Below are positions 1-39,579 of a stretch of DNA of 39,579 bases, piece after piece. The position numbers and the translations under genes are program-made. Source of the stretch: a virus; the IMG/VR virus record IMGVR_UViG_3300045974_000454, positions 1-39,579 of that record. One strand, 5' to 3'. Positions within the stretch are counted from its first letter, which is position 1. The number at the start of each line of letters is the position of its first letter. Below the pieces are notes generated by a model that was given only the letters and a program-made list of their open reading frames with translations, was not told where the DNA came from and did no database searches.

Positions 1-311
1 GTACTATCTGGTTTAACTATCATTGTAAATGTACTTGTTCCAGTTATTGCATTACTTGCTATTGCTGGGTCTGTATATGTTAAAGCAGTAGCTCCAGATG
101 GTGTTTTTGAAAATATATAGAATGTATCTGCCTTCTTTGCTCCTTGTGTATAGTTGAAGCTTATTGTAGCTAATATATTGCCATCTGCAGTTGAAGTAGA
201 TGAGGCTGTTAACGATGATATAACACCATCAGGGTATCCAGAAGTTCTATAGCTTGTTGTTCCATCAAAGGCTTCTGCACCACTTCCTGCTTCTGATACT
301 ACTGTTGTTGC
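1..311 (-). repeat. FN3-like repeat 3 of leftmost fibre (cut by window edge)
   Basis: Residues about 1254 onward. It begins ATTVVSEA, then FDGTTSYR, then DGNILATISFNYTQG followed by AD. It resumes the repeat array after the amidotransferase-like segment, so that segment interrupts a regular FN3-like array. The end of the repeat is outside the window. Confidence 0.55.
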
Positions 312-3300
312 TGGTTTATTATCTAAATAATCAATTTCATTTGTATTTACTAAAAAGTTACCAGCCATAAACTCAATGATATTTGTTAAAAACTGGTCAT
401 CTTGCGTTAATGGTGATTGTGCATGTACTATCATTCCACCTTTATTGTTTGTAAAATAGAATACATCAGCAATGCCACCTGATACATGTTTACTTATTAT
501 TTTTGCTTCTGGTATTATATCTGTTATCCAATAACCATTGCTGTCATTATCAAGTGTTAACGAAGAAACTCCTGTATGCACTGGATGTTGAATGATTCCA
601 TCGCTCCATGCTATTGTTCTTCTACCTGGCGATCCTCCACATGGTACTGCTCCAGTTATATAAAATAATCCTGTCCTTGAATCATTACCTAATACAAGTA
701 CTTTTGCACCAGACTCAAATGCGTCTTTTATAAACTGATTAGACCCGTCAGCAGGGTAAACATAATGGTCAGTTACGATTATATTATATGGTTTGCACTG
801 TGCTACTGTCCATCCAAATCCAGCAGTTACTGGTATAGCCATATGTATAGGATATCCTAATGCATCTATTCTATCAGCTGTTGCTACAAGGCCTGATGCA
901 TTCCCTCTTGCTAATATTAGTTTTGGTTTTAGATTCGATGCAAATGCAAGATTCCTATTTAAACTACCAGAATAAACTGATAATGCTGATGTTAATGTTT
1001 TATCAGACACTATTAAGCTTGTTGCGCTAAATCCAGTTGCTACTGATTTTACTGCCTGCATATTGAATCTGTATTGTGTATTTGGTTTTACTGGATATAT
1101 AAATTTACCACTAACTGCATTGGTCATGAAACATGTATCTGATGTTGTTATTGCTATTGCACCTTCTTTTATATAAACTAATAGTCCATCAGCTTCTACT
1201 GCACCTTGTGTGTATGTATAATCTATAAATGCTATTACATTTCCATCAGCAGTAGCTGATGTTGACCAGCTTGTTATAACTGGTGAAGATGATGGTACAT
1301 TTGAATTCCTATAGTCTATAGTTCCATTGAATGCTGATAACGCATTTGATACAACTGTAGATGCAGAAGTTCCATTAATATTACCAGTAAAATTTGATCC
1401 AGATGCTGTTATTGATGATGAGGTTATTATTCCTGTACTGTAAATACCACCTTCAGCTCTACGTGATGCTTGAATACCAAATGTATATACCGTACCTGGC
1501 TTACATGTAAAATATATATCTCCAGCCGTTGGTGACGTTGAAAAACACTCATCAGTAGCTAATACAGTACCACCACCCTCTTTTCTGTATATATTCAGCC
1601 AATCTGCTGCTGTGGTGCCTTGAGTATAAGTATATGGTACTTTTATAATAGCATTACCATCTATAGTTGGTGATGGTACAATCGTACCAAATGCTCCACT
1701 TGCTGATGGTGATAACTTTGTTCTTAGGTCTGCTGTTCCAGTAAATGCTGTTGCACCACTTGATGCATTACTTTCAACTGCAGATGCAGCAGTGCTACCT
1801 ACTAGTGAGCCAGGAGGTGCGCCATGAGTAGCTGCCTCTGTCCAGTTAATCCCATTGTTTATTTTTAATGTTGGTGAATTACTATTTGTTGTATCTGTCC
1901 AAGTATCTGTAGTGTCGAATGGAACATATGCTGTTGTATATCTATCTATCACTGTTGGCTTGTTTGATATATATGCCCCACTTATTTCTGCTGCCGATCT
2001 GACAATATTTGATATTCTTATATCATCAAATAGTGCATTTATTTCAAGATTATCTGATGGATTTCCAAGTTGCAAATATTGTGATGGTGTTATTGTTGGT
2101 GTCTTTACTCCTGCTTGTTTTAATGCACCATCGTAATATAAATTAATTCCTACATTATTCTCCCAAGTTACCGCTATGTGATGCCAATTGTTATCAACTA
2201 TGAATGTAGATGTTGGGTAATAATTTGCATCAGATGTTGGTGTTCCATATAAGAAGCCAAATGTTCCTCCAGATTGTGCAAATAGTCTTAAATAATTTGT
2301 AGCTGCTGTGCCTGTTGTAAATATCCAAGCATAGTTACCATTTGCGGGGTTAACTCTCTTAATCCACATCTCAATGGTACCCTTGCCTGAATCCATTACT
2401 CCAGCAGTTGGTATTTTTAGCGCATCTGATATCCTTGTTGTATTATATTCTGTAAATTGTGTTGCATGATCTTTTATTTCAACTTGCAGGTCATCTATAT
2501 AATATGAATCACCTGATACTGCTGCTGCGTTAGTGAAGTATATTCCAGCTACTGTTAATTTTCCTGAGGCTGATAGTGCTCTGCTATATACTATATTTGT
2601 CCACCCGTTGTCTATTGGTGTTACAGTCGCTGCCTGTACAACATTGCCTTCTACTGGTGAATATAGAAATCCACTAACTGTTCCTATTGGTGCATTATCT
2701 GCTCTTTTAACCTTACATGATACTGTAAAGACCGTTGATGGTGTTTCTGCTAAATATCCATCACTTATATAGAAATAGTTTGTGCTTACTGTGCCATTCC
2801 ATGTATATTTTATACTATTATTTGATCTATAAGATGTGTCAGTTGAGACTATCGATGTACTACCTACTGCTCCATAAGCAAAACATGTTGATGTTCTTAA
2901 TGGATGTGTTATTAAATTTGTTGTACCTTCCTCTATATATAACGCTTTCCCAAATTTACCATCATATATTCTTGGTTGGCCTGATTGTATTATTGTCTTA
3001 CCATCTAAGCCTAGAGCTGAAGATGCTCTTGAAAATATTGGCTGTACTAAATATGGGTCTGTTGTCCCTGTGTATGTGGATGTGGTTTTAATATTTGGTA
3101 TATTATTTAATTTACTCCATGATAACATTCCTTCTTTTGCACCGGTCATATCAACATTACCGCCAATCCAAAGTTTATTACCATCCCAGTTCAACCATCC
3201 TGTTGATTGTGATGCTCCAGTTGTAGCTTGAGACCCTATATAAAACTTAGCTATACCTGCTTCATCCCATAATTTAAAAATTGATGAAGAATTACCACCA

Positions 3301-4070
3301 TTTAATCCACCATTTCCAACCCATAAATTCTGAATTTCTGCTCTACCTGTATTATTAGCTTTAAATACTAAATTATTACTGTTATCTCTTATCTCTATTC
3401 CAGCTGATCCACCAAGATTTCCTATCTTTACTAGTTCTGCTCCACCGCCAGTTATATTATTTGAAAATACAATATTGGCATTGGCGCCATCTATTTTTAC
3501 ATTATTTCCAACAAATATAGAAGTTGATGATGTTATAGTACCAGTAGTTATACCCTTAGGTGATATTGATGTTGTTAGTTCTTCAAGTATGATAGAGTCA
3601 AATTCAATATTAAATCCAGATGTAGCATGAGAATTTTTGATATGTATTAGTGGAGTTATAAATATTGCACTAGCACTATTACTATATATTCTTCCTGGTG
3701 CATCTACATTAGGAGCAGCATCATATGTACCATTTTCATTAATGTCAGAATATAAATTTGATGTATATCCTTCAAGAGTTATCCATTTATCTCCAGCTAT
3801 TCCAATAATATCTTTTACTAATCCATTATAACAATGATAAAATGCTCCTGTACATGCTTGTGAGCGTATATATCCACCACCACATATCACAAGGTCACTC
3901 TCAGCACCGGTTGCTGTCTTAGAGCCAATGAGCCCTATTCCAAGCGTTACTGCTCCTGATAGAGGCATTGATGCTAATGGTATTTTGAATGTTGCTGATA
4001 TTTTATAGATTGTTTTTGGATTTAATGCTTTGAAGGAATTTGGATTATATATTAGATGTTCTGATGCCAT
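1..4070 (-). CDS. Modular tail fibre / host-recognition protein, 3' end beyond window (partial)
   Basis: The frame is open from the ATG at 4070 to the left edge, giving 1356 residues with no stop; the C-terminus lies outside. An AGGA ribosome binding site overlaps the stop codon of the upstream gene, 9 nt before the ATG. Residues 1-330 are beta-rich and unrecognised. Residues 339-540 hold a 'SRASSA...EEGTTNL' motif and a CBM4/9-like beta-sandwich. Residues 555-700 look like LamG (NNWHHIAVTWENN, then LYYDG). A 'NGINWTEAATHGAP' segment at 739-752 is a linker type also present in the next fibre gene. Three FN3-like repeats follow at about 762-890, 903-1020 and 1254 onward, each with a DGN...YTQG core. 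A class I amidotransferase-like segment at about 1046-1245 sits between repeats 2 and 3. The role, binding a surface polysaccharide or protein receptor, is inferred from the domains and from its place at the end of the tail operon. Confidence 0.85.
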   Translation of the reverse strand, partial: MASEHLIYNPNSFKALNPKTIYKISATFKIPLASMPLSGAVTLGIGLIGSKTATGAESDLVICGGGYIRSQACTGAFYHCYNGLVKDIIGIAGDKWITLEGYTSNLYSDINENGTYDAAPNVDAPGRIYSNSASAIFITPLIHIKNSHATSGFNIEFDSIILEELTTSISPKGITTGTITSSTSIFVGNNVKIDGANANIVFSNNITGGGAELVKIGNLGGSAGIEIRDNSNNLVFKANNTGRAEIQNLWVGNGGLNGGNSSSIFKLWDEAGIAKFYIGSQATTGASQSTGWLNWDGNKLWIGGNVDMTGAKEGMLSWSKLNNIPNIKTTSTYTGTTDPYLVQPIFSRASSALGLDGKTIIQSGQPRIYDGKFGKALYIEEGTTNLITHPLRTSTCFAYGAVGSTSIVSTDTSYRSNNSIKYTWNGTVSTNYFYISDGYLAETPSTVFTVSCKVKRADNAPIGTVSGFLYSPVEGNVVQAATVTPIDNGWTNIVYSRALSASGKLTVAGIYFTNAAAVSGDSYYIDDLQVEIKDHATQFTEYNTTRISDALKIPTAGVMDSGKGTIEMWIKRVNPANGNYAWIFTTGTAATNYLRLFAQSGGTFGFLYGTPTSDANYYPTSTFIVDNNWHHIAVTWENNVGINLYYDGALKQAGVKTPTITPSQYLQLGNPSDNLEINALFDDIRISNIVRSAAEISGAYISNKPTVIDRYTTAYVPFDTTDTWTDTTNSNSPTLKINNGINWTEAATHGAPPGSLVGSTAASAVESNASSGATAFTGTADLRTKLSPSASGAFGTIVPSPTIDGNAIIKVPYTYTQGTTAADWLNIYRKEGGGTVLATDECFSTSPTAGDIYFTCKPGTVYTFGIQASRRAEGGIYSTGIITSSSITASGSNFTGNINGTSASTVVSNALSAFNGTIDYRNSNVPSSSPVITSWSTSATADGNVIAFIDYTYTQGAVEADGLLVYIKEGAIAITTSDTCFMTNAVSGKFIYPVKPNTQYRFNMQAVKSVATGFSATSLIVSDKTLTSALSVYSGSLNRNLAFASNLKPKLILARGNASGLVATADRIDALGYPIHMAIPVTAGFGWTVAQCKPYNIIVTDHYVYPADGSNQFIKDAFESGAKVLVLGNDSRTGLFYITGAVPCGGSPGRRTIAWSDGIIQHPVHTGVSSLTLDNDSNGYWITDIIPEAKIISKHVSGGIADVFYFTNNKGGMIVHAQSPLTQDDQFLTNIIEFMAGNFLVNTNEIDYLDNKPATTVVSEAGSGAEAFDGTTSYRTSGYPDGVISSLTASSTSTADGNILATISFNYTQGAKKADTFYIFSKTPSGATALTYTDPAIASNAITGTSTFTMIVKPDS
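1011..1364 (-). repeat. FN3-like repeat 2 of leftmost fibre
   Basis: Residues about 903-1020. It begins ASTVVSNA, then FNGT...YR, then DGNVIAFIDYTYTQG followed by AD. It matches repeats 1 and 3 in motif order and spacing. It directly precedes the amidotransferase-like segment. Confidence 0.6.
1401..1787 (-). repeat. FN3-like repeat 1 of leftmost fibre
   Basis: Residues about 762-890 of the leftmost fibre. The repeat opens with an AS-x-V-x-S-x-A motif, continues with F-x-GT and then DGNAII...YTYTQGTTAADW. The same order of motifs recurs twice more in the protein. The beta-strand pattern and the position between other adhesion modules suggest a fibronectin type III-like fold; the fold is inferred. 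Confidence 0.6.
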
Positions 4071-4082
4071 ATTGAATTATCC

Positions 4083-7000
4083 TTATGTTAATATGAATGT
4101 TACTGTTCCTTTACCTATAATACCATTATTTGGGTTTATTGAAAAGTTTATTATTGCACCTGATACAGGTATTGTATTATATCCATTATCTGATGGTAGA
4201 GAATCAAAATGATCTGCTATTTTATCTCTTGTTGCAACTGTTAGTTGATCTGTTGTTATTGTACCAGATTTTATTTGTGTTGCTGTTATTGTGTCTGCTG
4301 CTATTTGAGCAGCTGTAATGGTATTTGCTGCTATTTTATTCGCAGTTATTGTACCTGCAGAAATGTTTGCAGCTATTATTGTTCCTGTTTGTATATAGTT
4401 ATTTGTTATTGTTGTAGTTCCATACATTACTTCAAGTATATTACCACCACTATATGCTGCTAATAACTTTTTTGATTGTTCTTGTGGCATTGCGCCTATT
4501 GATGGGTGCAGTTGTGTTGGTGGGTTATCCGCACTATCAAAATATAAATATACAGTACTTCCACCATTACCTACTCCTGGAGACATATTTCCAGCTATAT
4601 TATATGTGGTCCATCCGCCAGTTGTATTTATCGAACTTATTGTTCCTGCTGTCCACCCAACCTTATCTGTAACTGGTGTATTAGGATAAAATTGTATTCC
4701 TTTTACTATTATATCTCTTGCTGATAGTGTTAATTTTTCTGCCGTTATTGTGCCTGTGCCTATTTTATCTGCTGTTATTATGCCAGCCGATAGATTATCA
4801 GAAGTTATTGATCCTGTCCATATATTTGTTCCATCTATTTTAACTGTACCAATATCTATTTTATCAGCTCTTATTGAGCCTGCTGATATCTGATCTGATG
4901 TTATTGTTCCTGTTTTTATCTTTTGTGCGTCTATAGTTCCTGTTGATATGTAGTTTCCATTTATGACTGTTCTTCCATAGTTTGTTACTAAATCAATTCC
5001 ACTCTTATATGATGCTAAAATAACACTATTGTTATCCATAGCTGTTGATAGTATTTGTGTTGCTAATAGTCCAGTTCCGTTCTTTGTCCAGTAAATATAA
5101 TCAGTAAGTCCACCACCACCATAATCTCTAAATCCAGCACTTATTGGTGACGATTTTACATTACCATCATCATCTATATATTCTATAAATCCAGCAGACC
5201 AATCTAATCTATTTGGTGTTCCAGGTCTTGCAGCTTCAAATGTAATACCTTTAACAGTTATATTTCTACTACCAATAACTATACTATTTGTTTGTATTGA
5301 GTCTGTAGATATTTTACCACCATCTATTTGAGTAGAGTCAGCTCCACCTATCCAGTCATTTAGTGATGTTCCACCACTTATTAATATTTTACCTGGAGTT
5401 ATTAAGTTATATCCATAATTTATTCTATCTGCTGGGTCTACTATTACTGGTTCTGAATATGCTGAAGGTAAATTTCCATTTCCTATTTTCTCTTCTAACA
5501 TTATTGCATCAAGATAAAATATAGTTCCATTAGATGCAGATGTGGCTAAACTTAAATAACATATTGTATTATTGCTGTCACCTGTTAGGTCTATTGTTCC
5601 TGCTATTCTTGACCATTTGTTTGCTAATGGAAATGTTGTAAATGTTAGTGTTCTTGCTCCACTTGTTGGTGTATTTAGCACAAACTGTGCTGTTGCCGAT
5701 GCTGTTGTTGAATAAACGTATGCACTCAATAGCCATTTTTTATTTGGCTCTATTCTTATATTATATCCTGTTGCTGCTGGTGTGAATAATATATAACTAC
5801 CAGGTCCATTAGATGTAAATCTTAGTGAGTTTGGATTAAATTTATATATTGAATTATCTAAATAGTATCCAGCATTTGAAAGTATTGGTACTGGGAGTCC
5901 TGATTGCTCAAATGATGAATAGTTTGGATTACATATATTTATACCTCTACCATCACTATTCCCAATAACTTCAGATACATTTTGTGCTAAGGTATCTCCA
6001 ACATAATAGTCATTAGGTACACCAACAGTAGCAGTAACAGTCCAATCTATACCATTCCATATCTTTTGCTCACCACTACTACTATTATTCCATACGTCAG
6101 CATTAAACTGCGCTAACATTTCAGTATTTACATTTTTATATTGTGGCTCTAATGCATAATATTCCAGAGCAATATCTTCATCAGTTTTATACGTTTTTGA
6201 TATACAAAATTCATCTATTAATCCATTTATTTGTCGTGATACATTAGAGCTTCCTATATAAAAGTTTGTCAATACTGATGGTATATAATTAACAGGTAGC
6301 TGGTCTATATATTCGCTATTTATGTATAACTTTGGAGCTTCATCTTTTGACCATGTTACTGCGAAGTGTGCCCATTCATTATCTGGGGTTGTTGTGTGTA
6401 CTGCTGTTATTGCCCATGGTGCTCCACCACTGCAGGCTACTAGTCCCCATAATGATGAATTCATATCATGATATAGTGCTAATCTATCATTTGCTACATT
6501 ACCATCCATCCACCATATTGTTCTGGTAACACCTCCTACATTATATTTTTTAGTAAGTGGTGTTGTATATAGCCAGCATGATATTGTACCCTGATTTCTA
6601 CTAACTTCTCCACCAGTTAATGGAAAACTTAATGTTTCTTCTGCTCTTGTATCTTCTATATATGATGTAGCATATTGTTTTTTTTCTAACTGTGCGCAAT
6701 CAAAGTAAAATGATTCACCTATAACTGAAGTAGTTTTTATATAAATACATGCATATAATATTACTGATCCTATTGGTACTTGTACACTATATTCATGTCT
6801 TTCCCAGTCATTTGTTAATGTAAAGTTTTGTACTAATAGTGTAGTTATTTGAGCTATACTATTATGACTTTCTATCCTTACTTCTGTTTCTGGAGAGCCA
6901 ATACCAGCTCTGGCATAAAATGAAAATGTATACCACTCTCCAACACTTGGTACTATATTTGTGCTACAGCCTTGCCATCCAGTTAATGCTCTACTCTCAA

Positions 7001-8492
7001 TCTTACATGATGCACTTCCTCTATATGCAAAATCTGTCGACCTAGAGTAAGCAGTTGATTGTGCTCCATAAGTATTCCATGAGGTTTTATTTACTTCAAA
7101 TGAAGGATTTGATAATAGATTAGTTGTACTCTCTTCAATGAATATACCTCTACCAATTCTTGCCTTTTCTATCCTTGGTTTATTTATAGTTACAATAGAA
7201 CCATCTTGTTTATATGCTGATGATGCTCTTGAGAATACTAATTGTGGAAAGCTTGCGTAAGGGTCTGTATTTTGCGTATAGCTTAACCCACCATCCATAA
7301 ATGCATCTAAGATAGCCTGTGTGGTTATCCCACCTATTGTTATCTCTTGTTGGTCTATAAATGGTAATGTGAATTGTGGAGTATCGTAAGTTTCAACTCT
7401 TATCTTAGCTGTATTTGCTTTAGGTGTTACTATTAATGAAGATCTTGTAGCTCCTGATAATGATGGAGTTTGTAATATGTCATTTAAATAAAGTTTATAA
7501 TAGCATGAAAATGGTTGTGGTAAGTTTGTTCCCTCAGTTGTTGTTGAATAAAATGTTATTGTTGCAGGGCTAAATCCAGTTTTTGTTCTTTCTATTTTTA
7601 ATACATCTGTTTTTAATGCATAGCTTAGTCCTGCAGGTCCAGGCTTTGAATATAGTGCTGGTGATGACCATTCTGACGCAGATATTGAATCAGAGTTTAA
7701 TGAACTTGATGCAGTTGCATATGTTTGCCATATATATTCACCACCACTTACAGGTATAGCTTTTACCCACGGAGCTATTGGTGTTACTATTGTACTTGTT
7801 GTAAAGTCATATGTTATAGAGCCTGAAATAGCTGCTGGAGCAACATTTGATGTTGTTCTTTGATGTAAGAATAGTGTCGCGTTATTGAATCCACCAGTAC
7901 CATCTTTTGCAAAGATTGATGGTGCTGACCATTGAGTAGCCTGTACTATAGCTGTACCTGTATCTGATACTGCCGATGCTGCTGTTATATAAAGGTCTTG
8001 TCCTGTAACGGAGCTAGGTATGTTTGGAAACCAGTTATTTGCTAAAGGTGTTGTTATTATTGTGCCAGCTGATACGTTTACTGATACTATACCTGGGTTA
8101 GATGCTAGTGTGGTTGCTGACCGTTGATATGCATAAACAATACAGGAATTTGAGCCTCTTGGTCCTGATGCTCCTGTTCTTACTAATGAATATGATATTA
8201 CTTTTGTTATTGTTGGTAATGATACATTATTAGCATCACATATCGTCACATATACATTAGTAGTAGCATTATCTGCATTCATACTGATTGGTTGTGGTAT
8301 TGTATAAGACTGTCCTGATCCAGTACCTGTAGCTACTGTTATACCTTGAGAGTCATTTGTACATCTGAAAGTATTTGCTCCAGTAGCTGCATAACTTAAC
8401 TGTAATGAACCTATTGATGCTGTTATAACACATCCACCACTAGTAAAATCTATTGGTGTGTATCCAGTCCCTGTTGGACCTGAAAAAGTCAT
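4083..8492 (-). CDS. Large modular tail fibre with CBM-like, LamG and GTI decapeptide repeats
   Basis: 1469 aa. Residues 1-290 are Ig-like modules ending in short collagen-like linkers (GASGPRGS, GPAGLS). At about 407-610 there is the same 'SRASSA...EESTTNL' motif and CBM4/9-like sandwich as in the downstream fibre. Residues 620-780 look like LamG (NEWAHFAVTWSKD, then LYINSEY). 'NGIDWTVTATVGVP' follows at 813-826, then a second CBM4/9-like sandwich at 850-1010 ending FYLDAIMLEE. The C-terminal third has two copies of a ~107-residue module (1078-1183 and 1261-1368), each followed by GTI-type decapeptide repeats, as in many phage tip and fibre proteins. The end (1419-1469) is a short unrecognised cap with no visible self-cleaving chaperone. 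An AGGAT ribosome binding site lies just before the ATG. Probably a trimeric receptor-binding fibre. Confidence 0.85.
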   Translation of the reverse strand: MTFSGPTGTGYTPIDFTSGGCVITASIGSLQLSYAATGANTFRCTNDSQGITVATGTGSGQSYTIPQPISMNADNATTNVYVTICDANNVSLPTITKVISYSLVRTGASGPRGSNSCIVYAYQRSATTLASNPGIVSVNVSAGTIITTPLANNWFPNIPSSVTGQDLYITAASAVSDTGTAIVQATQWSAPSIFAKDGTGGFNNATLFLHQRTTSNVAPAAISGSITYDFTTSTIVTPIAPWVKAIPVSGGEYIWQTYATASSSLNSDSISASEWSSPALYSKPGPAGLSYALKTDVLKIERTKTGFSPATITFYSTTTEGTNLPQPFSCYYKLYLNDILQTPSLSGATRSSLIVTPKANTAKIRVETYDTPQFTLPFIDQQEITIGGITTQAILDAFMDGGLSYTQNTDPYASFPQLVFSRASSAYKQDGSIVTINKPRIEKARIGRGIFIEESTTNLLSNPSFEVNKTSWNTYGAQSTAYSRSTDFAYRGSASCKIESRALTGWQGCSTNIVPSVGEWYTFSFYARAGIGSPETEVRIESHNSIAQITTLLVQNFTLTNDWERHEYSVQVPIGSVILYACIYIKTTSVIGESFYFDCAQLEKKQYATSYIEDTRAEETLSFPLTGGEVSRNQGTISCWLYTTPLTKKYNVGGVTRTIWWMDGNVANDRLALYHDMNSSLWGLVACSGGAPWAITAVHTTTPDNEWAHFAVTWSKDEAPKLYINSEYIDQLPVNYIPSVLTNFYIGSSNVSRQINGLIDEFCISKTYKTDEDIALEYYALEPQYKNVNTEMLAQFNADVWNNSSSGEQKIWNGIDWTVTATVGVPNDYYVGDTLAQNVSEVIGNSDGRGINICNPNYSSFEQSGLPVPILSNAGYYLDNSIYKFNPNSLRFTSNGPGSYILFTPAATGYNIRIEPNKKWLLSAYVYSTTASATAQFVLNTPTSGARTLTFTTFPLANKWSRIAGTIDLTGDSNNTICYLSLATSASNGTIFYLDAIMLEEKIGNGNLPSAYSEPVIVDPADRINYGYNLITPGKILISGGTSLNDWIGGADSTQIDGGKISTDSIQTNSIVIGSRNITVKGITFEAARPGTPNRLDWSAGFIEYIDDDGNVKSSPISAGFRDYGGGGLTDYIYWTKNGTGLLATQILSTAMDNNSVILASYKSGIDLVTNYGRTVINGNYISTGTIDAQKIKTGTITSDQISAGSIRADKIDIGTVKIDGTNIWTGSITSDNLSAGIITADKIGTGTITAEKLTLSARDIIVKGIQFYPNTPVTDKVGWTAGTISSINTTGGWTTYNIAGNMSPGVGNGGSTVYLYFDSADNPPTQLHPSIGAMPQEQSKKLLAAYSGGNILEVMYGTTTITNNYIQTGTIIAANISAGTITANKIAANTITAAQIAADTITATQIKSGTITTDQLTVATRDKIADHFDSLPSDNGYNTIPVSGAIINFSINPNNGIIGKGTVTFILT
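4239..4388 (-). repeat. Decapeptide (30-bp) repeat block 2
   Basis: Residues 1369-1418 of the 1469-aa fibre, five units: TGTIIAANIS, AGTITANKIA, ANTITAAQIA, ADTITATQIK, SGTITTDQLT. Period and consensus match block 1. The block follows the second copy of the ~107-residue module, so module plus repeats look duplicated as one unit. Confidence 0.85.
4728..4943 (-). repeat. Decapeptide (30-bp) repeat block 1, 'TGTI-x-A-x-KI' type
   Basis: Residues 1184-1255 of the 1469-aa fibre. Units such as TGTIDAQKIK, TGTITSDQIS, AGSIRADKID and AGIITADKIG recur with a period of 10 residues. One unit has a two-residue insertion (IGTVKIDGTNIW). Repeats like this are common near the C-terminus of phage tail tip and fibre proteins and probably form a beta-helical or triple-stranded shaft. 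Confidence 0.85.
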
Positions 8493-8503
8493 ATCCTGAT
8501 TTG

Positions 8504-10246
8504 TTAATTGTATTGTTGGTGAACACTAGCCTCATCTATCCTAGGTACAATTATAGAATCATTAAATGCATATAAAATCCCACTAATGTATCCTGATACT
8601 GTTATTGAATATATATTTGATGTTGCATTTGTAAAATCTGTACTTGGAATCGTATATGTTGGAGTTGTTACTCCATTAACACCATTCTTTTTCCATTGGT
8701 ATGTTGGAGATGTTACATTTGGAAGGTCTAATGTTAAGATTACACTACTTGGTGTTATTATTCCTGAAGCGCTTTTTGAGAATACAACACCACGATTTGA
8801 TATACCAACAAGTCCAGCCCCTTGGGGTCCTGCTAACTTTGTTAATGTGAATCTTTTTGTTATTGATGCTGTACCTTTTGTTGCTGTTATATCAACATAT
8901 CCAGATGAATATGATGCAGCCATTGATGTTATAGTTACTGTTCTATTAGAATTTGATTGTGTGTACCCTACATTAAACCCAGAAGATGAAAAAGACCAAT
9001 TTGCTGAATCATCAATACTTCCAGTATAAACAGTCATCGTACATACAGCACCAGTAAATACTGCATTACCACCAGCAGCATCTGCTGGTATATTATGTGA
9101 CTCATTAGATAATGTTGCTGATATTGAATCAGATCCATCATCTAATATAGGTACTGTTTGTACATCTAATAATGTAGTTGTACCACCAGCTTCATATAGT
9201 TCACATTTAAGCACTCTAGCTCTTGAGTCTATGTTATTAAATTGGCAAAATGGTTCATCCGCTATTGAAGTAAGGTCATGTGTGTATACTCCACCACTTA
9301 TGGCCCAAGATAATATAAATCTCCCATCATAAGTTGTTTTTGTATTATTACCATCTGTTTTCCATGCATAGAAGTTAACAGCTGTAGTATCTAATGTTCC
9401 ATCTTTTTTTCTTGCTAGTGTTGTTGGTAAGGATGTTATCTCATAGACTGGAGTTGTTGCTGCAGCTTTGTTTTTATTAAATGTTTGTACTTTAGAAAGT
9501 TGGAAATTGTTACCATAGAAGTCTTTGCCCTCTATTGTAAATCTTATAGTTCCAGAATCTTGTGATTGGTCAAATCCAGTTATGTTATTTACTTTAGCTA
9601 TATTTACTAGTTGACCATTATAATATACACCACTTTCGAATATGGTCTCTGTATATATATTATCACCGCTATCAGCTATTGATGTTATGGTACCTGGTGT
9701 TATATTAAAACCTTCTGCTGTTACTTTGTAATGACCAGTAGTTGTTCCAGTATTGTCATAATCTAGTGGAATAGAACCACAATATACTCTTATCTCGTTT
9801 CCAGTATCTAAGAAGTCAGTAATAATCCCACCACTATCCGCATTAACAGATGATGATTGTCTCCCAAGTTTAGCATCAATTACACTATTTGCACCAATTA
9901 ACTTTATAATATCTACAGTTGAACTTATTGGCCCATACCCAGTTTTCGATGCTGTGAAAGTAATTGTCCCAGCAGAAGTTGACATGCTTGTAACTGTCTG
10001 CGTTGTCGATGATGCTGCCTCTGAGCACACAACTCCACTGCTTTTAGTTACATTGAATCTCCAATTGCTTGTATCATTATAAGTTCCAAGTAGTAAAGAA
10101 ACAGTTGTGCTAGTGGTGTTATCAAACACACCACTAGCACTAGCTTCTGTTATTCTTACTAATATTGGGTCTCTTGTAAATACGAATGTTGGAGTATCAT
10201 TTTGATCTGTTATTGTAACTTGACCTATTGATACTGGATTTGACAT
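8504..10246 (-). CDS. Ig-module fibre protein with 'VSIGQ-x-TITDQND' N-terminus
   Basis: 580 aa. The first 17 residues (VSIGQVTITDQND motif) nearly match the start of the neighbouring 518-aa protein, suggesting a common attachment site. At least four beta-sandwich modules follow. Residues about 45-118 and 400-472 resemble each other (TVSLLLGTYNDTSNW and TMTVYTGSIDDSANW; both end TLTKLAGP/IIKLIGA-like). Residues 122-256 contain SIPLDYDNTG, NITPGTIT and QTFNKNKA, matching a module of the 1243-aa fibre. A collagen-like GPQGAG linker at 473-478 precedes a final Ig-like domain (YQWKKNG at 516). The ribosome binding site TAGGT overlaps the upstream TAG stop codon. Probably part of a side fibre or adhesin complex; partners unknown. 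Confidence 0.75.
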   Translation of the reverse strand: MSNPVSIGQVTITDQNDTPTFVFTRDPILVRITEASASGVFDNTTSTTVSLLLGTYNDTSNWRFNVTKSSGVVCSEAASSTTQTVTSMSTSAGTITFTASKTGYGPISSTVDIIKLIGANSVIDAKLGRQSSSVNADSGGIITDFLDTGNEIRVYCGSIPLDYDNTGTTTGHYKVTAEGFNITPGTITSIADSGDNIYTETIFESGVYYNGQLVNIAKVNNITGFDQSQDSGTIRFTIEGKDFYGNNFQLSKVQTFNKNKAAATTPVYEITSLPTTLARKKDGTLDTTAVNFYAWKTDGNNTKTTYDGRFILSWAISGGVYTHDLTSIADEPFCQFNNIDSRARVLKCELYEAGGTTTLLDVQTVPILDDGSDSISATLSNESHNIPADAAGGNAVFTGAVCTMTVYTGSIDDSANWSFSSSGFNVGYTQSNSNRTVTITSMAASYSSGYVDITATKGTASITKRFTLTKLAGPQGAGLVGISNRGVVFSKSASGIITPSSVILTLDLPNVTSPTYQWKKNGVNGVTTPTYTIPSTDFTNATSNIYSITVSGYISGILYAFNDSIIVPRIDEASVHQQYN

Positions 10247-10257
10247 TTATATACCTA

Positions 10258-11814
10258 CTATGCAGTTTTTGCTGGAGCGAATGTATTGCAGATTATATTT
10301 CCTAATCCATCAATATCTGCTCCATATATATCTAAATAAGGATTTGCTGAACCAACAGCAGTTGTTGTCACTACGCACTTAACTGCTGGATTGTCTGTTT
10401 TGCACTGATACATTCTAACAAATTCATTTGCTATTGGCCATGGATAATCTGCAGAGCTTATTCCTTGAATATTACCAGTTATCCTTAGATTTACAGTTGT
10501 TGTTGATGACGCCTGAACTTCATAAAATGCTTCTGTGCCATCTGCTCTATAACATTTTACAATATCACCCAATGCTAAACCTGGTGTGAATGCAGTCCCA
10601 ATTGTAAAGGACGCCGCTACGCTTGCTGACCCACTGGTATTAAAAGATACTAATGTACCGTTTTGCCCACTTGTCTTTGATGCATCAATAAAGAAAGCTT
10701 GTTTTCCGTCTCTGTTTGTGATCTGCCAAGTGTATTTATATCCAGTAAAATCTGTTACCCAATATGACCCTGTGTATATCCTTGGTGTTAATCTTGCTGT
10801 TGTAGTAGATGGTAACATACTTTTCCCGCAGGATGATATAACCTCAGTCACCCATTGATCTGACCCATCCTCTATTGTTTGAAATGCACTATATGATACA
10901 GCATCATTCGGACTTTTTATAGTGCATTTCAATGTCTGTATATCCGTAATTGCATCTTCTGTAACGTAGATAGCTTTATAATCACCTGCAATGCCATCTG
11001 GCATATTTCCAACAGCAATAGCACTTTGTGTTCCAGCCGCACTTGTTACTAGTTTATTTTTTACTGGCATTTTCCCATTTAAATATGCAGCAGTATCAGC
11101 AAACCCAAAATATCCTGCTGCAACATCTGGATGATTATAGTCTAATAGATCTGTAGTTCCATAAGGCTGCTTATACCACATGTAAGTAGTCCCAGCTGTA
11201 TTATCTGCTACTCCTGTTGAGGTTCGCATTAAATCTGCATAAAGTATAGCACTGCCAGCTGTTACTGACGCAGATTTTAATATTACAGATGGTCCTTTTA
11301 TTTCTGCATAAACTGGAGATATACCTTTTGTATTTACACCCATTGTCTCTTGTCTGAACACTGGCTGTGACAAGGTTGTAATTGCATCTGTATAAGTACA
11401 ACTAAACATAATTTGTACTGTATTGGCTGTTGGCTTTAGATTCCCTGTTATCTGCAAAGATACATCTCCAGCAGCATTTGTTAATTGCATTGTTGTTCCA
11501 GCTGTAAAGTATGCAGCAATAACTGCATCTCTAACTGACCCACCTGTGATCCATGCACCATCTTGCGCTATTGCAGATCCAGCTATTGAGAATATCTTTG
11601 ATGTGCATATATATACATTATTTGTTATATTGCCTACATATACTGTAGCTGACCACTTTATTGGCGTAGCTGACCAGTTAGGACTGTAGCTATCTGTTTG
11701 ATCATCTAAAAAGAATTGTGTGTTTGCCCCGTTTGACTGAAGATATACGGAAATCGGTTTGGCATCATTCTGATCCGTAATTGTTAATTGTCCTATTGAA
11801 ACTGCATTAGCCAT
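10258..11814 (-). CDS. Fibre protein with 'VSIGQ-x-TITDQND' N-terminus, paralogous start to neighbour
   Basis: 518 aa. It starts MANAVSIGQLTITDQNDA, almost the same as the following 580-aa protein, but the rest differs. The body is beta-rich with Ig-like traits: a YKYTWQITNRDGKQAF segment near residue 365 and paired cysteines (YQCKTDN...KCVVTT) near the C-terminus. No enzyme motif is seen. A strong AAGGAG ribosome binding site lies 8 nt before the ATG. It sits 11 nt before the 580-aa gene and 12 nt after the 1243-aa fibre, so all three are probably made together. I infer a structural role in the distal tail fibre. Confidence 0.7.
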   Translation of the reverse strand: MANAVSIGQLTITDQNDAKPISVYLQSNGANTQFFLDDQTDSYSPNWSATPIKWSATVYVGNITNNVYICTSKIFSIAGSAIAQDGAWITGGSVRDAVIAAYFTAGTTMQLTNAAGDVSLQITGNLKPTANTVQIMFSCTYTDAITTLSQPVFRQETMGVNTKGISPVYAEIKGPSVILKSASVTAGSAILYADLMRTSTGVADNTAGTTYMWYKQPYGTTDLLDYNHPDVAAGYFGFADTAAYLNGKMPVKNKLVTSAAGTQSAIAVGNMPDGIAGDYKAIYVTEDAITDIQTLKCTIKSPNDAVSYSAFQTIEDGSDQWVTEVISSCGKSMLPSTTTARLTPRIYTGSYWVTDFTGYKYTWQITNRDGKQAFFIDASKTSGQNGTLVSFNTSGSASVAASFTIGTAFTPGLALGDIVKCYRADGTEAFYEVQASSTTTVNLRITGNIQGISSADYPWPIANEFVRMYQCKTDNPAVKCVVTTTAVGSANPYLDIYGADIDGLGNIICNTFAPAKTA

Positions 11815-11826
11815 TTGTTTTTCTCC

Positions 11827-14800
11827 TTATGATGTTATGGTACAAAAAAATGTAGCCATTGTATTTACTGAGTCTATTGTTATTGATATATACTTTGGTC
11901 CTCTTGCAAATGCTGCATTCCATGCAGCATCTCCTACAGGGTCTGGATAATATGAGATTCTCTCCCATTTAAATCTATCAGGTATCATGTATGGCTCATC
12001 TGTTACTTCTACTCCATTTCTAAACACATGTGCTGATAAAACTGTCGTTTTTGCATCTCCTATTCTAAATATATTACCAGCGCTACTTAGTACTTTAACA
12101 TCATACATTACTGGAGCTTTTATTCTATTGAATGTTTGGTCTTTTCGTATTGTGAAAGATTCGCCACTTAGTCTTCTACCACTCAATGAAAAAGATATGT
12201 ATGCTGTATCTGCTATTATATTTGATGCATCTGCTACTGTTACGTATGTTCCGCTATCAGTTATTGCTCCTGCAGTGATATTAACTGAATTTATTGAAAT
12301 TGCCCATCTTCCATTGTTTGCGCCTGACCCATCATAGTCTAAGTCTACTGCTCCTTCTGATAATGTTATTGTTGTCCCTGTACCTGTATATACACCATTA
12401 AGGCCGTCAGCATCTGTTTGTATATTTTGTGATGAGTTTGATAAATTAACTGTTAGTGCTGCTAATCCTGTTGCTCCTGTTGCGCCACCAGCAGCGGCTT
12501 TTGAACGTACACTCCACCATGTATTTGTATCTGCTCCTGTTGGTGGTGCTGTTGATAATGTTGAAGTATGGTCTAGTATACATCCATAACTTGAATTTAC
12601 ATAACTTACTTCATCTCCAACAACGTATGATGCTGTTGAACTCCAAGCACCTCTCCATACATTTCTTGTAGCTGCTACTGCTTTGTCTTTTATTGTTGAT
12701 AGTGATGTTTGAGCACCACCAGAGCCACTTATAAGTATACTTCCTGCGTTTACTTGTACTGCAGATACTACTGCTGCATCTAAATTTTTTATCTTTGCTG
12801 TTGTTATTGTTGCTTCTCTTATTATGGCACCTTCTAGTGCCATTGAGTTAGCTTGTCTTACATAACACGCATAGTTATTTGTCTCTGTAAATGGTTGTGC
12901 TGATGTTAATGCTATTATTATTTGGTTTTTATTTAGATTTGGTAATGAGCTACTGAATGCACTTGCTGAGAAGCTTGCTATATTTGGTGATTTTGTTAGT
13001 GTTGCTATTATATAACTATTTTGAGCATTTAGTATTGAACCACTTGTAGATACTGCATAAAGAATATCTTCAAATATTATACCAGCACTGCCTGCTTGTG
13101 GGAGATAATCTAATGTGGTTGACGCCTGTCCTGACTCTATATGTTTAAATTGGAATATTAGGTCTCTTACTATGAAATCTACTCTTGCTTTTGTATCTAA
13201 CTCTGCAGGTAGTAGTTGTATTGTTGTCCCTGATGCTACATTTGAAAATACTGATGATAAATCTGATGTATTTACTGCTTTTGTCCAATAGTAAAATGTA
13301 TCTCCTGCTGATAAACCTACATCTGAATATGTATTCCCACTAACATGAGCTACTACTTCTGCTACTGCACTATTATTTGTTGTATATCTATAAACATCAA
13401 CGTATTTTAAATCTTTATTTGTTGGATTATTCCACTTTAATATTACAGAACCAAAACCAGATCTTGCTGTTAAACCAGTTGGTGGATTTGGTGGTATATT
13501 ATTTTTTGGAGTACTAACTACAATACCTCCATTTACAGCCCATACAGATTTATTCTGTGTGCTATCAACATATCTTGTATTTACATTATAGGTTGTGTTT
13601 GGTAATACAAGAAATGTAAATGATGAGGTTGCTGGATATATTGGCGTTGGTGCTGTGAAGTATTGTTCTTCACCTATGTTTTTGTATATTTGATATTCAT
13701 AATACCCATAACCATCTCTTTGGGTATCACTAAATGATATTTTTATATATGCTGCTACTTGCCCTAAGTCGTCTACTACTACACTACCAGTTATTTGTGA
13801 TGATGTAATATCTAAATTATTATGTGTTGGTCGTGGAGGCCTTTGATCGAATGAGAATGATGCAGATGCTGGAGTTGACACATTACCTGATGTATCAATA
13901 GCTACAAGTTTAGCATACCATGTAGTTGCACCACGTGTTATGGGTGTTAAAAATGAATTTACACTACCAGTATACTTTCTATTATCCTCTGTTATAGAAC
14001 ACCCAGTTGCAGCATCTGATAGATACAGTTTATATGTACTGAAGTCTAGTTCGGTATTTTTACTCCATGTAAAATTTACACTACTGTAAAATAGATTATA
14101 GTTAAAATTTGTTGGTTGGCTTGGTGGTGTTGTATCTGCCGCTGTTGTAATTGTCCCCAATAATACCAATCCAGAATATACATTTATTGGAGTTATAAAT
14201 CCTACATTTATTGTATATGATGTATTTGGTATTAAATCTATGAATGTGAAAGCCTTAGCAGTAGTACCATAAAATGTCTTTATTGATTCAGGATCATTAC
14301 CTTTTTTTAATGTAAATACATAAGGGAAATTTCCAGAACTTACTGACGAATCATTAAATGACACATTTATAATACATGAACCATTGCCATTTATTGATGT
14401 TGTTATATTTTGACTGCTAATTATAGGATCAGCTGGAGATGTTGGTAAAAGTAAGTCTGTTGTTTGAGTACTAATTAGCCCTGACTTATTTACTACTACT
14501 AATAATATATAGTAATGTGGGGTAGATGTATTAAAGTCTGCACTACAAGAATTTCTTACTCCAGTATAAAAATTATTCCCAGATATCTGTGCTGGAGGAT
14601 TTATTGTTGTTGACCTATATAATCTATATTCAAGAATATCATCTTCTAAATTTTGTGACCAATCTACTCTTACTTTTGCATAACTACCAATTGTACCAAG
14701 ATAAAGAGTAGTTAGATTTAGTGGCAGAGCTGGAGCAACTGTACTAGCTGCTGATGTTATTTCTATTATAGTAGACTTTAGTGATTGTGCAAGAAATGCA

Positions 14801-15558
14801 TTCTTTGCATCTACTGTAAATTCATATACTTCACCAGGTATTAATCCTGATACTGTAAATAGTGCTATAAATGAACCTTGAGTTCCTGCACCTGCTGATA
14901 GAGAGTATGAGAAGTATTGATTATTCCATATAAGTGTATTTTTTTGTTTATAGTATATTGTAAACCCAATAACATTTCTTAATAGTATTGAGCCTACAGG
15001 ATTCCCTATTGCTACTGATATGGATGATGTTTTTGAGCCACTATTAAATGCACTTGTGCATTGTGATAGTAGTATCCGTGGTATGTCTGGAGGTGTTTGG
15101 CCTATTGATGGAATATCTGATCCATCACCAAGTGTTGATGATAATACTATTGTGCCTGATGTATTTGGGAATTGATATACTCTATCACCAGTTAGTGTTT
15201 CTATATCAAATTTTGCAGTACCAGTAGGTGAATTGTATAATGTAAATTTTGATGCATCTATATTTAGAGTGTTTGTCCTATCTAGTACTAGGTTAGATAG
15301 TATATTATTTATTGCTATTGAATATATACCATCACTGTTATCTATTAATAAATTACCAGTAGTTGGATAGCTTAATATATTATTATGTCTATGGTCTGAG
15401 CGTGATGAGGTTGTATTGTAACCATTGAGGTCTGATGTGGCTAGGAAGGACACATATCCAGATGCTGGAACTGAGCCTATATTGCCAGCAGTTAATACAA
15501 CAGACTCTAGACCTATTATATCTGAAGGGAAATGTTTGTGACCAGTATATACATTCAT
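11827..15558 (-). CDS. Long tail fibre with about six FN3 domains, a CBM5/12-like module and Ig-like C-terminus
   Basis: 1243 aa. The N-terminus has two His motifs often seen in phage fibre proteins (GHKHFPSDIIGL at 6-17 and SDHRHN at 54-59). About six FN3-like domains follow, near 158-270, 275-372, 376-474, 478-572, 577-685 and 690-780, with proline-rich joins such as TPPSQPTN and IPPNPPTGL. Residues 805-960 are unrecognised. Residues 966-1016 look like CBM5/12 (WRGAWSSTASYVVGDEVSY, later TWW). A collagen-like GGATGATG linker comes next. Residues 1034-1149 match a module in the 580-aa neighbour (VDLDYDG, NITAG, QTFNRIKA), and the last ~90 residues are Ig-like, ending in FFCTITS. The gene is preceded by one of the two longer spacers and its conserved 22-nt element, so it may have its own promoter. 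Confidence 0.85.
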   Translation of the reverse strand: MNVYTGHKHFPSDIIGLESVVLTAGNIGSVPASGYVSFLATSDLNGYNTTSSRSDHRHNNILSYPTTGNLLIDNSDGIYSIAINNILSNLVLDRTNTLNIDASKFTLYNSPTGTAKFDIETLTGDRVYQFPNTSGTIVLSSTLGDGSDIPSIGQTPPDIPRILLSQCTSAFNSGSKTSSISVAIGNPVGSILLRNVIGFTIYYKQKNTLIWNNQYFSYSLSAGAGTQGSFIALFTVSGLIPGEVYEFTVDAKNAFLAQSLKSTIIEITSAASTVAPALPLNLTTLYLGTIGSYAKVRVDWSQNLEDDILEYRLYRSTTINPPAQISGNNFYTGVRNSCSADFNTSTPHYYILLVVVNKSGLISTQTTDLLLPTSPADPIISSQNITTSINGNGSCIINVSFNDSSVSSGNFPYVFTLKKGNDPESIKTFYGTTAKAFTFIDLIPNTSYTINVGFITPINVYSGLVLLGTITTAADTTPPSQPTNFNYNLFYSSVNFTWSKNTELDFSTYKLYLSDAATGCSITEDNRKYTGSVNSFLTPITRGATTWYAKLVAIDTSGNVSTPASASFSFDQRPPRPTHNNLDITSSQITGSVVVDDLGQVAAYIKISFSDTQRDGYGYYEYQIYKNIGEEQYFTAPTPIYPATSSFTFLVLPNTTYNVNTRYVDSTQNKSVWAVNGGIVVSTPKNNIPPNPPTGLTARSGFGSVILKWNNPTNKDLKYVDVYRYTTNNSAVAEVVAHVSGNTYSDVGLSAGDTFYYWTKAVNTSDLSSVFSNVASGTTIQLLPAELDTKARVDFIVRDLIFQFKHIESGQASTTLDYLPQAGSAGIIFEDILYAVSTSGSILNAQNSYIIATLTKSPNIASFSASAFSSSLPNLNKNQIIIALTSAQPFTETNNYACYVRQANSMALEGAIIREATITTAKIKNLDAAVVSAVQVNAGSILISGSGGAQTSLSTIKDKAVAATRNVWRGAWSSTASYVVGDEVSYVNSSYGCILDHTSTLSTAPPTGADTNTWWSVRSKAAAGGATGATGLAALTVNLSNSSQNIQTDADGLNGVYTGTGTTITLSEGAVDLDYDGSGANNGRWAISINSVNITAGAITDSGTYVTVADASNIIADTAYISFSLSGRRLSGESFTIRKDQTFNRIKAPVMYDVKVLSSAGNIFRIGDAKTTVLSAHVFRNGVEVTDEPYMIPDRFKWERISYYPDPVGDAAWNAAFARGPKYISITIDSVNTMATFFCTITS
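12499..12663 (-). other. CBM5/12-like (chitin-binding-type) segment in long fibre
   Basis: Residues 966-1020 of the 1243-aa fibre. The W-x-S-x(3)-Y-x(2)-GD-x-V-x-Y pattern followed by Y-x-C and a terminal TWW is the usual signature of carbohydrate-binding module family 5/12. It suggests binding to a GlcNAc-type glycan, but substrate cannot be read from sequence. Confidence 0.65.
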
Positions 15559-15559
15559 G

Positions 15560-15591
15560 TATTATCTCTCTGATTAATCTTACTGATAATA
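15560..15591 (-). promoter_or_regulatory. Inverted repeat spanning the long-fibre start region
   Basis: TATTATC (15591-15585) and GATAATA (15566-15560) are perfect complements of 7 bp separated by an 18-nt loop. The right arm ends two bases before the ATG at 15558, so an RNA hairpin could mask the translation start. All pairs but two are A-U, so the stem would be weak. Function is inferred. Confidence 0.35.
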
Positions 15592-15592
15592 A
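15571..15592 (-). promoter_or_regulatory. Conserved 22-nt spacer element, copy upstream of long fibre gene
   Basis: Reads TTATTATCAGT, then AAGA, then TTAATCA on the coding strand. The copy at 36222-36243 has the same 11-mer and 7-mer around a different 4-nt core. It begins 3 nt after the TAA of the endolysin gene and ends 12 nt before the fibre ATG. The two copies occupy the only two spacers longer than 13 nt in the window. A phage late promoter, a regulator-binding site or an RNA processing signal are all possible. Confidence 0.5.
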
Positions 15593-15595
15593 GCC

Positions 15596-16189
15596 TTATT
15601 TAATTCTTATGAACCCTTTTAATCCCAAATTGCCATTGTTCTTTGATATATATCTGGTCTTTTTGAATATACCTTGCCCCTCACCTTGGTCTGGTCCACC
15701 ACCTGTGTTTCCCTCTATTGCTGTGAATGTATCTATTGTATTTTGTGCTACCACTATCCCCGTATGGCCATTAAAGTTAGATACTGTCCCACCAGCTCTT
15801 GAGTGTATTGATATATCTGCTGGTTCTAGTTTATATGTTTTCATCAGCAATCCCTGTTTAGTTATTACTCTATATCTAAATGGATTAGCGTTAGCATAAT
15901 TCCACATCATTGATACTCTAGCATATTTAGGAAGTTGATCTTTTAACCCAGCTCTTTGCGCTCCTAGGTGATAACAATAAACTACTGTAGCCATACAATA
16001 AGGATTCCCTTTTGGTAGTCCTACATACCTTAATATAGCCTCTACTTGTGGTCCATCATTATTTCCTGTTTTTTCTGTTATGCCTACGAATGAAGATGCG
16101 CTATCAAGTGTATACTTTTGAAGATCACCAGAAAGCGCATTATTCACTGTAAGCACCAATATTAATATAAACAATAAAAGTGCTTTCAT
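15596..16189 (-). CDS. Endolysin: secreted CHAP-domain peptidoglycan hydrolase
   Basis: 197 aa. Residues 1-21 (MKALLLFILILVLTVNNALSG) form a Sec-type signal peptide or signal anchor. The rest is a single CHAP domain of the NlpC/P60 superfamily. The probable catalytic Cys is Cys65 in GNPYCMATVVYCY. His142 in NFNGHTGIVVAQ and the acidic residue in AIEGNTGG (Glu159) complete the usual layout. CHAP enzymes cut peptide bonds or the amide link in peptidoglycan; which one cannot be told here. There is no separate cell-wall-binding domain. The signal peptide means export may not need the holin pore, as with SAR endolysins. An AGGGAT ribosome binding site lies 6 nt before the ATG. It follows the holin candidate and the 50-aa basic protein. 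Confidence 0.88.
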   Translation of the reverse strand: MKALLLFILILVLTVNNALSGDLQKYTLDSASSFVGITEKTGNNDGPQVEAILRYVGLPKGNPYCMATVVYCYHLGAQRAGLKDQLPKYARVSMMWNYANANPFRYRVITKQGLLMKTYKLEPADISIHSRAGGTVSNFNGHTGIVVAQNTIDTFTAIEGNTGGGPDQGEGQGIFKKTRYISKNNGNLGLKGFIRIK

Positions 16190-16201
16190 ATTTGTATCCC
16201 T

Positions 16202-16354
16202 CTATCGGCCCTTCTTCAGCCTTACTGCTTGTTTATTTTTTGGTCTTGAATTTTTGCTATCGCCTATTGATGTTCTCTTTTTCTTTGATCCTTTGCTAAA
16301 CTGGATCTTGCTATTTGAAGATGTGGTCTTTACTTTCTTATCTTTGTTAGCCAT
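16202..16354 (-). CDS. Small very basic 50-aa protein in lysis cassette
   Basis: A 50-codon frame beginning ATG at 16354 and ending TAG, with 16 Lys and 4 Arg and few acidic residues; it starts MANKDKKVKTTSSNSK and ends AVRLKKGR. GGGG lies 5 nt before the ATG inside the 3' end of the holin gene, so initiation is well supported. It is 3 nt from the holin stop and 12 nt from the endolysin start, leaving no other gene for this stretch. There is no membrane segment, signal peptide or zinc motif. It matches no family I recognise. It could bind nucleic acid, bind acidic cell-wall or membrane components, or modulate the holin; none of these is shown. Confidence 0.7.
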   Translation of the reverse strand: MANKDKKVKTTSSNSKIQFSKGSKKKRTSIGDSKNSRPKNKQAVRLKKGR

Positions 16355-16357
16355 TAT

Positions 16358-16672
16358 TTACCCCAAGTTTCCGGCAGCGATGGCAATAGCCAATCCCACC
16401 CAAGATAGTCCTACGAACACTGCTGCTGCAATATTATCTTCTTTGAAGATTTCATTACTTACATTGAAACAAAGGCCACCAAGGAAGCGCATAAATAGTG
16501 CTCCAAGGAAGATATATAGAGATACTTTAACCCCAATAAATGATACTACCTGTAGGTCTGTTAATGCATTATGTAGTGAGTACATAAGTGTTAAACCTGA
16601 TGCTACTAACAAAAAGAAACCTAATACTACTTCATTCAACTTGTCAAACTGTGCTTTTAAAAACTCAAACAT
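16358..16672 (-). CDS. Holin candidate, three transmembrane segments
   Basis: 104 aa with three predicted membrane helices at about 15-32 (VVLGFFLLVASGLTLMYS), 42-63 and 81-101 (AAAVFVGLSWVGLAIAIAA). The N-terminus is short and amphipathic (MFEFLKAQFDKLNE). Size and three-helix layout fit class I holins, which open lesions in the inner membrane at a set time. The position just before the endolysin supports this. I do not recognise a specific holin family by sequence, so a different small membrane protein remains possible. A strong AAAGGGGA ribosome binding site lies about 7 nt before the ATG. The stop codon is 3 nt from the 50-aa basic gene. Confidence 0.7.
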   Translation of the reverse strand: MFEFLKAQFDKLNEVVLGFFLLVASGLTLMYSLHNALTDLQVVSFIGVKVSLYIFLGALFMRFLGGLCFNVSNEIFKEDNIAAAVFVGLSWVGLAIAIAAGNLG

Positions 16673-16684
16673 TTTAATTCCCCT

Positions 16685-17986
16685 TTAATATTTTATTATG
16701 GCTACTAAAGCCATATTCCTTGGTCTTGTTTCTGCTCCACCAAATGCCCCTGAGTTTCCTGGTGTGCCATAGTAATGTGAATCTCCACCTGAAGTACTAT
16801 CTTGCACATATGTTGGAGTTGTATCTGGATGTTGGTGAGCCCTAATCATATCCATCTGTTCAATATTATTTAGTTGTCTGCCAATATCTTTACCAGCGCC
16901 CATATCAAGACATCTTATAAATTCACCAAGCAAATTTGGTAGTATAAATCTAAGCGGGTTGGCATGTGTCCCAAATGTAGTTCCTAGTACTACAGCTAGA
17001 TCTGGGTAATCTGTTTTTAGATAGTCTGATCCATCAGCTATTAAAAATCCATTTGGCGGCGTTGTTGATGTATAATAAAGCACTGTGCCTGGTGGCATAA
17101 GATGGCTTATTACATAGTCTCCCTTTGTTCCAGCTAAATATTCAGCATTTAGATTTTGTACTAGTGTTGTTGTTTTCATCTTTGTTATTACAGCTTCTGT
17201 TATTGTTGCTACTAGTGCGTTAAGGCTATCAGTTTCAACTATGCTTGATGTTAGTTTCGATGGTGTTAGATGTGATGCTGATGCTCCATTTGATACTATT
17301 AATGATGATCCATTTGTAATGTTTATATTACCTGATGTTGCTATACCATTCCCTATCGCTGAAGCTGTAGATCCATTATCAATAGTTAATGTGCCACCAA
17401 TTCTAGTATTACCATCTACATTTAGATTACCTGATGCTGATAGTGATGATGATAATATAACTGGTTTTGTTATTGATATTGAATTTGGTGTTATCGAAAG
17501 TATTGTTGCTATTTTTGTGAAACTACCATCTATACTATTGAAATCTATTGATGTAGAAAATTCAGTTGTAAGTTTGTTATCTGACGTATTAATGTATAGA
17601 GCAGCCTTACCTGTCTTATTCCATATAAGCTTCGTATCACCTATATTATAGTCACCAATTAATGTATCACCAAACTTTGATGCACAGTTTATCTTTAGTG
17701 TATTTATCAATGTGCGATAGTCATCACTATGGGCTTTTCTTATTGCTGTGATGTTTGTAAGGATATCGTCTGTGAATGTATAGTTAGTATCTGTTATATC
17801 TATTGGAGTTAATGAATCATTTAGTTGCCATATCTTAAATTTGCTAGTATATGACAATGGCATTTCAAGTATGATATCATTGTACTGTACACCGCCATTT
17901 AGTATAACATTTTCTTTCGTATTATATATTGGACCTGTAGTAGCTCCAGTTGGCTTTACTTTATAAAGATTTATTCCTCTAGACAT
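16685..17986 (-). CDS. Tail fibre with C-terminal tail-collar domain
   Basis: 433 aa. Residues 1-290 are an unrecognised beta-rich shaft with repeated DGN/GNI motifs (SGNLNVDGNTRIGGTLTI, TSGNINITNG). Residues 297-433 form a phage tail-collar domain: MPPGTVLYYTSTTPPNGFL, then DYPDLAVVLGTTFG, RFILPNLLGEFIRC, and an AETRPRNMALVAIIKY end. An H-x-H at 384-386 (RAHQHP) resembles the metal-binding His pairs of trimeric fibre tips. Such proteins are usually short tail fibres or fibre tips contacting the host. It sits 12 nt upstream of the holin gene. A TAGGAG ribosome binding site precedes the ATG. Confidence 0.88.
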   Translation of the reverse strand: MSRGINLYKVKPTGATTGPIYNTKENVILNGGVQYNDIILEMPLSYTSKFKIWQLNDSLTPIDITDTNYTFTDDILTNITAIRKAHSDDYRTLINTLKINCASKFGDTLIGDYNIGDTKLIWNKTGKAALYINTSDNKLTTEFSTSIDFNSIDGSFTKIATILSITPNSISITKPVILSSSLSASGNLNVDGNTRIGGTLTIDNGSTASAIGNGIATSGNINITNGSSLIVSNGASASHLTPSKLTSSIVETDSLNALVATITEAVITKMKTTTLVQNLNAEYLAGTKGDYVISHLMPPGTVLYYTSTTPPNGFLIADGSDYLKTDYPDLAVVLGTTFGTHANPLRFILPNLLGEFIRCLDMGAGKDIGRQLNNIEQMDMIRAHQHPDTTPTYVQDSTSGGDSHYYGTPGNSGAFGGAETRPRNMALVAIIKY

Positions 17987-17995
17987 CTATAACTC

Positions 17996-19693
17996 CTACT
18001 GTATTACTGAATTTATTATATTTTTACCAATCAATGGCTTTGTAGATATTGTTATGTTTTCTTTTACTACCTTATCTACAAACTTAATATATGTGTTATT
18101 GTTATATATAGATGCTTCTGGATTTGGTGAATTGATTTCATCTTCAAGTACATTATTGTCTATGTATGATAATGCTACATCATTTAACTGTAATGAGAAT
18201 TTCTTACTTGCTATTGAGTTATAAACTAGATTGAGGTCAGTCTTTGTTATTTTATTTTTATCAAATATAACCTCTGTACTATCTCCACAATAAATGAGTT
18301 CTAATATATCATTCAACTTATCAGTTTCTACAGACACATATGCTAAGTGATAACATTCTTTAGATGTTAAGAATGCTTGATATGAACTAATAGAGCTGAA
18401 AGAACATCCATTTACTTCATACTTTTGTGAGTTTGTCTTCCCATCATCTTCACCAATAAAGGCGTAAAATAAACATGTAGGCTTTGTATTTGCGCCATAT
18501 GCGGAAAAGTCAGGTGATAAATATAGCGCAACCATTTTTGCTCTTGATATTTGGATGCTATTTAAGTCTAAATATTCAAATACATAGTATTTATTTTCTA
18601 TTTGATATGATGCATAAGCTATATAGTAATTAATATCCCATTCACTATTTAATACGAATACTCCATCATATGAATAATCATCAATTTTCATCCATAATAT
18701 ATCTATATTATCTGATGGAGTTCCAACTAGCAATGTATTAGTTGTATATGAAGCTGCTAATGTATTTGTTATTTTGTCATAAATATAGATATTTACTTCA
18801 CCAAGCTTACTTATTGCTGGTGGCATTTGTGTCTTTATATATTTACCATTTAGTATTTTGCATAATTGTTTTGTGTATGGCCTATATGCTCCTGGTAATG
18901 ATGCCATGTTCTTTAAATAATATTCTGGTAGTCTATAGAACATGTTATTTCCACTTGATGAAATGGAGCGAATTGTAAGGTTTTGTATTAATAAATACCA
19001 TGGTTCATTTATATTTGCTACTGGCTTCTTAACGAAGCTAAAGTCTTTGTTTGAAGCATAGAATATTGTACCAGTTCTATTGGTATGGCATATAAACTGA
19101 TTCCCAGTATTTGTAATATAAAATTCATAATTACCAATGCTACTTTGTTGAACTAGTGTGCCATCAAGGTCTTTGAATACTGGCTCTAGCTTTAGGCACT
19201 CTTTCTTTGTTGATGTTGTGTCTGCCCATTCAGCTACTAATAAAGATTCACTTGATTTATTTATATAGATGTATGCTTCACCATTGCCTGATTCTACTAA
19301 ATACATTTCTTCTGATAATTGTGCTCCAGTTTCATCATATATCTTTACTGACTTGTCTATTAGTAATGTATTCTCAGCTAATTTTATTTTATGTCTATAG
19401 AAGATTGGATATTTCGATCCTGTCATCTTTGAGTATTTAGCTATATGTGTTAATAGTATCTTATCAGATCCAACTACAAATGTTTTATCAGTAAGCTCTA
19501 CTTGATTTACATCCATATTAAGTAGTATATCCATACTTGAGTTTGTGTCTATTGATACAAAGTCAGCAGGACATATGTTAGATTCATTTGTATTTAAGTA
19601 TAGTATTGGTACTTGTGATGGTGATATTGTAGATCCAGCATTCACAAACTGTAGCCCAATTGAATTTGGTTGTATTTCTAGGTCAAATATCAT
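17996..19693 (-). CDS. Unrecognised structural protein, 'MIFDLEI' N-terminus
   Basis: 565 aa with no family I recognise. It is rich in Tyr, Ser, Asn and Ile with mostly beta-type patterns and no membrane or enzyme signature. The start MIFDLEIQ resembles MKFDLEIS of the 876-aa protein two genes upstream, suggesting a shared N-terminal docking segment. It lies between a 453-aa unknown and the tail-collar fibre, with 10-12 nt spacers, so a tail appendage role is likely. AGGA precedes the ATG through a TATATATATA tract. Confidence 0.55.
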   Translation of the reverse strand: MIFDLEIQPNSIGLQFVNAGSTISPSQVPILYLNTNESNICPADFVSIDTNSSMDILLNMDVNQVELTDKTFVVGSDKILLTHIAKYSKMTGSKYPIFYRHKIKLAENTLLIDKSVKIYDETGAQLSEEMYLVESGNGEAYIYINKSSESLLVAEWADTTSTKKECLKLEPVFKDLDGTLVQQSSIGNYEFYITNTGNQFICHTNRTGTIFYASNKDFSFVKKPVANINEPWYLLIQNLTIRSISSSGNNMFYRLPEYYLKNMASLPGAYRPYTKQLCKILNGKYIKTQMPPAISKLGEVNIYIYDKITNTLAASYTTNTLLVGTPSDNIDILWMKIDDYSYDGVFVLNSEWDINYYIAYASYQIENKYYVFEYLDLNSIQISRAKMVALYLSPDFSAYGANTKPTCLFYAFIGEDDGKTNSQKYEVNGCSFSSISSYQAFLTSKECYHLAYVSVETDKLNDILELIYCGDSTEVIFDKNKITKTDLNLVYNSIASKKFSLQLNDVALSYIDNNVLEDEINSPNPEASIYNNNTYIKFVDKVVKENITISTKPLIGKNIINSVIQ

Positions 19694-19705
19694 TATATAT
19701 ATATC

Positions 19706-21067
19706 CTAGTCTGCGTATACTGCTATTGTTCTATTTGTTGTTAGTGATGCTAACTCAACCATTGCATTTATCATTTGTGATATGCCTATTTCAGAAGAGA
19801 TGAATATGTATTTATTATTATCATTTACATTTAGTGATGTATTGTAGATTTTTACTATATCTTTCCTACCTGTTCCTACAATAGTTGCGTTAAATAATAT
19901 AGGACTTCCTGACGTTGATTTAAAATCGTATACAAATGCTTCAGACTGAGACAGTGTTGATACTGTATTTGTCATCAATGTTGGTTTGTATTTGATAATA
20001 TTATTCTTTTCTGTATAGCTTATAAGTGGAGATTGCATAACGTAGTGAGAAGGCGTCACTCCAACGTATGTAGTTTCATACTGATATTGATCACCACTAA
20101 CACCATTCTTGTATGTGACTAGGCTATTACTTATAGTATGTCCAGCTATACTCTCTGTACCGCCACATACTGGTATCCCTGAGCGACTAGCTATTGTTGT
20201 CCCATCATCAGAATATATGTCATATGTATTCCCTATACAAGCACCACTCACTGCTATGTATGGGCATGTAGCTCCACCACTAACAGCGTTGTATGATGCA
20301 TGTGACCATTTACATGTCCTGCCACATACATAAAGAGATTTATGGTCTTTGCCTAATGCATAAAATGCATTTGTTGATACCGTGCTTTTACACAAATAAA
20401 GTGAATATACATTGAATTTTAGGTTAGCATTTACTGAATTGCTAAGTCTTATATGTGATATGAAAGTTCCTGATGGTACTGTTATCTCTGCATTCTGTAT
20501 TGTATTGCCGGCCGAAACAGCTATATTTGTGATTATATTTGTATTAGTTGTTGTTACATCGTTCTCGCCAGATATCTTTGCTACATAGCATTGTATTAAC
20601 CCAGTGTTAGGACTTCCGTTTGGTATCATTGAATAGTGTATACCAATTGTTGTGTTGTATTTAAAAGACCTATTCACTGGAATGTTTATATCACCTATTA
20701 TCTCTATACTGTCATCCACGCTATTATATTTAGCATGCTCATAAGTACCTTTAACAGATGACCCAGTATTTCCATTTGATGAGCAGTAACTCTTATATAA
20801 TGAATATACAGTACCAAAGTAATTATATGGCATGTATATATTACCAGCAACATCACCAATTAGGTTTGATATATTCCCTATTAATTTCCTCTTCTCTGGC
20901 GTAGTTGCATCATAGTCAATTCCATTTCCTAAAAATACCTCTATGGATGTATTAGCCATTTTAAGATATTCAAAGATAGAATTTAACTTTATTGGCGACA
21001 GTGACTCTGCATTGAAGAAGTTTATGTCTATTGGTAATGTCGTTGGAAACTTATTTGAGTAAGCCAT
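19706..21067 (-). CDS. Unrecognised tail-appendage protein with cysteine-rich centre
   Basis: 453 aa. The N-terminus (MAYSNKFPTTLPIDINFF) is followed by a short helical region at about 25-70 and then beta-rich sequence. Eight cysteines are present; six fall in residues 226-301 (C226, C248-x3-C252, C268, C277, C301), with nearby histidines. This is unusual for a cytoplasmically assembled virion protein and may mark metal binding. No enzyme motif is seen. The gene lies 12 nt from both neighbours in an unbroken operon, and AGAGGA precedes the ATG. A fibre or baseplate-periphery role is inferred from position only. Confidence 0.55.
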   Translation of the reverse strand: MAYSNKFPTTLPIDINFFNAESLSPIKLNSIFEYLKMANTSIEVFLGNGIDYDATTPEKRKLIGNISNLIGDVAGNIYMPYNYFGTVYSLYKSYCSSNGNTGSSVKGTYEHAKYNSVDDSIEIIGDINIPVNRSFKYNTTIGIHYSMIPNGSPNTGLIQCYVAKISGENDVTTTNTNIITNIAVSAGNTIQNAEITVPSGTFISHIRLSNSVNANLKFNVYSLYLCKSTVSTNAFYALGKDHKSLYVCGRTCKWSHASYNAVSGGATCPYIAVSGACIGNTYDIYSDDGTTIASRSGIPVCGGTESIAGHTISNSLVTYKNGVSGDQYQYETTYVGVTPSHYVMQSPLISYTEKNNIIKYKPTLMTNTVSTLSQSEAFVYDFKSTSGSPILFNATIVGTGRKDIVKIYNTSLNVNDNNKYIFISSEIGISQMINAMVELASLTTNRTIAVYAD

Positions 21068-21079
21068 ATATTCCTCTGC

Positions 21080-23710
21080 CTAGTTTGTATATAATAAGAA
21101 TGGGTTTATTAGTTGTTGGTCTAGCCCTGGACATTTATAAGCGCTTCTGCTGCCTACACCAAACCATTCATCTAATGTTGCATCTAATGCTACGTTATGT
21201 CTGCAATATAAGTTTGCACCTTCAGGGCCACCAAGATAATGCATTCTTGTTATATTATTTGGGTGATTACATCTGTTCGTTACGCCATCAACTATATTAC
21301 CCTGTGAGTATTTACATACATAAGTCGCGTAGTTAGTGCCATACTGACTAGACATATAATCAGATAGTGTTAAATGTGAATAAGGTCCAATATAGCTATT
21401 GATTGTATTTGATTCTGTTGATAATGTGAATGTGCTATCATTCTCTGGAGATGCTACTATTTCCATTCCAGTACTTGATGTAGATAGGATTGTGTCTAGG
21501 AATGTATCTGAATGTTCTGCTGTTATTTTTGCATTCATTCCACTACGCTTAACTCTTATTAAGTAGCCAATAACATTATTGTCATTTTCACCAGGAAGTT
21601 GGCTATTAAATGTGATCTCTGTATATTTTGGTACAGTAAATCTAAAGTAGTCGAATGTATTGTCTGTTAATAACCATTTATCATTAAAAGCTGAAGTTAC
21701 GATACTTCTTATTGTAAAGTCAGATGCAGCTACTTTTGTGAATGATGTATGTACTGTTGTTAATATGTTTGGGAATAATAGCGCATTATTTGTTGAGTTA
21801 CCTATTGATGGATTATATAAAAATAACTTTTTGCCATAAAATTCTTTTTGTGTATTAACTACTGTTATTGATGTTGGTTTTATATATGAGCTCTTTATTG
21901 TATACTTACTTGTCGCCCCTATCTGCTGGTCTGCTGTTATTTCAGCATAAGCTATACGTCTTCCAGATAGTTCGTATGTATTAATATCCTCTGTCATGTA
22001 ATAATCAAAGCATGAAGATGATGTAAAGAATTCTTTTGTTATTCCGAATAGCCCACCCTTATCTCTTATCTGCCCTAATACAGGATCATCAGCAGTTATG
22101 ATGAATGTAAATACATTATCACTTGTTACTCCTGTTAGGTCTTGTGGTAGATACATCTTATTAAAGGTCCCAGTTTGTATATTAAATCCGCTAGCTGCGA
22201 CTGAACTAACTGTTCCAACCCATTGCTTTTGTACAAAACATGTGTCTTTTATATTTGAGTTTATTATTGTTGTTGTAAATTCTCCTGAAAGATTTGTTAT
22301 CCCAGAGATAGAATTTGTTTCATCAGCAGGTATGCCCCATTGTACAGAGCCGTTAATGTCATCATCTAGTGTTAATTTCACATTCTTATTTGGTAATGGT
22401 ACACCCTCTGAGTTTAGTATTTTAACTGTTATCGGCTTACCAACAAATGGGCGTATCTCATTGTCGCCATTGTCTATGATTATAGTCTCTGCTATGTTGC
22501 TTTTATTTACTTCATTATTTACAAAGCACAAGGCGCCATCACCAAAGTTTACTGACCTTGGTGAAACATCAATCTTCATATGTCGTATGTTTTTTGCTGT
22601 ATCTATTGTACCTCTACTATATGTTATTATTGGATATAGTTGGCCACTTAATGATGTAGATACAACTACTGGATTGCTTGTTGTATTTGTAAACTTTATT
22701 AGGTTCTTTAGTATTTTTACATTCCATCCTGTTACTGGATAGTTTGTTATAAAATTATTTTCTATGTTCTCTACTGGATACTGATTAAAGAATTCAGTTG
22801 TTGATTTGCCAGCAGCTATTGTTTTATTGATTTGCTGTGAAAAGTTTATCTTTTTTGTATTCAGATAGATATACTTATCACCATTTGAGAGTGTTGATAT
22901 CGTAAATAGGTTATCAATACGTGATTTAGTAAATAGATATGTGTGTATTAAGTTTGAGAATATTCCATTGTCTTTTATGATTATGATATTATCATCTTTG
23001 TTTATATAAGCATTACCATCATTCATTGAGCTTTTTACTGTATTCCATACTCCTATTTTTATCCCAGAGCCATCTACTATTTTATTAGGCACCATGCTAT
23101 AAGATGTTGTGTATAGGCCAGTATATCCACCAGTTATATCAGTTGATACTATTATACTTCCTAATTTATATTTTGCGCTTGATATGTCTGTCGTATACAT
23201 TACTGGTACATTGCTTTCGCTTATATACTGAAAATCTTGGTACACATCTGCAATGCCACCAGATGATAGCTTACTTGTAATAATCCTAATTGAGGATGTA
23301 TTAGTATCTGTCGGAATTTTTATACTATATCTATTAAATTCTCCATCATAATCAAGTAAGAGTCTTACAGTGTCATTGGAAAATGCTACTGGATATTTGT
23401 GGAATATTACCGTCCCAGTATTGAAGAATGGTATTATGCTACCTCTTTTGATTATAGACTTGGCTAATGTTAGTTCGCCAGTGTTCATGATCCTTGAATT
23501 AAAGTAGCTTGGGTCTATATTATTATTCCATTTAGAATAATCAATTAACCTAAATCTTGATGTATCTATAGGCACAGATGTTGTCGCCATCGTGCTATTA
23601 AATCTACCAGTAAGTGATGATGTTGCTACTGGGAAAAAGATATTAGCTAGCTTATCTTTCCCTGCTTGTGTTAAAACGTCACTTACGCTTATCTCTAAAT
23701 CAAATTTCAT
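21080..23710 (-). CDS. Large tail-appendage protein with bacterial Ig-like domain
   Basis: 876 aa. It begins MKFDLEISVS, similar to the 565-aa protein. Residues 1-400 are beta-rich and unrecognised. Residues about 412-490 look like a bacterial Ig-like (Big_1-type) domain: FVGKPITVKILNSEGVPLP, NVKLTLDD, then GITNLSGEFTTTI. The C-terminal 80 residues carry four cysteines (799, 814, 836, 860) with several histidines, for example NRCNHP and LYCRHN. No catalytic motif is visible. The gene follows the nuclease gene by 2 nt, so the nuclease is embedded in the structural operon. AAGGA precedes the ATG. Probably a virion adhesin or fibre. Confidence 0.65.
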   Translation of the reverse strand: MKFDLEISVSDVLTQAGKDKLANIFFPVATSSLTGRFNSTMATTSVPIDTSRFRLIDYSKWNNNIDPSYFNSRIMNTGELTLAKSIIKRGSIIPFFNTGTVIFHKYPVAFSNDTVRLLLDYDGEFNRYSIKIPTDTNTSSIRIITSKLSSGGIADVYQDFQYISESNVPVMYTTDISSAKYKLGSIIVSTDITGGYTGLYTTSYSMVPNKIVDGSGIKIGVWNTVKSSMNDGNAYINKDDNIIIIKDNGIFSNLIHTYLFTKSRIDNLFTISTLSNGDKYIYLNTKKINFSQQINKTIAAGKSTTEFFNQYPVENIENNFITNYPVTGWNVKILKNLIKFTNTTSNPVVVSTSLSGQLYPIITYSRGTIDTAKNIRHMKIDVSPRSVNFGDGALCFVNNEVNKSNIAETIIIDNGDNEIRPFVGKPITVKILNSEGVPLPNKNVKLTLDDDINGSVQWGIPADETNSISGITNLSGEFTTTIINSNIKDTCFVQKQWVGTVSSVAASGFNIQTGTFNKMYLPQDLTGVTSDNVFTFIITADDPVLGQIRDKGGLFGITKEFFTSSSCFDYYMTEDINTYELSGRRIAYAEITADQQIGATSKYTIKSSYIKPTSITVVNTQKEFYGKKLFLYNPSIGNSTNNALLFPNILTTVHTSFTKVAASDFTIRSIVTSAFNDKWLLTDNTFDYFRFTVPKYTEITFNSQLPGENDNNVIGYLIRVKRSGMNAKITAEHSDTFLDTILSTSSTGMEIVASPENDSTFTLSTESNTINSYIGPYSHLTLSDYMSSQYGTNYATYVCKYSQGNIVDGVTNRCNHPNNITRMHYLGGPEGANLYCRHNVALDATLDEWFGVGSRSAYKCPGLDQQLINPFLLYTN

Positions 23711-23712
23711 AT

Positions 23713-24564
23713 CTATTTATCCTTAATACAGATGTCTCTATGGCCACATCCGAAACATTGGAAGTCACCTATTGGCGTTTCTAAATGTTTGTTATACATA
23801 AACTTTGATAAAAATCCATCTTCATATAGTTCTTTTGCATAATCTTGTGAATATATAAAGTTGTAATCTCTTGGAGGGACTTGATTGTTTGTTAGATATT
23901 CGTGAAGCTTTATATATCTATCAAATATATTCTTGGAATTTAACTCGTATAGGATAATGCCATCAACTGTTGGATATAAAATACCATCTATTAGAGCTAG
24001 TGATATTTCAAATTCCTTTATCTCGCCAGTATCCCTTCGTATATAAACCAGGTAAAACTTATCTAATCTTCCTATAAAACAATTCAGATATACTATACAT
24101 TGTAGCAAGTGCTCTATCTTTGGTTTTGCTTTATTCCATTGTGATCCAAAGATTTCGCTTACAGTCCACTTATTGGAACCAATAGATTTTATTTCAACTC
24201 CAGATTCAATATCATCAACTTTAATAATTGCGTCAAGCTTACCACTTATGTTATGTGTTTCATTAATAAACTTTACACCTTTTTCTACCATAGAGCCATT
24301 CTTATCTAAAACTGATAGTAGCATATACTCAGTATAGTCTCCGAGCTTCCTAGCTATCATTCTGTTCGTATTTATGGTACTTTCTGACAGCCCGATACAT
24401 GAGTAGTATGCAGCTCTCATACACATGCCATGGACTTTAGTATGACCTTTTGATTTATTTATTATTAGATTACATGATGCATATACTGGATAGTATTTAC
24501 CGATGTGCTCTATATCTTCTCTTTTATTGTTTAGTGTATAAATCTCTATCTGTTTATCTATCAT
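23713..24564 (-). CDS. Cas4-like PD-(D/E)XK iron-sulfur nuclease
   Basis: 283 aa. The motif order fits the Cas4/AddB-type RecB nuclease fold: Cys48 in GMCMRAAYY (like the CPRxAYY of the family), Glu79 in GDYTEY, Asp111 in SGKLDAII, Glu124-x-Lys126 in GVEIKS, and Gln155 in HLLQCIVYL. The C-terminal Cys270-x2-Cys273-x5-Cys279 (FQCFGCGHRDIC) completes a four-cysteine set expected to hold a 4Fe-4S cluster. Relatives are DNA exonucleases acting on single-stranded ends; no helicase domain is present. The start overlaps the upstream gene's TGA (ATGA), so it is translationally coupled to the 94-aa protein. Phage-encoded Cas4 proteins are known, but this one sits between tail genes. Its role here (DNA repair, end processing, packaging, or interference with CRISPR adaptation) cannot be settled. 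Confidence 0.82.
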   Translation of the reverse strand: MIDKQIEIYTLNNKREDIEHIGKYYPVYASCNLIINKSKGHTKVHGMCMRAAYYSCIGLSESTINTNRMIARKLGDYTEYMLLSVLDKNGSMVEKGVKFINETHNISGKLDAIIKVDDIESGVEIKSIGSNKWTVSEIFGSQWNKAKPKIEHLLQCIVYLNCFIGRLDKFYLVYIRRDTGEIKEFEISLALIDGILYPTVDGIILYELNSKNIFDRYIKLHEYLTNNQVPPRDYNFIYSQDYAKELYEDGFLSKFMYNKHLETPIGDFQCFGCGHRDICIKDK

Positions 24565-24845
24565 ACTATCTCTAAGGCTATTGCCTCTTTTATGTTTTTT
24601 ATATCTTTCTGCATCATGTCAGCTAAGGCTTTAAACTGAAACTTGTACATATCTATCTTATAACAATCCTCAAGTGCTAGCAGGTGTGCATATATAATAT
24701 TCTCTATATTTTTATCTGTTGTTTGTGTTAAGAGATCTTCAAGTGTCGCCTTGATTATATTTAGTGTTTGTATTCTTGATGTTTTTGACACCACTTCATT
24801 TGATGGTGCCATCTCAGCTACTTCTACATACATATCATTTTTCAT
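24561..24845 (-). CDS. Small helical protein coupled to Cas4-like nuclease
   Basis: 94 aa, almost wholly alpha-helical by pattern after residue 20, with possible coiled-coil stretches (NIIKATLEDLL, KALADMMQKDIKNIKEAIA). No family is recognised. It overlaps the 728-aa gene by one base (TAATG) and the nuclease gene by four (ATGA), so both junctions suggest coupled translation. It could be a nuclease partner or a small tail chaperone; the sequence does not decide. Confidence 0.6.
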   Translation of the reverse strand: MKNDMYVEVAEMAPSNEVVSKTSRIQTLNIIKATLEDLLTQTTDKNIENIIYAHLLALEDCYKIDMYKFQFKALADMMQKDIKNIKEAIALEIV

Positions 24846-27031
24846 TATTTATGTCCTTGTATGAAGATGTTTTTGATTGCTGGCGAGATATTGGTGTCAT
24901 TTGTATATAGTGTAAACTTTGTGGCTACAAATAGTTTTGAATCAAATAGGTTATACATTATCTTATTGTGGTATGGCTTAAGGTAACTGACTGGTTGATC
25001 TACTGCAGGAATTAGAATTGCTTCTGTATCATCTTTATAGTAGCTAAAGAATGTTGTGTCAAATGTTCCTAGTAGCGCTAACATATTATAGATTGATTTA
25101 TAGTCTATGTATGTGGCTATCCTATTAAATAATACTCCACAAGGCTTTATGTATGTTGATGCTTTTGTATACTTGATAATTACTGTGTCTATAAATTTAT
25201 TTTGATTATTCTCTGTGGAATGTATTCGGACTATCCCTTTGTTTGGTTCTACTGTGAATGTTCCAGGTTGTGTTGGTGTCGCTCCAAGATGAAGACTGTA
25301 TGTTCCACCACCACTTACTGATATTGATAATGGTATGAATGGGCTATCTAACTGTATTGCCATTGTGTCAGTTATTGTTGTTGGTGCTAATGTTACCACA
25401 TCAAGGTCGCCATTTAAATATGCTGGCATTCCAGCAAGTTTGTATGCAAAGTTGTATGGATATAGCTTGTCACCATAGATATATGAGTCATTTAATAGGC
25501 AGTTGTTTTCTCCAGCTGATGCTACAGTAGATCCAAGTACTGGGTCAAATAATGATTCATGTACATCAACCATACTTATGCCTACTGGTATTGAAACTGT
25601 TCCAGCTACTTCTCTTCCATTTATCTTTATCTTATTATTAAGTCCAATATCTAATGTAATATTTTCTTCATTATTAAGTATCATTGTCCTAAAGTAGTTG
25701 CCTATTTTTGTCCAGTTTTCGAATATTCTTCCATCAGCTGAACTTGGTAATTTATTTGGCATTCCATACGCATCATTTGTACCAATAAATACTTTAGCCT
25801 GTTTAAAATTTATCCCAGATGAAGCTATGCTAAATTTATAAAATGTTTGCTTAAGTTCTTTTTGTGTACCAAATGATATACAAGCCAAGTTATGTGTACT
25901 TGCTCCACCATCCATTATATAGTTTTTTGTAAATGTATACTTTGCAGCTGGTATATATGTACTTGTTATATCATCAATCTGGAAAAAATTTGTGTTGGCG
26001 TCAGTCAGTGAAAGTGAAAGGTATTTGCTAAAATATGAACTGCCATTGTTTGTGTAATCTATAGCGTTTATCTGTACTTTATTAATATCAAAGAAGTCTT
26101 TTATCTCTATTGGCTTTGTTTCGAATGATGCTTGTTTCGAAAAGTTCACATTCCCTAATACCATCAGCTCACTAATTTCAAAAGACGCCTGCTTATTTTG
26201 ATTATAGTTGTTTAATGTAATTGTAAGTTTTAGTGTATTTATTTTTGATTGTTTAAACGTAAACAATGTTTCATCTGACTTATTGATATCTGATACTACC
26301 AAGTCATTGTTATAGTAAGCCTGAAGTCCTATAGATTCTATTGTGCCATATGAGTTTATATAAATCACATTAGCATCAAACTCTGTCATTGATATTTGTA
26401 GTGTAAATATATTCTTAGTGCCAGATGATGCTAGGTACTTGACCATTACTGGTTCGTTAAGTGGTAAGTAGTTTATATTATTAAAATTCTCAAAGTTAAC
26501 AGTGTCTGCTGTGGATGCTGATATTGATATAGGACCATTGTAACATTTTACATTCTCAACACAATATGGCAGTACAACATAGTTTCCTATATTGAATGTT
26601 CTCACATTAGCACCATCTGCGTCTGTTATAATGTCAATGTGCCTACATGAATAGTTTGATAGTTCATTCACTATATTGTTTGCTATTATATTTGAATAAA
26701 GAAATCTTTGTGATATCTTATTCCACTTTATAGTGTCTCTTATATAATCATTTAATATTGGTGTGTTGATCAGCGAGCTTGCATATAGATTAACATTTGA
26801 TAGTGCATATTCAAACATCTCTTTTGATATTAGAGGTGGATTTGTGAATATGTTATTAAAGTATGGATCTTGTATTTGCTCTGTAAAGATACTGAATTTG
26901 GCATCAGCGTAGGTCTTTAACTGATTCAATGTTGGTATTGTTATACCACTCTTCTGTGAAATACCTTTAAGGTATGTTGTTAACCCATTCTTTACTATTG
27001 AAAGTATGTATTTGTTTTTAAATGATATCAT
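24845..27031 (-). CDS. Large baseplate/tail protein, unrecognised (728 aa)
   Basis: 728 aa. Residues 1-125 are largely helical (FKNKYILSIVKNGLTTYLKG at the start). The remainder is beta-rich, with several jelly-roll-like segments such as SISVSGGGTYSLHL near residue 550. The C-terminus (about 640-728) has aromatic and Asp-rich stretches. It resembles the two preceding genes (692 and 680 aa) in size and in having a helical N-terminus followed by beta domains, but clear sequence identity is not visible by eye. No enzyme motif is seen. A wedge-periphery or adhesin-platform role is inferred from operon position. Confidence 0.6.
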   Translation of the reverse strand: MISFKNKYILSIVKNGLTTYLKGISQKSGITIPTLNQLKTYADAKFSIFTEQIQDPYFNNIFTNPPLISKEMFEYALSNVNLYASSLINTPILNDYIRDTIKWNKISQRFLYSNIIANNIVNELSNYSCRHIDIITDADGANVRTFNIGNYVVLPYCVENVKCYNGPISISASTADTVNFENFNNINYLPLNEPVMVKYLASSGTKNIFTLQISMTEFDANVIYINSYGTIESIGLQAYYNNDLVVSDINKSDETLFTFKQSKINTLKLTITLNNYNQNKQASFEISELMVLGNVNFSKQASFETKPIEIKDFFDINKVQINAIDYTNNGSSYFSKYLSLSLTDANTNFFQIDDITSTYIPAAKYTFTKNYIMDGGASTHNLACISFGTQKELKQTFYKFSIASSGINFKQAKVFIGTNDAYGMPNKLPSSADGRIFENWTKIGNYFRTMILNNEENITLDIGLNNKIKINGREVAGTVSIPVGISMVDVHESLFDPVLGSTVASAGENNCLLNDSYIYGDKLYPYNFAYKLAGMPAYLNGDLDVVTLAPTTITDTMAIQLDSPFIPLSISVSGGGTYSLHLGATPTQPGTFTVEPNKGIVRIHSTENNQNKFIDTVIIKYTKASTYIKPCGVLFNRIATYIDYKSIYNMLALLGTFDTTFFSYYKDDTEAILIPAVDQPVSYLKPYHNKIMYNLFDSKLFVATKFTLYTNDTNISPAIKNIFIQGHK

Positions 27032-27040
27032 TTAGGTTCT

Positions 27041-29119
27041 CTATGATAATTCTATTTTATAGTTTTTACATAATGGTGAGAAGTATTTAGTATCCATTAT
27101 AAGTGCAAGATCCTCATACTTATAGTTGAATGATACCATTGCTGAGTATGGCGCATCTATCAATTGTTTTAGCTCTATTGTTGGTGATGAGATATTATTT
27201 GTATCAAGTAAGTGTGATATATCAAATCTTGGCGTGTATGATACATAATAAATTGATTTATCTGAAAATGATCCTTCATTTATCACTATCATATTCTTTG
27301 CTGGCTTATATAGTGTAAACTCTGAACTTCTTAGTTGTCTTGCAAAGCTTCCATTCTTGTACTCTGTTATTGTAATATCAGTCTCACCATTGTTTAACAC
27401 TTCATGCTTTAAGGTTATTAGATTTCCATAATCAACTACTGTTGGATCATGTATCACTTTCTTAAATTGTAAATTAATCCCAGAATTTATATTGCCATTT
27501 ATTATAGTATTAGTTCCAGATTTATACATTAGTTCAAGGTTAACTAAGTCAACATAAATTATAGTATGGCATGTATTATAGTCCTTTGTTGCTATCCATA
27601 ATACTTTATTTTGACCATTATCATTTAAGAAGCACGGTATCTCTTGATTCCCAAGAAATAGTGATAAATCATTTTCAATATCTTCGTAGTATGGAATATA
27701 CTTGACTGTGAATGTAAATAGTGAGTTAGTATTCTCTGTTATTAACTTTCTTAATAGAGTTAAGCTCCCAGCAGATGTTGATGATGATAATAATGTGTCT
27801 TCTCTTTCTCCGAAATAAACTTTTGACGAAAGTCCTTGGGTTAGCCTTATTCCACTATTTTTATATAACTCATCTAATATGTTATATGGATATGGTGCCT
27901 GTATAACATATCTGATATCGCCACCACAAGAAATATGTCCACCAATTGATGCAGTTAGCTCTATAGGGTTATAGCTTAGTTGATATGTTCCTGATGATGA
28001 GTACTGAACTAGTTGTGATATCTGCTTTAGTGTATCAGAACTATATGCCCTCTTCATATCAATCTTTACTCTAAGAGACTTTATGTTTTCAGCTAATATT
28101 ACTCCAGTATTGATATTGATTAAACTTAGCTCTTCTCCATTTGTTAATGGTATCCAGTATCCACCATTGTTCGCTGATACATAAAATGATATACCACTTG
28201 ATGTTATATACTCTGACGTAAGTTTAATATTGCTTATTTGTTTTCCTGTAGAAAAAGGTATAGATACATATGAACCTCTATCATTATATTCATTTGTTAT
28301 TACCTGTATATCTCTTAGCCCTATCGAGTATCTATTCTTAAGTCCAAATCCTGTCTGGACCTGTTGAGCTATTTGTTGCATCAGCTTGACTCTTATATAT
28401 CTTGCATGTACTGCTTCAAACCTAATATAAAAATCATTTTGATCTGTGAATGTACTAATGAATCCATTTACTGGTTTCCATTCAACTCCATCGTTTGATA
28501 CTTCAATAAGCTCAAGTGTCGGATACTTTATTGCTGAATCATTATACATCTTAACGTAGATAGTGTTTACTGCTGTAAACTTTATTAGTTTCAATGTAAG
28601 TGCCAGCGTCAAATTACCTGCATCAAATATGCTTGTATACTTTTCATACTCAAATACTGATGCTATATTACCATCAAAGATTGATTTGATGTCTACATTC
28701 GTATATCCATTCAGTGAGTTTCCTGCACTGCCATTACTATCAGCTTCTATTATGACTGATATTACATCAACAGTGGTACTTTTCTTTATTGGAAGTGACA
28801 AAGACCTATTTGACGTATCTATGTTTAGAGCACTATCTACATTAAATTCTTTATCAATATATTCGAGAGACTCAAATGATTCGAGGAATGATACTTTATC
28901 ATTTGTGTATGAGAATACAATTGAGTTCAATTTACTGTACAGAGATGCCATATTTGATGTTAGTATATCATCAAGTACAGACGATTGATTGTATAACATA
29001 TTTGATTTGCTATATGCAGAATATGTTAACGAATTTAGGTTGCTACATAGATTATCAATCTCAGTGTAGTAATTATCTAATTCAGTAGATGTTATTTCAG
29101 ACCCTTGTTCTATATTCAT
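27041..29119 (-). CDS. Large baseplate/tail protein with discoidin-like domain (692 aa)
   Basis: 692 aa. The first ~95 residues look helical or coiled (ELDNYYTEIDNLCSNLNSL). Residues about 125-275 resemble an F5/8 type C (discoidin) beta-barrel: IYVKMYND, LIEVSNDGVEWKPV, then ARYIRVKL and GLRDIQV. Such domains bind glycans or lipids. The region around 285-385 may be a second related sandwich (FYVSANNGGYWIPLTNG). The rest is beta-rich and unrecognised. It fits a baseplate-attached adhesion platform. It lies 9 nt from each neighbour. Confidence 0.65.
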   Translation of the reverse strand: MNIEQGSEITSTELDNYYTEIDNLCSNLNSLTYSAYSKSNMLYNQSSVLDDILTSNMASLYSKLNSIVFSYTNDKVSFLESFESLEYIDKEFNVDSALNIDTSNRSLSLPIKKSTTVDVISVIIEADSNGSAGNSLNGYTNVDIKSIFDGNIASVFEYEKYTSIFDAGNLTLALTLKLIKFTAVNTIYVKMYNDSAIKYPTLELIEVSNDGVEWKPVNGFISTFTDQNDFYIRFEAVHARYIRVKLMQQIAQQVQTGFGLKNRYSIGLRDIQVITNEYNDRGSYVSIPFSTGKQISNIKLTSEYITSSGISFYVSANNGGYWIPLTNGEELSLININTGVILAENIKSLRVKIDMKRAYSSDTLKQISQLVQYSSSGTYQLSYNPIELTASIGGHISCGGDIRYVIQAPYPYNILDELYKNSGIRLTQGLSSKVYFGEREDTLLSSSTSAGSLTLLRKLITENTNSLFTFTVKYIPYYEDIENDLSLFLGNQEIPCFLNDNGQNKVLWIATKDYNTCHTIIYVDLVNLELMYKSGTNTIINGNINSGINLQFKKVIHDPTVVDYGNLITLKHEVLNNGETDITITEYKNGSFARQLRSSEFTLYKPAKNMIVINEGSFSDKSIYYVSYTPRFDISHLLDTNNISSPTIELKQLIDAPYSAMVSFNYKYEDLALIMDTKYFSPLCKNYKIELS

Positions 29120-29128
29120 TAGCTCTCT

Positions 29129-31171
29129 CTATATACAGGAAAGTGTATACTTCGTTACGTAAGGACTTATGTATGATTCATCAGCAGATAGCATCGATAC
29201 TTTACCATATATATTTCCACTGAACTGTGTGAGTACTGACTTTTCATTCTCTAGTGATGTTATTAACTTTATTGCTAGTTTAATCTGGCCATCATAGTCT
29301 TTATAAAACATATATGCTGTTTGATTATTTGTTATTGTCCAATTTGTTGTGGTGCCTGTTATTGATGTGCTATTTATTGATAGCGTATTCCCTACATGCA
29401 CATTACCTTTATATACATAGTGAGAGCGTATATCACCAGATGTACTTACAGCAAGTATATTGTTTGAGTTTATTTTGTTCCCAGACGCTTGTTGTGATGT
29501 TATGTAGAACTTTGCATCACCTGTTGGAAATGCATGATAGCTATTAAATCTATACAATATTGTGCCTACATCTTCTAAGAATCTAAACTTCATATTGTAC
29601 TTCATTGAAGTCATGTCTCTTACTATCTTATCATCAAATATAATAGGTTCTAATACAAAGTGTTTACCACTATTAATGTATGATGGGTTCTTTGTATAAT
29701 AATCTGTTGGTATGATTGGTATTTCACTTATGCCAAACTTTGTCTCTGTTATAATTGAATATGATGTATTTGCTCTTGAGATTGCCTCAGACTGTCTTGG
29801 TGGTAGTATAGTCTCTTCAGCACTTAAGGATATACTTGTGATATTATCTACCTGCAATTTATCAAATATTATACATCCTACCTTATAAAAGATGTTTGAA
29901 TTTGCTGTTATATCAGCTATGTCATAATCATACTTAAGTCTTAAATTACCATTACTATCTGATGCTAGCTTATGTCTTGCTTGAGATCCTGTTATATCAA
30001 CTGAATAGCAAATCCCATTTGGCATTACTATATTCTCAATAGAATTTTGACTCATACTTACATTTTCTGATGCACCAGTCTCTTCTCTTTTGACTGATGC
30101 CATTGTGCTAAATTCTAAATCATATTCTGATATATCATTGAATGTTATATTTGATAGTGGGATAACTGAGTTGAATATTAGTTTCATATTACATTGTGGC
30201 GCTGGTAAGCTATTATATTCTAATACAAGAGCCCATGTTTCACCACCACTCAATGCGGCCGAATCTACAATATTAAATGTTGCTCCTGACTTGATTGAAT
30301 TCAACACATAAATATCATAGTTAGTATTCTCGCTATATATCTGTACATCGGATTGGTATGACCATTCTTGCCCATTTGTAGATGTCTTATATACCAAATA
30401 TATACCATCAGCTTCATTAGCTATTGATACTATATTAAAATAAATAACATCAGAAACGTATCCACCAATTACACCACCAAAAGACATTGCAGTTAATGCA
30501 TTGCTTACTATATTAGTCGGCTTTACCTCTTTAATATTACCTATGTGTTGGCCTATCTTCCTCAGTATTGATGCTGATACATTCTTATTATCTGAAGTAT
30601 AATTCAATGTACCAAGAGCATTATCATTTATATATACCATTATATCATCTGGATATACTATCTTCTTACTCATGATTGGTAGTGATAATACATCCTGATA
30701 TGATAATTGCAATGTGTTTGATATGCTGAATAGTTTGTTGTCTTGAGTTGTTGGTAGTATTGATTTTGGTGCTGAGAAGTTTATATGTCTTACGTATCTG
30801 TTGTCTCTCAAGCTTCTTTTTTCTTCAATTAGTGAAGAAGCTTCTTTGTATTTAAAGAGTATAGAAAAATATTTTGATAATGATATACTATTTAATTCAT
30901 TAGCTGTTTCCATCATTGATGAACTAATTACATATTGTGCATATAGCTCAAGATACGCTAGCATTGTTTTCGCAGAGAAGTCTGCTGCATATAAATTTCT
31001 TAAATCTGGTTTCACTAGAGATGGTAGTGATGATACAGCTGAATTCCCATAATTAATATATTGGTTAAGGAAATTATAGATATGTTCTGATGATATCTTA
31101 TTGCCTAAGTTATCAACTATTTTTCTTAGTGCCGTACGCTTTAGGCTATCTAGTGATGTAAATATATTCAT
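29129..31171 (-). CDS. Large baseplate/tail protein, unrecognised (680 aa)
   Basis: 680 aa. Residues 1-130 are helical (LDSLKRTALRKIVDNLG; TMLAYLELYAQYVI). The rest is beta-rich with a 'STNGQEWSY' segment near 263 that recalls the discoidin-like motif of the next gene, but no full domain is clear. No enzyme signature or membrane segment. It starts one base after the stop of the 231-aa gene, with AAGG inside that gene as ribosome binding site. It is grouped with the 692- and 728-aa genes by layout; a baseplate role is inferred. Confidence 0.6.
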   Translation of the reverse strand: MNIFTSLDSLKRTALRKIVDNLGNKISSEHIYNFLNQYINYGNSAVSSLPSLVKPDLRNLYAADFSAKTMLAYLELYAQYVISSSMMETANELNSISLSKYFSILFKYKEASSLIEEKRSLRDNRYVRHINFSAPKSILPTTQDNKLFSISNTLQLSYQDVLSLPIMSKKIVYPDDIMVYINDNALGTLNYTSDNKNVSASILRKIGQHIGNIKEVKPTNIVSNALTAMSFGGVIGGYVSDVIYFNIVSIANEADGIYLVYKTSTNGQEWSYQSDVQIYSENTNYDIYVLNSIKSGATFNIVDSAALSGGETWALVLEYNSLPAPQCNMKLIFNSVIPLSNITFNDISEYDLEFSTMASVKREETGASENVSMSQNSIENIVMPNGICYSVDITGSQARHKLASDSNGNLRLKYDYDIADITANSNIFYKVGCIIFDKLQVDNITSISLSAEETILPPRQSEAISRANTSYSIITETKFGISEIPIIPTDYYTKNPSYINSGKHFVLEPIIFDDKIVRDMTSMKYNMKFRFLEDVGTILYRFNSYHAFPTGDAKFYITSQQASGNKINSNNILAVSTSGDIRSHYVYKGNVHVGNTLSINSTSITGTTTNWTITNNQTAYMFYKDYDGQIKLAIKLITSLENEKSVLTQFSGNIYGKVSMLSADESYISPYVTKYTLSCI

Positions 31172-31172
31172 A

Positions 31173-31868
31173 TTAGAACCTTATACCAAATTCATTATCA
31201 TTAAACTTTTTAAAGTCTGTTTGATTATAATAGTCAAGACCTGAAGTTATATTCTTGTTGTATACTGTCTTGTGTATCACAAATGTACACTCAAGTAGTT
31301 GTTGTACTATTAAGTTATATAGTTGTGTTCCATTTGTTTCATTTATTACTATGTTGAATGTTACAAAATCATTTAGGTTTTTATTTATGAGATGGTTGTT
31401 AAGGTAAGTTTTATTAAATTCTATATTCGCAGATGATGCCAGAGATGTGATTTCAGATAGTGAGTTATTACCAATGTTTATTTTTCTTATCCAGTCAGTG
31501 CCAAATTGTGTTGAATCATTGCCATATACTGGATATATATTCTTCTGTACACTATCTTCTATTACACTTATTGGACTTGGTGATGATGTTCGTCTAAATA
31601 CATAAGGATTGGTTGATGACTCACCAACAAGACCTTCTTTTATATCTACTTGTATCCCGCCAATAACAGCCCTTACTTTACATTGTGTATCTGCTTTTGG
31701 TTTTAATAGCCATAGTGTATTGTTAGCTACTTCATTATATCCAGATACTGATGTAGAGAATGTCTTTGGGGCTATATATAAACTTATTCCATCAAGTATA
31801 TCTACGTCTAAGTTATATGCTGATGTCTGTACTGAGTATAATGTATTGTTTAGATAGAATGAAGGCAT
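31173..31868 (-). CDS. Unrecognised small baseplate protein (231 aa)
   Basis: 231 aa, beginning MPSFYLNNTLYSVQTSAYN. It is beta-rich with a short helix near residue 180 (LYNLIVQQLLECTFVI). It starts in a TAATG overlap with the 263-aa gene, so the two are probably made in fixed ratio. No family is recognised. Position after the J-like and 638-aa genes suggests a baseplate component. Confidence 0.55.
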   Translation of the reverse strand: MPSFYLNNTLYSVQTSAYNLDVDILDGISLYIAPKTFSTSVSGYNEVANNTLWLLKPKADTQCKVRAVIGGIQVDIKEGLVGESSTNPYVFRRTSSPSPISVIEDSVQKNIYPVYGNDSTQFGTDWIRKINIGNNSLSEITSLASSANIEFNKTYLNNHLINKNLNDFVTFNIVINETNGTQLYNLIVQQLLECTFVIHKTVYNKNITSGLDYYNQTDFKKFNDNEFGIRF

Positions 31869-32659
31869 TATTCAATACCTCTACCTTCCATTGCGAGATA
31901 AAGTATATTTATAAAGTTATCTGATAATCCATTATTAGCATAATCACTTGGTGATAATAAGTTAAAGTCGGATACTAATAGTGTGAATGTTGGCTGATAT
32001 TCTTTGAAGAAGATTGTAAATTGGTCAACTGTTTGACTAAATAGCTCTAAGTACCCTAACTTTTCATCAAAGTAGTAATCACCAAATTGTAATAGTTCAG
32101 GTATTGAATCTACTCTGCTTCTTATATGCATAGATGATGATGTCAATGTTCCTGGTATCATGCCAGTTATATCTAGCCTTGTACATTTATCAAATATCCC
32201 ATACTCTCTATTCTTAAAGTTAGATATTGATAGTATATTTTCACGCTTACTTATTAGTAGATTTGTATCAAGTATTTGTATTGTAAAATCTGTATCGGCC
32301 TGTAGTGTTGATATAACCTTATTCAGCGGATAGGTTGAACTATCACTCTCTTTACTAATGTTGCCAATAAATACACGCTTAAAGTTACTACCAGTTAATG
32401 TGAATGATTCTATCTCACAGTATTGGTTATTTATTTTTATCGTATAAGGCAATTTGCACTTTATACTCACAGCTTCTTTATATTCTATCCCAACCTGGTT
32501 TATAATAGATTTAGTTAGTCTATCAGTATCAGTACTATAGCGTATTGCAGATAGTTTTCTTACTCTCTTAATAAAATCTGAGTTTATTTCACCAGGAAGT
32601 CTTTGTATTCCTAGATAGGTTGCTGCAGAGTCTATATTATTTGTAGTAGTAAATGCCAT
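31868..32659 (-). CDS. Unrecognised baseplate protein (263 aa)
   Basis: 263 aa. The first ~80 residues are helical (INSDFIKRVRKLSAIRY; DRLTKSIINQVGIEY), which recalls the N-terminus of phage gpI/gp7-like wedge proteins only in general character. The rest is mixed, ending in a beta-rich stretch (QFTIFFKEYQPTFTLLVSDF). No motif is diagnostic. It starts 7 nt after the 638-aa gene and overlaps the next gene by one base. Confidence 0.55.
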   Translation of the reverse strand: MAFTTTNNIDSAATYLGIQRLPGEINSDFIKRVRKLSAIRYSTDTDRLTKSIINQVGIEYKEAVSIKCKLPYTIKINNQYCEIESFTLTGSNFKRVFIGNISKESDSSTYPLNKVISTLQADTDFTIQILDTNLLISKRENILSISNFKNREYGIFDKCTRLDITGMIPGTLTSSSMHIRSRVDSIPELLQFGDYYFDEKLGYLELFSQTVDQFTIFFKEYQPTFTLLVSDFNLLSPSDYANNGLSDNFINILYLAMEGRGIE

Positions 32660-32666
32660 TTTTCAC

Positions 32667-34583
32667 CTAACTAGAAAAGACCCTGTTATAGTCTGTTGTT
32701 TGTTTTTCTATATAATTTATAGCAAACTTATTTGTCAGTATGTTATATCCTGATATATCTCTACTATCTGTATTTATCACATGTGTTATTGTATCTGACG
32801 TTATTATTGTTCTGTTATCCCAGTCCATATAAAAAGTATCAAATACATTCACTATGTTATAATTGTTAATCCCTATACCTTCATTTGATGTTATTGAATA
32901 TAGATGAAAGTCAGTTGATTGTATATTAATAGCTGAATTGTTCTGATAGTTATAGTTATTGAGTTTATCTGTTAGTAGTTTGATTGTTTGGTTTTCAATT
33001 GCATATATAATTGATGTATCTGATGATAGATCTGATTTATTATTGTATATAAACATCTCTGCCATTGGCTTAGATACTATTGGAGCTAATTTATGATTTT
33101 GTGCTAGTATTTGCAGTATGCAGGATTCTGTGCCTCTAGTCTCAATATTTATAATTGATTCGCAATCAAGTTCAAATAGTATATCAAAATCAATTTCAAA
33201 TCTGTTCGTTTCAACCCCAAATGATATTAGGTCAAGTAAGAAGTCTTGTATTAAATATACCCTTTGCATTGTGAAATTATTTATATTGAATACTGAAGAT
33301 GATATATGTTCCACCAAGCATATAAAGGGCTCACCATTGAATATTACTAAATCACCTATGCTGTATATTACAGACTCTTTCCATAGACCCCTAGCAGCTT
33401 TATATGGATGAAGAATTGATATGTCCATATACTCAACGCCATGAATTTTTTGTGATGGAAAGATTATAAGAAAGTATTTTCTATCTAATGTTGACTTTGT
33501 GTACTCTACCTTTATCGTCTGAATTTCAGATGATTGAAGTTTTCCAAGGTTTGTCATTGAATAAGGTGCAATAAGTGGGTATGCAGTTATGAATTTATCG
33601 TTGTTCGTATCTGAAGATATTACATATAGCATCCTATTATTATTATCAAATATATAATCATTGATAGTATGTGTGCTTATCTCATCCAGATCAAATGATT
33701 CATAACTTTCTAATTGTGCTGGGAAATATGATGTATCATTTAGCCTTGATATGTTTAGCTTATTTGCTATTGTATCTAGTGAAAATACAGCTGTTAATGG
33801 TGTAAAGTCTTCTCTGTCAATATATGTGTAGTCTAATTTTGCTATTCTGCTTTTGATATAAGGCAATAATTTGATAGTTATTCCTTTAGTAAGACCTACT
33901 ACAACTATTGATGATATCTCAACATATTCATTCTTTGTTACTAAATCATAGTCATTTGTTATAAATAGTGTTTCTTTTATATTATTGTAATTAGCATCTA
34001 TGCCAGTTATCTCAAAATATGGATCTACCATTAACAACATATGAGATATATCATAGTTGATTATGTTAACTGTCACTCTAGATTTATTCGCCATAAATGG
34101 TGATACAAACATATGCTCTACATCATTTATTAGGTCTATATCTTCTACTGTATGAGATATAGTAAGTCCAGAGTTTTCAAAAAACATATCAACTGGCAAT
34201 GAATGTCTTGTAAAGTCTGTAAATGAGTTTATGTTCTTTAGCGTATATAGTGTATTTGTATATAAGCTATATCCAGTTATTGGAGTATCACATCTTGGAT
34301 AATTTTGTACTGTCTTATCAACTACATTTATTTGTGATAAATTAAATCTATTTACTCTATCTATAGCTACAAAATCTATCTCTGACAATGTCAAGGTTGG
34401 CAAATAATGTAAATCAAATTTTGCTCTTATGAATTCTGATGATGCAACATCTATCAGCCTTACTGTTTTTGAACAATCATTATTCTTACCATTAGGATTA
34501 ATACTAATTGCATCATAGGTAATATAATTTAACCTATTTATCTCTTTTATTGTTATAGCATTTATTGGATAATAGAATATCAT
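32667..34583 (-). CDS. Baseplate wedge-type protein with CBM5/12-like motif (638 aa)
   Basis: 638 aa, beta-rich with many Ile, Asn, Asp and Tyr. Residues 399-426 read GLWKESVIYSIGDLVIFNGE followed by PFICLVEH, the W-x(5)-Y-x(2)-GD-x-V-x-x-x-G core typical of CBM5/12-like modules, as also seen in the 1243-aa fibre. Elsewhere no family is recognised. It begins 2 nt after the J-like gene. Location in the wedge cluster suggests it attaches to the J-like ring and displays a binding module, but this is inference. Confidence 0.6.
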   Translation of the reverse strand: MIFYYPINAITIKEINRLNYITYDAISINPNGKNNDCSKTVRLIDVASSEFIRAKFDLHYLPTLTLSEIDFVAIDRVNRFNLSQINVVDKTVQNYPRCDTPITGYSLYTNTLYTLKNINSFTDFTRHSLPVDMFFENSGLTISHTVEDIDLINDVEHMFVSPFMANKSRVTVNIINYDISHMLLMVDPYFEITGIDANYNNIKETLFITNDYDLVTKNEYVEISSIVVVGLTKGITIKLLPYIKSRIAKLDYTYIDREDFTPLTAVFSLDTIANKLNISRLNDTSYFPAQLESYESFDLDEISTHTINDYIFDNNNRMLYVISSDTNNDKFITAYPLIAPYSMTNLGKLQSSEIQTIKVEYTKSTLDRKYFLIIFPSQKIHGVEYMDISILHPYKAARGLWKESVIYSIGDLVIFNGEPFICLVEHISSSVFNINNFTMQRVYLIQDFLLDLISFGVETNRFEIDFDILFELDCESIINIETRGTESCILQILAQNHKLAPIVSKPMAEMFIYNNKSDLSSDTSIIYAIENQTIKLLTDKLNNYNYQNNSAINIQSTDFHLYSITSNEGIGINNYNIVNVFDTFYMDWDNRTIITSDTITHVINTDSRDISGYNILTNKFAINYIEKQTTDYNRVFSS

Positions 34584-34585
34584 TA

Positions 34586-35788
34586 TTATACCTGAACTAT
34601 TTTAATTGGCTCAACTATATTTGGCTCTATGATCAATTTTTCAATGTTTGATAGATATATTGTATAGTCTCTCATAGCAAGATTAGCTTCTTCATATAAT
34701 CTAAAATCACCAGAACCTGTATATATTTGTAATGATGTAAGTGTTATTCCAAATACTTCAGATGATGCATATGCTGCTATTTGTTGTAAGTTGATAACCT
34801 TATATTCTGAACCATAGAAATTATTTACATTTTCAGATATTGCATTGTTTATTGACTGTATAGCGTTATCAGATAATGGCTGCGTACCAGAGTTAACTGC
34901 GAATGTCATTACAAGACCTACATAGTTTGGTTTAGATACTGTATAGGTACACCACGCAGGAACCATATTTGAGATATTCTCATTTACAGACTTTATAATA
35001 CTATCTGAAGTTATTGGACTTGTGCCTTGTGCATAGACAGCGAATGAGCCACCACCATATGCTCCATTCACTATCTCTATATTAGATATACCAGGTATTT
35101 CAAGTAGTCTATTTTTAATGCCAAAGTATGAACAAGTAGAGTTTGACTTTAATGAGTTTATTAATCTATATCTATAGTTATCATCACTTTCTTCTTCTCT
35201 TCCTGTGCCTATTGAAGTTGCATTTGTTACTAATAATAGCTTAGATGCTGATCCTGAGTATTTTGTAAAATTATGTGAAGTCAATATTCCTGATGGTATG
35301 AATTTATTATTACCCATAGACATTGTTGCACTAGCATATCCAATATTTGTTGCCTTATTCAATACTACTTCTTCTGTCATTCTAAATACATATTCAATAT
35401 TATTATATGTACCAGTTATCAATGTACCAATTGGTATTACTATATTATTAGATAAACCATCAGCTGATTTATTAATATCACCAAAGGCAACACCATTATT
35501 TGTATAGAATTTAAGACACTTCATGGAGGAAGTAACTTCCGGTTTTGATACTTCTAGCCTCTTCATTCCAAAGAAGTTACGCCCAATATCATTTAATATA
35601 GGTCCAGTAGCTGTCATTAAGCTATTGTTCTGGATATAAGTGTTAATCATATCTTCTGTTATTGTACTCTCAAATGCTATTGATTCAGCTAAACTATGTA
35701 GCTTACTTCCAGGCAAGATTGAGCTAAGGCCAAAAGATGTTTTAAATTTACTTAGAACTCTATATAAGCTGTTGTTTATATCTGACAT
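34586..35788 (-). CDS. Baseplate J-like (gp6/gpJ family) wedge protein
   Basis: 400 aa, near the usual length for the family. Diagnostic segments are LPGSKLHSLAESIAFE (25-40), IPIGTLITG in the middle, GREEESDDNYRYRLINSL (196-213) and IPGISNIEIVNGAYGGGSF (231-249). These match the J-like pattern of a PGS motif, an E-x-D-x-x-Y/F-R-x-R motif, and a PG(V/I) segment. J-like proteins form the ring of baseplate wedges that holds tail fibres and links to the gp25-like protein. The gene starts in a TAATG overlap with the gp25-like gene, the standard order in contractile tails. Confidence 0.88.
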   Translation of the reverse strand: MSDINNSLYRVLSKFKTSFGLSSILPGSKLHSLAESIAFESTITEDMINTYIQNNSLMTATGPILNDIGRNFFGMKRLEVSKPEVTSSMKCLKFYTNNGVAFGDINKSADGLSNNIVIPIGTLITGTYNNIEYVFRMTEEVVLNKATNIGYASATMSMGNNKFIPSGILTSHNFTKYSGSASKLLLVTNATSIGTGREEESDDNYRYRLINSLKSNSTCSYFGIKNRLLEIPGISNIEIVNGAYGGGSFAVYAQGTSPITSDSIIKSVNENISNMVPAWCTYTVSKPNYVGLVMTFAVNSGTQPLSDNAIQSINNAISENVNNFYGSEYKVINLQQIAAYASSEVFGITLTSLQIYTGSGDFRLYEEANLAMRDYTIYLSNIEKLIIEPNIVEPIKIVQV

Positions 35789-36201
35789 TACGCGTATGAC
35801 CTCATATTTTGTTTATCAACATACACACTAAATGTTGTTGAGCTATCTAGTGGTACTGTGCCATTCTTTTTTAGTGATATAAGGACACCAAGTTTTGTAG
35901 TATCAGATGTATCAAACTTTATGGCAAACTCATCACCACTAAATAAGCCATCATTGACCATGCATGATTTTATTGTTAATTCTATATCTGATAATGTAAG
36001 GATATTTATTTGACGCTGTAGGAATGATTCTATTCCTGCTGCTATTTCTGGACGTAGTTTGAAGTCAGATTGCCCAGCAGATATTCTGCGCTGAGCATTC
36101 CTCATGGCTGATGTGAAATTATCTAGCTCAAATACGGCATCATTACTATCGATGATAATATCATCTGCATAGTCTACTTTGAAATCTCCATCTGTAATCA
36201 T
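35788..36201 (-). CDS. gp25-like baseplate wedge protein
   Basis: 137 aa. Residues 26-65 (LDNFTSAMRNAQRRISAGQS, then LRPEIAAGIESFLQR) match the conserved region of gp25/gpW-like wedge proteins, including the R-x-G and G-x(2)-x-F pattern. These proteins connect the hub and sheath to the J-like wedge ring. AGGA lies 10 nt before the ATG. The gene follows one of the two longer spacers, with its conserved 22-nt element, and overlaps the J-like gene. Confidence 0.8.
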   Translation of the reverse strand: MITDGDFKVDYADDIIIDSNDAVFELDNFTSAMRNAQRRISAGQSDFKLRPEIAAGIESFLQRQINILTLSDIELTIKSCMVNDGLFSGDEFAIKFDTSDTTKLGVLISLKKNGTVPLDSSTTFSVYVDKQNMRSYA

Positions 36202-36221
36202 GATACCGTCCTGTTAGCTAT

Positions 36222-36243
36222 TGATTAAGATAACTGATAATAA
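36222..36243 (-). promoter_or_regulatory. Conserved 22-nt spacer element, copy upstream of gp25-like gene
   Basis: Reads TTATTATCAGT, then TATC, then TTAATCA on the coding strand. It shares 19 of 22 positions with the copy at 15571-15592. It begins 3 nt after the TAG of the 136-aa gene and ends 20 nt before the gp25-like ATG. The spacer has no terminator-like hairpin with a T tract. The likeliest reading is an internal late promoter or regulator site for the wedge genes. Confidence 0.5.
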
Positions 36244-36246
36244 CAT

Positions 36247-36657
36247 CTATGCTACCATATTTGAAGCATTGGATAATAGTGCTATTAGGCTAGATGACTG
36301 TTTTACTTTAGCTGGATACTTAAAAATCAATGTCTCTATTGGGTTTGCTAATGTTGATGGTAGCGTCTGCATCAGGTCTTGGTTAAGTCTATAGAAGCCA
36401 TTTATAGCTATATCATTAGCTCCATGTGTGAATGAGACCTTACCATCTAATACAATATTTCCATTGGCTACGCCTATAGCTGTGTTTGAATCAGTAGCTA
36501 TTACCACATTACTTGGGTTTACAACTACTTCAGCTTGACCACCATCTGCTGCTAATCTAACAGACCTACTTGTGTAGTCAAGTATCTCACCAGCGTCTCT
36601 TCGTTGCTCTGCAGTCTTTGTGCTTGGTGTTATTGATCCATAATATTCGTTTGCCAT
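36247..36657 (-). CDS. Small beta-rich baseplate protein, possible spike/tip (136 aa)
   Basis: 136 aa. The centre (about 29-85) is made of short beta-strand patterns (SVRLAADGGQAEVVV, NIVLDGKVSFTHG). The C-terminal 50 residues look helical. It lies between the OB-fold candidate and the gp25-like gene, where contractile-tailed phages often encode the spike or tip. The sequence has no PAAR repeat and only one His, so a metal-capped tip is not supported. Function is unassigned. Confidence 0.55.
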   Translation of the reverse strand: MANEYYGSITPSTKTAEQRRDAGEILDYTSRSVRLAADGGQAEVVVNPSNVVIATDSNTAIGVANGNIVLDGKVSFTHGANDIAINGFYRLNQDLMQTLPSTLANPIETLIFKYPAKVKQSSSLIALLSNASNMVA

Positions 36658-36665
36658 AACCTATC

Positions 36666-37049
36666 CTATATTGTCCATTTTGAGAAGTCTAATCTATTAG
36701 TCACTTGGAATGATTTATTATCCAGATACCCTTTTGTACCATTATCTAATTTTGATATTATATTAGCTCTACTCATTGATGGATAGTTATACATTACTAA
36801 TACTATATCTTCCTCTTTGAGGTGTGAAGATACATTTAAATCAGTACATGGAATTATGGATTTTACATTTAATAGTTCTACCATTTTGTCTAATAGTAGT
36901 ACATCACAAGTAGCCCTATCTTCAGCTATTGATGAGATACTTGCCATTGATATAAACATATTCCCAGTATCATTTGTTCTGTGTGATATATCATTTAGTG
37001 AAGATGATACATATTTTAGTTGGTCATGTAGCTTTTTTATTTCTGACAT
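36666..37049 (-). CDS. Probable OB-fold baseplate/spike-base protein (127 aa)
   Basis: 127 aa. An N-terminal helix (EIKKLHDQLKYVSSSLNDI) precedes a small beta-barrel pattern: SISSIAEDRATCDVLLLD, SIIPCTDL, then LKEEDIVLVMYN. The 'ATCDV...IPC...EEDIVLV' layout is typical of phage OB-fold proteins (gpV/gp138-type) that sit under the spike. The fold assignment is inferred from pattern and from the position just after the hub gene. A GAGGGTGAT ribosome binding site precedes the ATG. Confidence 0.6.
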   Translation of the reverse strand: MSEIKKLHDQLKYVSSSLNDISHRTNDTGNMFISMASISSIAEDRATCDVLLLDKMVELLNVKSIIPCTDLNVSSHLKEEDIVLVMYNYPSMSRANIISKLDNGTKGYLDNKSFQVTNRLDFSKWTI

Positions 37050-37058
37050 ATCACCCTC

Positions 37059-39579
37059 TTACTTTGACGGAGTTGCTGGTTGTGCCACTCTTATATTCCT
37101 AGAAGTCATTAGCTGTGCGAATACCTCAGCCTTATTGCTTATTGCATCATCTATATATCTTTGTGCGTTTTCTGCCTTCGTTAACTGTCTGCTTCTTAAG
37201 TTTTCATCTTCTGACAACTTTGTCCCTGCAACGCCTCTCCACTCATCACCCTCAGCATATGTTTTAAGCACTGATGTCCATAAGTCTTCACTTGGATATT
37301 TCCTTGTGCAATCATTTTTAAATTGTCCATTCATTATATCTACTAAATAATCAATTGCACATTCTATATTCAACGATGTATGTATTTTTAATAGTGTACT
37401 TAATCTTTCTCTTAGAGGATTGCTGAGTATACTTATTGAGTCAGATGATTCATTGTAAATATCCATATTCACATTTTTAAGATTTGTAGCATTAATATTA
37501 TCAAGATCGAAAAATCTTCTGTGGTGGAATTTCATTACAATCTGCATTACACCTCTTCCAGTTGTATTTTTGCCAGCATCAGCAACACCACAACTTTCAC
37601 AATACATAATTGCCATTATTCTTTCAGGGGTAAGCTCCTGTCTAGCAGCAGCACATGTAATATAATAGTTTCCTTTTTTATTTTTACCAGTATATTTTCC
37701 AACTAGTCCCTGCACTGTTGATCCATATAAATCAATAATTTCGTTTGCTGTTTTTGTAGATAGTTTATTTTTACTTCCAGCTGTCTTTGCGTTACCAGTA
37801 AATTCATTCTTTTGTATTGCTAGTTGCTCTGCTGTAGATATAAGTGGATTAAACCCAAGAGTTGGTAAAGTATAGTCTACTGCTCTGTCTAAATCATCCA
37901 GTACACGTTTTGCATTTATAATCATATTCTTCATATGCATAAATGCATTTGTCTTCTGGAATCCATCTAGTCCAGCCATCATCATTCTATTCTTAAGCAT
38001 TAGTGGTGATAGTGTAATTACATTAGCTCTTGTTGCATAGTTTATTAGGTATGATTCAAGATAATCAGGGAATACATTTACAAGCTCTAATATTGCTGTG
38101 TATGCTGTTAGTTTAAACAATCCACCTAATATATTCCTTGCTGGCTTTAGCCCTTCTACTGCTTCTGGGGTCATTATTTGTGGCGGTCTTGCTGGTAATG
38201 TGCCGCCATTCTTTAGGGCTATTGCTTCTGCTCTTGCTATTGCTTCATCTATAGATTTTAATACTTTAGCTGCTTTTGTTGTATTGGCTTTCTTCACTTC
38301 ATCAGTCAGGGCTGGGTTATTTGGATCTGCATATTGTAGTTGATCTGCTTTTACTAATGTTGCCTTCATCGCCTCAAGCTCTGTTATGCTAGTTGTATCT
38401 AATCCTTTTGTATTTAAAGTTGACTTTATACCTGTCATCTTCTCTACTAGTCTAGCATAATATTCAAACATATTTTTCAGATAAATACCATTTCTTCCTG
38501 ACTCAAATGGTATCAATGCTGTATTCATTTTCCATAATTTTGATGCTGTATTGTTGAATACTGACACTGTTGCATTTTTAAAGTCTACTGTATTTGTCCA
38601 TGCTTGTGTAAATCCAAGGTTATATGTCTTTGCTAGGTATTGTGCTATAAAGCCATACCATAATCCATGATTGAATGCTGATGCAAATAGTGAGTCTTTA
38701 TGTGCTGCTTCAAGGAATTCCATTATGTCAACTTCACCACTTCTCCCATTAGCAACCTTAATAACTTCTCCAGCCGCCTTTATAGAATGCATTATGGAAT
38801 ATCCAGCAGTTGCAAAGAATGTAGTTGTGGCTATTACTCCAAGGCCTACAGCAAATAATCCACCAGTAGCTAATGTTAGAGCACTAAATGCAGTTCCTAT
38901 TACATAACCACCAGCCATACCAGCAAGGAAACTCCCTATTGCCTTGAATGTAGTGTCTGATGATATCATCGACCTTATGATTTGTGAATCAGTCTTATAT
39001 GCATCTGAATTGATAGCACATACCATATTTGGTGTAACGTGTGTTGTAAATCCAAAGTTAGTATCGAATTTATGGATAACTGTCTCTACCTCTATCCATC
39101 CATGCATTCTATTTATCTTATCAGACACATATATTCTATCGTATGGCTCTATTTTTGGGTTGCCACGTAGTGCTAGAGTACCACCATACATCTTCTCCAC
39201 ACCCTCTTTGAGGATGCCTAAGGCGTATTGTTGAGCTACTGAACTATTATCTGTCCAGTCTATATCTTCTACATGTGTCTTTATTACTCCTGGGTGTAGC
39301 TCTGCATTAGCTAATATATCAAAAGACTTACCACCACAGTTTACAACTGCTGCATTCCATCCTCTCTGCGGAGTTGATTGAATGCCATTAAATATTATAT
39401 TACTATTGCTACTTGCCAGATGTGTCTTTTGGAATACACACAGTGGTGGCATTGCATTATCTGTTGTTGCATTATAGAATTCGTCTCTGTCATATAGGTC
39501 TTTGAAATACTGACCTTGGTCTTTTATTATGCCAGCGTTTGATGTTTGGTCCATTTGTGACATCATAGCTAATACTGGA
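37059..39579 (-). CDS. Tail hub protein fused to lytic transglycosylase, 5' end beyond window (partial)
   Basis: The frame is open to the right edge. The first in-frame ATG (39566) has no ribosome binding site, so the true start probably lies outside; 835 aa are counted from it. Residues about 60-185 look like the end of a gpD/gp27-type hub: LRGNPKIEPYDRIYVSD, then GWIEVETVIHKF and GFTTHVTPNMV. Residues 206-258 are long, hydrophobic and Gly/Ala-rich, like two membrane helices. A large helical region follows (300-590). Residues 645-790 are an SLT-type transglycosylase: RIMAIMYCESCG with probable catalytic Glu657, then GRGVMQIV at 671-678. The enzyme would cut glycan strands during DNA entry. 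Hub plus lysozyme fusions are known in contractile tails; the hydrophobic insert is unusual. Confidence 0.82.
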   Translation of the reverse strand, partial: PVLAMMSQMDQTSNAGIIKDQGQYFKDLYDRDEFYNATTDNAMPPLCVFQKTHLASSNSNIIFNGIQSTPQRGWNAAVVNCGGKSFDILANAELHPGVIKTHVEDIDWTDNSSVAQQYALGILKEGVEKMYGGTLALRGNPKIEPYDRIYVSDKINRMHGWIEVETVIHKFDTNFGFTTHVTPNMVCAINSDAYKTDSQIIRSMISSDTTFKAIGSFLAGMAGGYVIGTAFSALTLATGGLFAVGLGVIATTTFFATAGYSIMHSIKAAGEVIKVANGRSGEVDIMEFLEAAHKDSLFASAFNHGLWYGFIAQYLAKTYNLGFTQAWTNTVDFKNATVSVFNNTASKLWKMNTALIPFESGRNGIYLKNMFEYYARLVEKMTGIKSTLNTKGLDTTSITELEAMKATLVKADQLQYADPNNPALTDEVKKANTTKAAKVLKSIDEAIARAEAIALKNGGTLPARPPQIMTPEAVEGLKPARNILGGLFKLTAYTAILELVNVFPDYLESYLINYATRANVITLSPLMLKNRMMMAGLDGFQKTNAFMHMKNMIINAKRVLDDLDRAVDYTLPTLGFNPLISTAEQLAIQKNEFTGNAKTAGSKNKLSTKTANEIIDLYGSTVQGLVGKYTGKNKKGNYYITCAAARQELTPERIMAIMYCESCGVADAGKNTTGRGVMQIVMKFHHRRFFDLDNINATNLKNVNMDIYNESSDSISILSNPLRERLSTLLKIHTSLNIECAIDYLVDIMNGQFKNDCTRKYPSEDLWTSVLKTYAEGDEWRGVAGTKLSEDENLRSRQLTKAENAQRYIDDAISNKAEVFAQLMTSRNIRVAQPATPSK

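Follow-up and report, generated by a model that had tools for sequence, protein, structure and literature searches.

The window, a 39,579-bp virus fragment that is the whole stretch of DNA analysed here, carries among its tail genes a gene for a Cas4-like protein of 283 amino acids, which is a known kind of protein at an unusual address. It is probably a replication and recombination nuclease gene that normally lies at the seam between the tail and replication modules and was brought among the tail genes by a rearrangement of tail blocks. The observations made here are the nuclease family of the protein, its predicted fold, its conserved catalytic and cysteine residues, the replication-module context of its relatives, and an altered order of the tail blocks around it. 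The odd position is best taken as the outcome of a rearrangement of gene blocks, rather than as evidence for a new function in the tail.

Essentially all large genes of the window are on the minus strand (Table 1). In the order of transcription, they encode an SLT-domain tail hub, small proteins, baseplate J, and proteins of 638, 263, 231, 680, 692, and 728 aa, followed by the 94-aa ORF, the Cas4-like protein, proteins of 876, 453, and 565 aa, and the tail-collar fibre; after these come a 104-aa DUF350-like protein (a weak match), a CHAP-domain protein, and five large fibre/virion proteins. The flanks, which include baseplate J, an F5/8 type C domain protein, the tail-collar protein, and fibre proteins, bear out the tail-operon position given in the first-pass annotation, and the very short and overlapping junctions described there are present: the 94-aa gene starts within the stop codon of the 728-aa gene (TAATG) and shares 4 nt (ATGA) with the Cas4-like gene, whose stop is followed after 2 nt by the start of the 876-aa gene. 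The plus strand of 23713-24564 has stop codons throughout. For the three nearest neighbours (94, 728, and 876 aa), family searches gave no confident match. The possibility that the 728- and 876-aa neighbours are a disguised polymerase or primase-helicase of similar size was rejected, as they gave no family match and their profiles match tail proteins.

Table 1. Coordinates of the Cas4-like gene, its predicted key residues, and neighbouring genes in the window.
Feature	Position	Strand	Support
Cas4-like PD-(D/E)XK Fe-S nuclease (predicted), 283 aa	23713..24564	-	phrog_1706, 4ic1, and ME3 gp071 matches
94-aa ORF directly upstream of the Cas4-like gene, translationally coupled	24561..24845	-	
728-aa presumed tail protein	24845..27031	-	weak similarity (hhalign E=1.6e-4, prob 50) to tail proteins of 732/689/736 aa in G007/G011/G017
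692-aa F5/8 type C domain virion protein	27041..29119	-	Pfam; related to the tail protein of 1050 aa in G007/G011/G017
876-aa presumed tail protein, directly downstream	21080..23710	-	possibly like the 821-aa tail protein (hhalign E=0.0099, weak)
565-aa tail protein	17996..19693	-	like the 759/783/653-aa protein (hhalign E=4.5e-7, residues 15-400)
Baseplate J / wedge protein	34586..35788	-	phrog_6 E=1.6e-25
Tail-collar domain fibre protein	16685..17986	-	PF07484 E=1.5e-12
C48 codon (C-x-R motif), N-terminal Cys of the predicted Fe-S site	24421..24423	-	18/18
E79 codon at the motif I position (canonical Cas4: His)	24328..24330	-	E in 15/18
D111 ... E124-x-K126, PD-(D/E)XK core	24187..24234	-	18/18
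Q155-x3-Y159, QhxxY motif	24088..24102	-	18/18
C270-x2-C273-x5-C279, three C-terminal Cys	23728..23757	-	18/18, 17/18, 15/18

Profiles, homologues, and the predicted fold support the assignment of the window protein as a putative Cas4-like, RecB-type PD-(D/E)XK nuclease, and the identity as a Cas4-like Fe-S nuclease proposed on first inspection is upheld by them. In PHROGs, the protein matches phrog_1706 (CRISPR/Cas-associated, E=3e-14) and phrog_1990 ("Cas4-domain exonuclease", E=2.5e-4), and the PADLOC Cas4 profile matches at E=7.7e-6. A profile built from an 18-row alignment has one clear match in the PDB, the Sulfolobus Cas4 SSO0001 (4ic1, E=3.2e-5), which spans the core and the C-terminal cysteines. 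The profile search against Cas4 suggested earlier was therefore positive in PHROGs, PADLOC, and PDB 4ic1 and negative in Pfam, where no family (PF01930 included) matched; TIGR00372 (NCBIfam cas4) scored 18.2 bits against a cut-off of 65, below its curated threshold.

The protein has the signature C48-x-R50, E79, D111, E124-x-K126, Q155-x3-Y159 (the QhxxY motif, which reads Q155-CIV-Y159), and C270/C273/C279, and thus the four cysteines of the Cas4 type, one N-terminal and three C-terminal. In the 18-sequence alignment, C48, G75, D111, E124, K126, Q155, Y159, and C270 occur in all rows, R50 and C273 in 17, and E79 and C279 in 15, a conservation judged to be far beyond chance. The residues that had been named as Cas4 landmarks are all present with the right numbering, except that E79 is no textbook landmark: it occupies the His position of the Cas4/RecB motif I and aligns with the motif-I His of SSO0001, KLEB27-3, MTATph1, and SIRV7, so that the window protein differs from Cas4 proper at this residue. 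Judging from the aligned members, Glu79 is a trait of the subfamily. Glutamate at the motif-I position is known among PD-(D/E)XK enzymes, and for this reason nuclease activity is still predicted.

The AlphaFold model, built on the 18-row alignment, has a pLDDT of 86.6 and a pTM of 0.84; an earlier model from a 4-sequence input gave a pLDDT of 38 and was discarded. Its best PDB match by Foldseek is again 4ic1 (E=4.5e-7), and in VIA-align 2 the best match is 4ic1_A (Z 14.4, 190 residues aligned, rmsd 3.4, 26% identity), followed by the phage exonucleases LHK-Exo (13.0) and lambda exo (11.7), with Cas4-Cas1-Cas2 complexes at 12. The window protein resembles SSO0001 in its predicted fold over residues 1-283, its PD-(D/E)XK residues, and its cysteine pattern, but differs from it at Glu79 and in an extra C-terminal stretch (about residues 228-265) ahead of the Cys triad. 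The best viral fold match is gp071 of Acinetobacter phage vB_AbaM_ME3 (E=1e-22, TM 0.83).

The same phage protein (A0A172Q052, annotated hypothetical) matches the window protein at E=2e-13 in a tblastn search of annotated phages, in which SIRV Cas4-like proteins match at E=4e-3. ME3 gp071 belongs to the same subfamily, with 26% identity over residues 46-274, and shares all catalytic residues, C48/C270/C273, and the PIGD-x-x-C tail, its last Cys lying one position off in the alignment; the C-terminal module PIGD-x-x-C-x2-C is common to the window protein and the ME3-type jumbo-phage Cas4-like subfamily. A single-sequence scan of viral contigs gave no close relative, and the family was reached through alignments only: stepwise alignment-based searches yielded about 20 IMG/VR contigs that carry the gene, with products at most 33% identical to that of the window. 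No subfamily member was found in the 84,980 prokaryote genomes scanned, and the plasmid collection gave no match to the window protein. By its sequence, the protein is thus placed in a phage-only Cas4-like subfamily of jumbo myoviruses related to phage ME3, in which it forms a long branch, sister to the remaining members (tree support 94/92). The proteins annotated as Cas4-family in two phages with a related tail hub, gp092 of Bacillus phage KLEB27-3 and CDS0075 of MTATph1, are of the same superfamily but nearer to ordinary Cas4; they keep the motif-I His, fall on a different branch, and have a replication context.

Wherever the neighbours of the gene could be identified in relatives, they are replication, recombination, or nucleotide genes. 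A DnaG-DnaB primase-helicase lies no more than two genes downstream of the Cas4-like gene in 16 of 20 IMG/VR contigs, a count that includes near-duplicates (L055/L056 and L065/L066) and outside which fall ME3, L010, L044, and L067. In ME3, the gene is beside rIIA/rIIB, near ligase, ribonucleotide reductase, and primase-helicase genes and, unlike in the window, far from the tail genes; in L010, it adjoins rIIA/rIIB-like genes (read by eye) near a ligase, and in L044, an AAA ATPase and a dNMP kinase adjoin it. L004 and L041 have it between DNA polymerase III alpha and the primase-helicase; in MTATph1, DNA polymerase follows directly, and in KLEB27-3, the gene is a few genes past RuvC on the opposite strand. 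A shorter member in L028-type siphophages is found beside an ERF/Sak-type annealing protein (by eye) and SSB. The window gene departs from this context, which is the usual one for the ME3-type subfamily and not a strict criterion, in having tail genes on both sides.

In several of these contigs, a second protein is encoded near the Cas4-like gene (L005:10716-11609, L010:10734-11630, L004:9706-10488, L024:5606-6313, and L055:6812-7522), often with a terminal Cys motif (CPSC..C, CSTC...C), and it may be a degenerate Cas4-like paralogue acting as a partner of the Cas4-like protein. A small ORF also stands directly upstream of the Cas4-like gene in several relatives, with undetectable similarity to the 94-aa ORFan of the window. 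A moved cassette was considered, and the comparison of the 94-aa ORF with the 90-94-aa ORFs preceding the gene in L004, L041, and L043 gave no convincing match. Pfam, NCBIfam, and a comparison with the ORFs of relatives yielded no homologue of the 94-aa ORF, the Pfam matches (Dehydratase_LU, E=0.019) being too weak to be believed.

The tail hub is common to the window, ME3, KLEB27-3, and MTATph1, and four genomes (G007, G011, G015, and G017) are considered tail relatives because their hub and baseplate J match those of the window. In three of these (G017, G007, and G011), a single-strand tail module reaches down to the Cas4-like gene. In G017, the called ORFs that begin with the hub and end with the Cas4-like gene all share one strand. 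The order runs from the hub through J, the tail proteins, genes of the sugar/methyltransferase type, and two fibre-like proteins (1419 and 2407 aa) to the Cas4-like protein and the primase-helicase, and the 2407-aa gene stops about 45 nt ahead of the Cas4-like gene. The two long proteins are called fibre-like by eye and have no tail family match; an Erf-like PHROG match within the repetitive 2407-aa protein was taken as spurious. This one-strand order, in which the tail ends, the Cas4-like gene follows, and the primase-helicase comes after it, identifies the gene as the normal seam of the two modules. The run of genes between the tail and replication modules is long in these relatives (L069/L068, G017 at about 37-55 kb; L048-L049, G007 at about 3-30 kb; L047, G011) and contains several sugar-nucleotide, glycosyltransferase, aminotransferase, or methyltransferase-like genes.

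The three genomes share the order J-539-312-821-869-759-181-173-682-1050-732-537, in which the 759/783/653-aa protein is upstream of the 682-1050-732 block. Profile comparison paired window proteins with those of the relatives as 263 with 312 (E=6e-5), 692 with 1050 (hhalign E=1e-17; BLAST E=3e-15), 728 with 732 (1.6e-4), 565 with 759 (4.5e-7), 453 with 869 (0.0016), and, faintly, 876 with 821 (0.0099), which gives the window the order J-...-312-...-1050-732-[94-Cas4]-821-869-759. Two tail blocks are thus swapped in the window, as these pairs put 821-869-759 after and not before 682-1050-732, and the Cas4-like gene is located exactly at the swap. The argument for a rearrangement rests partly on weak matches (728 with 732 at probability 50; 453 with 869 and 876 with 821 weaker).

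The gene would accordingly encode a Cas4-like, RecB-fold, Fe-S-stabilised DNA nuclease serving the replication and recombination of the phage itself, most likely by exonucleolytic trimming of DNA ends, and, by family and context, it would be metal-dependent with a structural Fe-S cluster. The relative from SIRV2 has 5'-to-3' exonuclease and endonuclease activities in vitro (PMC4625639). In the jumbo-myovirus lineage, the gene would normally join a long unidirectional tail module to the replication genes, and a rearrangement of tail blocks would have left it, together with the 94-aa ORF, between the 680-692-728 and 876-453-565 blocks. The most economical course would be a single translocation in an ancestor, in which the 1050-732-Cas4 unit moved upstream of 821-869-759, or the latter moved past the former. 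The operon layout suggests that the Cas4-like protein is now made with the tail proteins, so that late expression alongside the tail genes is likely. Against this reading stands the lack of a replication gene in the window, and for this reason the link to function comes from relatives that are 25-33% identical. A second, normally placed Cas4-like copy may exist beyond the ends of the window, since the contig is incomplete.

A late role of the protein, either in processing DNA ends during packaging or in acting on host or phage DNA at entry after carriage in the tail or virion, is unlikely. The roles put forward on first inspection, namely end processing in packaging, a virion-carried nuclease, and interference with CRISPR adaptation, gained no specific support. 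The gene is packed with coupled starts into a late structural operon, and a scan of the minus strand from 15.0 to 34.6 kb, which is weak evidence, gave no terminator-like site. There is also a precedent for a Cas4-derived protein in a virion-gene setting, the TTV1 nucleocapsid protein TP1 (PMC4625639); however, TP1 is split and is missing both the Fe-S Cys triad and part of the catalytic residues, while the window protein is complete and keeps them all, carries no sequence sign of virion incorporation, and has same-tail relatives in which the gene stays at the replication seam and not among the baseplate genes. It is quite improbable that, in contrast to the inactive protein of TTV1, a catalytically intact Cas4-like nuclease was adopted here for a late or virion-associated function, for example, for tail-carried DNA processing on entry or for action with packaging. 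Interference with host CRISPR adaptation, by feeding host DNA to Cas1-Cas2 or by blocking them, has been proposed for the Cas4-like protein of Campylobacter phages, which was linked to the acquisition of host-derived spacers (PMC4283603); that protein is, similarly, a stand-alone phage protein with four Cys and RecB motifs, a likeness of features that does not imply close sequence kinship. The Cas4-like family is described as widespread in mobile elements with unknown function, and anti-defence roles are often suspected for it (PMC5704561). Here, such interference is very unlikely: no cas1/cas2-like gene was seen among the proteins of the window, neither a CRISPR-like tandem array nor a known CRISPR RNA (Rfam) was found in it, and the genes around subfamily members serve replication and recombination rather than counter-defence.

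An insertion that is recent and stray, or a chimeric join made in assembly, either of them without meaning for the tail operon, would explain why G007, G011, and G017 have no Cas4-like gene at this spot. The first-pass annotation had held that absence from otherwise collinear relatives would point to such an insertion; the absence was found, but the gene is present beside the replication genes of the same relatives, and because of this a relocated replication/recombination gene is preferred over a stray insertion or a dedicated tail component. The gene ends are exact at both junctions (4-nt overlap and 2-nt spacing), its GC (0.317) and GC3 (0.268) match those of its neighbours, the repeats around it are short and imperfect only, and members of the family occur regularly in the lineage, all of which makes an insertion or chimera a poor prospect.

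The relocated-gene reading illustrates how gene order in distant relatives can make sense of an odd gene neighbourhood before one turns to a special function. The analysis further delineates a Cas4-like subfamily of phages, recovered from viral contigs, with a motif-I His-to-Glu change and a tie to primase-helicase genes, so that a role in replication or recombination can be tested directly.

Other features of the tail operon were also noted. The adjacent fibre proteins at 3-4070 and 4083-8492 are paralogues with 30% identity over 469 aa, which suggests a tandem duplication of a receptor-binding gene. CBM_5_12 modules below the Pfam cut-off, at 32667-34583 (next to baseplate J) and in the FN3 fibre protein at 11827-15558, hint at a possible polysaccharide receptor. 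A lysis-like pair at 15596-16672 is composed of the 104-aa protein, which is membrane-like, and the CHAP-domain protein, which is endolysin-like.
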